A stretch of 64,000 nucleotides of DNA from Lunularia cruciata (lineage: Eukaryota > Streptophyta > Marchantiopsida > Lunulariales > Lunulariaceae), in NCBI GenBank assembly GCA_948567375.1, contig OX419759.1, forward strand, positions 56,572,593 to 56,636,592, in the 5' to 3' direction. Below are positions 1 through 64,000 of the stretch, piece by piece (within the stretch, counting starts at the first letter, position 1; every line of letters begins with the position of its first letter). Made by a program: the position numbers and the translations under genes. The notes under the pieces are model-generated. The model did no database searches and was not told where the DNA came from. It saw only the letters and a program-made list of their open reading frames with translations.

Positions 1-834
1 GGTCACCCATTCTTGAGTAGACATTTAGTGATATGATGTCCCAATTGGCGACAATAAAAACAACCACCATTTTGTCACAGTTTCTTTCTATCTGCAATGC
101 CAAGTAGTCTCCATTGAATGGCATCAATCTCCATTAGTGTTGGCTCCTCTACCCATGTGTAGTGTATTGGTAGGTTTTGTGGAGGTCAAGACCAAGTTGT
201 TACAACCAACAAAATAAAATGTTGGCCAACAGCATGGCTTCTTCCAAGTGTTGTGGCTCTTGCATGGTTACCTCTAATTTGGTTCTCACTTCAAGCCACT
301 CACAAATCAATCTAGAGCTTCACCTTCTTATATATCTGAAATTTACATGATGGTGTTTTGGAATTGCATGATGTAACTTCTTATAGAGCCAATCTGTTTC
401 AACTTTGCCAACCTATCCCTTGCATCTTGTGTGGCATTTATAACTTGGAATCAACTAACTATTGCACTCTTGAATTCTGCCCACGTCAAGATTAGTGAAA
501 CAATTTGTCATTCAGCTTGCTCCACTCGGAATCTCCACCATAGCTTTGCTACTCCATCCAATTGGCTAGAAGCCAAGATAATCTATTTTTGCTCATCTTG
601 CAAATTGGTACCTTCAAAATAATGTTCACAATCAAACAAAAATTTCTCCACTACTCCTTGGAGATTCTTGCCTTCAAATACCTTGGGTTTAGGGAATTGG
701 ATTTGATCTTCTCCTTCTCAAACTGGTACTCTTTCTACGTGCTCCTATCATCAAAGATCTAGTTCATCCAACAATCAAGGAAGGTGTTTAATTTGTTGTT
801 GCATAGCAAGGATAATCTCGGGCATTGCTGCCAT
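1..834 (-). pseudogene. gag: gag fragment of chromovirus family A (copy A1), 3' end outside window
   Basis: Read on the minus strand from an ATG at 834, this is a Ty3/gypsy nucleocapsid precursor broken by many stops. The usual capsid landmarks are visible: a stretch beginning near 'KVFEGKN', then 'AKLWW' and 'DRLAKLKQ'. A CCHC zinc knuckle (CX2CX4HX4C, 'CFYCRQLGHHITKC') lies at about 13-66. The knuckle would bind genomic RNA in the virus-like particle. The frame runs out of the window before protease. The same gag is seen at 62465-63018. Assignment to a chromovirus rests on the chromodomain of the related copy at 61437-62016. The gene is non-functional. Confidence 0.75.
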
Positions 835-1091
835 GGTTTCTACTCTATCACACCACCTCTAATCTATCTAATTTTTTACACATAGAAGCAGCACATCCAC
901 CGTTCTCCATAAGTAACAACTGGACGGACCAAGGGTTCCTTAGATATTGTGATCATATGCATAAAATCTTGTCCAAAGCATGAGGTGATGAATTGTGTGA
1001 AACAATGCTTGGGTAGAACTTGGACATGAAAAACCCAATGGTTTGGTGGAAGTGGATTTGGTGGTCCAGAAATTCCATCCATCCTATTCTT

Positions 1092-1103
1092 GCTCTGATA
1101 CCA
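1092..1103 (-). other. Primer binding site, initiator-Met tRNA type
   Basis: The minus strand reads TGGTATCAGAGC one base after the LTR end, the standard plant match to the 3' end of initiator Met tRNA. It fixes the orientation of copy A1 (5' LTR to the right, gag to the left) and the LTR edge at 1105. Confidence 0.85.
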
Positions 1104-1104
1104 A

Positions 1105-1424
1105 TGTAAAAGACCAAGACCAAGGAGAGAAATAGGAGAATGGAAACTCACATTGGGACACTTGAATGTGGGAAAACTCCGGATGCCTAGCATGAGCTTC
1201 GGCTCTTGTATTTATGAGGATCATACAAGGCTCTTGAGAAGCTTCTCAAGAAGCTTCCTTGAGCCACTTTCTTGGAGTGCAAGCCAAGTTAATTGGGAAG
1301 CTTCTCAAGAAGCTTCCTTCTAGGAGCTGCTCACTTGGCATGCAAGCTAAGTTAGTTAGAAGCTTTTTGAAGCTTCCTTCTAGAAGCTACCTACTTGGAG
1401 TGCAAGCTAAGCTAATATTTCATG
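1105..1424 (-). repeat. Family A LTR, truncated
   Basis: On the minus strand this LTR ends in TTTTACA next to the primer site. It matches the LTRs at 62017-62464 (+) and 63355-63834 (-), including the TATA region (GTATTTAT on the + strand near 1210) and the imperfect AAGCTTCCTTCTAGAAG-type repeats that fill the LTR middle. Homology stops at about 1424, where GL sequence begins, so roughly the outer third is missing. Confidence 0.8.
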
Positions 1425-2482
1425 CAATTGCTCCTCCTCCCAATGTCTATTGTCAACTCTTGCTGCCATGCCTGATCCTTCTCTATTGCCTTCAACTTCA
1501 ATCACTCTAAATCTTGCTCCATCATAACTCCTATTGCCTTAAGATGAATTGCTTCTAGGTGTGCATCTTTCAACTTTTTTAGTCTTTCAAACACCATCAT
1601 TTGCACTCTCAATTCTTATTCTTGACATTCAATAATGTTGCCACACTTCTCATGACTCACTTGCAGATTCTCAAAACTCTGCTTCCAAAGTATAGCATCA
1701 ACCCAAAGTACTTTGGCTTCCTCTTCTCCTTGGGTCAACTTCTCCTTCAACTCTTTGAGACTTCTGCACTTAGATATTGCACTACATGCAACTCATTCTT
1801 CACCTCCGGATAGGCTTTATTCATTTCTTTCTTCTTCCTCTTCAATTGCAACAATAGACACATAATGTTTGATAGATACTCTACTCCACTACACTCTTCC
1901 GCTTCAATGTCTTTGCATTCCTCAGCTTTGGGCAGTGCTTCTTTGGCAAGAGCTTACCCTAAAGCCTTGATCTTCTTACCATCAAGATGACCTCTTCCAA
2001 GCTTTCTTCTTCTTCAAATGCTTGGCCAGGTCCTACAATTGCAAACTGCAAATACCTCTTTGTTCATGTCCTCTTTGGAAGCACCAATCTTGGCTCTTCC
2101 TTTTGCTCCTCTAGAATGTCTTCCTTGGGTAAGTCCCAAAACTAGCCATCTCCTCTTTCCATGAGTTCCATTTGAGCATGGAACTCCTTCTCCTCTTCTT
2201 CAGCCTCTCCATCCACCAATTGCTGGACTTTGGGCTCTCCATCTCTTGCACTCAACTCTTGACTTTGCACTGTGAGCTCCTCTTCTGTCTCTTTAGATTC
2301 TTTGCCTTTGCTCTTGGCCTTATCCTCATACTCTACCCTAGATAATGGCTCTACCACCGCTTTATGCTTTGGGGTTTAGTCTCCTTCTCTTGCTTGATTC
2401 AATTAGGGAAATTACCTTCTCATGTCAATTTCTCTTCCTTAACATCAGCCTTGGAACAATATAAACTCAATTTGTTTTCTTG
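1425..2482 (-). pseudogene. GL LTR protein fragment (copy GL-0): coiled coil and acidic region
   Basis: The minus-strand translation aligns to the middle of the protein encoded in the GL LTRs. 'GVEYLSNIMCLLLQLKRKKK' corresponds to the segment just before the long coiled coil in the better copies. 2142-2357 encodes the Glu-rich acidic domain ('EETEEELTVQSQE'-like). Both ends are lost: the left side abuts the family A LTR at 1424, and the right side is cut where copy GL-a starts at 2483. It has stops and no usable frame. It is recognised only by comparison with the other copies in this window. Confidence 0.65.
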
Positions 2483-3936
2483 TGTGACGACCTAGAAAAT
2501 ATCATTTTTACAATAATCAGGTAAGTAAAGTTTGTTCTCGCAAAGATATGAGTCAGAATTGGTCAAATACAAAGTCAAACAATAACAATATAGTTCTTCT
2601 TGAGTTCTTCTTAATCTATAAGGTAGAAACTACACCCAAAAGAGAGTAACAAGCACCTACTCGTAGTCTTGTCATAACAATTTGTCACCCACTAATCACA
2701 ATACTTCAAATATGTCCAAAACAATCTTGATTGTGATGATTCAATCCATCCCAAAAATGGCTACTTCTCTACAAGATGATTTTTCCTCAAAATTGTGTTC
2801 CACTCCACTAAAGGCACAAATTCCTTGATCAAAATTGCTTCACATCAACTCTACACTGCACTCACAAATGTTGAATACTACCAACACTACACTTCCTTTA
2901 AGATATGTCAAAGCATTGCTTTGATTGCACTTCACTCAAGATCAAACACACAGAAGGAAAATCAAGGCTACGGAATCCAACATCCAACAAACACACTGAC
3001 TTGCACTTTGAATTCTGCCAACACTCACAAATACACACAAAATTGATACTTGGAATTAAGCTCAAGCAACGAGCACTGCTTCACAACACTTCACTTTGTC
3101 TATTCTCAGGATTATGAGAACTTAACAACATTTTATTGTTAAGGCCTCCCTTAAATAGGCAGAGCAGTTTATAGCTATCTAACTTTTTGAACTACTTCCT
3201 AACAACTTTACCAACCCATACATCAGAAATGACAATGCACCTTGTCATATCTGCCTCCTCCTATCTCAAAATTGGTTCTAATCCAATCCAATGTCTACCT
3301 CAACTTCGGCTTCTAAACCCCAAAGTAGCTTCTTGCATTTCTCTATCTTTGGGTTTATCTATTATCACTAAATCTTCTACCAATTCTACTACCTCTTCAT
3401 GCTGATCTCAATTAAAGACATGAGTACTCTATCTATATCTTTATCTTGCAACCCACTCTTCTCTAATGGCTCATTTAATTGATCCAAAGACACCTATACT
3501 CCTAACTTTCTTACTTCAGACTTTGTTTCTAACCTCATGGTACTACGAAGTCTCTCTAGTTTTGGATGTACTAAAACCAACCTCAGACACACATTGTTTC
3601 CTGCCTCTAATATCTTCCTATCTACTCAATCTCTCAAGTGAATCAACAACTTCTTCAATTCAATGTCTTTCACTTTCTTCCTTCTTGTTTCTTGCACTAG
3701 CAACTTCAATTTGTGGTCCTATTTCCTCCATTTGGACTTCAGATTTCATCTTGAGCATTGCTTTCACTCTTATAGTGACTTCTTTGATTACCTCCCACTT
3801 TTGCATCTATAGTTTCTCTCTCTTTGCCAATAACTCCTCACAATACATTTTCACCTCATCTTCCAACTCGGCCTTCAAATGCTTCTTTCTCCTTCACACT
3901 CTATCGGAGTTGTTCTTCCATTCCTTTGACTATCCA
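2483..3936 (-). mobile_element. GL-a giant LTR, first part (U5-side end and C-terminal part of the LTR protein)
   Basis: It begins with TGTGACGACC, the reverse complement of the GL LTR 3' end, and follows the non-coding LTR tail found in every other copy (about 800 bases). It then enters the C-terminal part of the LTR protein on the minus strand, heavily decayed. At 3936 it is interrupted by chromovirus B and resumes at 12903. The open frames on the + strand here, such as 3466-4053, are shadows of low-complexity pyrimidine-rich sequence. Confidence 0.8.
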
Positions 3937-4699
3937 TGTAATACTCCAAGGACAAGAGATTGTAATACTCCGAGGACAAGAGAAGAGAGAAAACACATAT
4001 TGCACACTCAAACAATCGATGCCCCAAAGGAGCACCTTCTCTTTATTATATAGACAAAGAGGATCTCCTCCAAGGAAGCTCCACCATAGGATTAGGGACA
4101 CAGATAGGTGACATGTCAGCAAGCTCCACCCTTGGATTACTTACTTGGATGGGTGACATGTCTGGTCTAGGTCCTAGCTGGTTGGTCAAACAAGCTTTGA
4201 CCGGAGGGAATCTTTTAGGGAATCTTCTTGTAGGAATCTCAGAATCACGTAAGGTACCGTTGGAAAGCTCTCAACAAGACAAAGCAGGGGGGATGGAAGG
4301 CAGCCTTTCCTTTTTTTGGGGAGGGAGGGGAAATGGCACAATTTTGAGGCCTAATTCATCCGTTTAGGCCTCCAAATTGCCTTCAAAGATTTCAGGCATA
4401 TTTTGGTTCCTACTCTATTAGTAGAAGTCCCCATTTGGTGATACATCTTTCTGATCTGTTTAGTCCATCATGTGTAGCATCCTTCCAGATGTTACCAAAC
4501 CAATTCTCACCTTTTAATCATATGTCTAGCTATTGGTTCTAAGGTTCTCAAGTCTATTTCAATTTCTGCCCTATTAGTAGAAGTACTCTTTTGGTGATAC
4601 TTCTATCTTATCTATTTTGACCATAATGTATAACATCATTCTAGATGTTACCAAACCAAATTTCACATCTAGATCATATGGCTAGCTCTTGGTATTATA
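3937..4699 (-). repeat. Chromovirus B 3' LTR
   Basis: A near-identical partner lies at 12136-12902. The inner edge reads TATTATA where the 5' LTR has TATTACA, a terminal C-to-T change. A TATA-like TATATAAT on the minus strand near 4036-4050 is the likely promoter core. Immediate repeats of ATACTCCAAGGACAAGAGA / ATACTCCGAGGACAAGAGA occur at the outer end. Confidence 0.92.
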
Positions 4700-4716
4700 G
4701 ACCTCCCTCCTTTTAA
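4700..4716 (-). other. Polypurine tract of chromovirus B
   Basis: The minus strand reads CTTAAAAGGAGGGAGGT directly before the 3' LTR, a typical plus-strand primer of LTR retrotransposons. Confidence 0.8.
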
Positions 4717-6060
4717 GATGCAACATCCTCGTTGTGCAATTGTTGCTCAAATGCTTGCACCAACACCGATGCATGTGCCAAATTGGCAACGGGCTCCCAG
4801 GTTGCTTCATAGAGGGGGTTACCTTTCCATTGTACTAGATAGTCCACCTGCGGGTGGCGAGTACCATGCATGCGTTTTTGGAGAATCTGCTCCACTTCAT
4901 ATTCCTCTATGCCATCAATGAGTGTCGGACAAGGTCAAATGTCTGGTGTGGAATGACCCTGGCCTGATCGGTGAGGATATTTGCGTAGTAGGGAGACATG
5001 GAACATTGGATGGATCTTCATGTGTGGTGGTAGCTCAAGGTGATAGGCCACAGCGCCGATGCGACGAAGAATCAAGAAAGGCCCTATAAAACGAGGTCTG
5101 AGCTTACGAGGTCCAACTAATGTGAGGTTGGTTGTTGATAGCCACACTTGATCCCCAACATTGAACTCCATGTGCCGACAGTGTGCATCAGCATACTGAA
5201 TCTATCGATTTTGTGCAATCTGTAATTTGTGTTTGGCGCTCTCCACACCTTGTTGGATTCTAGAAACAAATGTGTTGACTGCATCGACCTTGGTAGCCAC
5301 TGGACGGATCTTCATCAAGCTAGAAGGTGTGAAGGGATGCTCACCATACATGAGGAAGAACAGAGTGACCTGGGCGGATGCATTCACTGAATTGTTGTAA
5401 GCAAATTCCACCAATAGGAGTAGGGTGTCCCACCTCTCTTGCTCTTCTAAGGTGAAGCCACGTAACATGTCTTCAATCATGCGATTAGCCCGCTCTGTTT
5501 AGCCATTTGTTTGTGGGTGGTAAGCTGTGGACATGGCCAACTTGGTTTTGAAGAAACCAAAGAGTGTTTGCCAAAACAAACTGGTGAATTGGGTGCCTCT
5601 ATTGGTGATGAGTACTCTAGACAAGCCATGGTGAGCAAAGATTGCATCTAAGTATAATTGAGCTAGTTGTGGAGCGGTCACCTCCTTGGTGGTAGGGCGT
5701 ACATGAATCATTTTGCTGAGCCGGTCCACAAAGACCACAATGGAGTCAAACCCTGAGGTGGTCTTGGGTAATTCACAGACAAGATCCATACTCACTTGTT
5801 CCCAACGTTGGGTAAGAGTGGGGAGAGGTTGAAGGAGCCCTACAGGAGCTTGATTAGAAGCTTTGTTATGTTGACAAGGTAGGCAGCTACGCACATAGTC
5901 CATCACGTCATTGCTCATCTTGGGCCAATAGTAATGGCGCTTGACTGCATCCAAGGTCTTGTCCACTCCGACATGAGTTGTAATGGCCAAATCATGACAT
6001 TCCGCTAGAATGGTGGTGCGTAATTTTGGGACATTTGGGATCCATAATCTGCATCCCAAA
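4713..6060 (-). pseudogene. int: Integrase with C-terminal chromodomain, chromovirus B
   Basis: This is the enzyme that inserts the element's cDNA into chromatin. In order on the minus strand: an HHCC zinc-binding domain ('ECHDLAITTHVGVDKT ... CLPCQ', about 5860-6010), then a catalytic core with 'MDLVCELP', 'LITNRGTQF' (canonical D changed to N) and 'AYHPQTNG' followed by a TAA where Q is expected. The GPF-like domain 'RPRFIGPFLILRRIGAVAYH' lies at about 5020-5110, and the chromodomain 'VDYLVQWKGNPLYEATWEP' at about 4760-4830. Chromodomains steer chromoviruses to chromatin marks. Stops near 5200 and 5500 and frame breaks make it non-functional. Assignment to the chromovirus clade is firm. Confidence 0.9.
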
Positions 6061-6446
6061 AGGTGAGTCCTTGGGTGCTGGTGACACCTTTGGATGATTG
6101 TGCTTCTACAATCTGTGGATCAGTTTTTGTAGCAGCCAGAATTTCTTGCCAGAATTCAGGGTTAATCTTAACCTTTGCCACCAAGTTGTTGGCCATTGGC
6201 ATGCGGGTGAATGCATCTGCAAGTTGCTTCTTCCCTTCCCTGTAGGTGATTGTCATGTTGAAGCATTGTCGCCACTCTGTCCACCGAATTTGGCGACGAG
6301 ATAGATCCTTTTGCGTCTCGAGGTAGACTAGAGGTTTGTGGTCTGTCTCTACTACAAATGCCTTCTCGCCCAGGTAGTGCTTCCAATGCTTGGTTGCTAG
6401 AACGATGGCCAGCTCTTCTCATTCTGTGGTGTGGTAGTTGCGCTCT
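6061..6446 (-). pseudogene. RNase H, C-terminal half, and start of integrase leader, chromovirus B
   Basis: It continues the RNase H interrupted by the insert at 6453-8754. Minus-strand landmarks are 'KHWKHYL', 'VVETDHKPLVYL' and 'FNMTITYREGKKQLADAFTR', the usual end of gypsy RNase H. A stop lies just inside the left edge of the insert. Excising the insert with one ACCGGT copy restores the expected 'LLPVERNYHTTE' junction with the sequence right of 8760. Confidence 0.85.
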
Positions 6447-6741
6447 ACCGGTGTCGTCGGGAAAATAGCCCATGTGTACCCTTGAGGCTTTTGGTGTGAT
6501 AAATTTTCTTTTCTCTTTTATTTGTTGTAAGGAACAAGGATTTATGATAATATGTCTCGGGTGTGGTTTTGCTATCTTGTTTTGGGAGAAAGTGAGGAGA
6601 CAGAGAAGAGCTGAGGGTTTTCAGAAAATGCCAAAAGATTTTGAGATGGAAGTTTGCAAAAGATTTTGAGAGGGAAGTTTGCAGAGGATTTCAAGAGAAG
6701 TAGCAAAGATTTTTGGGAGAAGAAAGGAGTAGGGTCTTTTC

Positions 6742-6890
6742 GGACAGGAGGAAGGTTGGACAGAAAGTTTTCGAGTTGGACAGGAGGAAGGTTGGACAAA
6801 AAGTTTTTGAGTTGGACAGGAGGAAGGTGGGACAGAAAGTTTTCGAGTTGGACAGGAGGAAGGGGACAAAAGTTTTTGAGTTGGACAAGA
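6742..6890. repeat. 36-base minisatellite, four units
   Basis: Four units of a 36-base purine-rich motif (GGACAGGAGGAAGGTTGG plus AGAAAGTTTTCGAGTT) lie head to tail, the last slightly shorter. The open frames on either strand here, with repeated 'QLENFLSNLPPV' on the minus strand, arise from the repeat and are not evidence for a gene. Confidence 0.85.
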
Positions 6891-6983
6891 GGGGTTTTGG
6901 GCATGAGGAGAAATTCTCGAGAAGTTGGAGGGTTTGGATAGAGGAACAGACACAGGAGAAATTTTGGAGTTGGACAGGAGGGG

Positions 6984-7290
6984 CTTGAGAGTGGAGGGGA
7001 GAGAAAAGGTTTCTTCTGGAAAGAATGAACAAATGTGCAGTAGAGGAAGTGCTTGGACAGAAGGGCAATTTTCGCAGGTATTGTTAGGGGCTTGAGAGTG
7101 CAGGGGAGAGAAAGGTTTCTTCTGGAAGGAATGAACAAATGTGCAGGAGAGGAAGTGCTTGGACAGAAGGGCAATTTTTGCAGGTACTATTAGGGCTTGA
7201 GAGTGCAGGGGAGAGAAAGGTTTCTTCTTGAAGGAATGAACAAATGTGCAGGAGAGGAAGTGCTTGGACAAAAGTGCAATTTTTGCAGGT
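6984..7290. repeat. About 105-base tandem repeat, three units
   Basis: Three successive units of 107, 104 and about 97 bases each begin GCTTGAGAGTG and end near TTTTTGCAGGT. The unit is purine-rich on the + strand and differs by only a few bases between copies, which suggests recent amplification or conversion. Confidence 0.88.
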
Positions 7291-7940
7291 CTGAAGGGCA
7301 GGTTGCAGGAGTAGCAACAGAAACTCTCACGAAGGTGAGAACAGGACTGAGGAAGAGAGATTTTTGTGTGAAAATGTTGATAGAGTGTTGAGGGACAGAA
7401 TTGGAAAGAGAATTTTCGCAGGTCTGAAGGGCAGGCTGCAGGAGTAGCAAAAGAAACTCTCACGAAGGTGAGAATAGGACTGAAAAAGAGAGATTTCTGC
7501 ATGAAAATGTTGATAGAGTGTTGAGGGACAAAATTGGAAAGGGAATTTTTGCAGGTCTGAAGGGCAGGCTGCAGGAGTAGCAAAAGGAAACTCCCACAAA
7601 GGTGAGAACAGGACTGAAGAAGAGAGATTTCTGTGGAAAAATGTTAATAGAGTGTTGAGGGACAGAATTGGAAAGGGAATTTTTGTGGGTTCTGAAGGAC
7701 GCTGCAGGAGTAGCAAAAGGAAACTCTCACAAAGGTGAGAACAGGACTGAGGAAGGAAGGTTTCTGTGGGAAAATGTGGATAGAGTGATGAAGGACAATG
7801 TTGGAGAGGAATTTTTGCAGGTCTGAAGGGGATTTGCTGCAGAAGTTGCCAAAGGATAATCTCCCAAAGGTGAGGATAGGAGTGAAGAAGAAAGATATAA
7901 TTTTTTTGGGAAGATGTTGTGAAGAGTGACTGAACAGGCA
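7291..7940. repeat. About 133-base tandem repeat, five units
   Basis: Five units start with CTGAAGG at about 7291, 7424, 7557, 7692 and 7823. They are 133, 133, 135, 131 and about 118 bases long. The last units are more diverged. Units of this array and of the 105-base array both end in TTTTTGCAGGT, so the arrays share a junction motif. Confidence 0.88.
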
Positions 7941-8760
7941 ATGATAGGAGCTAGTCAGGAAGAAAAGGAGGAGAATTTCGAGGTGGCTCAGCTCATCTGG
8001 AACAAAGGCAAGAAAGATTTGAAGTTGGTTGGCCTGTCTGAATGGAGTGAATCTGATCTGCAAAACAGGGCATAGGAGAATGAAGAGGTTCGGAGGGTGA
8101 GTTGCCTTGTCTGCTATTGGACAGAATATATGTGAACTGCCGGCTGAGTTGATGATCAGTTGCAACCATAGGGCAGGCATTGTCTTGACTAAAACTATTT
8201 GACTTATCCAACCTTGTGAACGTTGTTGTTGAAACTCCTGTGAATGATGAATCTTGGAAGTGGATTTGTGTTATGAATTGTGACTAGAGTTGAGGAAAAC
8301 TCCATTCTAGGAACTCTCAGTCCGGTCCATGTGAATAGCCTAAGTAAATGATATGGATGCTCGGGTTTATGTTTGGTTAGATCACTCAGTTGTTGTTTCT
8401 TTTATTTTATTAAAGTGCCACCTGACCTAGGTCTATGAACTGCCAGATCCCGAACCATAGCTTGAACCTGACGTGAAAATAGAATATGAGACCAGGCAGA
8501 GGTAGAAACCATAACACCAAACTCGCATGACAAGATTAATTTTATGAAAGTCAAGGATAAAACAAAACCTTCAGGGAGAGCCAACCTCAGGGAAACTGAA
8601 ACAACAGGTTCATATAGAGACAAATTCCCGACAATCTAGGTGTAGGGAAGGAATGTCAGTCTATGGGAAAGACCCAAAAGAAGGACAGTAGGGAAAACTA
8701 AGCACAAGCAGCCATGTGCTCGGCTCACTCTCGAGACCAAACGTTCCCCACGACACCGGT

Positions 8761-9896
8761 AACAACTTTTGAGAGAAATATGCAATTGGATGCCATCCGT
8801 CATGCCACTCTTGTTGTAGGACTGCTCCTATTGCTACGCCTGATGCATATGTAGCCAACTTGATTGGACGTTTAGGGTCATACCACTTCAAGATTGGTGC
8901 ATGTAGCAAGGCGGCCTTCAATTCTTGAAAGGCCAAGTCTTGTGTAGTTCACCATGTCCACTTCTTCCCCTTGCCAAGTAGTGCCGTTAAAGGCTGTGCA
9001 ACCTTGGAGAAGTCCTTGACAAATCTATGATAGAATCTCGTCAACCCCAAGAAGCTCTTAAGTTGAGTCTGATCTTTTGGGGCACTCCATTTTTAAATGA
9101 CCTCTGTTTTATCTGTCAATACTTGAATGCCCTTTGCACTTACTCTATGCCCCAAGTAGTCTACTTCAGACTTGCCAAACTCACACTTTGAGATTTTGGC
9201 ATACAATTGATTCTGTCTTAGAATCTGGAGGACCTCTTGTAGATGTTGCTTGTGTTCTATCATCATGCTACTGTATACTAAGATATCATCCAAGAAGACG
9301 ATAACAGACTTATCCAAGTATGGACGAAATATGTCATTCATTAGACTCATGAAAGTGGCAGGTACATTGGTGAGGCCAAAAGGCATCACAAGATACTCAA
9401 AGTGGCCATACTTGGTTCGAAAGGTAGTTTTGTACACATCTTCCTCTGCAATTCGGATTTGATTGTAACCGCTCCGCAAGTCCAGTTTGGTGAAGTATCT
9501 CGCTCCATGGAGTTGATCAAACATGTCATCCATGCGAGGTAAGGGGTATTTGTTCTTCACTGTTTGCTAATTGAGACCCCGATAGTCAATGCACATGCGC
9601 ATTGTACCATCCTTCTTCTTCACAAACAAGACAAGGGCCCCATATGGTGATACACTAGGTTGGATGAACCCTTTTTACAGCATCTCCTCAATTTGAGTCT
9701 TACACTCCTCCAACTCATGAGGTGATAGGCAATATGGGGCCTTACAAGGAGGCGTCTTCCCCGGAAGTGTCTCAATTTTGTGATCTACTCACCTTTTTGG
9801 TGAGAAACCTGAGGGTAGATCATCGGGAAAGACATCTCAAAACTCATCCACCGCATCCTTCAATTTCTCAAGAATTTGTCCATCGAGTTGTGCACT
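8761..9896 (-). pseudogene. Reverse transcriptase and RNase H N-terminal half, chromovirus B
   Basis: It copies element RNA into DNA. On the minus strand the RT palm motifs are in order: 'MCIDYRGLN' (about 9590), '[16 protein letters not shown]', '[14 protein letters not shown]', and the catalytic '[10 protein letters not shown]' with the DD pair intact (about 9270-9300). Then come 'FLGLTRFYHRFVKDF' and the RNase H start 'TYASGVAIGAVLQQ', where the catalytic D of the usual TDAS is changed to Y. Stops near 9569, 9092 and 8950 break the frame. RNase H is cut at 8760 by the TIR insert. Confidence 0.92.
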
Positions 9897-10500
9897 CTAG
9901 ACTTCTCTTATTAGACCCATAAAACATCTATCGGTCTTACAGATAGTTACCGTCCCTACGACATATAGAGGCAATTTCTGCCGGTGTGATTTTTCTTTAA
10001 CCCCAATGATTGACCATTGGTGTGTTCTCACTACTTTCTTTCTCCAATCCACCATAGGGTTGTATTGCTCTATCCATGGCATGCCTAAAATTGCATCATA
10101 ACGAGCTAATTGTATCACTCACCACTCAATTGCTTCTTGATATTCTCCTATAGAGAGGGTTACCCGTCTAGGTAATGATTCAATCCTCTCAGTTTGCCCA
10201 TTTGGTAACTCTACTTCTTCACTTCCATCTCTCTCTAGATCCATTCCCAATCTTATTGCAATAGAGAGAGACACAAAATTCTCTATTGCTCCCAGATCTA
10301 TTAATACTCTCACTTGATTACCTTCTAGTATTCCATTCACGACAATCAATTGTGAGGTTGCCTTTCGGGATCTTTGCGCATTATTCTTCTTCCTTCCCTT
10401 GCTTCGCTGCTTCCTATTGAGCCAATAAGGCCACGAGATACATTTAATGGCGATCTTTGTTTTCCAAAGTGATTTCCACCTCCTCCTCTTCAATGTGCCT
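9897..10500 (-). pseudogene. Aspartic protease, chromovirus B
   Basis: The minus strand encodes 'VRVLIDLGAIENFVS', the retroviral-type protease site in which the usual D-S/T-G-A reads D-L-G-A, as a single C-to-T change would give. The downstream 'YDAILGMPWIEQYNP' (about 10050-10090) is the conserved flap-side motif. It would cleave the gag-pol polyprotein. The altered active site and a stop at 10119 make it inactive. Confidence 0.85.
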
Positions 10501-11550
10501 CTCCATGTTGTTCATAGATCACCTGAACAAAGGCCGAGGGCCTCTAGGGAAACGCATGCGACAATTGGTAGATATGTGCCCAATACGGCCACAATTGTAA
10601 CAACGGCGTTGTTCTCCTCGAGTCCCTTCTCCTCTTGGGACTCCATCTTTTTGTTCTTCTACCCGTCCTTGCTCTCCTTGAAGCGGTCGTGCTCCTTGAT
10701 CCCAGAATCGAAGGTTGCCCAATTCCATCGGTACTGGTCCACCCATGTGTGGCATTTCTGCTCAATAATGTTGAGGTGGAGCTACTCCTTCACTTCCACC
10801 TAATGCTCCTGCTATTCTCTGTGCACAAGCAATGGCTTCAAATACCATGCGAGGATTTTGCACCATGACTTCTTGGCAAATCCGCTCTTTCAACCCTCGT
10901 TTGAAATTGTCGAGAGCCTCTGTTGGACTCATGTCGGTAATTGCAACTTGTAGATCCAGAAATGCCTCAACATACTCTTGTACACTATTCTTCTGTCTCA
11001 ATCCCCATAGTCAGGTTCGAGCCATTTGCACAAAATCCACTGATTGGAAATTCTTTAGTAGTCCTTCTTGCATTGTTGTCCATGTGACCTCCATTCTCTC
11101 TGCCAGTATGGATTGTTCCCAAGCATCATACCATGTGAGGGCTTTATCGGTCAAGTATCCACATGCAAACACGCCTGTAGCATGCTCTATGATCTCTGTT
11201 GAGAACAATCGGAAATACCGATTCATTCTCAAGATCCAATTTTCCACTACTCCCATCGTACGTTGCCCCTTGTAAGGCTCGATGTTGCAGGTCTTCTTCA
11301 TCCGGAGTAGCAATGTGGCTTCATCGTTGATAGGGTTTGTAGGCACGGGTGCCTCTCCAAGTACTTCAGTCGCAGGTATTGGGTTTTGAGACGGCTCTTC
11401 TTCTTGCATGGCTTGATCTTTCCTGAGGATCTGCACTTGACTTTGTAATGTCTCCATGGTCATCTTAATCTCTCGAAATTCATTCAACATGCCTTGCATT
11501 CCTTGCACCAACTCTTGCAATTGCGGATCCATGGTTCCTGCAACACTCAA
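10501..11550 (-). pseudogene. gag: gag, chromovirus B
   Basis: The capsid/nucleocapsid precursor starts from an ATG at about 11532-11550 on the minus strand. There is an N-terminal helical segment with heptads ('METLQSQVQILRKDQ'), then the capsid core 'ENWILRMNRYFRLF ... KALTWYDAW ... WTTMQEGLLKNF'. A stop near 11011 is followed by 'KNSVQEYVEAFLDLQVAI' and 'FKRGLKERI'. The knuckle 'CYNCGRIGHISTNC' (CX2CX4HX4C) lies at about 10560-10600. Three in-frame stops disrupt it. The length before decay is normal for a chromovirus gag. Confidence 0.88.
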
Positions 11551-12122
11551 CTGCTAATGTCTACTTCAATACAGAGTCAATATGATCACTCTGGAAGGCG
11601 CACAAACTATCGGAACTACCGTTGGGACCTCCGGCGCTATCACTCGTTGATAATACTCCTCACCAAAATTCCTAACCACAAAATCTCTAAGCATCACTTT
11701 AGGTCTCACTACATAACGGATTTCTACTTGAGTATTGAAAGGAAGAGGATTCAGAACATTCATATCCATTACATCATAATAGAATGTAGATTGTCAAATC
11801 CCACTCTCTGTCATATATCACCACAGGTAGAATCACCGAGTTTGATGAGTTCATCACTCTGTCCATGAATTCTGCACCAAAGTGATAAACTAGCGATACC
11901 CTCATCTGCTCACGTTGGATGTACATAACCTTGATGTGGAATGGATTTGAGAATGGAAAGCTAGGTGTGGGAAATTATCCTCCAAGCTCATCCATCCCAT
12001 TTGCTCTCTAAAGTCCTTCCTAAGTCTTGCAATTTCTCTATGTTCTCCACCTCAAATTACTCAGTTTCAGTAGTTCGTGCTATTCCAAGAGGGGTGATCC
12101 ACTCTCTTGGACTAAAACACTC
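11551..12122 (-). other. Leader between primer site and gag, chromovirus B
   Basis: About 570 bases of untranslated leader lie between the primer site and the gag start. No conserved coding frame is visible on either strand. Confidence 0.6.
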
Positions 12123-12134
12123 GCTCTGATACCA
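12123..12134 (-). other. Primer binding site of chromovirus B, initiator-Met type
   Basis: The minus strand has TGGTATCAGAGC one base inside the 5' LTR boundary at 12136. Confidence 0.88.
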
Positions 12135-12135
12135 T

Positions 12136-12902
12136 TGTAATACTCCAAGGACAAGAGATTGTAATACTCCGAGGACAAGAGAAGAGAGAAAACACATATT
12201 GCACACTCAAACAATCGATGCCCCAAAGGAGCACCTTCTCTTTATTATATAGACAAAGAGGATCTCCTCCAAGGAAGCTCCACCATAGGATTAGGGACAC
12301 AGATAGGTGACATGTCAGCAAGCTCCACCCTTGGATTACTTACTTGGATGGGTGACATGTCTGGTCTAGGTCCTATCTGGTTGGTCAAACAAGCTTTGAC
12401 CGGAGGGAATCTTTTAGGGAATCTTCTTGTAGGAATCTCAGAATCATGTGAGTAAGGTACCATTAGAAAGCTCTCGACGAGACAAAGCAATGGGGATGGA
12501 AGGCAGCCTTTCCTTTTTTTGGGGAGGGAGGGGAAATGGCACAATTTTGAGGCCTAATTCATCCGTTTAGGCCTCCAAATTGCCTTCAAAGATTTCAGGC
12601 ATATTTTGGTTCCTACTCTATTAGTAGAAGTCCCCATTTGGTGATACATCTTTCTGATCTGTTTAGTCCATCATGTGTAGCATCCTTCCAGATGTTACCA
12701 AACCAATTCTCACCTTTTAATCATATGTCTAGCTATTGGTTCTAAGGTTCTCAAGTCTATTTCGGTTTTTGCCCTATTAGTAGAAGTACTCTTTTGGTGA
12801 TACTTCTATCTTGTCTATTTTGACCATCATGTATAACATCATTCTAGATGTTACCAAACCAAAGTTCACATCTAGATCATATGGCTAGCTCTTGGTATTA
12901 CA
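12136..12902 (-). repeat. Chromovirus B 5' LTR
   Basis: Partner of 3937-4699. It keeps the intact CA/TG ends that the other copy has lost. GL-a sequence resumes immediately after it. Confidence 0.92.
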
Positions 12903-15166
12903 ATCCCGTACAATTGCTCTTCTTCTCTATCTTGCATGGCCAACTCCCATTGCTAAGCCCAATCTTTCTCTGCCGCACTTTCCTTCAAACTCTCCAACTC
13001 TTGTCCCATGACAGCAGCCATAGCCTTCAAGTTGATAACTTCTACTTGCATATCGTGCACTTTTGCCCTCAAGGCCTTAGCTTTCACCAATTGATCCTTC
13101 CAATCTTCTTCTTGCTTTGCCATGGCTTTGCCTCTCTTCACAAAGTCTTTTGTTAAACTCCTCAATTTCCTTCCTCTTCAGCTCTACATCAGTCCAAATT
13201 TCTACTAATTTATGATGTCCCCAACTCTACTTTCTTCTCAACTCCAAATTTTCATCACTCATATACTGCACTACTACCAATTCATCTTTTGCTCTTGAGT
13301 GACCTCTCTTCAGTTCTTCTCTCTTCTTTTGCAATTGCAATAGCAAAGGACAAACTACTTATAACAAGTACCTACCCCATAAAAGACATGTAACCCCTCA
13401 GATTGCTTTGGCTATTCTCTTCTCACTTCTTCTACTGGAGCTCTACTCCAAAGTCTTAATCTTCTAACTCTCAAAGGTACTTCATTTGAGGTTTGCTCCT
13501 CCTCCACTACCAGACTTACATTGCTTGCTTCTGTCCCCGCAATAGTAAACACTCCTTCTCCCTCTTCAACCCCGCTGAACTTCTGCCTTTGGCTTAGCTT
13601 CCAAAGTTTCTTCTATCTCCATGGTGGATAATTCATGACATAGGTTTCCTCCTCCTTCCATCCGATCAACATCCAATCAACTGCATGGAACTCCTGCTCT
13701 TCCTTGTCAATATCATCTTCTCCTTGTTGCTGAACTTTTACCTCCTCTTCACTTTTACCTCAATCTTCACTTTGCAACATCAACTCTAGTTCTTCTTCTT
13801 CTCTTGAGTCTTCTATTTTGTACTCGGATTTGCCTTCCAACTCTTCTACTCCCAATGAATTATTGAACATTATGACATCTTGCCTTGGGTTCACCTTCCT
13901 CACCTTCTTTGGCTTAAATGGCAACAAACTCTCCAATGGACAACTTTACTTCCTCGTCTTTGGGATGGTCATTGATACTCTCAGATACTGCCCTATACGC
14001 GCATTGTGCTCATTGCTACTTTGGATCTATCGGATATATTGTTGTTCCTTATCATCTGCAATCTTTTGTAAGTTTGGATGAAAATGCAACACCATCTTTC
14101 TTTGCTCAGACTCCTTCATCAAATTCAGTCAAAAGTAGAAATGAGCAACAATGGCACCAAATAGTGAGGCACATCTTGCTTTCTCCAGCACCACACCATC
14201 TGACGTGTTCTTTGATGAAAGCACTTTGCACAATTTACTGGCGCGCCTGTAAACATCTGGTGGAAGAAGACCTCATGATGCTTTATCACATAAGATGTGC
14301 AATCAGGCTTGAAGAGTGCCATCACCACCCCAATGATGCTTTGCTTGACAGGGTCTTGATAGATATCCACCTTGTATCCATTCTTTGTGTGTGGCGTCGT
14401 GAAAGAATGGCAAATTTCATCTATCTCCTTTGCAGCCTCTCCTTTCCCAAGAAATGTAGCCCCAATTTTGTCACTGGCCTCTCTTCCCAACACCAACCTC
14501 CAATCTGACTCTGTCTATCAGGCCGGATTGCCTTTCTTCCCTTCATTCTCAAGTCTCTCCTCATAGTCACTTGATGTTACTTCTGCCATGAACATTGGAA
14601 AACTCAAATTCCAATTCCATGCAAGAAAAGTGATTTAAAGTCTACTTAGTACTCCAATTTGAGCTATCATATCTAATCTTTAAGTCGTTGGATTCCTCAC
14701 TACAAGCAAAGGACTATTCTTCTCACCCTTCTTTGACATATGTGCAATCTCTAGTATGTGGTACATGAAAGATAATTCTACTGTCTCTTGGTGTCAAGAT
14801 CTTAATTCCTTCAGACTCATTAAACATCAAATACTTGATTGGCTTGGCTGTAGGCACTCCTTTGAATCAACTACTTAGTGGCTTAAAATACTTGCAAGAC
14901 ATTTCAAAATCCCCTTGAGAAAGTCCCAATTTTATAGTTCTTTGTCGATCAGCTATCTTCCATCGCTTGTCATTGAAAAGCACCAATTTTACATGACTTC
15001 CTCTTGGCGTTATCCAGGTTAGTGGTTTGCACCTTGTCTACCATTTCTTTGCTTGTTCTTTCTTGATTAACCTCTCCAAAGGAAAGTTGTTATGCCTTCT
15101 TTGCATTGGGTTGATTACCCCAAGATGAAGTTCCCTTACTTTAGGTTTCTCTGGCCGGGTCTGATT
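12903..15166 (-). pseudogene. GL-a giant LTR, second part: LTR protein coiled coil to N-terminal domain
   Basis: It continues 2483-3936 after the chromovirus B insertion. On the minus strand the coiled coil (12953-13350) comes first in coordinates, then the acidic region (about 13700-13860). The conserved N-terminal domain follows (14125-14496, with 'GATFLGKGEAAKE', 'NGYKVDIYQDPVKQ' and 'FHQRTRQMVW'). About 14640-15166 matches the LTR leader with its repeated CTTTGGGTT-like words. The outer LTR end is missing because a host-B LTR begins at 15167. Many stops and frameshifts. Confidence 0.8.
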
Positions 15167-15857
15167 TGTGAGCCAGCTTGTCTCTCACTCAGGATGAACC
15201 TCTAATGGCTATTATGGTAACGCACCATGGACTAAGAAGGCAAAGAACCCCAACTCCATTATACTCCTCCAAGGTTAACACTCCAAGACTGAAGACATTG
15301 CTCACTAGAGAATTTAATGAGAGAGAGATAGTTACAAATGAAAAGATGATGAGTACCTCCTAACCACTATTTTATATACTTGTGAAATAGTTAGGCAGCA
15401 AAGTTACTAATTATTGGAGTAACTCAAGTTACTAAGCTAAAAATCAAGTTAAGTCAAAATGTATAAAGGAATATCCATCCACATGGGCATATTCTAATAA
15501 GCATGTGATCTTATCTTGACCTAACAACTAAGTCAAGGATTCCTTCACATGGGCTATCCTTGGACTATAGAAGAATCCAAAACAAAAAGGCTTGCGGGCC
15601 CAAATGTTCTCAACTCTTTCCTCAAAGCTAAACACCTAGGAATAATACCAAGTCAATACATTAGAATCCAAATAGTGGTGCACATCTTTTCCACTTCCTC
15701 TTAAGTAAGGTCCCTTCTATCTTAGCTATGATTGACTTTAGCTAATCATGACTAATGTAGAACTATCCTTTATCTCTATATAAATAATATCTCTTAAGTA
15801 TTTGTAATACCAAGCTAAGTATCACAATACCACACACATGCACAAATGGGTGTTACA
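15167..15857 (-). repeat. Host-B family LTR (copy B2)
   Basis: It runs on the minus strand from TGTAACACCC to GGCTCACA, 691 bases, the same length as the LTR at 60746-61436. The adjacent minus-strand TTCGGGGGTAAA is the polypurine tract. TATA-like ATATAAA lies on the minus strand near 15370. It is the 3' LTR of a minus-oriented element, of which only the integrase end remains. Confidence 0.88.
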
Positions 15858-16855
15858 TTTACCCCCGAACTAAGTTTTCACTTTGTCCTCAAAGTGAAGG
15901 TCTTTACCTTCTATGATATATCTTCACCTTATCATGGTTAATCCTATCAAAGTGTCTTCCTCCCAACTCCTTGAGATCATAGGCGTAATTGCCTCATACC
16001 TTCTCTGCTATGAAAGGTCCAAAGTACTTAGGCAAAAACTTCTTTTGCACTCTCTTGTTATTGATTCAAGAGAGTGCAAAAGAAGTTTGGAATCAAACAA
16101 CATTACTGAATCACCTTCTTTGAAAGGCTCCACCTTCTTCTTGCCTTGCCTCTTGTCATAGCTCTCATTTTTTTTCCTTTGGGCTTGCTCCACTCAAACC
16201 ATAGCAATTTCTCTTTCCTCTTCCAATTCCATGAGTTGATCCTTCCTTGACTTCTCTAAATCACCTCTTTGTGTTTTCTTCAATCTCTTGTGAATGCTTT
16301 GGAATATAGGAAGATCAAAGTGAATAGGTAAGGTAGAGTCAATACCATATACCAATTGAAATGGAGAATATCCTATGGAAGTCTCCATGGTTGTCCTATA
16401 CTCCCACAAAACTGCATGAATCCTCTTATCCTAATTATGTTTAACTCCCTCTATTTCTGCATCTTTGGCCAACATCATGCACAAGGTCTGATTCATTCTC
16501 TCTGTCAATCCATTAGAATTTGGCTTATAGGACATAGTTACTCTATGTGTGATAGAGAAATGTTGTAGCATGGCTGTAGTAATGCTTCCTGTAAACTCTC
16601 CTCCTCTATCAGAAACCAACTCCAAAGGGCATCCAATCCTAATGATAGTGTGTTCATAAAGAAATCTACCAACTTCATCTTCATTCTTGTCCCTCAATGG
16701 TCTACCCCAACCCACTTTGTAAGGTAATGAGTAACTACCATAATGTACCAATTGTTCCTTTGGTTCTATTGAGAGGACCTACAAAATCAATTCCACACTT
16801 TTCAAAAGGTCCTAACAAGGGAATTGATCTAAGTGGTGGAGTGGAAGTAGATTTT
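15858..16855 (-). pseudogene. int: Integrase fragment of host-B copy B2
   Basis: Minus-strand landmarks match the + strand integrase at 59499-60710: 'GPFEKCGIDFVGPLNRT', 'PLELVSDRGGEFT' (catalytic D kept), 'YKPNSNGLTERMNQ' (catalytic E), 'AVLWEYRTTMETS' and 'VEPFKEGDSVMLFDS'. It is cut at 16855 by GL-b, so the zinc-binding domain and everything upstream are absent. A perfect inverted duplication (16036-16088) disrupts the C-terminal part. No chromodomain is seen, as in the + copy. Confidence 0.87.
16036..16088. repeat. Perfect 21-base inverted duplication, 11-base spacer
   Basis: Arms 16036-16056 and 16068-16088 are exact reverse complements, around GTTATTGATTC. The + strand relative at 60541-60560 has only one arm, so the second arm is an inverted copy made in this element. 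Confidence 0.92.
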
Positions 16856-18932
16856 TGTGACAACCTAGCAAATATCTCTTTTACGGTGATCAAGTAAGTA
16901 AATTTTGTTCCCGTAGAGATATAATTCTGAAATATCCAAATAAAGCAAAGTTACCAAATTAGTTCTTCTTGGTTGCATCTTCAATCTCTCAAGTAGAAAC
17001 TACACCCAGAAGAGAGTAACAAGCACTGATGTGCAATCTTGTTACAAATTAACACTCCTAATCACAAATCCATCAAATCCTTCCAAACAATCTTGATTGT
17101 GATGATTTGGTCTTTCCTAAAAACGGCTACTTCACTATAAAATGACTTTGGCTTAGAATTTTGTTCCACCCTTCTACTGAAGGCACAACTTCCTCAATCA
17201 AAATTGCTTCACATCAACTCAACGCTGCACTCACAAATGCAAAATACTACCAACATTACAATTCCTCTCAGATCTATCAAGGCATTGCTCTAATTGCACT
17301 TCACTCAAGATCAAACACACAAAATGAAGATCAAGGCTACAGAATCTAACATCCAACAAACACACTAACTTGCATTTCAAAATTCTCCAAACACTTACAA
17401 CTACAACAAAATGTTGATACTCAAAATTAAGCTCAAACAACAAGCACTACTTTACATCACTTTGTTTTATCTTTTCTCAAAAATTACGAGCATTGAACAA
17501 CATATGACTGTGAATGCCACCTTTAAATAGTGACGCAAATGACAGTTACTAACAACTATATTGTTCTACACCAAATTTTCTAACCTGTAGATCCGAAATG
17601 ACAATGCACCTCTTCATATCTGCCTCTTCAGATCTCAAAACTATTACTACTCCAGTTTGATGTCTACTTCTTTCTTGGCTTCCAATCCCGATCCCAAAGT
17701 AACCTCTAACACTACTCTATCCTTGGGTTTCACAACTAGTACTTCCTCTACCAATTCTAACACTTCTTCACTCTGATCTACAATTCCTGTCATAGTTAAT
17801 GCTTCTAAATCTTTATCTCCCAACCGAGTCTTCTCTAATATCTTTGTGGTAACTCCAAAGATATCTGCACTCCTACATCATCTACTTTGGGTTTTGCTCT
17901 CACACCTTTTCAAAGTTTATCTATCTCCAGTATCACTAAATGTAATCTAATTGTGATATTATCTTCTACTTCTAATATCTTCCTATCAACACGAGTTCTG
18001 AGACTAATAAGCAAGACATTCAAATCTTTATTGATTATCTACCCTTTATTCAGCTACTTCTCCCTTCCTCAAGAATGTGGCACCATGCTCTATGCTTGCC
18101 TCTCTTATGATTATTAATCTCCAATCCAACTTTGTCCATCGAGCCGGATTTCCTCTCTTCCCTTCTCCCTCGGGGCCATTGAGACATCTACTCTCAATGA
18201 TCTCAATCATGAAACTTGGAAAACTAACATTCCAGTTCCATGCCAAGAATGTGATCCAAAGCTTGCTCAAGACCTTGATTCTTGCAATCACATTTAGCTT
18301 CCAAATTGCATGATTTTTCATTGCAAATTCAGAGTTCTTCTTCCCACCTCCTATCTTTCTCTCTTCCACTCTAGATTGGGGGCTATTCTTCCTACCAATT
18401 CCCAAACTAATCTCTTGACTTCCTCTCAACACACCCGCGCATCTTCAACTACACTTCCTTTCCCACAATCTCCCACATTACAACTTCTTAACGGTGATGG
18501 AAAATTACTTGTCATTGCTTTGTCTCTAGTGAAAATTTTATAGTGGCACGCCTTCTTCATCTTTCTTCACTTTGAGTTTCTACAAAAAAATCACACCTCT
18601 TGCATGTTCCAATCACTGTCAATTTTCCCTCATGCGTATGACCACCATTTTTGTAAGCGGTACCTTTTTGAATGTCTCACCCCAAAGGAAAGTTGTTACA
18701 CTTTCCTCGCCTTGGGTTGAGCACCCCTAAGACAAAGTCTCCTTACTTTGGGTTGTATGCTAATAGGACAATTCTGAGTACCTTGCCTTCTTACACAAGG
18801 TCATTTTACATTTTTATTTCAAGCTACAACCCGAGGACCATTTCTTTGCCTTCTTGTGCCATACAGGCACAATCCAACTTATTTTGTACATTTCTTCAAA
18901 AATAAGAAAAAACAAAAAGTGTGGTCACCACA
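16856..18932 (-). mobile_element. GL-b giant LTR with internal deletion
   Basis: Both LTR ends are present: TGTGACAACC on the left, GTGGTCACCACA on the right. It is only 2.08 kb long against about 3.77 kb. On the minus strand the C-terminal LTR-protein segment (about 17650-18040) joins directly to the N-terminal domain (18046-18432, 'GATFLRKGEVAE', 'ITFLAWNWNVSFPSF'). The whole coiled coil and acidic region are deleted. The flanking bases (ATTTT left, AGAGA right) do not form a target duplication, so at least one flank has been rearranged. Confidence 0.82.
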
Positions 18933-18950
18933 AGAGACCGCACACAAAAG

Positions 18951-21663
18951 AGTCACTATCACTTCATCTTGACAACTTGTCCACACACCCATAATCACAA
19001 CATAGCAAATCTTTCCAATCAATCTTGATTGTGATAATTCAGTCGTTCCCAAAAATGACTACGTCACTACAAAACACTTCCACCTTAGAATTGTGTTCCA
19101 CCTCTCCACTGAAGCCACAACTTCCTAGATTGAAATTGCTTCATATCAACACTACGCTGCACTCACAACTACCAACACTACAATTCTTCTTAGATCTATC
19201 AAGGCAACGCTTTGATTGCACTTCACTTAGGATCAAGCACACAAGATGAAGATCAAGGCTACGGAATCCAACATCCAACATCCAACAATCACACTGACTT
19301 GCGCTTTAGAATTCTCCAAACACTCACAACTACAAACACAACATTGATACTCGGAATTAAGCTTAAGCAACAAGCACTACTTCACAACACTTCACTTTAT
19401 CTATTCTTAAAATTATATAGACTGAACAACAACACACTACAAATGCTTCCTTTAAATAGATAGAGCTCTTCAGCAAATATCTAACTTCCTAAACTACTTC
19501 CTAATAACTTTACCAACCTATAGATCCAAAATGACAATGCACCTCTTTATATCTGCCCTTCAAAATCTCAAAACTATTACTACTCCGATCTAATGTATAC
19601 TTCTTCTTCAACTTCCAAACCCAAAGTAATGTCACATACTGCCCTATCCTTGGGTTTTACAACAACTAATTCTTCTACCAGTTCCAACACCTCTTCCCCC
19701 TTATCTGCAAATACCGTCATGAGCAACCTACATACATCTTCTTCCTGCAACCCATCCTTCTCTAATATCTCCAATGGCAACTCCAAAGATATTTGAACTC
19801 CTACTTCCTCTACTTTGGGGTTTCATTCTTACATCATTCCAAAGTTTATCTACTCCTAACTTAACTAAGTCTAATCTAATTGTGATATTGTGTTCCACCT
19901 CCAATATCTTCCTATCCACATGAGTCTTGAGACTAATCAGTAATACATTCAAGTGCTTATCCTTTGCATTTCTTCTCCTCGTCTCTTGCACCAACAATCT
20001 TAACTCATGCAATCTTGTTTCTTAAGTTCTTATATTGGCTTTGGTACTTAGCATTGCATTGCTCTTCACTACAATCTCCTTCAATGGCTCAAGCCTCATC
20101 CTTCTCTCACGTTCCTTATCCGCCTGCCAGTCTTCTTGGTACATTGCCAATTCTGCCTCAAATTTGGCCTTCAGATTTTCCTTCTCCTTCTCTTTCTGCA
20201 CTATCTTCTCTTCCAAATTATGAATTAGTTCCTGCAATTTTTCCTCTTCTCTATACAACACTGTTTACTCTCTTTGCTAGAGTCACATCTTCTCTTCTAC
20301 ACTCTACATCACTCGGTTGAGTTCTTACTCCTTCTTTGCTACCCTCGCCGTGGTGTGGATGACTTCTATTTGAGAATTAACAAACTATTGCTTGAAGATT
20401 TTGTACTCAACTATCTGTCTATCCATGGCTATGACATTCTACTCTATTATTCTATCTCTACTTCCCACTTCTCCCTTTAGATTTTCAATTATCTGATTTT
20501 GTACTAATGCATCTATGTGCAATATCTCCCTTTGCTCCTCTCCTTGGGTTAAACTCTCCTTCAACTCCAATTTTTCTACTTCTAACCGCTCCAACACCTG
20601 CAACGTAATTTTTACCTCAGGATACTCTAGCTACATTTCCATCTTCTTCTTCTCCATCTTCATCAACAACGGGTAGACAATCTCTCACATATACTCCACC
20701 CATCTAGTTTTGGTTCTCTTCTTCTTGCGGGCTTTCCTCATTCTTCTTCTCTCCTTTGCCTAATATTCTCTTTTTCAGTCGGAGTCGTCTGATTGGAATT
20801 GATTTTGGAGAGCAATTTTGATTGAAATTGATTTCCAAACTCTCACTTTATATTTCATTCCTTCTACTTGGCCCTACCTCATGCATCTTGCTTCTTCTTG
20901 ATCTGATTCTCTCTGAATGATAACCTTCTTCTTTAATTTCTCTAGAAGTTCATCTTCTTCCTTCTGGTTATCTTTGTTTGCACTCTCTAGTTTTCCCTCT
21001 TCTCCCTGTGGTACCGGCGACATCTCCACCCCATCCTCACTCTTGCTACTTGCTTCACCACTCTACAATTTGAATTTGGGTCCTCTTCTCTCTCCAAGTC
21101 TTGTGACTTGTACTCGGCCTCACCTTTTGATTCCTCCTCCAACGACTCTATTACCACCATGTCCTTCTTTGGGTTCACTTTCCTGGTCTTTTGTGGTCTT
21201 GCAGCTGCCACTTCTTCAACTCCTCTTCTTTGGCTTTGGAGCAATCACCGCCAATCTCACACTCTACCCGTTTGTGCATAGTACTCATCACTACTTCTAA
21301 TTTAAAGAATGTACTATTGCTCATCCGTATCAACATCTCTCCTCATAAGGTCCTCATAACTCTTGACCTTATATCCATTCTTTGTGTGTTTTGAAGAAAA
21401 GGCGTCTTTTACTTCTTGGGTTTCTTTAGCTGCCTCTACTTTCCCCAAGAATGTGGATTCCTACTCCTCACCAGCCTCTCTTTCGAGTACTAACCTCCAA
21501 TCTGACTCTCTCCTATGAGCCGGATTTCCTCTCTTCCCATCCGCCTTGGGTCCCTCCAAACACTTACCCTCTATTATCTTGGTCATGAAACTTGGAAAGC
21601 TAAGGTTCTAGTTCTATGCCAGAAATGTGATCCAAAGCCTGCTTAAGACTTTGACCCTAGCAA
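18951..21663 (-). pseudogene. GL-c giant LTR, truncated at both ends
   Basis: It lacks about 165 bases at the LTR 3' end and stops inside the N-terminal domain, where GL-d begins at 21664. On the minus strand it keeps the non-coding tail (18951-19570), the C-terminal segment (19580-20012), the coiled coil with KEKEKENLKAKFE-type heptads (20022-20261) and the acidic region (20987-21244). Part of the N-terminal domain remains (21300-21663). Frames are broken throughout. Confidence 0.78.
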
Positions 21664-22305
21664 TGTGACAACTTGGTAAATATCACTTTTGCGGTAATCA
21701 AGTAAGTAAATTTTGTTCCCATAAAGATATGAGTCAAAAATGTCCAAATACAAAGTCAAAGTAACAATCTCAGTTCTTCTTGGCTGAGTCTTTAGTCTCT
21801 CAGGTAGAAACCACACCCAGAAGAGAGTAACAAGCATTGATGTGTAGTATTGTCACAAATTAACACTTCTTAATCACAACTCTATCAAATCTTTCCAAAC
21901 AATCTTGATCGTGATGATATAAGTTCTCCCAAAAATGGCACTTCATTGCAAAATGACTTTGCCTCAGAATTTTGTTCCACCCTTCCACTGAAGGCACAAC
22001 TTCTTCAATCAAAATTGCTCTACATCAACTTTGCGCTGCACTCACAAATGTAGAATACTACAACACTACAATTCCTCTTAGATTTATCAAGGCATTGTCC
22101 CAATTGCACTTCACTCAAGATCAAACACACCGAATGAAGATCATGGTTGTGGAATCCAACATCCAACATGCACACTGACTTGCACTTTGAATTTCTCCAC
22201 ACACTCATAAATACAATCACAAAATTGATACTCAATATTAAGCTCAAACAATGAGCATTGCTTCACAACACTTTGCTTTATCTATTCTCAAAAATCATTG
22301 GCACT
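21664..22305 (-). mobile_element. GL-d giant LTR, left part
   Basis: It starts TGTGACAAC inside the N-terminal coding region of GL-c and follows the LTR tail. It is interrupted by gypsy-C after GGCACT and resumes at 35957, where the tail continues with TTAACAACATATG and the usual TTAAATAGTG word. Confidence 0.83.
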
Positions 22306-22755
22306 TGTCACGCCATTTGTAGTTCCGCATCTAAATGCTCAGACACTAGAGTTCTAATGATAGTAGTTAGAGTTATTCTAGCAGTTTCTTAGAGACTACT
22401 TTCCGACGGTTAGATTTTGTGTTTGGGGTACTGACTTCATGGTGGGGCCTACCGTCACTTTGCACCGTTTGCACCGTCGAGTGTGCCATCAGCAGTACCG
22501 TTAGGGTTTCAGTGCTAGCTTGAGTCCAGGGGGTATAGTTTCAAAGTGAGCTCCAGAGAGCTCACTTCTTTGATGTTGAGCCTTCAAGTTCCTGGCTATG
22601 GTGGACAGAGGCCGGCAAGCGTCACTTGGATTCTCTATGCTTGAGTGGGTTTGGCTTGACTGTAATTAGTGCCCAGTTGTTGGTAGTTTATAGAGTGATA
22701 GATCAAGTATTGATCTGAGTTGAGTTGAGTTGAGAGTGGTAAGCAATCTGATTAC
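22306..22755 (+). repeat. Gypsy-C left LTR, lacking its first ~107 bases
   Basis: It matches 35403-35850 from TGTCACGCC to GCAATCTGATTA and ends in ACA. The first ~107 bases of the right LTR (35296-35402) are absent here. The same bases instead appear after the right LTR (35852-35956). Confidence 0.85.
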
Positions 22756-24067
22756 ATCAGAGAAGTGAAGTCAGGGGGAAATCGGGTGCAAGACTTTGAT
22801 TGTTGGTGGTATCTCCAAGCTCGGTGGATCGTGGTAGCTTGATTCAAGTTCTGTGCTTCCCTAGTGTGCAAAAGCTTGTTTAGTTGATGCAGATTTGGCA
22901 GTTAGGCGGATGGCATGCGGAAGCGCTGGCCAAATTTTGAGCAAAGAAGGAACAATTTTCGAGCAATGTTGTGATTTTGAGCTCAGGAGGTGAAGACATG
23001 ACCAATTTGCTACGAGTTGAGCTCAGAAAGTCAAATTGAAGGTGTAGCTGGGAAGCTCTTCTCATGAAATTGTCATTTGGAAAAACCCGTTTTGTCAATT
23101 TGGCTCGAGTGGAAAGTTAGCGGGGGATTTGGCGGACAGCTATCTTTAGGGTTTACATCAGATTTTGGCCAGAATTGGAGGAGTTTTTGCTGTCTGGCCA
23201 GATTTGGAGGAGTTTTGCTAGTTTGGAGGACTTTCATATATTTGGAGAAGTTTTGCCAATTTTGGAGGAGGTTCAAAGTGGCAACAAGAAAGGCCTCATT
23301 TGGCTGAATTTTGGCGTTTAGAGGCATAGGGCTGTGGGCTATGAGAGGCTACGAAGGCCTAGAAGGGCCTGCTTGCTGGCGTGAGGCTAGCTAGTTTAGA
23401 GTAGATCTTGGTCATTGGTTGGCAAAATCTGCCTTTCCTGCTAGATTGTGTGCAACAGGGTTTGACCCCTAGATCTCTTGTTCCTAGACTGGTGCCCTAG
23501 CCAACTGGTCCACCCTCACTTGTTGTCATACTCACTGTGCCACTATTATCTATACACATGTAGCTTTGGCTAGGAGAGACAGTTTGATTCCATTCTTGGT
23601 GATCCTGGTAGCTTAGGATTTAGATACGAACTCCTATTATGTCAAATGCCAAATGGTGGCAGAGTCAGTCTCGTGTTGTGTTATGAGATGGAGGGTTTTT
23701 GTTTAGATTTCTTGTGATTGGATCCCCTCCATTCTCTGCTTCCTGTTTGTGCACCACGTTTGTGTGAGGTGCCCTGAATTTGAGCGTTGGTGCTTTGGTG
23801 TGCTCTCGGTGGTGAGGCTAGAGTGATGACCAGTCAGACTACCTTTGTTTCTCTCTGGTGATGCAGGAAGTGATGACCTGCAGACCGTGAGAGTGCGTGT
23901 TATGATGGCAGGTCACAGGTTGCCCTTTCCCCTAGTGTAGTTATCTTGGTTAGAGTTACATTAGTGGGTGGTGCTTAGTTGGTACTAGCACTTGGTGGTG
24001 TTGGCACTTGGTAGAGCACTTGCGGTTGCAGTTGGTGGTTCGGGTTTGCTATTGTGGTTACTTGGTC
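22756..24067 (+). other. Gypsy-C leader region
   Basis: About 1.3 kb lies between the left LTR and gag. The first bases (TCAGAGAAGTG) do not clearly match a plant tRNA 3' end, so the primer site is uncertain. The open frames here are short and unconserved. A tRNA-like segment lies at 23452-23515 on the other strand. Confidence 0.55.
23452..23515 (-). repeat. tRNA-like / SINE-head-like segment
   Basis: The minus strand reads GGGTGGACCAGTTGG then CTAGGGCACCAG, close to a pol III A box. It continues with a CTAG/CTAG anticodon-stem-like pair and then GGGGTCAAACCCTG, close to a B box with a T-arm-like stem. Length and spacing resemble the tRNA-derived head of plant SINEs. No 3' tail, target duplication or second copy was seen in the window, and it is not a clean tRNA gene. 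Confidence 0.45.
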
Positions 24068-25703
24068 ATGACGGAGTTCTTTGGAGATTCCAGAGGAGTT
24101 AGCCTTGCAGTACACAGTGGGTTTACTCGGAGTGGTGCTCGGTATCAGCCTGTATCTCAGGTCCTAGTGAGGGGGGAGATTGACTTTGAGTTGGAGTTCG
24201 ACACAGGAGCTGATTCAGTTGAGAGTGCACTTGGTGTGTCCGCACCGTTGTTGTGGGACATGGACAAGATTTATGGGGCTCCAAAGGCCCTAGGCGTTAC
24301 TTTGGTACAGTGGGTACCATTGAGTTGGATCACTTCATCCAAGAGTTTGACAGTTGGTGTGATCTGCAGCAGATGCGGAACCCAACTTTGTTCACACCCT
24401 TCATGGCATGGAAGGGGTTGTTTCAGCACTTGGAGGGTCCGCCAATGGATGACTACCATGAGTTCAGGAGAGCTCATTTGGAGGAGATTGAGTTATGGAG
24501 ACAATATTGGTCTCCACACTATGTCTCCATCACTTCAGGTTTGGTGGCCATGAGTAGATCGGCTGTACCTACAAGTTCTAGCTCGAGTAGTGTTGGTGGA
24601 GCTAGTGGAGGTGCACTAGCTGGAGATAGTGCTACTACGAGTGGAGGTACCGCTGCAAGAGGTGGTGTGGTACCGGGGTTTAACCCCATGGTGGAGTTCT
24701 TCCTATGTTCAAGGTAGAACTACCAGGGAGTGCAGACTGACAAGCTGAGAAGCTTGCATGAGTTCCAGCGGAAGGCTAGAGAGAGCCTACGCGAGGCATA
24801 TACTCGCATGAGGTGGCTGATCAGTTTCACTCAGGGAGTTATTGAGGCCCAGGCAGTCCAATTTTGGTATGGGATACTAGATAGGGAGTTGTGACATAGA
24901 GTTCGTGATGCTATGTTGTTGTAGGCTACTTCGCCCACTTTGGCAGTAGTCTTTGGTTTGGCTGAGCGTATTGAGCTCAATATGGTGGAGGAGAGAGTGG
25001 TGACATCTGGATTTGGTAGGGAGACCTCATCCACGGCTGTGACTTCTTCTAGAGTACAGCAGAGTGCACCACGCCCAGTTGGTTTTTGAGGACAAGGTGG
25101 ACAGCCCAGAGCCTATGGAGCAAGTGGAGGGCCTAGTGGAGTTAGACTCTTACCCTCATTTTTGGGTCAGCAGCAGCCAGTGAGTGGTGGTGTTGCTTGT
25201 TGGACTTGTGGTGGACCTCACCATAGGAGAGAGTGTACTCAGGGCAGCGGACCTGATACCTTTGGTGCATCACAGCCAGCACAAAGGCAGTGTGAGCATT
25301 GCCACAGATTTGGTCACACTAGTGACCGGTGTTTTGACCAACACCCGGAGTTACGGAGTGGTAGGGCCGCTATGGCAAGTAGTAGAGGAGCTCCAATTCA
25401 TGGAGGACGAGGTGGTAGAGGTGGTGGTAGAGGATCTACACCTAGTAGGGGTGCAGTACCTGCCCTTACTTCTGACACAGCTATGGCTACTCGGATTGAG
25501 CAGTTGGAGCAGAGATTGGCTAGTATGGCTATTGCTCAAAGGAGATCAGATTCGGGTGCTGAGGCTTCCACCTCATATGCTGGTGATAGAGATGCTTTGG
25601 ACTTCATGTGCGGAGCAGCCCAAGTGGATGCATTTGCAGCAGTGACTAGGAGTGCAGTACGTGCTCTAGAGCCTAGAGGAGCATCAGTGGAGTTGGACCC
25701 ATA
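24068..25703 (+). pseudogene. gag: gag of gypsy-C with two CCHC zinc knuckles
   Basis: The likely start is the ATG at 24068 ('MTEFFGDSRGVSLAV'). A frameshift near 24285 leads into the capsid core: 'ELDHFIQEFDSWCDLQQMRN', 'FMAWKGLFQHLEGPPMDDYHEF' and, after Ser/Gly-rich sequence and a stop, 'LHEFQRKARESLREAYTRM'. Two knuckles follow: 'CWTCGGPHHRREC' (CX2CX4HX4C, about 25197-25235) and 'CEHCHRFGHTSDRC' (about 25290-25330). An arginine/glycine-rich stretch comes next (about 25400-25450), as in many RNA-binding nucleocapsids. Stops at 24718, 24892, 24922 and 25087 fit C-to-T change of CAG or CGA, apart from the first. Confidence 0.85.
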
Positions 25704-26933
25704 GAGAGGAGAGGTTGAGAGATAGGTCAGACTTCCCCAGTCTTTCACACTATCTGAGGCATTACAGATGACATCCATGGTTCCTAGACTTCCCAGTGTA
25801 GATGTGGTAGGTAGTGATGGAGTACATGATGGACTACCTGCTAGTCAGCCACCTGCTACTACCGAGACTGAGTCTAGCATGATGTTGAGGGCGGCTCAGC
25901 TGATTATGCGACGTCCTTTGTTTTCGGCCAGTGATATGTTTACATTGGGAGTTGACCCAGCCCCAGTATTTTGGTTGGCTGCCACATTGTGTGAGAGTAG
26001 GGATGGTGCAGTTCCTACTACTAGAGCAGAGGTGGTTGGTAGTGGAGCTGACTTGGTTGAGGAGCATGGGATCCGTTCAGCGACCACTGGTTTATGGCAG
26101 GCAGTAGCGGCTAGACTGGAGGAGTTGCCAACTAGACCGGCCTTTGAGCGAGCGCAGTTTACACCTGGTGTTGTCCTATTGGATAACCAGAGGGGGATTT
26201 TTTGTTTGGTGGGACCTTCAAGGAAGGTCTATACACCACAGCGAGTCTTGTTAGACTCTGGTGCGCATCCCCTTATGTTGGGGAAGGCTGCAATTGTCGG
26301 TCTGGAGTTACGGAAGACCGATGTGGAGAGGTGTCCATTTCAGATCCAGACATCTCTAGGTGGTGGTGCGACACAGTACATCACACGTGGAGAGCTTGTT
26401 GTCCAGGTTCAGCCTGGTCATCCGACTGATAGCTCGGTGATGAGAGCTCAGGCTATTGCGACGATAGCTGAGTCATATGATGTGCTAGTTGGGGGAGCAG
26501 TGTTATACCCCATGGGTTTCAGCATTGACTATTGGGAGGAGACAGCCTCTTATAGACCTGGTTGGCAGTTTGGTGAGGGACGGGTATGTCGCCTACCAAT
26601 ACGCTTCAGTAGTGGCAATCTTGGCTCACTACAGTCCGGGACCATGGCAACATCAGTTTTAGCTTTCAATGGTGTACTTACTTGGCCTGGTGACTTGTTG
26701 GAGGGGAACGCCCATGCAGAGGATACTCCAGTACCAGAGGAGATCACTTGGCTTTGGAGTACGAGTGGGATTTTCCATTGTGGAGTTCAGAGGAGGCATT
26801 GCAACAGCATGCAGATCAGTTAGTGCAGCAGGCTTGGAGTGGAGCCTTTGTACCATCAGGAGATGAGTGTGAGGATGAGCCTCCAGAGGCGATTGCTTTG
26901 ACACCTCTGGATACCACACTCATTGCTTGGTAG
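25704..26933 (+). pseudogene. Aspartic protease region of gypsy-C
   Basis: The 351-codon open frame 25768-26823 carries 'RVLLDSGAHPLMLG' (about 26239-26282), the D-S-G active site of retroviral-type proteases, and later 'YDVLVGGAVLYPMGFSID' as the flap-distal motif. An N-terminal extension of about 150 residues before the site is not recognised. A frameshift near 26750 moves the protein to the frame that continues 'FPLWSSEEALQQHADQL', then a TAG at 26931 where CAG would be expected. The methyltransferase domain begins directly after it in that frame. Confidence 0.8.
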
Positions 26934-26936
26934 TAT

Positions 26937-27963
26937 CCAGTAGAGGGGATATGCCTATTGGAGTTGTTTGGTGGGATCAGCACCGGACTAGCTGTGGTGT
27001 TACAGGCGGGTATACGAGTACAGAGGTACTTGTATGTAGAGAGGGATGAGACTGCTAGGCGAGTCTCTCTACATCATGTGGCGCACTTGGCCTATCGGTA
27101 TCCGGAGTTATTACTGATGTCAGCAGTCAGAGGTTACCAGAAGGCCCTACCAGGAGACATTTCCTTACTGGGGGCGCATGACCTAGAGAGACATGGGCCT
27201 ATTCACTTGGTGATTTCTGGATGGCCATGTCAGGGACATACACGTGTGGGCCACGGTTTGGGTCTTCAGGATCCTTGTTCCGGTGTGTTTAGGGAGATGT
27301 TATAGATACTACGACATCTCCAGGTTCATCAGTCTATTTCTCCAGCTTACCTTCTGGAGAACGTTCCTTTGTTGGGTGATTCTTGCACCAGAGTGGTGGC
27401 AAGTACACATCAGTTCCATTCTTGGATGGGACTTGCTGTATTGTTAGATGTAGCCAAAGTGGGATCACAGGCTCATCGTCTTTGTCTTTGGTGGACGAAC
27501 CTCTTACCTGGAGAGGTTCTATAGCGTGCTTATGATGGGATTCAGCAACTGGACCACATTCTTGTTGATGATATCTTGGATGTTGGGCGTTAGTCTCAGA
27601 CAGTGGTAGTGGCTGATAGGTCACCTATGGCAGTGGTGAACCTAGTTGGACAGCCTAGAGCTGCATTTCCCACACTCATGAGTTTCCTTGGCTCTCATGC
27701 TTTTCAAGAGGGAGGACCTGGACTTGTTTGGGACTCACAGTTACAGCAATTGGTGGAGCCCAACGCTGATGAGAGAGAGCGGGCGATGGGTTTTTGCATT
27801 GGTATTACCGCTATTCCAGTAGTGTCAGAGGCATCCAGGCGTCAGGTCTTAGGTCAAGCTATGGACCTGAACTGTTTGACTTGGATTGTGAGCCTTGGCT
27901 TGGCAGAGCAGCATAGGATGCGCTTGATAGGCATCACCACTCGGACACTTGTGAGCCCTGTGC
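26937..27963 (+). pseudogene. Cytosine-5 DNA methyltransferase domain inside gypsy-C pol
   Basis: The ordered motifs of C5 methyltransferases are present in one frame. Motif I (SAM binding) is 'LELFGGISTGL' (about 26957-26990). The acidic motif II region is 'LYVERDETARR'. Motif IV is 'VISGWPCQGHT', with the catalytic Cys codon at 27228-27230. Motif VI is 'LLENVP' (27354-27368). The motif VIII-like segment is 'VGSQAHRLCLWWTN' (about 27447-27491). A variable target-recognition stretch follows, then 'RERAMGF' and the motif X-like 'VLGQAMDLNCLTWIV' (about 27846-27890). Spacing and the AHR-x-x-x-W form of motif VIII look closest to the DNMT3/DRM de novo class; that subclass call is inference. It would transfer methyl groups to cytosine. 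TAG stops at 27303, about 27522 and near 27595 break the frame but no motif is lost. It lies between protease and RT, in the polyprotein frame. Confidence 0.87.
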
Positions 27964-28300
27964 CTATCGAGACAATTCAGGCACATGCTGGGGGCAATGG
28001 ACCGAGTGGACATGGTATTCTTGGGACACATCCAGTAGCTACCAGGGAGAGTGCTCTACTTGGAGTCCATCCAGGTGAGCGTGGGCTACTTGGATTACAC
28101 CCTTGGTCCACATGGGATGCAGCCAGAGGACGTATGGAGCTTGTAGCCAGAGTGGAGGGAGTTTTTCACACAGAGGTTGGGACCTCTAGTGGTCGGGAGC
28201 ATGACACTATTGCTCCCAAGGGCCCAGTGTAGCAGTCAGTCAGTACGTCTTCCACTCCTACTACAGTTACAGAGGATACTTGGGAGCCAGATCTTGGACC
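27964..28300 (+). pseudogene. Linker between methyltransferase and RT with three LLGxHP repeats
   Basis: After the methyltransferase the frame continues through a Gly/His-rich linker with three spaced copies of a short motif: 'GILGTHPV', 'ALLGVHPG' and 'GLLGLHPW' (about 28014-28110). It ends at a TAG (28230-28232) where CAG is likely, then 'TWEPDLGPKLTREERR' leads into RT. I do not recognise the linker. It may be a flexible hinge or a protease cleavage region. Confidence 0.6.
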
Positions 28301-29720
28301 CAAGCTTACTAGAGAGGAAAGACGGAGGGTTTGGAGGTTCTTGAGGAGTCACACGAGTTGTTTTGCCTTTAGTATGAAGGATTTGGGTGCTTTGAAGGGA
28401 CCTGGTATACGGATTGAGCTGACTAGTGACACACCAGTTTTCCGATGTCCTTATCAACATAGTGATATGGAGAGGACATTGATTCAGAGCCGGAGTAGTG
28501 ACCTTTTTGAGGCTGGTTTGGTGGAGATTTCACATGGAGAGTATGCATTAGCAACAGTGATGCCAGCCAAGAAGGATATGCATGACAACTATACAGATAG
28601 GCGGATGTGTGGAGATTACCGTCCTATCAACCGACAAACCAAGGCTGATCGGTATGCCATGCCTACACCGGAGGAGATTTTTGATGCAATTGGGCATGCA
28701 AAGGTCTTCAATACTTTGGATCTTTGAGCGGGATATCATCAGTTGCCGATCAGGGAGGAGGATAAGTCCAAGACAACATTTTGGGTTATTGATCCTCACG
28801 GCAAGGATGTGTTATATCAGTGGAGGTTCTTACCATTTGGGGTAAAGAATGCTCCTACTGAGTTCCAGAGGGTCATGGATAGGATCCTAGTTGGATTGGA
28901 TTTTGCTTGGTGCTATATTGATGACATTTTGGTTTATAGCACTACTGTGGAGGAGCATGAAAGACAGTTGTTGGAGGTGTTTTGAGAGGTTGAGATCTCA
29001 TGGACTCAAATTACATCCTAGGAAGTGTAGGTTCTTCCATGAGCAGGTTGAGTATTTGGGTCACCCTATCTACCCCGGAGGACTTGGTGCTCAACAGACC
29101 AAGGTGGAGGCTATTGCACGTATTCCTTGGCCTACGGATGTGAGCAGAGTGCGAGCATTCCTTGGGTTGGCAAGCTGTATCGCTGCTATGTTAGAGGATT
29201 TAGTGCCGTTGCCAAGGCCTTGACGAAGCTGACCAAGCTTACACACGAGTGGTGTTGGGGAGATGAGCAGGAGAGAGCTTTTGTAGAGCTCAAGGAGAGG
29301 TTGACATATGCTCCTATTTTGAGGAGACCGATTAGGGGACGACCATTTTGAGTTCACACTGATTGGAGTATGTTGGGGCTTGGAGCGGTGCTCACCCAGC
29401 ATGATGATGAGGGGAAGGAGTTTGTGGTGGCCTGTGCTAGTCGTTCCAACAATTCAGCGGAGGTGAAGTATAGTTCATATGAGGGAGAGTGCTTGGCAAC
29501 AGTTTGGGCAGTAGCACATTTCCGATGTTACCTATTTGGTAACCCCTTCACTCTCATCTCTGATCATCAGCCGCTAAAGTGGTTGATGGAGTCCAACAAG
29601 CTTTCAGGGAAGCTTGCATGATGGGCTCTGATTTTACAGGAGTATGATTTCATGGTTGTTCACAGACCTAGAGTGGTGAACCGTGATGCAGATGGGTTGA
29701 GTAGAAACCCATGTCCCAGC
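28301..29720 (+). pseudogene. Reverse transcriptase and RNase H of gypsy-C
   Basis: RT motifs in order: 'CGDYRPINRQTKADRYAMP' (about 28610-28665), 'FNTLDL' then TGA where CGA is expected, 'AGYHQLPI', 'FLPFGVKNAPTEFQRVMD', and the catalytic 'CYIDDILVYS' (about 28909-28938). After a TGA and a frame change the connection reads 'ECSRVRAFLGLA'. RNase H follows: 'HTDWSMLGLGAVLTQHDDEG' (about 29350-29410), 'SSYEGECLATVWAVAHFRCYL', 'LISDHQPLKWLMES', 'NRDADGLSRN'. Stops at about 28725, 28983, 29349 and 29619 are TGA and fit CGA-to-TGA. The domains are typical of gypsy, and the catalytic residues I can place are still present. Confidence 0.9.
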
Positions 29721-30671
29721 CAGTAGGATCAGACCGGAGCACGTTGGCATGGTGAAACAGATGAGGAGATGGTGCCAGGTTGGCATGCATCAGCCTTTCT
29801 GTGTATATTTGCAGAGGCTTTGGTGGTATCTCTCTCAGCGCATACAGGAGGAGTTATTGAGGTCACAGATCCAAAGAGTGAAGATATTGGTACAGTTCAG
29901 CGAGACATTCATGATGATATCTTAGTGATGGACTATCTTTGCACTGGTGTTGTGGGTGGCACAGTTGGGACCAAGGAGAGAGACCGTGTTCTTCAGCAAG
30001 CCAGACGGTTCAGATTGGAGGGGAGACACCTTTTGCATGTATGGGAGGATGGTAGAGTGCGAGTAGTACCACTTCCATCACAGAGACCACAGTTGGTCTG
30101 TCATGCTCATGAGGAGCTAGGACATTTTGGAGTAAAGTGTACATATAGCTTACTCCAGAGTCATTATTGGTGGCGTGGTATGCAGACCGAGGTACATTAG
30201 TTTGTTGCCAGATGTGTGGTTTGTGACCGAGTTAGAGCATCATTCAATGTTCCTACGCCACAGTTACACCCATTACCTATCATGGGATTGGGTTACCGTT
30301 GGAGTTTGGACTTTGCTGGACCTTAACCGCTGACTGTGAGACATCATCGGTACGTTTTGGTGATGGCGGAGCACTTCTCCAAGTGGATTGAGTTGGTGGC
30401 ACTTCCTGACAAGTCTAGTGAAGGGACAGCTTACTCGTTCCTAGATCGAGTTCTTAGTCATTTTGGTGCCCCAGCTGAGGTTTTGACTGATCAGGGTACA
30501 GAGTTCTTGGGGGAGTTTCAAGTCTTGTGTGACAAGGCTTTGATTGATCATCATACTACATCCCAAGATCACCCTGGGCAGATGGCTTAGCATAGAGAGT
30601 GGTTCAGATGGTGAAGAGAGGATTGCAAAAGTATGGTTTGCGAGAGGCCACTTGGGAGATTGGGATCTCCA
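29721..30671 (+). pseudogene. int: Integrase, N-terminal part, gypsy-C
   Basis: The HHCC zinc domain runs 'HAHEELGHFGVKCTYSLLQ ... HYWW ... CVVCDRV' (about 30098-30232). The catalytic core starts 'WSLDFAGP' (first D) and continues 'VLVMAEHFSKWIELVALPDK' and 'VLTDQGTEF' (second D, about 30480-30507). A TAG at about 30588 falls near the expected catalytic Glu region. Solo LTR GL-e interrupts the gene after 30676; the C-terminal half is at 34454-34960. Confidence 0.88.
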
Positions 30672-30676
30672 GTTAC
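30672..30676. other. Target site duplication GTTAC (left) of GL-e
   Basis: Identical to 34454-34458 on the other side of the 3777-base insert. It proves that the unit from TGTGACAACC to GGGCACCACA behaves as one LTR. Confidence 0.93.
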
Positions 30677-31455
30677 TGTGACAACCCGACAAATATCACT
30701 TTTGTGGTAATCGGGTAAGTAAAGTTTGTTCCCCAAGAGATACAAGTCAGAAATGTCCAAATACGAAGCAAATAGTAACAATGTAGTTCTTCTTGAGTTC
30801 TTCTTTAGTCTCTCAGGTAGAAACCACACCCAGAGAAGAGAGTAACAAGCACTGACTCGCAGTCTTGTCACAAATTCAAACTTCATAATCACAACTCCAT
30901 CAAATCTTTCCAAACAATCTTGATTGAGAGGATTCAGGCTCTCCCAAAAATGGCACTTCACTGCAAAACGACTTCGCCTCAGAATTGTGTTCCACCTCTC
31001 CACTGAAGGCACAACTTCCTCGATCAAAATTGCTTCACATCAACCTCGCACTGCACTCCCAAATGCAGAATACTACCAACACTACAATTCCTCTCAGATC
31101 TGTCAAGGCATTGCTTTGATTGCACTTCACTCAGGATCAAACACACAAAATGAAGATCAAGGCTGTGGAATCCAACATCCAACAAACACTCTGACTTGCA
31201 CTTCGAATTTCTCCAACCACTCACAAATCGGAATCAAGCTCAAGCGACAAGCACTGCTTCACAGCACTTCGCTTTATCTATTCTCAAGAATTATGAGCAC
31301 TGAACAACATTTCTCTACGAATGCCACTCTTAAATAGTGAACAAATCGTCAGTTCTAACATCTATACCGTTCTACCACAACTGTTCTAACCTGTAGATCC
31401 AAAATCACAATGCACCTCTTCATATCTACCCCTTCAAATCTCAAATCTGTTACCA

Positions 31456-34040
31456 CTATGATCCGATGTCTACTTTGTCATCGGCTTTCAAACCCAAACG
31501 CGAAGTAATCTTACTTCCTACTACATTTTCCTTGGGTTTCATATCTTCTACTTCTTCTACCAGATCCAGCAATTCTCTTTCCTGATCTGAAATTTCACTA
31601 GTGGGTAATCTATCTAACTCCTTAACTCCTGACCCACTCTTCTCTAATGTCTCTGAGGGCAACTCCAAAGACATTTGGACTCCTATGTTATCTACTTCGG
31701 GTTTTGCTTTAACATCTTTCCAAAGTTTTTCTAACTCTATTTTCACTAAGTCTAATCTAATGGAAATGTTATCCTCCAAAACCTTCCTATCTACACAAGT
31801 TCTTAATTTTATTAACAAGGCATTCATCTCCATGTCCTTTGCTTGTCTTCGCCTTGTCTCCTGCACCAACAACTTCAACTCGTGCAGACGCGCTTCTTCA
31901 ATTCGAACGCTGGCTTCTATACTTAACATTGCATTCACCCGGAGGACTATCTCCTGCAATGGCTCCAATCTTGTCTTCCTTTCTCGCTCCCGATCCGCAA
32001 GCCATTCCTCTTGGTACATTGCCAACTCTTCCTCGAACTCGGCTTTCACCACTTCCTTCTCTTTCTTCTTCTGTACAACTTTCTCTTCCTGATTACGAAG
32101 TAGCTCTTGTAATCTTTCTTCTTCTCTATATCTCGCAGCCAACTCTCGTTGCCAGAGTTGCTTCTTCTCCTCCATACTCTCCATCTCTCTATCGAGCTCT
32201 TGATCCTTTGCTGCTACCCTCGCCATAGCATAGATAAGCTTTACTCTTGAATCAGCAAACTGCTGCTTCAAGATTTTGTACTCCGCTACCTATCTCTCTC
32301 TTGCAATGTCACTCTTCCTCGCAAGATCTTCTTGATAGCTCACTTCTCTCTTCAGGTCTTCGATTACCTGACTTCTCTCTACTGCCTCCGCTCGCAATAC
32401 TTCTCTCTCCTCCTCACCTCGAGGAGGAGAGAGAAGTGAGCTATCAACTCCTCTTCAACTCCAAGTTCTCCTCTTCTAATCTTGCCACCACCTGCAATAT
32501 AGTCTTTACCTCTGGACAAGTCGACTGCATCTCCTTCTTCTTCTGCTCCAACTTCACCAACAACATGCACACTACCTCTCGCAGGTACTCTACTCCCTCA
32601 TTGGCAACTTCTTCCTCCCACGGAGTAGGTTCTCTTTTCTCCTCGTGTTCTCCTGATACTCGCCTTCTTCTCTGAAGTCTTTGTATCGGGATTGATGCCT
32701 CACTGCCCGAGCTTCCTTCCGCCTCTTCCTTCATTCTACTCGGCCCCACTTCACACTTCGCCTTACGTCGCAAGCGAACTCCTCGCTGCACTGCGATCTT
32801 CTTCTCCTCGGGCACCGGTACTTCGTCTTCCAACGCTGCATTGTCTTCGGCTTCTACTTCGGCTTGCACTTCTTCTTCGTATTCTTCAGCCGCTGGCGCC
32901 GAGGTCATTTCTCCACCGTCTTCACTGTCACTGCTCATATCTCCGCTCTGCAGTGTTAGTTCAGGTTCCTCCTCATGCTCCGAGTCCTCCGTTTTGAGCT
33001 CGGCCTCGCTTTCTGAGTCTTCATCTTCTGACTCAATCACCACCATTCCTTGCCTCGGGTTATTTTTCTGCATCTTCCGAGGTTTCTTGTTTTCTTCAGC
33101 TTCAGCTTGCCGAGTTCTCTTCTTTGTCGGGGTACTTACTACAACTTCTACATTTTTTCCCTGTCTTTGCATAGTAGTCATCCGTGCTCCGGATTTGGAG
33201 AATATATTGCTGCTCCTTGACATCGACTTCCTTTTGCACATCCAGATGGAAGTGCAACACCATCCAATTTTGCTCCCTCGAGGTCAGAAAATTGAGCCCG
33301 AGGTAGAAGTGCGCCGCAAATGGCACAATGTAATGTGGAGGCGACTTATCCCGCAGATTCCACACCATCTGCCTCGTTCTCCCATGAAAACACCTCGCTC
33401 GATTTATAGGCTCTCCTGCAAACAATTTGTGAAAGAACACCGCTTGGTGTTTCATCACATATGTTGTTCTCTCCGGCTTCAAGATCACCATCAAAGCACT
33501 CACAATTCCTCTCTTGACAGGATCTTTGTAACTTTCTACCTTGTACCCATTCTTCATTCTCTTTGACGAGAAGGTATCTCTCACCTCTTGCGTTTCTTGG
33601 GCTATCTCTCCTTTCCCCAAGAATGTGGCTCCCTGCTCCGAGCCCGCCTCCTTCCCGAGTACGAGTCTCCAATCCAACTCTGTCCAGCGAGCCGGATTTC
33701 CTCTCTTCCCTTCTTCCTCGGGACCATCGAGACACTTACTCTCGATGATTTCTGTCATGAATCCTGGAAAACTTACGTTCCAGTTCCATGCCAGAAAGGT
33801 GATCCGAAGTCGGCTCAAGACTTTGATCCTCACGATCACATCTAATCTCCGAATTGCCTGATTTCTCACTGCAAATTCGGAGTTCTTCTTCCCTCCTCCC
33901 ATCTCTTCTGCTTTCTCACTTTCTCTCGATTTCACTCTTGCGACTTCTTCCTTTTGCACTAACACGAGCCCAACTCTATTTCCCTTTCCCCGATCACCTG
34001 CAAGACGACTCCTCAATGGCGAAGGAAAATTGCTCGACAT
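31456..34040 (-). pseudogene. LTR-encoded coiled-coil protein, GL-e copy
   Basis: The first in-frame ATG is at 34040 (minus strand; 'MSSNFPSPLRSRLAGDRGKG'). An upstream GTG-started extension is unlikely in a eukaryote. Order: a basic N-terminus, then a conserved globular domain (about 33300-33850) with 'ITFLAWNWNVSFPGFMTEII', 'NPARWTELDWRLV', 'GATFLGKGEIAQET' and 'YIVPFAAHFYLGLNFL'. Next come a Lys-rich patch, the acidic region (32830-33060) and a long charged coiled coil (31900-32560). The C-terminus is conserved with 'DNISIRLDLVKIELEKLW'. No signal peptide or membrane segment is seen. Frame breaks near 33160 and at the inverted duplication 32399-32437 disable it. Function unknown. Confidence 0.8.
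32399..32437. repeat. Perfect 17-base inverted duplication in GL-e coding region
   Basis: Arms 32399-32415 and 32421-32437 are exact reverse complements with a 5-base loop (ACCTC). The following bases GAGCTATCAA are the complement of nearby 32333-32342. GL-f lacks this, so it is a local snap-back insertion. Confidence 0.9.
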
Positions 34041-34453
34041 TTCGTCGTTGCAATTTTGATTTTTATAGAGTTGCACTTCTTTGTCTTCCGTCACTTCGAG
34101 TTTCTACCGAGAAATCACACCTTCGGCATGCACCTGTCACTGTCAATCAACCTGCACGCGTATGAGCTGCCAGTTTTGAAACAGCCCCTTCTTGAATTTC
34201 TCACCCCGATGAAAGGTTGTTAGACTGTCTTCGCCTTGGGTTGAGCTCCCCCCGATCCGAAGACAATTTACTTCGGGTTGTATGCTGACAGGGCATTTCC
34301 GAGTACTTTGCCTTATGACCCAAAGTCACTTTACTTTGGGTTCCATCCCGAAGACTCTTTTCTTTGCCTTCTTTGGCCATACAGGCACAATCCGACTTCT
34401 CTATACACTTCTTCTCCTTTATTTTGAAAAACACAAAAAATGTGGGCACCACA

Positions 34454-34960
34454 GTTACCTTGATTGGCCATGGGCTATCGATTTAGCCGGAAAGCCTCCT
34501 TAGCATCCTTCTCTCCATACTTTCTACTCTATGGACGAGATCCAGATTTACCTACAGCCATTCGTCGAGATGCTACTGTAGTTTTGGACTTGGATGACCC
34601 CGATGTATGGATGAGCGCATGTTCTCAACGGGCAAAGATCTTTTGGAGAGTGATGCCAATGGCCTTTGAGAACTTGGCAATTGCTCAGCATAGAGATACT
34701 TTACGCTATGCTACCATTCAAGGAGGAGGTTATAGACCCTCGATCCATCGATTTCATCCAGGCGACTATGTATATCTACAGCAAACAGCACCGACGGCAC
34801 TTGATGTTTCTACAGGCCGCACTATCTTGAGAGTGCATGAGGTTTTGCCATCTGGATTCCTTGTGTTAGAAGGACGTGATGGTGTTGTTTGGAAGGATCA
34901 TGTGCGCAATTGTGCGCCATGCCACCTTCCAAACATTGATGGTACTATGGACCCAAGCTT
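34454..34960 (+). pseudogene. int: Integrase, C-terminal part, gypsy-C
   Basis: It resumes right after the second GTTAC: 'LAMGYRFSRKASLASFSPYFLLYGRDPDLP', with the core helix region in one open frame of about 210 codons (34464-35102). It continues through 'HRFHPGDYVYLQQ' to a GPY/F-like beta domain 'RTILRVHEVLPSGFLVLEGRDG'. 'VRNCAPCHLPN' ends the integrase, then the frame enters the PHD finger without a break. Confidence 0.87.
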
Positions 34961-35126
34961 GGCACTTGTACGTGCAGGCTTGAGGTGTATGTTATGTGGC
35001 TCTTCTGGTGGAGCTGCTACTATGTTAGTGTGTGATAGTTGTTTGAGAGGATGGCATATGACATGTATGACTCCTCCCCTCATGGTGGTCCCTCAAGGAT
35101 AGTGGTTATGTCCTAGATGTACTTGA
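34961..35126 (+). pseudogene. PHD zinc finger at the integrase C-terminus, gypsy-C
   Basis: The Cys4-His-Cys3 ligand pattern is complete: 'CMLC' (34986-34997), 'CDSC', 'WHMTC' (His and Cys ligands with the conserved Trp before them), then 'WLCPRC' (35103-35120). PHD fingers bind histone H3 tails, typically at K4. A single TAG at 35100, just before 'WLCPRC', interrupts it; it lies in the loop before the last Cys pair. Position and reading frame suggest it served as a chromatin-targeting module in place of a chromodomain. That role is inference. Confidence 0.83.
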
Positions 35127-35295
35127 CCTATAGCTAGTTCATTCTTTATATGGTATAGATTGCAGATAGGCGACTAACAATGGGGCTCCATAGCACCCGG
35201 CCTCCTCATCTTTACCCATTGGAGGGTATACCATATACTTAGAGTAGATGGCTATCTGGAGTTAGAGGGACCTAACCGCCAGCTAGGGGGGCGAT
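35127..35295 (+). other. 3' untranslated segment and polypurine tract of gypsy-C
   Basis: A short non-coding segment ends in CTAGGGGGGCGAT (35283-35295), a polypurine tract directly before TGTGGCAC. This position supports TGTGGCAC as the true LTR start. Confidence 0.7.
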
Positions 35296-35850
35296 TGTGG
35301 CACTTTAGAGTCTATGTATGACTTATGTGTGAGTTGTGCTTCTATAGTGTATGATGTTGACAGCAATGTATGTTATGTAGCCATGTATATACGCACAACA
35401 ACTATCACGCCATTTGTAGTTCCGCATCTAGATGCTCGGACACTAGAGTTCCAGTGATAGTAGTTAGAGTTATTCTAGCAGTTTCTTAGAGACTACTTTC
35501 CGATGGTTAGATTTTGTGTTTGGGGTACTGACTTCATGGTGGGGCCCACCGTCACTTTGCGCTATTTGCACCGTCAAGTGTGCCGTTAGTGGGACCGTTA
35601 GGGTTTCAGTGCTAGCTCAAGTCCAGGGGTATAGTTTTGAAGTGAGCTCCAAAGAGCTCACTTCTCTAATGTTGAGCCTTCGAGTTCCTGGCTATAGTGG
35701 ACAGAGGCCGGTGAGCATCATTTGGATTCTCTATGCTTGAGTGGGTGTGGCTTGACTGTAATCAGTGCCCAATTGTTGGTAGTTTATAGAGTGATAGATC
35801 AAGTACTGATCTGAGTTGAGTTGAGTTGAGAGTGGTAAGCAATCTGATTA
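35296..35850 (+). repeat. Gypsy-C right LTR, full length
   Basis: A 555-base unit from TGTGGCAC to CTGATTA, preceded by the polypurine tract. From 35403 on it matches the left LTR at 22306-22755. It lacks the terminal CA seen in the left copy. Confidence 0.82.
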
Positions 35851-35851
35851 T

Positions 35852-35956
35852 TGTGGCACTTTAGAGTCTATGTATGACTTATGTGTGAGTTGTGCTTCTA
35901 TAGTGTATGATGTTGACAACAATGTATGTTTTGTAGTGATGTATATACGCACGACA
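35852..35956 (+). repeat. Repeat of the gypsy-C LTR start after the right LTR
   Basis: It repeats 35296-35402 (TGTGGCACTTTAGAG ... TATATACGCAC) and stops exactly where the left LTR's sequence would begin. The junction CTGATTA-T-TGTGGCAC resembles an LTR-LTR circle junction. GL-d resumes afterwards. Confidence 0.85.
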
Positions 35957-36680
35957 CACTTAACAACATATGATTGCAAATGCCACTCTTAAATAGTGAA
36001 GCAAACAACAGTTACTAACAACTATACCGTTTTCTAGCAACTCTTATAACCTACAGACCCAAAATGACAATGCACCTCTTCATATCTACCTCTTCAAATC
36101 TCAAAATTGTCACAACTCCAATCCAATGTCTACTTCTACCTTGGCTTTCAAACCCGAATTAACCTCACATACTACTCTATCCTCGGGTTTCACAACTCCT
36201 AATTCCTCTACCAATTCTAACACTTCTCCTTCATGATCTACAATTCTTATCATAGGTATGCTTTCTAAATCTCCAACCCACTCTTCTCTAAATCCAACCC
36301 ACTCTTCTCTAAAGTGTCAAATGTCAAATCCAAACACACCTGCACTCTTACTTCTACAACATTGGGTCTAACTACTATCAATTCCTTTGCTAATTCTAGT
36401 ATGTCCTCATCAAAAGTTGTAATTGAAAGCATGGGTACACTATCTACGCCTTTAATTTCCAACCCACTTTCCCCTAATCACTCATGTAACTGACCCAAAG
36501 ACACTTCTTGATTGATCTTGCACTTTGGGTTCATTCACAATTGCTACCTCTCCTCCGAATCTATCTTAATGTATCATGGGTATCCTAACTATCTTCTTTC
36601 TCTATCCTAACTATTTCAGACGCTTCAGATATTTGACCCAAAGACTCTTACATCCAATGTTTGACTACCTTGGATTGAAT
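35957..36680 (-). pseudogene. GL-d giant LTR, right part, with duplicated C-terminal module
   Basis: It continues 21664-22305. On the minus strand the C-terminal part of the LTR protein is recognisable ('TLEKSGLD', 'LVEELGVVKPED'-like). The module is present at least twice in tandem (about 36100-36290 and 36300-36480), including a direct repeat of the CCAACCCACTCTTCTCTAAA word. Homology fades beyond about 36680. Confidence 0.65.
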
Positions 36681-37106
36681 CACATTTGTCTTGAGGTGAA
36701 GTCTTTAGACCCGAAGTCATATAAACCCAAAGTCCGAAATCCAAAGTCCAAAATCGTATAAACCCAAAAACACTAAACTACTCTATACATCTACTCTCAA
36801 ACATTCAAATGCTTGTAACTTTTGTTATAGACCTCCAAACTTTGTGATTTTGGTAGCAATAGAAAGCCTTGAATGAGACACTTCCAAAAAAATATAACAC
36901 GTATGATTTGGACTTTTTGACAATGAGGTATAGCCCCCACAACAATCTCAACCTGTAACTTCCATTCCTCTTTTGGGTTTGCCCGCCTTTGGCGTATGAT
37001 CAGAGATTTTTCCTCCTCTGACACAAAGTAAGCTTCTTTGGGTCTGATCCAATCTGATTCTTTCTTCCTCCAATACAAAGTCTACTTCCTTAGGCTTGAT
37101 CAGAAC
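36681..37106. other. Unassigned stretch between GL-d and the host-B LTR
   Basis: About 430 bases with no recognised element end and no convincing frame. Repeated words (AAACCCAAAGTCC, ATATAAACCC) near 36715-36770 look like decayed GL sequence. The open frame 36797-37078 on the minus strand resembles nothing I know. Confidence 0.4.
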
Positions 37107-37697
37107 TGTAACACCCATTTGTGCATGTGTATGGTATTGTGATATTTAGCTTGGTATTACAAGTACTTAAGAGATATTATTTATATAGAGATAAAGGATG
37201 GTTCTATATTAGTCATGGTATGCTAAATTTAGTCATAGCTAAGATATAGGGGACCTTACTTTAGAGGAAGTAGAAAAGATGAGCATCACTATTTTGGATT
37301 TTAGTGTGTTGACTTGGTATTATTCCTAGATGTTTGGCTTTGAGAAAAGAGTTGAGAACTCTTGAGCCCGCAAGCCTTTTTGTTTTGGATTCTTCTTTAG
37401 TCCAAGGATAGCCCATGTGAAGGAATCCTTGACTTAGTGGTTGGGTCAAGATAAGACCACATGCTTAGGGGAATATGCCCATGTGAATGGACATTCCTTT
37501 CTACTTTTTGACTTTACTTGACTTTAAGTCTAGTAAGTTGAGTTACTACAGTAATAAGCAATTTTGGTATGTAACTATTTCACAAGTATATAAACAAGGG
37601 GTGAGGAGGTACTCATCATCCTTTCATTTGCAACTATCTCTCTCTCATTGAGTTCTCTAGTGAGTAATGTCTTGAGTCTTGGAGTGTTAGCCTTGGA
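37107..37697 (+). repeat. Host-B 5' LTR, 3' ~100 bases missing
   Basis: It matches 60746 onward, including TATA-like TATATAAAC near 37588, up to about 37697. There the other two LTRs continue for about 100 bases and this copy turns into other sequence. The primer site is therefore absent. Confidence 0.82.
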
Positions 37698-37898
37698 AGG
37701 GTACCAAGAGTGGAAGTTGAGACTATGCAAGGTTCCCCAAGGGTTTGCGGTGATTGTAGGGGTGGATTTGAGGAAAAGAGAGTTTACAATAGAATTTGAA
37801 GAGAGCGTTGAGAGGATCCAAAAACCTACATCACTTGGAGGAAAGAATGAGTCTAAGTGCTTTCTATGTGGAGAGAAGGGACATAAGGCAAGTTCATG
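37698..37898 (+). pseudogene. Upstream zinc-knuckle frame of host-B, first part
   Basis: The open frame 'VPQGFAVIVGVDLRKREFT ... CFLCGEKGHKASSC' (knuckle at about 37858-37898) lies before the element's own gag. GL-f interrupts it inside the knuckle's last Cys codon region. It continues at 41670 in the same sense. It is not the host-B nucleocapsid, which has its own knuckle at 43003-43044. The segment before the knuckle is unrecognised; an RRM- or DUF4283-like fold is possible but not shown. Confidence 0.5.
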
Positions 37899-40800
37899 TG
37901 TGACAACCCGACAAATATCACTTTTGCGGTAATCAGGTAAGTAAAGTTTGTTCCTGTAGAGATACAAGTCAGAATTGGTCAAATACGAAGCAAAGTAACA
38001 ATTTCAGTTCTTCTTGAGTTCTTCTTTAGTCTCTTAGGTAGAAACCACACCCAGAAGAGAGTAACAAGCACTGACTCGCAATCTTGTCACAAATTAACAC
38101 TCCATAATCACAACTCCATCAAATCTTTCCAAACAATCTTGATTGTGATGATTCAGGCTCTCCCGAAAATGGCACTTCACTGCAAAACGACTTTGCCTCA
38201 GAATTGTGTTCCACCCCTCCATTGAAGGCACAACTTCCTCGATCAAAATTGCTTCACATCAACCTCGCACTGCACTCACAAATGCAGAATACTACCAACA
38301 CTACAATTCCTCTCAGATCTGTCAAGGCATTGCTTCGATTGCACTTCACTCAGGATCAAACACACAAAATGAAGATCAAGGCTGTGGAATCCAACATCCA
38401 ACAAGCACTCTGACTTGCACTTTGAAGTTCTCTAAACATTCACAAACACAATTGCAAAGTTGATACTCGGAATCAAGCTCAAGCGACGAGCACTGCTTCA
38501 CAGCACTTCGCTTTATCTGTTCTCAGAAATTATGAGCACTGAATAACATGATACTGTGAATGTCACTCTTAAATAGTGAATCAATCAACAGTTCCAACAA
38601 CTATACCGTTCTACTGCAACTGTTCTAACCTGCAGATCCGAAATGACAATGCATCTCTTCATATCTGCCCCTTCAAATCTCAAATCTGTTACCACCAGGA
38701 CCCGATGTCTACTTCTTCCTCGGCTTTCAAACCCGAACCCAAAGTTACTTTACTTCCTAATATTCTATCCTCAAGTTTCACATCTTCTACTTCTTCTACC
38801 AGATCCAGCAATTCTCTTTCCTGATCTGAAATTTCACTACTGGGTAATCTATCTAACTCCTTATCTCCCGACCCACTCTTCTCTAATGTCTTTGAGGGTA
38901 ACTCCGAAGACATTTGGACTCCTATGTTATCTACTTTGGGTTTTGCTTTAATATCTTTCTGAAGCTTTTCTAGCTCTACTTTCACTAAGTCTAATCTAAT
39001 GGAAATATCATCCTCTACCTCCAAAACCTTCCTATCTACATGAGTTCTTAATTTTATTAACAAGGCATTCATCTCCATGTCCTTTGCTTGTCTTCGCCTC
39101 GTCTCCTGCACCAACAACTTCAACTTGTGCAGTCGCGCTTCTTCAATTCAAACGATGGCTTCTGTACTTAAAATTGCATTCACCCGGAGGACTATCTCCT
39201 TCAATGGCTCCAATCTTGTCTTCCTTTCTTGCTCACAATCTGCAAGCCATTCTTCTTGGTACATCGCCAACTCTTCCTCGAACTCGGCTTTCACCGCTTC
39301 CTTCTCTTTCTCCTTCTGTTCAATCTTCTCTTCCTGATTACGAAGTAACTTGCGTAATCTCTCTTCTTCTCTATATTGCACAGACAACTCTCTTTGCCAG
39401 AGTTGCTTCTTCTCCTCCATACTCTCCATCACTCTATCAAGCTCTTGATCCTTCATTGCTACCCTCGCCATAGCATGGATAAGCTCTACTCTTGAATCAG
39501 CAAACTGCTGCTTTAAGATTTTATATTTAGCTACATGTCTCTCTCTTGCGATGTCACTCTTCCTCGCGAGATCCTCTTGATAGCTCACTTCTCTCTTAAG
39601 GTCTTTGATTACCTGACTTCTCTCTACTGCTTCCGCTCGTAGTACTTCTCTCTCTTCCTCACCTCGGGCTACACTCCTCTTCAACTTTGAGTTCTCCTCT
39701 TCTAATCTTGCTACCACCTGCAATATAGTCTTTACCTCTGGACAAGTCGACTGCATCTCCTTCTTCTTCTACTCCAACTTCACCAACAGCGGGCACACTA
39801 CCTCTCGTAGGTACTCCACTCCATCACTGGCAACTTCTTCCTCCCACGGAGTGGTCTTTCTCTTCTCCTCGTGTTCTCCTGATACTCGCCTTCTTCTCTG
39901 AAGTCTTCGTATTGGGATTGATGCCTCACTGCCTGAGCTTCCTTCGACCTCTTCCTTCACTCTACTTGGCCCCGCCTCACACTTCGCCTTTCATCTCGAG
40001 CAAACTCCTCGCTGTACTGCGATCTTCTTCTCCTCTGGCACTGGTACTTCGTCTTCCAGCGCTGCATTGTCTTCGGCTTCTACTTTGGCTTGCGCTTCTT
40101 CTTCGTATTCTTCAGCCGCTGGCGCCGAGGTCATTTCTCCACCGTCTTCACTGTCACTGCTCGTATCTCCACTCTGCAGTGTCAATTCAGGTTCCTCCTC
40201 ATGTTCCAAGTCCTCCGTCTTGAGCTCGGCCTTGCCTTCTGAGTCTTCATCTTCTGACTCAATTACTACCATTCCTCGCCTCGGGTTGTTTTTCTACATC
40301 TTCCGAGGTTTCTTATTTTCTTTGGCTTCAGCTTGCCGAGTTCTCTTCTTTGTCAGGGTACTTACTACAACTTCTACATTTTTCCCTGTCTTTGCATAGT
40401 AGTCGTCCATGCTCCGGATTTGGAGAATGTACTGCTGCTCCTCGACATCAACTTCATTTTGCACATCCGGATGGAAGTGAGACACCATCCAATTTTGCTC
40501 CGCTAAAGTCAGCAAATTGAGCCCGAGGTAGAAGTGCGCCACAAATGGCACAATGTAATGTGGAGGCAACTTATCCCCCAGGTTCCACACCATCTGCCTC
40601 TTTCTCTCGTGAAAACACCTCGCCCAATTAATTGGTTCTCTTGCAAACAATATGTGAAAGGACACCGCTTGGTGTTTCATCACATATGTTGTTCTCTTCG
40701 GCTTTGGGATCGCCATCAAAGCACTCACAACTCCTCTCTTGACAGGATCTTTGTAACTTTCTACCTTGTACCCATTCTTCTTTCTCTCCGATGAGAAGGC

Positions 40801-41664
40801 ATCTCTCACCTCGTGCATTTCTTGGGCTATCTTTCCCTTCCCCAAGAATGTGGCTCCCTGCTCCGAGCCCACCTCCTTCCCGAGTACGAGTCTCCAATCC
40901 GACTCTGTCCAGCGAGCCGGATTTCCTCTCTTCCCTTCTTCCTCGGGACCATCGAGACACTTACTCTCGATGATTTCTGTCATGAATCCTGGAAAACTTA
41001 CGTTCCAGTTCCATGCCAGAAAAGTGATCCAAAGTCGGCTCAAGACTTCAATCCTCGCTACTACATCTAATCTCCGAATTGCATGATTTCTCACTGCGAA
41101 TTTGGAGTTCTTCTTCACTCCTCCCATCTCTTCTGCTTTCTCATTGTCTCTCAATTTCTCTCTCGCAACTTCTCCCTTGCGCACTAACATGAGCCCGACT
41201 CTATTTCCCTTTCCCCGATCACCTGCAAGACGACTCCTCAATGGCAAAGGAAAATTGCTTGACATTTTGTCGTTGTAGTTTTGATTTTTATAGAGTTGCA
41301 CTTCTTTGTCTTCCGTCATTTCGAGTTTCTACCAAGAAATCACACCTTTAGCATGCACCTGTCACTGTCAATCAACCTTCGCGCGTATGAAACGGCCTCT
41401 TTTTGAATTTCTTGCCCCGACAAAAGGTTGTTAGACGGTCTTCACCTCGGGTTGAGCTCCCCATGATCCGAAGACAATTTACTTCGGGTTGTATGCTGAC
41501 AGGGCATTTCCGAGTACTTCACCTTATGACCCAAAGTCACTTTACTTTGGGTTTCATCCCGAAGACAATTTTCTTCGCCTTCTTTGGCCATATAGGCGCA
41601 ATCCGACTTCTCTATACAGTTCTTCTCCTTTATTTTGAAAAAAACAAAAAATGTGGGCACCACA
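37899..41664 (-). mobile_element. GL-f: intact 3.77 kb solo LTR of the GL element
   Basis: It runs from TGTGACAACC to GGGCACCACA, flanked by TCATG on both sides (37894-37898 and 41665-41669). It is the same unit as GL-e at an independent site. It carries the LTR protein frame on the minus strand. Confidence 0.94.
38689..41265 (-). pseudogene. LTR-encoded coiled-coil protein, GL-f copy (least broken)
   Basis: From the ATG at 41265 to the stop at 38689, about 858 codons with only about four in-frame stops and no obvious large indel. Stops near 40296, 39988, 39769 and 39145 separate open runs. The domain order is as in GL-e: conserved N-terminal domain (about 40480-41100), Lys-rich patch, acidic region (39990-40272), coiled coil (39150-39760, heptads such as 'LRNQEEKIEQKEKEKEAV'), and C-terminal 'DISIRLDLVKVELEKLQ'. 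The stops where Q is expected before 'KKKEMQS' and 'KNNPRRG' fit CAG/CAA changes. Being the most continuous copy, it gives the best view of the protein. Confidence 0.82.
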
Positions 41665-41669
41665 TCATG

Positions 41670-42100
41670 TCCATTGACCTTTGAGAGCAAGAGATTGAGG
41701 GAAAGGAGAGGCTTACTTGACTTGGGTTTGCATGTTGGACCTTCTTCACCAAGATTGGGAGGGAGAAGATCTAAGACCAAGGAGTTGTGTGAGGTTTGTG
41801 GAGTTGAAGGACTTCCAAAAGAACATGAGTGTAGTGGACTAAAATCACTTTTGAAAACTTTGGTGAAGGATCTTGGAGAGAGTCTTAGTACAACTACAGA
41901 AATACTACCACCTTCATCAGCTAGTTCTCAAGATTACTGATGGAGAGAATCTTTCAACTTATCCATGAGGGTTTGATTAATATGCACTCTAGGATTTGAT
42001 GTTGCTATAGAAAAATTGGAGCAACCTGAGTCTTTTGTGTTCCCTAGGGTGGCTTTCTCTCAAATGGTGTTAGTCATATAAATACTCTATTAGTTATGGA
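41670..42100 (+). pseudogene. Upstream zinc-knuckle frame of host-B, second part, and spacer to gag
   Basis: After GL-f the frame continues 'LTFESKRLRERRGLLDLGLH', a basic patch, then 'CEVCGVEGLPKEHEC' (a second Cys/His cluster, about 41788-41832) and 'LKSLLKTLVKDLGESL', ending at the TGA near 41938. The spacer to gag (41940-42100) has an ATATAAATA word near 42075. I do not recognise a family. It could be a captured cellular fragment or an accessory frame of this lineage. Confidence 0.45.
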
Positions 42101-43580
42101 GTGAGAGAAAAGAAAAGAAAAAAGTTTGAGAGAAAGAAAGATAGTGAGAGGTTAAGATGTGGAAACTTCCGGTTTTCTTTGGTAAGGATGGAGAAGATAT
42201 GGAGGCCTTTATGTGAGACTTCAAGAGAGCTTGCACATGAAACAATGAGAGGAGGAAGAATGAGTGGGTCTCATTATTACCAGATTTCTTTGAGAATGCA
42301 GCACTTACTTGGTATGAGTCAGGATACCAAAAGGGAGAGAGAGGAGAGATGAGGAAGAGGAGTATTGGGAGACTTTGACTTTAGCACTCATTGAGAACTT
42401 TCTTCCTGATGAGATTTATGAGAGATTGATGAGTGAAGTTACATTTCTCAAGCAAGGAGATGGAGAGAAAGTGAGAGTCTATGTGGAAAGAGTGGAAAAG
42501 TTAGAGTCCAGATTTTGCATAGTGTTGAGGAAGGGTGGAGATGACATGGAGACTACTATGATTGGCATAGAGGCCATACTCACCAAGAATTTTGTAGGAA
42601 GATTGAGACCACAAATTAGAAGCAAGGTGAGATATGAGAAACCTTCTTCCAAGGTTGAAGCTATCAAGATGGCAATTTGTATGGAGGAGAGTTTGGAAGG
42701 AGATGAGAGTGATTTGGTGGTGAAGGAGGTTGTGCATCCTCCTCAAGGCTACAAGTATGGTGGAACTTCTGATACTTCGGTGGCAAGGGTTGCACCACAA
42801 GTAGTAGTTTCTCTAGTTCTTGCACCTCCACCAAAAGATCCACTTCAAACCATCATAGAACAACTTGCAGATCTCAAGATCAATGTGGTGCAACTATGGG
42901 AGAAGAGAGAGGTGGATCAGAATGTAGGGAGAGGGCCTAGGAGTTATGGAAACTATCCATGTAAAGGAGGCCAACCAGCCAACAATTTCAATGATAGAAA
43001 TTGTTTTGGTTGTGGAGGAAGATGCCATATCCAAAGAAATTGCCCAAATTCCACTTACCATGGAGGAAGTGGTTATGAGGGAGCCAATAGAGGAAAAGAG
43101 GGAGTAAGTGAAACCCACGTGGCTCCTAATCCAAACAAAGGTAAGGGAATAGCATCCATAGATGTGGTTGAGAGCAAGTATGAGAAGGGAGAGTGTTCAA
43201 ACTCCAAGGGTCTTAATTTGGAGCTTTTGGCACAAGAGAAGAAGAGAGCTCGTTTTGCAGAGGATGTTCACTCTTCTCAAGGATTTACTCCAAGCAAGGA
43301 TACTCCTATGTCTACTAGGAGCTCTCCCACCTCAACACCATCAACAACAAAGACTCCAAGGAAGAAGTTTGGGATGGAGGACTTCTTGATCTCAAAGCAA
43401 CAATGGAACTACAATGTGTTGGAGGATGTTGGTAGTCACAAGGCTAACATCACAGTGGGCCAATTGATTGCTTTGAACCCTACCTTGAGAAAGGAGCTTA
43501 GAGGTGGTTTGAGTTCTACAAGGAGCAAGAGGAAGAAGAAGGCAAAATCTCCAATATCAATGGGGGTGGTGGATGCCAAG
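42101..43580 (+). pseudogene. gag: gag of host-B
   Basis: The capsid core starts near 42165 with a frame reading 'FFGKDGEDMEAF', then 'ENAALTWYES'. It passes into the long open frame 42375-43694: 'ALIENFLPDEIYERLMSEV', 'RVYVERVEKLESRFCIVL', 'FVGRLRPQIRSKVRYEKP'. The CCHC knuckle 'CFGCGGRCHIQRNC' is at about 43003-43044. A Ser/Thr-rich linker follows. Frame breaks occur before 42375; the rest is open. It packages element RNA. Confidence 0.87.
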
Positions 43581-44339
43581 CCAGCACCATGGGAGGCTTG
43601 TGAATATGCCTCCAAGATTGATGTGAGAGTAAGTGGTCACAACATCAAGGATGCATTGGTTGATGGAGGATCAGTTGTAAATGCCATGTCATAAAGGTTG
43701 ATGAAGAAGTTGGGTATGATACCCTCAAGAACTTCAACATTTATGGTGAGCATGGCAAACAAGCAACAAGTTTGACCAGTAGGGGTGATGGATAAAGTGG
43801 TAGTTTTAGTTATGGGATTTCAAAATCTCATAACCTTTCAAGTCTTGAAGGATTCAAGCTATGACTTACTTCTTGGGAGGCGATGGTTGAGAGCAGCAAG
43901 CACAACTGATCAATGGCACAAAGGGTACTTGAGGATTGGGCCATCAAACCATAGAGTCACAGTTCATGTGACTAACACCACCAACACTTCACATTCAGAT
44001 ACACCATCTTTTGACTATTGGGAATCAGATTCTGAAGAAGGCGTGGACATAAGCATCGAAGAGGAGACTTCCACGGAGGAGGATGAATCTGAATCTGATT
44101 CAGATGTGTATCCTTTGTGTGGTATGGATTTTGCACCTAAGCCAGAGGTTTTGAAAGACCCAAATAAATCACCATTGACACTTGAGGAGGTACAGAGAAG
44201 GTTAGCTACCCTCAAGTATGGCCCAAATGTTACCAAGGAGGAGAAGGTGAGATTTGAGGAGATTTTCCGCAAGTTCATCCATGTTTTTGCTTTCAGTTAC
44301 AAGGATTTGAAGGAAGTCACCTTGGAGGAGTACTAGATA
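43581..44339 (+). pseudogene. Protease region of host-B
   Basis: 'KDALVDGGSVVNAMS' (about 43648-43692) is the protease active-site region with D-G-G in place of D-S/T-G. 'YDLLLGRRWLRA' (about 43859-43895) is the distal motif. A stop at 43692 and another near 43774 break it. The acidic Ser/Glu-rich stretch 44010-44110 and 'TLEEVQRRLATLKYGP' lead to a TAG at 44334 before RT. Confidence 0.78.
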
Positions 44340-45768
44340 GAGGTGGAGTCACATGCAAGACGAATCCGCCAAAAACAATGTTGCATTAGCCCACCAATAT
44401 CTTTGGTTGTAAAGGAGGAGATTGATAAGCTCAAGGAGGTTAGATTTATCTTTGAGGTAGAGAATTCAGAATGGGTGTCTCCAATTGTCATTGTGAAGAA
44501 AAAGAATAGCAAGCTTTGGGTATGTATGGATTACAAGAAGCTCAATGCTATTACGAAGAAGGACTACTACCCATTGCTATTCATTGATGAGATCTTGGAG
44601 GAGGTTGCAGGTCATGAGAGGTACAGTTTTGGAGATGGTTATAGTGGATATAACCAAATCAAGATTGCACCAGAGCATCAACAACTTACCACATTCACCA
44701 CACCTTGGGGAACTTACGCTTTCAAGGTCATGCCTTTTGGGCTTTGCAATGCTCCAGCCACATTCCAACGGTTCATGAACAAGGTATTTGAACCTTTCAT
44801 TGGGAAATTTGTGAGACTTCATTGATGACTTTTGTGTCTATGAGAGCAAGGAGGAGCACTTTGAGCACCTAATCAAGGTCTTGCAACGCTTGGATGAGGC
44901 AAATGCATCACTCAACCCAGAGAAGTGCATTTTTGGATGTGAAGAAGATCTACTTTTGGGGCACATCATCTCCAAGGCTGGAATAGCAGTTGATCTTGAG
45001 AAGGTGAGGAAAATCTCAGACCTTCCATTCCCTTCAAGCTTGAAAAAGTTATGCCAATTCTTGGGGATGGTTGGATACTATAGGAGGTTCATCTTCTCAT
45101 TTTCCAACAAGGCTTATGCATTGACCATCTACATGAAGAAGGGTGTGGATTACATGGTGATTTTGGAGGACAAGGAGGCTCTCAAAGCTTTTGAGGAGCT
45201 CAAGCAATCCCTTGTTGTAGCTCTAATTCTTGCTAAACCTAATTGGAGTAAGCCTTTCATCCTCTTCACTGATGCTTCTAATGTAGCTATAGGATGCACT
45301 CTTAGTCAATTAGACCAAGATGGGCATGATCATCTAATAGCTTTTGCTAGTAGGCATATGGTTTCAACAGAGAAGAACTACTTTGTCACGGAGAGAGAAG
45401 GGTTGGCAATGATCTTTGGTCTCAAGAAGTTTAGACACTACTTGATTGGAGGGAAAGCCACCATTGTCATAGATCATAAGGCTTTGAAGTACATCTTCAA
45501 CAAGCCTAATGTTGAAGGGAGACTAGCAAGGTGGATGATACTCTTGTCTGAGTATGACTACACCATTGAGGATAGGCCTGGAAAGAAACATGCAAATGCT
45601 GATTTGTTATCTAGAGCCTATGATCATGATGAAGATGAGCCAATAGATGATTCCTTCCTGGATGAGGAGCTCATGACAATCTCAATCACTCAAGAGGTTC
45701 CAATGGAGTACAAGGAGATTGTGGATTTTGTGACAAGAGGTAACTATCCAAAAGTGATGCATGCTAGG
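44340..45768 (+). pseudogene. RT and RNase H of host-B
   Basis: 'CMDYKKLNAITKKDYYP', 'FGDGYSGYNQIKIAPEHQ' and 'VMPFGLCNAPATFQRFM' are in one frame. A one-base shift near 44815 precedes the catalytic 'FIDDFCVY' (about 44818-44842). After it comes 'EKCIFGCEEDLLLGHIIS', 'FLGMVGYYRRFI', then RNase H 'LFTDASNVAIGCTLSQ' (about 45265-45312), 'TEREGLAMIFGLKKFRHYL', 'IDHKALKYIF' and 'NADLLSRAYDH'. The open frame ends inside the GL insertion at 45774. The catalytic residues visible are intact; the frameshift kills the enzyme. Confidence 0.9.
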
Positions 45769-45773
45769 GAGAG
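45769..45773. other. Target site duplication GAGAG (left) of the GL element
   Basis: It matches 59494-59498 at the far side of the 13,720-base element and defines both ends. Confidence 0.93.
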
Positions 45774-46159
45774 TGTGGTGCCCACATTTTTTGTTTTTTT
45801 CAAAATAAAGGAGAAGAAGTGTATAAAGAAGTCGGATTGTGCCTGTATGGCCAAAGAAGGTGAAGAAAATTGTCTTTGGGATAAAACCCGAAGTAAAGTG
45901 ACTTTGGGTCATAAGGCAAAGTACTCGGAAATGCCGTGCTAGCATACAATACGAAGTAACTTGTCTTCGGATCGGAGGGAGTTCAACCCGAGGCGAAGAC
46001 AGTCTAACAACCTTTCATCGGGGTGAGAAATTCAAGAAGGGGCCATTTCAAAACTGGCGGCTCATACGCACAAAGGTTGATTGACAATGACAGGTGCATG
46101 CCGGAGGTGTGATTTCTCGGTAGAAACTCGAAGTGACGGAAGACGAAGAAGTACCACTC

Positions 46160-46167
46160 TATAAAAA
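46160..46167 (+). promoter_or_regulatory. TATA box just upstream of the LTR-encoded frame
   Basis: TATAAAAA lies 27 bases before the ATG at 46187. The same arrangement is kept in the 3' LTR (56089-56096) and in solo LTRs GL-e and GL-f. The spacing is so short that transcription would start at or near the ATG. Confidence 0.5.
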
Positions 46168-46186
46168 TCAAAATTGCAACAACAAA

Positions 46187-48748
46187 ATGTCGAGCAATTT
46201 TCCTTCGCCGTTGAGGAGTCATCTTGCAGGTGATCGAGGAAAGGGAAATAGAGTTGGACTCGTGTTAGTGCGCAAGGGAGAAGTTGCGAGAGAGAAATCG
46301 AGAGACATTAAGAAAGCAGAAGAGATGGGAGGAGGGAAGAAGAACTCCGAATTTGCAGTGAGAAATCATGCAATTTGGAGATTAGATGTAGTAGCGAGGA
46401 TTGAAGTCTTGAGCCGACTTTGGATCACTTTTCTGGCATGGAACTGGAACGTAAGTTTTCCAGGATTCATGACAGAAATCATCGAGAGTAAATGTCTCGA
46501 TGGTCCCGAGGAAGAAGGGAAGAGAGGAAATCCGGCTCGCTGGACAGAGTCGGATTGGAGACTCGTACTTGGGAAGGAGGCTGGTTTGGAGTAGGGAACC
46601 ACGTTCTTGGGGAAAGGAGAGATAGCCCAAGAAACGCAAGAGGTGAGAGATGCCTTCTCGTCAAAGAGAACGAAGAATGGGTACAAAGTGGAGAGCTACA
46701 AAGACCCTGTGAGGAGAGGAATTGTGAGTGCACTAATGGCCATCCTGAAGCCGGAGAGAACCACTTATGTGATGAAATACCAAGCGGTGTTCTTTCACAA
46801 GTTATTTGCAAGAGAACCGATCAACTAGGCAAGGTGTTTTCACGGGAGAACGAGGCAGATAGTGTGGAATCTGCGGGACAAGTCGCCTCCCCACTACATC
46901 GTACCATTTGCAGCACATTTCTACCTCGGGTTAAATTTGCTCAATTTGGCAGAGTGCAATAGAATGGTGTCTCATTTCCATCTTGACTTGAGAAGAGAAG
47001 TCGACGCGGGGGAGCAGCAATACATTCTCCAAATCCGGAGCACGGACGACTACTACGTGAAGACATGGAAAAATGTGGAGGTCATTGTAAGTACCCCAAC
47101 GAAGAAGAGAACTCGGCAAGCAAAAGCCGAAGAAAACAAAAAACCTCAAAAGATGCAGAAAAATAACCCGAGGCGAGGAATGGTGGTGATTGAGTCAAAA
47201 GATGAAGACTCAGAAGGCAAAGCCGAGCTCAAGACGGAGGACTCGCAACATGAGGAGGAACCTGAGCTGACACTGCAGAGTGGAGATACTAGCTGTGACA
47301 GTGAAGACGGTGGAGAAATGACCTCGGCACCAGCGGCTGAAGAATACGAAGAAGAAGTGCAAGCCAAAGTAGAAGCCGAAGACAATGCAGCGCTGGAAGA
47401 CGAAGTACCGGTGCTCGAGGAGAAGAAGATCGCAGTACAGCGAGGACGTAAGGCAAAGTGTGAAGCGGGGCCAAGTAGAGTGAAGGAAGAGGTAGAAGAA
47501 AGCTCGGGCAGTGAGGCATCAATTCCGATACAAAGACTCGAGAGAAGAAGGCGAGTATCGGGAGAACACGAAGAAAGAAGAGAGACCACTCTGTGGGAGG
47601 AAGAAGTTGCCAGTAATGGAGTAGATTACCTGCAAGAAGTAGTGTGCCCACTGTTGGTGAAGTTGGAACAAAAGAAGAAGGAAATGCAGTCTACTTGTTC
47701 AGAGGTAAAGACTGTTTTGCAGGTCTTATCAAGATTAGAAGAAGAGAACTCGGAGTTGAAGAAGCATGTAACCCGAGGTGAGGACGGGAGAGAAGTACTG
47801 CAAGCAGAAGCAGTAGAGAGAAGTCAAGTAATCAAAGACCTGAAGAGAGAAGTGAGTTATCGAGAGGATCTTGCGAGGAAGAGTGACATCGCAAGGGAGA
47901 GACAAGGAGCTGAATTCGAAATCTTGAAGCAGCAGTTTGCTGATTCAAGAGTAGAGCTTATCCATGCTATGGCGAGGGTAGCACCGAAGGATCAAGAGCT
48001 TGATCGAGTGATGGAGAGTATGGAGGAGAAGAAGCAACTCTGGCAAAGAGAGTTGTCTGTGCGGTATAGAGAAGAAGCGAGATTACGAGAATTACTTTGT
48101 AATCAGGAAGAGAAAATCATACAGAAGGAGAAAGAGAAGGAAGCGGTGAAGGCCTAGTTCAAAGAAGAGTTGGCAATGTACAGAGAGGAATGGCTTGCAG
48201 ATCGGGAACAAGAATGAAAGACAAGATTGGAGCCATTGAAGGAAATAGTCCTCAAAGTAAACGCAATGTTAAGTACAGAAGCCAGCGTTCGAATTGAAGA
48301 AGCGCGACTGCACGAGGTGATGTTGTTGGTGTAGGAGATGAGGCGAAGACAAGTGAAAGATACTGATTTGAATGCCTTGTTAATTAGTCTCAGAACTCGT
48401 GTAGACAGAAAGATTTTAGAGGTAGAGGATAACATCTCAATTAGATTAGACTTAGTGAGAATAGAGCTAGAAAAGCTTCGGCAGGATGTTAAGGCAAAAC
48501 CCGAAGTAGATAACATAGGAATCCAAATGTCTTCGGAGTTGCCCTCAGAGACATTAGAGAAGAGTGGGTTGAAAGATGAAGAGTTAGATAGACTACCCAC
48601 TAGTGCAATTTCAGATCAGGAAAGAGAATTGCTAGATCTGGTCGAAGAAGTAGGAGATGTGAAACCCGAGGAAAATGTAGTAGGAAGTAAGATTACTTCG
48701 GGTTCGGGTTTGAAAGCCAAGGAAGAAGTAAACATCGGATCGGATTAG
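46187..48748 (+). pseudogene. LTR-encoded coiled-coil protein, 5' LTR copy
   Basis: ATG at 46187 ('MSSNFPSPLRSHLAG'), normal stop at 48746-48748, about 853 codons. The conserved N-terminal domain lies at about 46380-46960 ('ITFLAWNWNVSFPGF', 'GYKVESYKDPVRR', 'MKYQAVFFHKLFAREP'). The Lys/Arg patch is at about 47090-47180 and the acidic Glu/Asp domain at 47185-47420. The coiled coil spans about 47640-48150. 'ISIRLDLVRIELEKLRQDV' is near 48450. Five in-frame stops: TAG near 46592, 46826, 48157 and 48332, TGA near 48216. The 3' LTR copy differs at some of these, so decay happened after insertion. Confidence 0.83.
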
Positions 48749-49548
48749 TAACCGATTTGATATTTGAAGGGGTAGATATGAAGATGTGCATTGTCATTTC
48801 GGATCTGTAGGTTAGAACAGTTGTTGTAGAACAGTATAGTTGTTAGAACTGTCGATTGCTTCACTATTTAAGAGTGGCATTCGCAGGAAATTGTTGTTCA
48901 GTGCTCATTATTTTTGAGAATAAATAAAGCAAAGTGCTATGAAGCAATGCTTGTTGCTTGAGCTTGATTCCGAGTATCAACTTTGTGTCTATGTTTGTGA
49001 GTGTTTGGAGAAATTTGAAGTGCAAGTCAGAATGCTTGTTGGATGTTGGATTCCATAGCCTTGATCTTCATTCTGTGTGTTTGATCCTGAGTGAAGTGCA
49101 ATCGAAGCAATGCCTTGATAGATCTGAGAGGAATTGTAGTGTTGGTAGTATTCTGCATTTGTGAGTGCAGTGCGAAGTTGATGTGAAGCAATTTCGATCA
49201 AGGAAGTTGTGCCTTTAGTGGAGGGGTGGAACACAATTCTGAGGCAAAGTCGTTTTGTAGTGAAGTGCCGTTTTTGGGAGAGCCTGAATCATCACAATCA
49301 AGATTGTTTGGAAAGATTTGATGGAGTTGTGATTATGGAGTGTTAATTTGTGACAAGACTGCGAGTAAGTGCTTGTTACTCTCTTCTGGGTGTGGTTTCT
49401 ACCTGAGAGACTAAAGAAGAACTCAAGAAGAACTGAAATTGTTACTTTGCTTCGTATTTGACCAATTCTGACTCGTATCTCTGCGGGAAGGAACTTTACT
49501 TACCCGATTACCGCAAAAGTGATATTTGCCGGGTTGTCACATGATTTT

Positions 49549-49566
49549 TGGCGCCGCTGCCGGGGA
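49549..49566 (+). other. Primer binding site, Asp-tRNA type
   Basis: TGGCGCCGCTGCCGGGGA lies 7 bases after the 5' LTR. It differs by one base from the TGGCGCCGTTGCCGGGGA primer site of plant Tat/Athila elements, which pairs with the 3' end of Asp tRNA. It confirms that 49541 is the LTR end and that the long coding repeat is an LTR. Confidence 0.92.
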
Positions 49567-49629
49567 TACAAATCTCGGAAGTGGAAGAATATGAAGCCAA
49601 ATTGGAGACTGGGTATCAATGCAATATGA

Positions 49630-51480
49630 ATGTCTGCATTGAAAGAACAACGGGAAGAGAGAGCTCAAAGACGAGCACTTCAGCGTGAAGAAGGCGAACG
49701 TCTGAACGTCCCATCCATCGTTGACGAAACTAAGTGAGAGGCGTTGGAGTTTCAACTCCTTCACGAAGTGCAAGAAGCCCTGCGAGAACTCGACCACAAG
49801 AAACGCGAAGGCGGTTGGCAAGGCTACTTCGTATCTCCCTCTTCTTCCAAGAAGAAGAAAGAATCGAGTGGGCAAACATATGCATTGTGGCCCAGTACAC
49901 CAACTTCCCCTAGAGTTGTAAAGGAAGTTGTTTCCTTGAAGACCTTTGTTTGAGAAAAGACAGCACAAACACTTACTGAAGACGAGTGTCAATATCTTCT
50001 ACGAACGATTCCTTGGTTGTCCCAAAGGAATTTTGAAGAACCCATCGAAGGTGTTGATCCTGAATCTTCCAGTCGGGTTGAAGTCAACACCCTCACAGCA
50101 GAAATTGTTGAAGAAGACCCTACCTTGAATTTGATGAATTGGAATCCCTGGGCTGACAACACGGCGTCAATTCCAGCCAATTCTTCCGTTCCGTCAAGTT
50201 CCACATTACCTCAGCCGATCCCAGTGCATCAAACAATGACTTTGCTCCCTGTCACCCGACACGTCTATCAGAAGTATAAGGGGACAGAACAAGACGAAGA
50301 CCCGATGAATTCATCAAAGAATTTGAAGTCATCTCCTTTGCTAACAAGGAGCATGACTCGGCGGATCGACTGAGAATTTTTCCAAGTCTGCTTTGCAAGA
50401 AAGCACGGAGCTGGTACACCCATGTGACTCAGAAGGGGTTTGTACCATCGGACTGGGCAGACTTGAGAAACAACTTCCTGGAACGATTCTCAGAGGTTGA
50501 CTACGATACGAGTGTCTTTGCGGCACTCAACAATTTGGACCGAGGCAAGAAGGAGAAGTTGAGAGACTACTCTGAGCGGTTCATGGCACTACTAAACCGA
50601 GTTCCCAAGCAATCAGGGGTGGTGGGATACTCCGATGCCCAAGCCATTACCTGGTTCCTCGGGGGCCTTTCACCAGAGATACGAATCTTTGCCAAGGAGA
50701 GGAACGTAACTTCCCTGGACAAAGTACTCAAACATGTCGCTCGTTATGAAGCGGCCCACTCTCACTCTGCCGGTAAGTGGAGAAGAAGGGCAAGAAGCCC
50801 AGCAGGAGAGCTTCATGCAGCACCTCCCCTTCTTCGGACGAATCTTCTATGTCTTCGAGCTCTTCTTTGGAATCCGAAGAAGAATCAAAGCCAAGACGAG
50901 TCAAAAGACGTGGAGGCAAGAAACCAGTGACTCCTCCAGCCAAGAGTGTACAGAAGGCGGATACGAAGCTGGATGCCCTCATCAAGGAGTTTTCAGATTT
51001 CAAGATCCAGATGATTGGGGCTAAGGACCAAAGAAAGGCCCCAGCATTTGGACGATCTAATGTGTGGTGCACCGCATGTGGCAAATCCGGCCACGCCAAC
51101 ACAGAATGCAATACTCGTAATGCATTCCCAATGCAGCAGATTGATTGGGTTTCGGGATGGAACCAAGATGAGGACGAAGAGGCGGTGTACCAAACTCAGG
51201 AGGTACAGCCTCAACTGAGCACATCGTATCAAGGTCCGGGGTTTGGACCCAGGGAGTATAACCCCAATGCTCCTTCACGAAGACCACCGATGAGCAACCA
51301 AAATTGCCCTCAGAATGTTGCACCCGGAGCCTGTTATAATTGTGGCTCAATGGGACATTGGTCTCCAAATTGTCCCAAGCCAAGAAGGCAAATTGGGTAT
51401 GTTCCCCTGTGTGAAAATTGTAAAGGATCGGGGCATACGGGCAACCAATGCCCTCACCCACCGAACCCGAAGCCTACTGT
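49630..51480 (+). pseudogene. gag: gag of the GL element, three CCHC knuckles
   Basis: It starts at ATG 49630 ('MSALKEQREERAQRRALQRE'). TGA at about 49735 and 49950 stand where CGA is expected. A frameshift near 50300 precedes the capsid core 'EFIKEFEVISFANKEHD', 'WADLRNNFLERFSEVDYD' and 'LRDYSERFMALLNRVP'. Another shift near 50770 opens the 742-codon frame to 53005. Three knuckles follow: 'CTACGKSGHANTEC' (about 51068-51109), 'CYNCGSMGHWSPNC' (about 51332-51373) and 'CENCKGSGHTGNQC' (about 51413-51454). A Ser-rich, then Lys/Arg-rich stretch precedes them. Three knuckles is more than the usual one or two. Confidence 0.88.
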
Positions 51481-53005
51481 AAAATATGTACAGACCTCCG
51501 CTGAGCATGCAGCACTTCAGCCGAAGGGGGATACGAATGTAAATTGCATTACTCTTGAGGAAGAAAGACCTCAAGAAAGGAGTCCGGCCTCAGAAGGAGA
51601 ATGGCCAGACCTTGAAATTTTGAAAGTTGAGACACGCTCCAGCAAGAAGAAGCGTGATCCCGAAGAACTGAGTACGACCTCGTCGTCTTCCCAAAAGGCA
51701 AAGAGACAGCGCCAAAAAGCCATTCTTTCGGCCAAGGAGGAAAAGATCCTCGCAAAAGCTAAAGCTAAAGCCTTGCAGAAAGAATTAACGGAAGCCTTAC
51801 TCAGGACTCGGGAACTGAGTTTGGAAGAAGAGAAGAAGACAAAGTCTCCAGTTTTTCCGGCGGACATCCGATCCGAAGTAAAGGGTCTGATCCAAGCCGA
51901 GGTAGGCCAACCCGAGGAAGCTCGGGTTAAGGCCATCAGCAAGCCCGTCACCATTTTGAAGCGTCTTGAAGTCAAGAGGGAGCATGGAGAGTCCTCGGAC
52001 CCAAAGCCAAAGATGAAGACGGTCAAATTGGGAGGAGTTCCCCAATATGATATTGTAGCCAATCTGGCCACCACAAATGCCAATGTTACATTTAAGCAAT
52101 TGTGGGAAGATAACAAGCTGTACAAGAGACAGCTTAATTTGGCCCTCAAGAAGGTGAGGTTGATGTCAAAGAAGGACCAGCCTGCTATCTATCATATTGA
52201 ACAAGAAGATTTGGGATCTCCCGAGGTAGACGTGGAGATTGCAGGGTGCATGATCACATCGATACCCATTGACTCTGGGTCCGGTGTGAATGTCATGACC
52301 AAAGATACTGCAAATCGACTCGGGTATCATACGTTTGAACCAACACCCCGAGTTTTGAAGTTTGCAGACCAAACCAGGAGACGGCCCTTGGGCATGCTGT
52401 TGAACATTACCACGATCATTGGAGGGGTACCCTTCAAGTTGAATTACATCGTGTTGCGGCCAGTGACAAAAACTGGTTACCCTCTGTTGATTGGCAGACC
52501 CTGGTTGTATAGTGCCCAAGTTGTAGTGGATTGGCATCAGCAGAAGTTAAGATTCAAGGACATTTCATCCGAAGATCAGAAGCTGGTGACTATGAGTTGG
52601 ACGAAGGTTCCCCATCTCGGGGAAACAAGTTTGTCAGAAGAGGAGGACGAATCCAAAGACTCATCGTCTTTGTGTTCAAACGAATCCAAAGATGAAGTCC
52701 AAGTTAATTACTTGGAATGCTACAAGGTAGAGGTTGACAACGAAGATCCATATGACCTCACCTCGGGTGAACCTGACTTGGAGGAAGGGGGTTTGATGGC
52801 CGCTCGCCTCGGGATAAGCCCAATAAGCCACGTTGAAGGAGTCATCAACCCCGATGACTGTCAAGAGGTGTTACTCACTGAAGGAAAAAATTTAAAGATC
52901 TCAAAGACAGTTACTTTGGAGGAGTTTGCAGGATACACTGCCCTGTTTATAGAGTTCCAGGATGTATTCGCCTGGTCGATTGATCAAATGCCGGGTATTC
53001 CATGA
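51481..53005 (+). pseudogene. Lys/Glu-rich spacer and aspartic protease of the GL element
   Basis: After the knuckles the frame has a long charged spacer (about 51590-52040) with a predicted helical run of alternating K, A and E ('KEEKILAKAKAKALQKELTE'), not typical of gag-pro. The protease site 'SIPIDSGSGVNVMT' is at about 52258-52300 and 'YPLLIGRPWLYSAQVVVDW' at about 52479-52535. An acidic Ser/Glu-rich linker and 'LFIEFQDVFAWSIDQMPGIP' end at a TGA (53003-53005) where CGA is expected. The protease itself is uninterrupted. Confidence 0.87.
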
Positions 53006-54586
53006 GAATTCAGAGAACACCGGATTGATTTGATTGAAGGTGCAGTTCCGGTTTGGCAGCGACAATACCGCCTGAACCCGAAGTACTCGCTTTTGGTGAA
53101 AGATGAAATCGATAAGTACTTAGGGGCCAGAATCATCTTCCTTGTCTTAAGCAGTGAATGGATCTCCCCCATTGTCATTGTCCCGAAGAAGAAAACAGGG
53201 AAGATCCGAGTGTGCCAAGACTTCCGAAAATTGAACGCAGTTACAAGGAAAGATCATCATCCCTTGCCTTTTACTGATACAATTTTAGATCAGGTAGCTG
53301 GGCATCCTTGTTATAGTTTTCTCGATGGATTTTCAGGGTACAATCAAGTATCCATTCGAGAAGAAGACAAGGATAAAACTACATTCACGACCGATTGGGG
53401 CACTTTTGCTTACAATCAAATGCCCTTTGGGTTGTGTAATGCTCCCGCTACTTTCCAGCGGATGATGAATTTGATCTTCAAGGATTTCCTGCGCAAATTT
53501 GTTGAAGTTTTTATTGATGACTTTTGTGTGTTTGGGCAAAGAGATGTACATATAGATTACCTTTGCCAAACGTTTGAAAGGTGTCATTTTGCCGGCTTGT
53601 CATTACACCCGGAGAAATGCTTCTTCGCAATGAAGGAGGGAATTCTTCTGGGGCATCGGGTGTCAAGCCGAGGTATTGAAGTCGATGTTGAGAAGGTTAA
53701 GATAATTGCAGCTTTGGAATCCCCGAAGAACATCCGGGAGCTAAGAGCCTTCTTGGGACATGTCGGATATTACAGACGCTTTGTGTCAAACTATGCAGTG
53801 CTTGCTGCACCACTTACAAAGCTTCTGAAGAAATCCAAAGACTATCTGTGGGACGCACATCAAGAAGAAGCTTTCCATGTGTTGAAGAAGAAACTGGTTG
53901 AAGCACCAGTCATGAGGGCCTCAAATTGGGATGTCCCTTTTCATGTGTATGTGGACACTTCGTCCATGGCCATCGGGGTTGTCTTAAGTCAGAAGGACGA
54001 GAAGAAGAAGGACTATCCGGTGTATTATGCTAGCCGACAACTTTCAGTTTCTGAAAAGAACTATTCGATGACTGAAAGAGAAGCACTCGGAATGGTGTAT
54101 GCCTGCAAGAAATTTTGTCATTATTTGTTGGGATATGAGTTTGTCTTCTATGTTGACCATTATGCATTGCAACATCTGGTCAAGAAGGCAGATTTATCGG
54201 GACGAATTGCAAGATGGATCTTGTTATTACAAGAGTTCACGTATACTGTACAAGTGAGGAAGGGAGCTTGGCATTCAAATGCGGACTTCATGTCCAGGTT
54301 AGAAACTCAAGACCATGAGTGGGAAATCGACGATCGGTTCCCTGACGAAGAGTTGTATCACTTATCAGCAATGAGAAGTACGAGGTATGCAGATGAATAT
54401 AATTATTTGAATACTCTCCATTGTCCTGAGGGGATGGATCTGGAACAGCGGGCAGTCTTTCTCAGGAAAATGGGGCCGTACCAGCTTAAACACAGCATTT
54501 TATTTAAGATGGGCGAAGACAAAGTACTTCGGCGATGCTTGGAGTCATACGAAGTAGGAGGAGTGATTGAATCTTTACACTCCTAG
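53006..54586 (+). pseudogene. RT and RNase H of the GL element
   Basis: The open frame 53030-54586 has no internal stop. RT: 'CQDFRKLNAVTRKDHHPLPF', 'FLDGFSGYNQVSI', 'QMPFGLCNAPATFQRMM', and the catalytic 'VFIDDFCVFG' (about 53509-53538) with both Asp. Then 'FLGHVGYYRRFV'. RNase H: 'VYVDTSSMAIGVVLSQKDE' (about 53947-54003), 'TEREALGMVYACKKFCHYL', 'YVDHYALQHLV', 'NADFMSRLET'. All catalytic residues are in place. The frame ends at a TAG (54584-54586) where CAG is expected. This is the best-preserved RT in the window. Confidence 0.93.
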
Positions 54587-55690
54587 GCATCAGGAGAACA
54601 CTATGCTTTGAAGAATACTGTAAAGAAAATTCTTTTGGCAGAGTATTGGTGGCCTACAATGTACAAAGATGTACATGCTCATATCCGAAGCTGTGATGCG
54701 TGTCAGAGAACGGGGAAGCCGATGGCTACTTCTCAATGGCCTTTGAGACCAATTTTTCCTTTGGCCCCCTTTGAGAAATGGGAGATTGATTTTGTGGGTC
54801 CTATTCAACCAGTGACCCGAGTCACAAGAAAGCGCTACATTTTGGTTTGCACTGACTATGCTACCAAGATGGTTGAAGCGGAGGCAACTTGTAGAGATGA
54901 TGCTGAAACTGTGGCGGAATTTTTCTTTCGAAACATCATCTCCCGATATGGGTGTCCTTTGGAATTGGTCAGTGACCGAGGAACACATTTTTTGAACTCG
55001 GTAATGGAGGCGTTAACCAAGTATTTTCAGATTAAACATTGGAAGATGACTCCTTATAACCCAAAAGCAAATGGCTTAACGGAAAAAGCAAATGGGTTAC
55101 TTTGTAAAATTTTGAATAAGGTGACTGTCAATTATGCCTATGACTGGGATACAAAATTACCAGCCGCGTTATGGGCCTATCGAATGACAGAGAAGATTAC
55201 AACCAAACAAACCCCATACTTCTTGACATATGGCTTGCATCCTATACTACCAGTTGAATTTGAAGTTCCGACATATCAAGTTCTATGCGAAGAACAAATG
55301 TCGGAAGAGGAAAGTCAGGATCTTCGGACTCATCAACTGATGTGGTTAGAAGAGAAAAGAGACGATGCAATGCAAACCATGAAAGAAGTACAAGCACAGA
55401 GGAAAGTCGGGCACGATCAGAGAATCAAGCCTGTGACTGTACGAGAAGGGGATTTGGTTTTATTATATGACAATCGCCGAATATTTTTTCCAGGCAAGTT
55501 GCATTTGAGATGGATGGGTCCCTATCGAGTTCTTCATCTTTATGAAAATGGATCCATGCAACTCGTCAATTTGGAAGGTAATCCTTTTGCCACTCGAGTA
55601 AACGGGTGGAGAGTTCGGAGATATTGGACCATAGACTCGGAAGTTTCTAAGACACCCGAGGTCTATGTTTGCGGGGACGCTCACATTTGA
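54587..55690 (+). pseudogene. int: Integrase of the GL element
   Basis: In the frame 54608-55690 the HHCC domain is partly visible, with 'HAHIRSCDACQRTG' giving the Cys pair. The core has 'WEIDFVGPIQPV' (D, about 54780), 'LELVSDRGTHFLNS' (D, about 54970) and 'YNPKANGLTEKANGLL' (E, about 55083). The C-terminal domain is 'VREGDLVLLYDNRRIFFPG', 'LRWMGPYRVLHLYENGSMQL', ending naturally at 55690. No chromodomain. Without the upstream TAG it would be continuous with RT. Confidence 0.93.
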
Positions 55691-55701
55691 GGGAGGGGGT
55701 A
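55686..55701 (+). other. Polypurine tract of the GL element
   Basis: TTTGAGGGAGGGGGTA directly precedes the 3' LTR and overlaps the integrase stop codon. This places the pol stop at the LTR border, so there is no separate third frame between pol and LTR. Confidence 0.85.
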
Positions 55702-58700
55702 TGTGGTGCCCACATTTTTTGTTTTTTTCAAAATAAAGGAGAAGAAGTGTATAAAGAAGTCGGATTATGCCTGTATGGCCGAAGAAGGGCAAAGAAAATT
55801 GTCTTCGGAATGAAACCCGAAGTAAAGTGACTTCGGGTCATAAGGCAAAGTACTCGGAAATTCCGTGTCAGCATACAATACGAAGTAACTTGTCTTCGGA
55901 TCGGGGGGAGCTCAACCCGAGGCGAAGACAGTCTAACAACCTTTTGTCGGGGCGAGAAATTCAAGAAGGAGCCGTTTCAAAACTGGCGGCTCATACGCGC
56001 AAAGGTTGATTGACAATGACAGGTGCATGCCGGAGGTGTGATTTCTCGGTAGAAACTCGAAGTGACGGAAGACGAAGAAGTGCAACTCTATAAAAATCAA
56101 AACTGCAACGACAAAATGTCGAGCAATTTTCCTTTGCCGTTGAGGAGTCGTCTTGTAGGTGATCGGGGAAAGGGAAATAGAGTTGGACTCGTGTTAGTGC
56201 GCAAGGGAGAAGTCGCGAGAGAGAAATCAAGAGACAGTAAGAAAGCAGAAGAGATGGGAGGAGGGAAGAAGAACTCCGAATTTGTAGTGAGAAATCATGC
56301 AATTCAGAGATAAGATGTAGTACCGAGGATCGAAGTCTTGAGCCGACTTCGGATCACTTTTCTGGCATGGAACTGGAACGTAAGTTTTCCAGGATTCATG
56401 ACAGAAATCATCGAGAGTAAATGTCTCGATGGTCCCGAGGAAGAAGGGAAGAGAGGAAATCCGGCCCGCTGGACAGAGTCGGATTGGAGACTCGTACTCG
56501 GGAAGGAGGCGGGTTTGGAGCAGGGAGCCACGTTCTTGGGGAAAGGAGAGATAGCCCAAGAAACGCAAGAGGTGAGAGATGCCTTCTCGTCAAAGAGAAC
56601 AAAGAATGGGTACAAAGTGGAGAGCTACAAAGACCCTGTGAGGAGAGGAATTGTGAGTGCACTAATGGTCATCCTGAAGCCGGAGAGAACCACTTATGTG
56701 ATGAAACACCAAGCGGTGTTCTTTCACAAGTTATTTGCAAGAGAACCGATCAACTGGGCAAGGTGTTTTCACGAGAGAACAAGGCAGATGGTGTGGAATC
56801 TGCGGGACAAGTCGCCTCCCCACTACATTGTACCATTTGCAGCACATTTCTACCTCGGGTTGAATTTGCTCAATTTGGTAGAGCGCAATAGAATGGTGTC
56901 TCATTTCCATCCTGACTTGAGAAGAGAAGTCGACGCGGAGGAGCAGCAATACATTCTCCAAATCCGGAGCACAGACGACTACTACGTGAAGATAGGGAAA
57001 AATGTGGAGGTCATTGTAAGTACCCCAACAAAAAAGAGAACTCGGCAAGCAGAAGCCAAAGAAAACAAGAAAGCTTGGAAGATGCAGAAAAATAACCCGA
57101 GGCGAGGAATGGTGGTGATTGAGTCAGAAGATGAAGACTCAGAAGGCAAAGCCGAGCTCAAGACGGAGGACTCGCAACATGAGGAGGAACTTGAGCTGAC
57201 ACTGCAGAGTGGAGATACTAGCAGTGACAGTGAAGATGGTGGAGGAAAGACCTCGGCACCAGCGGCTGAAGAATACGAAGAAGAAGTGCAAGCCAAAGTA
57301 GAAGCCGAAGACAATGCGGCGCTGGAAGACAAAGTACCGGTGCTTGAGGAGAAGAAGATCGCAGTACAGCAAGGAGTTTGCTCAAGACGTAAGGCGAAGT
57401 GTGAAGCGGGGCATAGTAGAGTGAAGGAAGAGGAAGAAGAAAGCTCGGGCAGTGAGGCGTCAATTCCAATACGAAGACTCCAGAGAGGAAGGCAAGTATC
57501 GAGAGAACACGAAGAAAGAAGAGAGACCACTCCGTGGGAGGAAGAAGTTGCCAGTAATGGAGTAGATTACCTACAAGAAGTAGTGTGCCCGCTGTTGGTG
57601 AAGTTGGAATAGAAGAAGAAGGAGATGCAGTCTACTTGTTCAGAGGTAAAGACTGTTTTGCAGGTCTTATCAAGATTAGAAGAAGAGAACTCGGAGTTGA
57701 AGAAGCGTGTAACCCGAGGTGAGGAGGAGAGAGAAGAACTGCGAGCAGAAGCAGTAGAGAGAAGTCAGGTAATCAAAGACCTAAAGAGAGAAGTGAGTTA
57801 TCGAGAGGATCTTGCGAGGAAGAGTGACATCGCAAGGGAGAGACAAGTAGCTAAATTCGAAATCTTGAAGCAACAGTTTGCTGATTCAAGAGTAGAGCTT
57901 ATCCATGCTATGGCGAGGGTAGCATTGAAGGATCAAGAGCTCGATCGAGTGATGGAGAGTATGGAGGAGAAGAAGCAACTTTGGCAAAGAGAGTTGTCTG
58001 TGCGGTATAGAGAAGAAGCGAGATTACGAGAATTACTTTGTAATCAGGAAGAGAAAATCGTACAGAAGGAGAAAGAGAAGGAAGCGGTGAAGGCCAAGTT
58101 CGGAGAAGAGTTGGCGATGTACAGAGAGGAATGGCTTGCAGATCGGGAACGAGAATGAAAGACAAGATTGGAGCCATTGAAGGAAATAGTCCTCAGAGTA
58201 AACGCAATGTTAAGTACAGAAGCCAGCGTTCGAATTGAAGAAGCGCGACTACACGAGTTGAAGTTGTTGGTGTAGGAGACGAGGCGAAGACAAGTGAAAG
58301 ATACTGATTTGAATGCCTTGTTAATTAGTCTCAGAACTCGTGTAGACAGAAAGATTTTAGAGGTAGAGGATAACATCTCAATTAGATTAGACTTAGTGAG
58401 AATAGAGCTAGAAAAGCTTCGGCAGGATGTTAAGGCAAAACCCGAAGTAGATAACATAGGAATCCAAATGTCTTCGGAGTTGCCCTCAGAGACATTAGAG
58501 AAGAGTGGGTCAAAAGATGAAGAGTTAGATAGACTACACACTAGTGCAATTGTAGATCAGGAAAGAGAATTGCTAGATCTGGTCGAAGAAGTAGGAGATG
58601 TGAAACCCGAGGAAAATGTAGTAGGAAGTAAGATTACTTCGGGTTCGGGTTTGAAAGCCAAGGAAGAAGTAGACATTGGATCGGATTAGTAACCAATTTG

Positions 58701-59493
58701 ATATTTGAAGGGGCAGATATGAAGAGGTGCATTGTCATTTCGGATCTGCAGGTTAGAATAGTTGTTGTAGAACGGTATAGTTGTTAGAACTGTTGATTGC
58801 TTCACTATTTAAGAGTGGCATTCGCAGGAAATTGTTGTTCAATGCTCATTATTTTTGAGAATAGATAAAGCGAAGTGCTATGAAGCAGTGCTCGTCGCTT
58901 GAGCTTGATTCCGAGTATCAACTTTGTGTCTATGTTTGTGAGTGTTTGGAGAAATTTGAAGTGCAAGTCAGAGTGCTTGTTGGATGTTGGATTCCACAGC
59001 CTTGATCTTCATTCTGTGTGTTTGATCCTGAGTGAAGTGCAATCGAAGCAATGCCTTGATAGATCTGAGAGGAATTGTAGTGTTGGTAGTATTCTGCATT
59101 TGTGAGTGCAGTGCGAAGTTGATTTGAAGCAATTTTGATCGAGGAAGTTGTGCCTTCAGTGGAGGGGTGGAACACAATTCTGAGGCGAAGTCATTTTGCT
59201 GTGAAGTGCCGTTTTTGGGAGAGCCTGAATCATCACAATCAAGATTGTTTGGAAAGATTTGATGGAGTTGTGATTATGGAGTGTTAATTTGTGACAAGAC
59301 TGCGAGTCAGTGCTTGTTACTCTCTTCTGGGTGTGGTTTCTACCTGAGAGACTAAAGAAGAACTCAAGAAGAACTCAAGAAGAACTGAAATTGTTACTTT
59401 GCTTCGTATTTGACCAATTCTGACTCGTATCTCTACGGGAAGGAACTTTACTTACCCGATTACCGCAAAAGTGATATTTGTCGGGTTGTCATA
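55702..59493 (+). repeat. GL element 3' LTR
   Basis: 3792 bases, partner of 45774-49541. The last CA reads TA, before the target duplication GAGAG. A TATTTAAG promoter-like word is at 58806-58813. A short extra repeat (AAGAAGAACTC, near 59356) accounts for part of the length difference. Confidence 0.93.
56116..58689 (+). pseudogene. LTR-encoded coiled-coil protein, 3' LTR copy
   Basis: ATG 56116, TATA box 27 bases upstream, stop at 58687-58689; about 857 codons. Same domain order as the other copies. In-frame stops: TAA near 56312, TAG near 57610 (CAG expected before 'KKKEMQS'), TGA near 58156 and TAG near 58273 (CAG expected). The run 56338-57612 (424 codons) covers the conserved N-terminal and acidic domains without a break. 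As part of the U3-side of the 3' LTR it would lie at the end of the genomic RNA, comparable in position only to the U3 gene of some animal retroviruses. Function unknown. Confidence 0.83.
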
Positions 59494-59498
59494 GAGAG

Positions 59499-60710
59499 GA
59501 AGGCCCTTCCAGCAAGATCTAGACCTTACACAATGGTGGAGGATATTCTTTTTCACCAAGGAGCAGATGGTCTACTTCGAAGAGCAGTGGGTAAGGAAGA
59601 GTCTATCCTACTCATAAAGGAGTTTCATGAAGGTTTAGTATGTGGAGGACACTTTGCAGGAAAGGTGACTACTTTCAAGATTCTAGATGCAGGTTACCAT
59701 TGGAGAGGGATTTTCGAATTGTCTTGATTATTGCAAAACTTGTCATGTTTGTCAAGCTTTTGCTAGAAAGTCTACATCCACTCCACCACTTAGATCAATT
59801 CCATTGCTAGGACCTTTTGAGAAGTGGGGAATTGATTTTGTAGGTCTTCTCAATAGAACCCCAAGGAACAATCAGTACATTGTGGTAGTGACTGATTACC
59901 TTACCAAGTGGGTTGAGGCTAGACCATTGAGGGACAAGAATGAAGATGAAGTGGGTAGATTTCTTTATGAACGCATTATCACTAGGTTTGGGTGTCCTTT
60001 GGAGTTGGTTTCTAATAGAGGAGGAGAGTTTACAAGAAGTATCACTACAACTATGCTACGACATTTCTCTATCACACATAGAGTAACTACATCCTATAAG
60101 CCAAATTCCAATGGCTTGGTAGAGAGAACCAATCAAACCTTGTGCATGATGTTGGCCAAAGATGCAGAAATGGAGGGGGCTAAACATCATTGGGACAAGA
60201 GGATTCATGCAGTTTTGTGGGAGTATAGGACAGCCATGAAGACTTCCACTATATATTCTCCATTTCAATTGGTATATGGTATTGAGTCTACCTTACCTAT
60301 TCACTTTGATCTTCCTACCTTCCAAAGCATTTATAGGAGATTGAAAAAACACAAGGAGGTGATGCAAAGAAGTCAAGAAAGGATCAACTCATCGAGTTGG
60401 AAGAGGCAAGAGCAGTTGCTATGGTTTGAGTGGAGCAAGCCCAAAGGAAACAAAATGAGAGCTACAGACAAGAGGCAATGCAAGAAGAAGGTGGAACCTT
60501 TCAAAGAAGATGATTGGGTAATGTTGTTTGATTCTATTTGATTCAAGAGAGTGCAAAAGAAGTTTTTGCCTAAGTAATTTGGACGTTTCATAGTGGAGAA
60601 GGTGTGGGGCAATTACACCTATGATCTCAAAGAGTTGGGAGGAAGACACTTTGATAGGATTAACCATGATAAGTTAAAGATATATCATAGAAGGTAGAGA
60701 GACCTTCACT
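59499..60710 (+). pseudogene. int: Integrase of host-B
   Basis: It resumes after GAGAG. A zinc-binding domain is seen with 'FHEGLVCGGHFAGKVTT' and, after a frame change near 59710, 'CKTCHVCQAFARKS'. The core follows: 'WGIDFVGLLNRT' (D), 'LELVSNRGGEF' (second D read as N), 'YKPNSNGLVERTNQ' (E). The C-terminus is 'VEPFKEDDWVMLFDS', a TGA near 60540, then 'FGRFIVEKVWGNYTYDLKEL' and 'INHDKLKIYHRR'. It pairs with 44340-45768 across the GL insertion. Inactive because of the D-to-N change and stops. Confidence 0.9.
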
Positions 60711-60745
60711 TTGAGGACAAAGTGAAAACTTAGTCCGGGCGTAAA

Positions 60746-61436
60746 TGTAACACCCATTTGTGCATGTGTGTGGTATTGTGATATTTAGCTTGGTATTACA
60801 AGTACTTGAGAGATATTATTTATATAGAGATAAGATATGGTTCTACATTAGTCATGATTAGCTAAAGTTAATCATAGCTAAGATAGTGGGGACCTTACTT
60901 TAAAAGAAGTAGAAAAGATGAGCATCTCTATTTTGGATTTTAATGTGTTGACTTGGTATTATTCCTAGGTGTCGGCTTTGAGAAAAGAGTTGAGAACTCT
61001 TGGGCCCGCAAGCCTTTTTGTTTTGGATTCTTCTTTAGTCCAAGGATAGCCCATGTGAAGGAATCCTTGACTTAGTGGTTGGGTCAAGATAAGACCACAT
61101 GCTTAGGGGAATATGCCCATGTGAATGGATATTCCTTTCTACTTTTTGACTTTACTTGACTTTTAGTCTAGTAACTTGAGTTACTATAGTAATTAGTAAC
61201 TTTGGTGCGTAACTATTTCACAAGTATATAAACAAGGGGTGAGGAGGTACTCATCATCCTTTCATTTGCAACTATCTCTCTCTCATTGAGTTCTCTAGTG
61301 AGCAATGTCTTGAGTCTTGGAGTGTTAGCATTGAAGGAGTATGATGGAGTTGGGGTTCCTTGCCTTCTTAGTCCATGGTGCGCGACCATAATAGCCAGCA
61401 GAGGTTCATCCTGAGTGAGAGATAGGCCGGCTCACA
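60746..61436 (+). repeat. Host-B 3' LTR
   Basis: 691 bases from TGTAACACCC to GGCTCACA, preceded by a weak purine tract (GTCCGGGCGTAAA). TATATAAAC at 61225-61233 is a good TATA candidate. It has the same length as the copy at 15167-15857. Confidence 0.9.
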
Positions 61437-62016
61437 GATCACCATATCTCACTCCTTCCAACAAGCCAAATCTCATCTCTTGGTTGCTCAAAATTGTCAG
61501 AAACAATATGTAGACCATCATTGTCATGATCTCACCTTTCAAATTGGTAATAAGGTCATGCTCTTTTCTAGTAACCTACCTCTCCCACTTGATACCCAAG
61601 TTTGTAAACTTGCTCTTAATTGGATAAGGCCCTTTGATGTCATCCAAATCATTTCTCCTATTGCTTACCTACTTGCCTTACCTTGTCATATGTGCATCTA
61701 CCTTATCTTTCATATTTCCAAGTTTTAACCATTTGTTCCTAATCCATCTTCTTTTTCCTCTTGTGTCCAACCTCCTCCTCCTCTTCTTGTCCTTATCAAT
61801 GATCATGAAGAGTATGAAGTTGATTGGATCCTTGCATGTTGCTACATTCAATGAAGCCATTGACAATATACAAAGTAAAAAGTCCTCTAAAAAAGATATT
61901 TGCTTCAAGATGCCACTTGGGAGCCTCTTTCTCATCTACAGAATGCACAAATGACCAACTAGGAGTTTGAAGCTTCAATGGCAATGAGGATGTCACCAAC
62001 TAGCAGTGGAGGAATA
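61437..62016 (+). pseudogene. int: Integrase C-terminus and chromodomain of family A (copy A2)
   Basis: The frame reads 'QKQYVDHHCHDLTFQIGNKV' and 'LALNWIRPFDVIQIISPIAY' (GPY/F domain, about 61495-61670), then 'CHMCIYLIFHISKF'. Around 61800-61960 a decayed chromodomain is visible: 'HEEYEVDWIL' and, after stops, 'DATWEPLSHLQNAQ'. The purine-rich AGTGGAGGAATA before 62017 is the polypurine tract. It is the 3' end of a + oriented element whose upstream part is missing beyond the host-B LTR. Confidence 0.82.
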
Positions 62017-62464
62017 TGTAACAATATGGAGTTTAGCAAAAAATTTAATCAAGGCTAACACAGTAGCAAATGAGCCAATTATACTAGAATATTCTAGAAC
62101 TATTTTAGAAGCTACTTGTTATCCTCCCAAGTATTGGGTAACATGCATGCCAAGTGGTAACTTCTAGGAGGAAGCTTCCTGACTAGCTTAACTTGCACCC
62201 CAAGTAGGTAGCTTCTAGAAGCTTCCAACTCACTTAGCTTGTATGCCAAATAAGTGGCTTCTAGAAAAAAGCTTTTTGAGAAGCTTCCTAGTTAACTTGG
62301 CTTATACTTCAAGAAAGAGGCTCAAGGAAGCTTCTCAAGGGCCTTGTATGCTCTATAAATACAAAAGCCAAAGTTCATGCTAGGCATTTGGAGTTTCCTA
62401 CACTTAAGTGTCCCAATGTGATCTTCCATTCTCTTATTTCTCTCCATGGTCTTGGTCTTTTACA
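62017..62464 (+). repeat. Family A 3' LTR, + orientation
   Basis: 448 bases from TGTAACAA to TTTTACA, with TATAAATAC at about 62354-62362. It abuts at 62465 the interior of a minus-oriented family A gag, consistent with this element having inserted in another copy of its own family. Confidence 0.87.
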
Positions 62465-63018
62465 TTCACCTTCTATTATATTTAGAATCTACATAATAGT
62501 GTTCTTGAATTGCAGGATATAGCTCCTTACAAATTTAATCTAATGCAACTCTACCAACCTATCTCATGCGGCTCTTGGGGCATTTATAGCTTGGAATCAA
62601 TGAAGTATTACACTCTTGAATTCTCCCTATGTCAAGATTGGTGCAATAATTTATCATTCAACTTGCTCTACTTGGAACCACCACCATAGCTTTGCCACTC
62701 CACCCAATTGGCTTGAAGCCAAGAGAATTTGTTTTTGTTCATCTTGAAGATTTGTATCTTCAAAATAACATTCACAATGAAACACAAAATTCTCCACTAC
62801 ATTTAGGAGATTCTTTCCTTCAAATACCTTGGACTTTGGAAATCAAATTTTCTCTTCTCCTTCTCAAAATGGTGCTCTCTCTACATGCTCTTTTTGTTAA
62901 TGATCTCATTCTTCCAACAATCAAGTAAGTTGTTTGTTGCAACAACAATAATAACAACATGCAAAAACAATAAGATTTGTTGTTGCATGGTAATGATAAA
63001 CTTGGGCATTGCTACCAT
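62465..63018 (-). pseudogene. gag: gag fragment of family A, minus orientation (copy A3)
   Basis: It aligns to 319-834 at the window start, from the gag ATG at 63018 leftwards, and is broken by stops. It ends at 62465 where the + LTR joins, so the zinc knuckle is missing. Confidence 0.75.
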
Positions 63019-63354
63019 GACTACTAGTCTATTAAAATACCTTTACTTTATCTAAGTTAACACATAGATGAAACACGTCCACCATTTTCCATAAGTTACA
63101 ATTGGAAGTACCAAGGGTTCATTGGACAAGGTGATCGGATTCAAAAAATGTTTCACAAAGAGTGAGATGATGAATTGTGTCAAATGATGCTTGGGTAGTA
63201 CATGGACAAAAAAATCCCAATAGTTTGGTGGAAATTGATTTAGTGGTCCATAAATTCCATGGATAGTACATGGACACAAAAATCCTACTAGTCTGGTGAA
63301 AATGGATTTGGTGATCCATAAATTCCATCTATCCTATTTCTACTTTGATACCAA
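63019..63354 (-). other. Leader of family A copy A3, with a ~65-base tandem duplication
   Basis: It corresponds to the leader at 835-1104. Two tandem copies of a ~65-base segment lie at about 63196-63327 (each starts TAGTACATGGACA and ends CATAAATTCCAT); the other copy has one. The primer site (63342-63353) is degraded from GCTCTGATACCA to ACTTTGATACCA. Confidence 0.75.
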
Positions 63355-63834
63355 TGTAAAAGACCAAGACCAAGGAAAGAAATAGGAGAATGGAAGACCG
63401 GAGTGAGAGATCATATTGGGACACTTAAATAAGGGAAACTCAGAATGCCTAGCATAAACTTGGGCTTTGTATTTATAGGGGAGCATACAAGGCTCTTGAG
63501 AAGCTTCTCAAGAAGCTTCTTCCAAGCCACTTTCTTAGAGTGCAAGTCAAGCGAACCAATAAGCTTCCTTCTAGAAGTCGCCTACTTGGTGTGTAAGCTA
63601 AGCTAGCCATGAACCTTCCCAAGAAGCTTCCTTCTAGAAACCATCTACTTGGCATGCAAGCTAAGCTAGCCAAGAAGCTTCCTCTTATAAGTCACCACTT
63701 GGCATGCATGTTACCCAATACTTAGAAGGTACCAAGTAGTTTCCTAGATGCTTCTAAAATATTCTGGGTTAACTTTGCCTATTTTTTATGTTGTTAGTCT
63801 TGAATAACTTGTCAGTAAGCTCCATATTCTTATA
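63355..63834 (-). repeat. Family A 5' LTR, minus orientation
   Basis: 480 bases, the reverse complement of the 62017-62464 type, with GTATTTATA at about 63468-63476 as the reversed TATA box. The outer end is mutated (TATA for TACA). Confidence 0.83.
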
Positions 63835-64000
63835 GATCCAATAGCCCATGCAACACTTGATGCATCTAATCCATGAAGATTGTTAGAGCATTAATAAGCC
63901 CAAAAAGTAGAATTCTTTATTCAAAATGCCCATATCTTATGTGAAAGGTAGGCTTTTGCACGTTCTCTCTATCAATGGAAATCTACCAATAGCCACTTTG
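63835..64000. other. Right flank, nothing recognised
   Basis: AT-rich sequence outside the family A LTR. I see no frame, repeat or element end. Confidence 0.5.

What the first reader, a model, noticed from the sequence alone, without database searches (positions are those of the whole stretch)
26937..27963. A cytosine-5 DNA methyltransferase domain built into the pol of a Ty3/gypsy retrotransposon
Seen: SAM-binding 'LELFGGISTGL', catalytic 'GWPCQGH', 'LLENVP', 'AHRLCLWWTN' and 'VLGQAMDLN' in the order and spacing of C5 methyltransferases. They lie between a retroviral protease (DSG at about 26250) and RT (YIDD at about 28915), with no LTR or primer site between. Known: capture of DNA methyltransferases by retrotransposons has been reported in dinoflagellates and in charophyte algae. 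Inference: this plant-type element belongs to such a lineage or is an independent capture, and the enzyme could methylate element DNA. A mobile element that carries a maker of the mark normally used to silence it is unusual.
Basis: partly seen in the sequence, partly recalled or inferred. Interest (0 to 1): 0.92.

Follow-up and report, generated by a model that had tools for sequence, protein, structure and literature searches.

The report
Retrotransposon carrying a DNMT3-type DNA methyltransferase
A very abundant jumping element of what is probably a liverwort carries its own DNA-methylating enzyme, placed before a stop codon that looks leaky, together with a chromatin-reading finger and oddly rearranged end repeats, so a known algal oddity reaches into land plants and its purpose becomes testable.

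Summary

New here: (1) The genome is probably a liverwort's (host not named), with 1,580 exact copies of one repeat junction; relatives occur in Marchantia and Sphagnum. (2) The enzyme is not simply 'in pol': it ends a Gag-protease-DNMT frame, and 39 of 39 distinct copies then have an in-frame UAG before RT-RNaseH-integrase-PHD, 37 of 39 in the CARYYA context of leaky plant-virus stops. (3) The ends are split direct repeats, A-coding-B-A-B, yet with TG...CA termini and 4-bp target duplications (16 of 18), so a DDE-type integrase appears to join ends that reverse transcription would not define. (4) Variants shared by copies suggest purifying selection on the DNMT, near that on RT.

Most likely the DNMT is made at Gag levels, packaged, and methylates the element's cDNA before integration. 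Activity, readthrough and the circular intermediate are inferred, not shown.

The parts
22302..22305 (.). 4-bp target duplication, 5' copy (CACT)
   Evidence: same 4 bases at 35957-35960
22306..22754 (+). repeat A1 (5' terminal repeat, begins TGTC)
   Evidence: 92.6% identical to A2 over 447 bp
22755..22772 (+). sequence just after A1, primer-site-like position (CATCAGAG...), no TGG start
   Evidence: sequence and position only
23981..25161 (+). gag region, broken in this copy (4 stops in the larger matched piece, two frames)
   Evidence: tblastn with P0001
25177..25374 (+). CCHC-type zinc-knuckle stretch
   Evidence: tblastn with P0001, 95%; Cys/His pattern seen in sequence
26062..26664 (+). 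retroviral-type protease stretch with DSG
   Evidence: tblastn with P0001, 93%; DSG motif in sequence, no Pfam hit
26943..27911 (+). DNMT3-type C5 cytosine methyltransferase domain, 3 in-frame stops in this copy
28230..28232 (+). in-frame UAG between DNMT and RT, followed by CAGTCA
   Evidence: 39 of 39 distinct copies
28449..29088 (+). reverse transcriptase, broken in this copy
29253..29645 (+). RNase H, broken in this copy
30063..30643 (+). integrase zinc-binding and first part of the core, up to the nested insertion
30677..34451 (.). nested foreign repeat that interrupts the integrase; not part of the element
   Evidence: gap in alignment to copy L014; repeated elsewhere in window
34443..35123 (+). 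rest of integrase and C-terminal PHD finger (PHD 34977-35123)
35285..35295 (+). polypurine-tract-like AGGGGGGCGAT directly before B1
   Evidence: same letters at this place in 15 of 19 copies printed, small variants in 4
35296..35400 (+). repeat B1
35405..35850 (+). repeat A2
35852..35956 (+). repeat B2 (3' terminal repeat, ends GACA)
35957..35960 (.). 4-bp target duplication, 3' copy (CACT)

Best explanation
This is a retrotransposon family with the coding domains of Ty3/gypsy but without two whole terminal LTRs, of the KnitGypsy-Dnmt3 kind. Shown: the order Gag-protease-DNMT, UAG, RT-RNaseH-integrase-PHD; split repeats A-coding-B-A-B with TG...CA ends and 4-bp duplications; recent copies; a sign of purifying selection on the DNMT. 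Inferred: (1) ribosomes mostly stop at the UAG and sometimes read through, so Gag-PR-DNMT is made in excess over the fusion with Pol and DNMT enters the particle at Gag levels. (2) Reverse transcription, framed by the purine tract before B1 and the primer site after A1, makes DNA with B-A as its terminal repeat. (3) Those ends are joined (the A-t-B junction), and the integrase opens the joined DNA at the inner GACA-NN-TGTC site, giving A-coding-B-A-B. (4) The DNMT methylates this cDNA before or at integration, so that a new copy starts out marked as silent, host-like DNA and is less harmful or less conspicuous. (5) The PHD finger may steer the integrase to chromatin with unmodified H3K4.
For: UAG in 43 of 43 alignable rows (39 distinct copies) and CARYYA context in 41 of 43 rows (37 of 39 distinct); the next commonest stop position is hit in 12 of 39 copies. 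Marchantia first-frame products P0003, P0004 and P0009 (the last marked partial) end 79 aa after the DNMT, at a place that looks alike by eye. B1-A2-B2 in 18 of 20 fetched copies plus the window. A1 starts TGTCACGCCA with no B in the bases before it in 17 of 17. Target duplication in 14 of 16 plus the window and L009. 659 exact B-N(0-20)-A junctions, control 0, spacer exactly 2 in 100 of 100 listed. 1,580 exact A-N(0-25)-B junctions, control 0; of 100 listed, 95 have spacer 1, 3 spacer 2, 2 spacer 6. In L021 and in one of the two listed places (the only one with letters shown) the longer spacer is CATCA+T, the first bases after A1, as end-joining of reverse-transcribed DNA could leave. L014 has no A1/A2 or B1/B2 difference in the stretches compared. 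Variants shared by 3 or more copies: pN/pS 0.37 (DNMT), 0.29 (RT and start of RNase H), against 0.67 and 0.74 for singletons (Fisher p 0.037 and 0.0007). Catalytic Cys in 33 of 35 and the Glu of ENV in 35 of 35 related domains. DNMT3 fold. PHD 42.6 bits; PDB matches include CHD4, KMT2D, PHF12, KDM5 and PHF21A.
Against: No expression, readthrough, methylation or circle data. The published yeast test of the Klebsormidium domain showed no methylation and was called inconclusive. One premature stop inside the DNMT (codon 1254) is found in 12 of 39 copies, and 5 stop variants in the DNMT and 9 in RT are shared by 3 or more copies: either recurrent decay or spread of copies without a whole enzyme. 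The stretch between DNMT and UAG shows no constraint (shared variants pN/pS 0.80). C>T singletons are equally high at CG (0.25 per site) and CHG (0.27), which fits host silencing of inserted copies and says nothing of the element's enzyme. No stable RNA structure follows the stop (z 0.65, one copy). Copies were chosen by DNMT score and long frames, so selection figures are biased. A joined two-repeat circle has two equivalent opening sites; none of the 18 copies read at both ends shows the other product. L017 ends at a single B, as that product would, but its 5' part is replaced. L021 lacks a target duplication. No TGG-type primer site is seen.
Confidence: 0.5

Rival explanations
1. The split repeats are copied as such: the RNA runs from A1 to B2 and the inner B-A joint serves as a template to restore both ends, as proposed for DIRS/PAT elements (recalled), so no joined two-repeat circle is needed.
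For: Same A-coding-B-A-B order as DIRS and KnitGypsy-Dnmt3; the A2-B2 spacer is one base in 95 of 100 listed places.
Against: The purine tract sits before B1 where a standard plus strand would start; 4-bp duplications and rve integrase speak for DDE joining, not a tyrosine recombinase; CATCA+T junctions look like joined reverse-transcribed ends.
Confidence: 0.35
2. The UAG is not read through; the Pol frame is reached by internal initiation or by splicing out the stop.
For: Protein models of Marchantia and Sphagnum (P0008, P0020) read as if the stop region were skipped (their DNA was not seen); no stimulating RNA structure in the one copy folded; first Met of the second frame lies 48 codons after the stop in L010.
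Against: Same frame on both sides, UAG only, CARYYA context in 37 of 39 distinct copies; retroelements normally need a Gag-Pol fusion (general knowledge).
Confidence: 0.25
3. The DNMT acts mainly on host DNA or chromatin, or binds DNA without catalysis, and is not for the element's own cDNA.
For: de Mendoza et al. discuss effects on the host methylome; among unnamed metagenome relatives many have GWECQ instead of GWPCQ.
Against: Catalytic Cys and Glu are kept; joined to Gag-protease it should stay in particles (inference).
Confidence: 0.25
4. The DNMT is a passenger without use for the element.
For: Many copies, the window's included, have broken frames; one DNMT stop is found in 12 of 39 copies.
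Against: Shared variants show pN/pS 0.37, near RT; the domain persists in liverworts, moss and algae; 4 of 4 RT-chosen copies read have it.
Confidence: 0.08
5. Independent capture in liverworts, unrelated to the Klebsormidium element.
For: No Klebsormidium DNMT polyprotein was among the hits; Klebsormidium RT rows lie in another clade.
Against: Same repeat order and domain set; DNMT and RT trees agree in the main groups by eye; RT 55% identical to Klebsormidium P0076.
Confidence: 0.15

Closest known systems
KnitGypsy-Dnmt3 of Klebsormidium nitens (de Mendoza et al. 2018, PMC5890265; parts 1-4 of 7 of the text and two term searches seen, figures not seen)
   Same: DNMT3-type domain in a gypsy element; gypsy domain set with DIRS-like repeat order; purifying selection on the DNMT
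   Different: Here probably a liverwort, with over a thousand copies; DNMT ends a Gag-PR-DNMT frame before a conserved UAG, described there as in the Pol polyprotein ORF. In the main text 'PHD' does not occur and 'stop codon' occurs once, on premature stops in Symbiodinium. Target duplications and junction anatomy are measured here ('target site' does not occur in that text)
SymbioDIRS-Dnmt3 of dinoflagellates (same paper)
   Same: retrotransposon DNMT3, A-coding-B-A-B repeats
   Different: tyrosine recombinase, not DDE integrase; unrelated retrotransposon class
Chromoviruses (gypsy elements with a chromodomain on the integrase; recalled, and listing abstracts)
   Same: histone-reader-type domain at the integrase C-terminus
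   Different: PHD finger instead of chromodomain, plus DNMT and split repeats
Gammaretroviral (MLV-type) stop readthrough and TMV-type UAG-CARYYA (recalled)
   Same: UAG in frame before RT, CARYYA context
   Different: stop lies after protease and DNMT; readthrough not measured
Orchid gypsy elements with an m6A demethylase domain (PMC9289625, start of abstract in listing only)
   Same: gypsy element with a captured nucleic-acid-modifying enzyme
   Different: RNA demethylase, other element

Membership tests
C5 cytosine methyltransferase (PF00145) | profile score over curated cut-off | tested here: met
   31.2 bits against 22 in native copy P0001; window fragments alone none
C5 cytosine methyltransferase (PF00145) | catalytic Cys and ENV Glu | tested here: met
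   present in P0001; Cys 33 of 35, Glu 35 of 35 related domains
C5 cytosine methyltransferase (PF00145) | methylates DNA | not testable with these tools
   no assay
DNMT3 | closer to DNMT3 than to DRM, bacterial or DNMT2 enzymes | tested here: met
DNMT3 | motif order not rearranged as in DRM | tested here: met
   motifs in the common order in P0001, read by eye
DNMT3 | inside the DNMT3 clade of a rooted tree with host enzymes | not tested
   no host DNMT3 sequences were in hand
Ty3/gypsy LTR retrotransposon | order protease-RT-RNaseH-integrase, rve and H2C2 integrase | tested here: met
   protease by DSG motif only
Ty3/gypsy LTR retrotransposon | short target duplication, TG...CA ends | tested here: met
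   14 of 16 copies plus window and L009
Ty3/gypsy LTR retrotransposon | two whole direct LTRs at the ends | tested here: not met
   A1 lacks B in 17 of 17; 3' end is B1-A2-B2 in 18 of 20
DIRS retrotransposon | A-coding-B-A-B split repeats | tested here: met
DIRS retrotransposon | tyrosine recombinase, no target duplication (second point recalled) | tested here: not met
   rve integrase and no recombinase among Pfam hits, 4-bp duplications
KnitGypsy-Dnmt3 lineage | gypsy domains + DNMT3 + DIRS-like repeats | tested here: met
   against the paper's text and figure legend
KnitGypsy-Dnmt3 lineage | DNMT and RT group with the Klebsormidium copies | tested here: inconclusive
   Klebsormidium RT 55% (P0076) and 47% (P0138, P0159), separate clade; no Klebsormidium DNMT among hits
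TMV-type leaky stop | UAG followed by CARYYA | tested here: met
   37 of 39 distinct copies
TMV-type leaky stop | measured readthrough | not testable with these tools
   no assay
PHD finger reading unmodified H3K4 | PHD profile match | tested here: met
   PF00628 42.6 bits, cut-off 24
PHD finger reading unmodified H3K4 | ligand | not testable with these tools
   only sequence likeness to such readers; their specificity is recalled

The most novel reading that the evidence does not exclude
A distinct, ancient class of plant retrotransposon, spread from green algae to liverworts and mosses. It packages a DNMT3 at Gag stoichiometry by a leaky stop, pre-methylates its cDNA, and integrates from a joined-end (circular) intermediate opened by a DDE integrase at an internal att-like site. 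It would be an element that silences each new copy at birth and separates the ends made by reverse transcription from the ends joined by integrase.
Probability: 0.28. Interest if true: 0.92.

Novelty: new variant of a known kind. Interest (0 to 1): 0.75.

Why it matters
A mobile element that carries the writer of the mark used to silence it is a standing puzzle. The published cases I saw are dinoflagellate and charophyte, and a 2019 paper's passage says such elements are absent from land plants such as tracheophytes. Here one appears in what is probably a liverwort genome in over a thousand copies, with relatives in Marchantia, an experimental plant. The position before a conserved stop yields a concrete prediction (DNMT in the particle at Gag levels) for the self-methylation idea. 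The repeat anatomy, measured with target duplications, asks a direct question about retroviral-type integration: can a DDE integrase use an internal site of joined DNA?

Tried and rejected
Rejected: chance match. Host gene caught between elements: 20 of 20 copies fetched at 10 kb align from the DNMT to the end of the second frame. Bacterial Dcm-like origin: NCBIfam dcm gives only 28.3 bits against a cut-off of 100.65 and DNMT3 scores better. UAG as ordinary decay: 39 of 39 against at most 12 of 39 elsewhere. Frameshift: the same frame continues. RNA stem after the stop: none found in one copy (z 0.65). A viral-contig scan for relatives gave one weak locus, not used. A second protein search from P0042 gave 4 proteins and no Klebsormidium DNMT. 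DRM, DNMT1 and CMT do not appear among the 50 rows shown by VIA-align; that does not exclude them. CpG observed/expected of the element's first part against the window outside it: 0.37 against 0.42, uninformative. Host naming: not possible with the tools; Lunularia cruciata is only a guess from genome size and gypsy content. L017 ends at a single B and L025 has an inverted A after B1; both were kept in the count of 20 as misses. For the variant counts codons differing at more than one base from the commonest were left out, insertions relative to L010 were dropped, and only copies with a base at the site count.

Full report
1. Is it there? Yes. The window lies in a 566-Mb assembly (74 contigs). 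tblastn of a native copy's pieces gives gag, zinc knuckle, protease, DNMT (26943-27911), RT, RNase H, integrase and PHD in order on the + strand, with a nested repeat at 30677-34451 inside the integrase. The window copy is dead: 3 stops in the DNMT stretch, others in gag, RT, RNase H, integrase and PHD, besides the insertion. Other copies are less damaged: of 20 copies picked from the list for long frames, two have a first frame of 1428 codons (L009, L010) and two a second frame of 1037 codons that starts right after the UAG (L013, L014).

3. The stop. Of 49 records compared, 43 aligned at the junction; L001-L004, L029 (same place as L003) and L039 did not and were not followed up. The codon after '...APKGPV' is TAG in 43 of 43, and the next six bases fit CARYYA in 41 of 43. 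Four loci had been fetched twice; distinct copies are 39, with 39 of 39 TAG and 37 of 39 CARYYA. The next most frequent stop codon position is hit in 12 of 39 copies. The 43 rows are 95-99.5% identical to L014 over 1.2 kb, so they are not independent; what counts is that both sides stay open in frame in less damaged copies and that Marchantia first-frame proteins end at a like place 79 residues after the DNMT (P0003, P0004, P0009). That UAG-CARYYA is the TMV-type leaky context is recalled. No stable RNA fold follows in the copy tested. Inference: Gag-PR-DNMT is the main product and the Pol fusion the minor one, so DNMT is present at about Gag level in particles.

4. The ends. The element starts with A (449 bp) and ends B(105)-NN-A-t-B: B1-A2-B2 in 18 of 20 fetched copies and the window. 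In 17 of 17 fetched 5' ends A1 starts TGTCACGCCA with no B before it; 4-bp duplications match in 14 of 16 testable copies, plus CACT in the window and TAGC in L009, so 16 of 18. The misses are L013, whose A1 and A2 differ enough to give K 0.154 for A and B together (recombinant-like), and L021. Genome-wide exact patterns: 659 B-N(0-20)-A (control 0), spacer 2 in 100 of 100 listed; 1,580 A-N(0-25)-B (control 0), of 100 listed 95 with spacer 1, 3 with 2, 2 with 6. The spacer-6 form is CATCA+T where letters were shown (one place, and L021), that is, the first five bases that follow A1. A purine tract precedes B1 (AGGGGGGCGAT in 15 of 19 copies printed, variants in 4). So reverse transcription should define B-A as terminal repeat, while integration joins A's start and B's end, whose termini are TG...CA with an inverted repeat (TGTC...GACA). 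The simplest path is end joining followed by opening at GACA-NN-TGTC. A DIRS-like templated route is the main rival. The same repeat order is stated in one figure legend for KnitGypsy-Dnmt3.

5. Age, number, selection. A1/A2 (first 115-132 bases) and B1/B2 differences range from none (L014) to K 0.154 (L013) among 16 copies, and K 0.079 for A in the window copy. PF00145 gave 123 scored matches out of 2161 candidates, some of them host-type genes; DNA probes gave 4713 (DNMT), 3993 (RT) and 7369 (A) first-look candidates with 40 scored each. The 1,580 junctions are the firmest lower bound. Shared variants (3 or more copies) give pN/pS 0.37 for the DNMT, 0.29 for RT, 0.25 for RNase H-integrase-PHD (20 copies) and 0.80 for the tail between DNMT and UAG; singletons give 0.67, 0.74, 0.74 and 0.79. 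Fisher p 0.037 for DNMT and 0.0007 for RT. Against: 5 stop variants in the DNMT and 9 in RT are shared by 3 or more copies, one DNMT stop by 12 of 39. The copies were picked for DNMT score and open frames, which biases this. C>T singletons per site: CG 0.25, CHG 0.27, CHH 0.11; A/T transitions 0.039, as expected for inserts silenced by plant-type methylation. To counter selection by DNMT, 4 of 39 RT-chosen places were read and 4 of 4 match the DNMT stretch. Of 4 A-chosen places read at both predicted distances, 2 of 4 showed it there.

6. Relatives. The DNMT search listed 40 proteins: Marchantia polymorpha (57-70% identity), Sphagnum fallax 50%, Closterium 31%, and unnamed metagenome or transcriptome rows. 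The RT search (best 120 of 2944 listed) adds Calypogeia fissa 80%, Riccia sorocarpa 89% over 40% of the query, Klebsormidium nitens 55% (P0076) and 47% (P0138, P0159), Haematococcus lacustris and rows whose code I read as Tetraselmis; also seed-plant (Tanacetum) and one frog-labelled row at 38-43% that look like ordinary gypsy elements. Among 161 proteins, P0001 and P0002 included, my profiles put DNMT before RT in 25, after RNase H in 23, and a PHD in 63. In a FastTree RT tree of 129 rows the 'after RNase H' label needs 4 changes and 'before RT' 15; in a quick DNMT tree of 60 rows the 25 'after' rows are one side of a branch (SH-aLRT 99) and 'before' is not. Both trees carry long-branch or make-up warnings. 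So 'after' looks like an old lineage in which DNMT and RT travelled together. One capture with relocation, or two captures, cannot be told apart without a root. The protein sets were chosen by likeness to this element and are not a survey.

7. PHD finger. PF00628 42.6 bits at the very end of Pol. Solved matches include CHD4, KMT2D, PHF12, KDM5 and PHF21A, several of which read unmodified H3K4 (recalled). It suggests, and does not show, chromatin targeting of the integrase, as chromodomains do in chromoviruses.

8. What is known. de Mendoza et al. 2018 (PMC5890265, parts 1-4 of 7 and two term searches seen) describe SymbioDIRS, SymbioLINE and KnitGypsy-Dnmt3; 'Marchantia' and 'PHD' do not occur in the text held. 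A 2025 study (PMC12344493, passages) cites streptophytes and dinoflagellates. A 2019 paper (PMC6338049, passages) states that land plants such as tracheophytes lack transposons with DNA methylases. In the listings of searches no title or abstract start reports such elements in bryophytes; searches, on stop readthrough, split repeats and PHD in gypsy elements, were also seen as listings only. Subscription papers and preprints are not covered, so this is not proof of absence.

9. Verdict. A real, abundant and partly young member of a rare known kind, with two features that change how it is thought to work: the DNMT on the Gag side of a conserved UAG, and DDE-type integration of split repeats. 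Catalysis, readthrough, cDNA methylation and the circular step remain inference.

Noticed in passing
window 30677-34451, 37899-41664, 45774-49541 (inverted), 55788-59378 (inverted): A repeat of about 3.7 kb occurs at least four times at roughly 87-95% identity, two copies inverted, one inside the DNMT element's integrase; its ORFs were not identified.
   Followed up: no
window 9120-9737 (-), 44448-44991 (+), 53060-53683 (+): Other gypsy-like RT stretches, 32-41% identical to the element's RT; the DNMT query matched nowhere else in the window in the same tblastn.
   Followed up: partly
L021 about 9330-9375: A2-B2 junction with CATCA+T, equal to the first bases after A1, in a young copy without target duplication; the same junction at G000:C1:1218259.
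   Followed up: partly
L017 1-2738 and 8924: 5' part replaced by another gypsy element's RNase H-integrase frame of 665 codons, and the 3' end is a single B followed by other sequence.
   Followed up: partly
L025 8775-9498: B1 followed by an inverted leader and A, as if an inverted copy or self-insertion.
   Followed up: no
proteins P0022-P0036, P0044: Of these 16 relatives, most with DNMT between RNase H and integrase, 11 carry GWEC instead of GWPC, 4 carry GWPC and 1 gave no motif match; the catalytic Cys is kept in the 15.
   Followed up: no
protein P0030 residues 1567-1881, also P0127 end: Beyond the PHD an extra region with DPWAGTG and TSPW in P0030 that resembles an adenine methyltransferase only weakly (PF02086 E 0.16, below cut-off; PDB E 0.6). 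Possibly a second methyltransferase.
   Followed up: partly
L002 706-1920 (-): Host DRM-like methyltransferase exon (GGSPCNNLSG, order as in DRM by eye), consistent with a streptophyte host.
   Followed up: no
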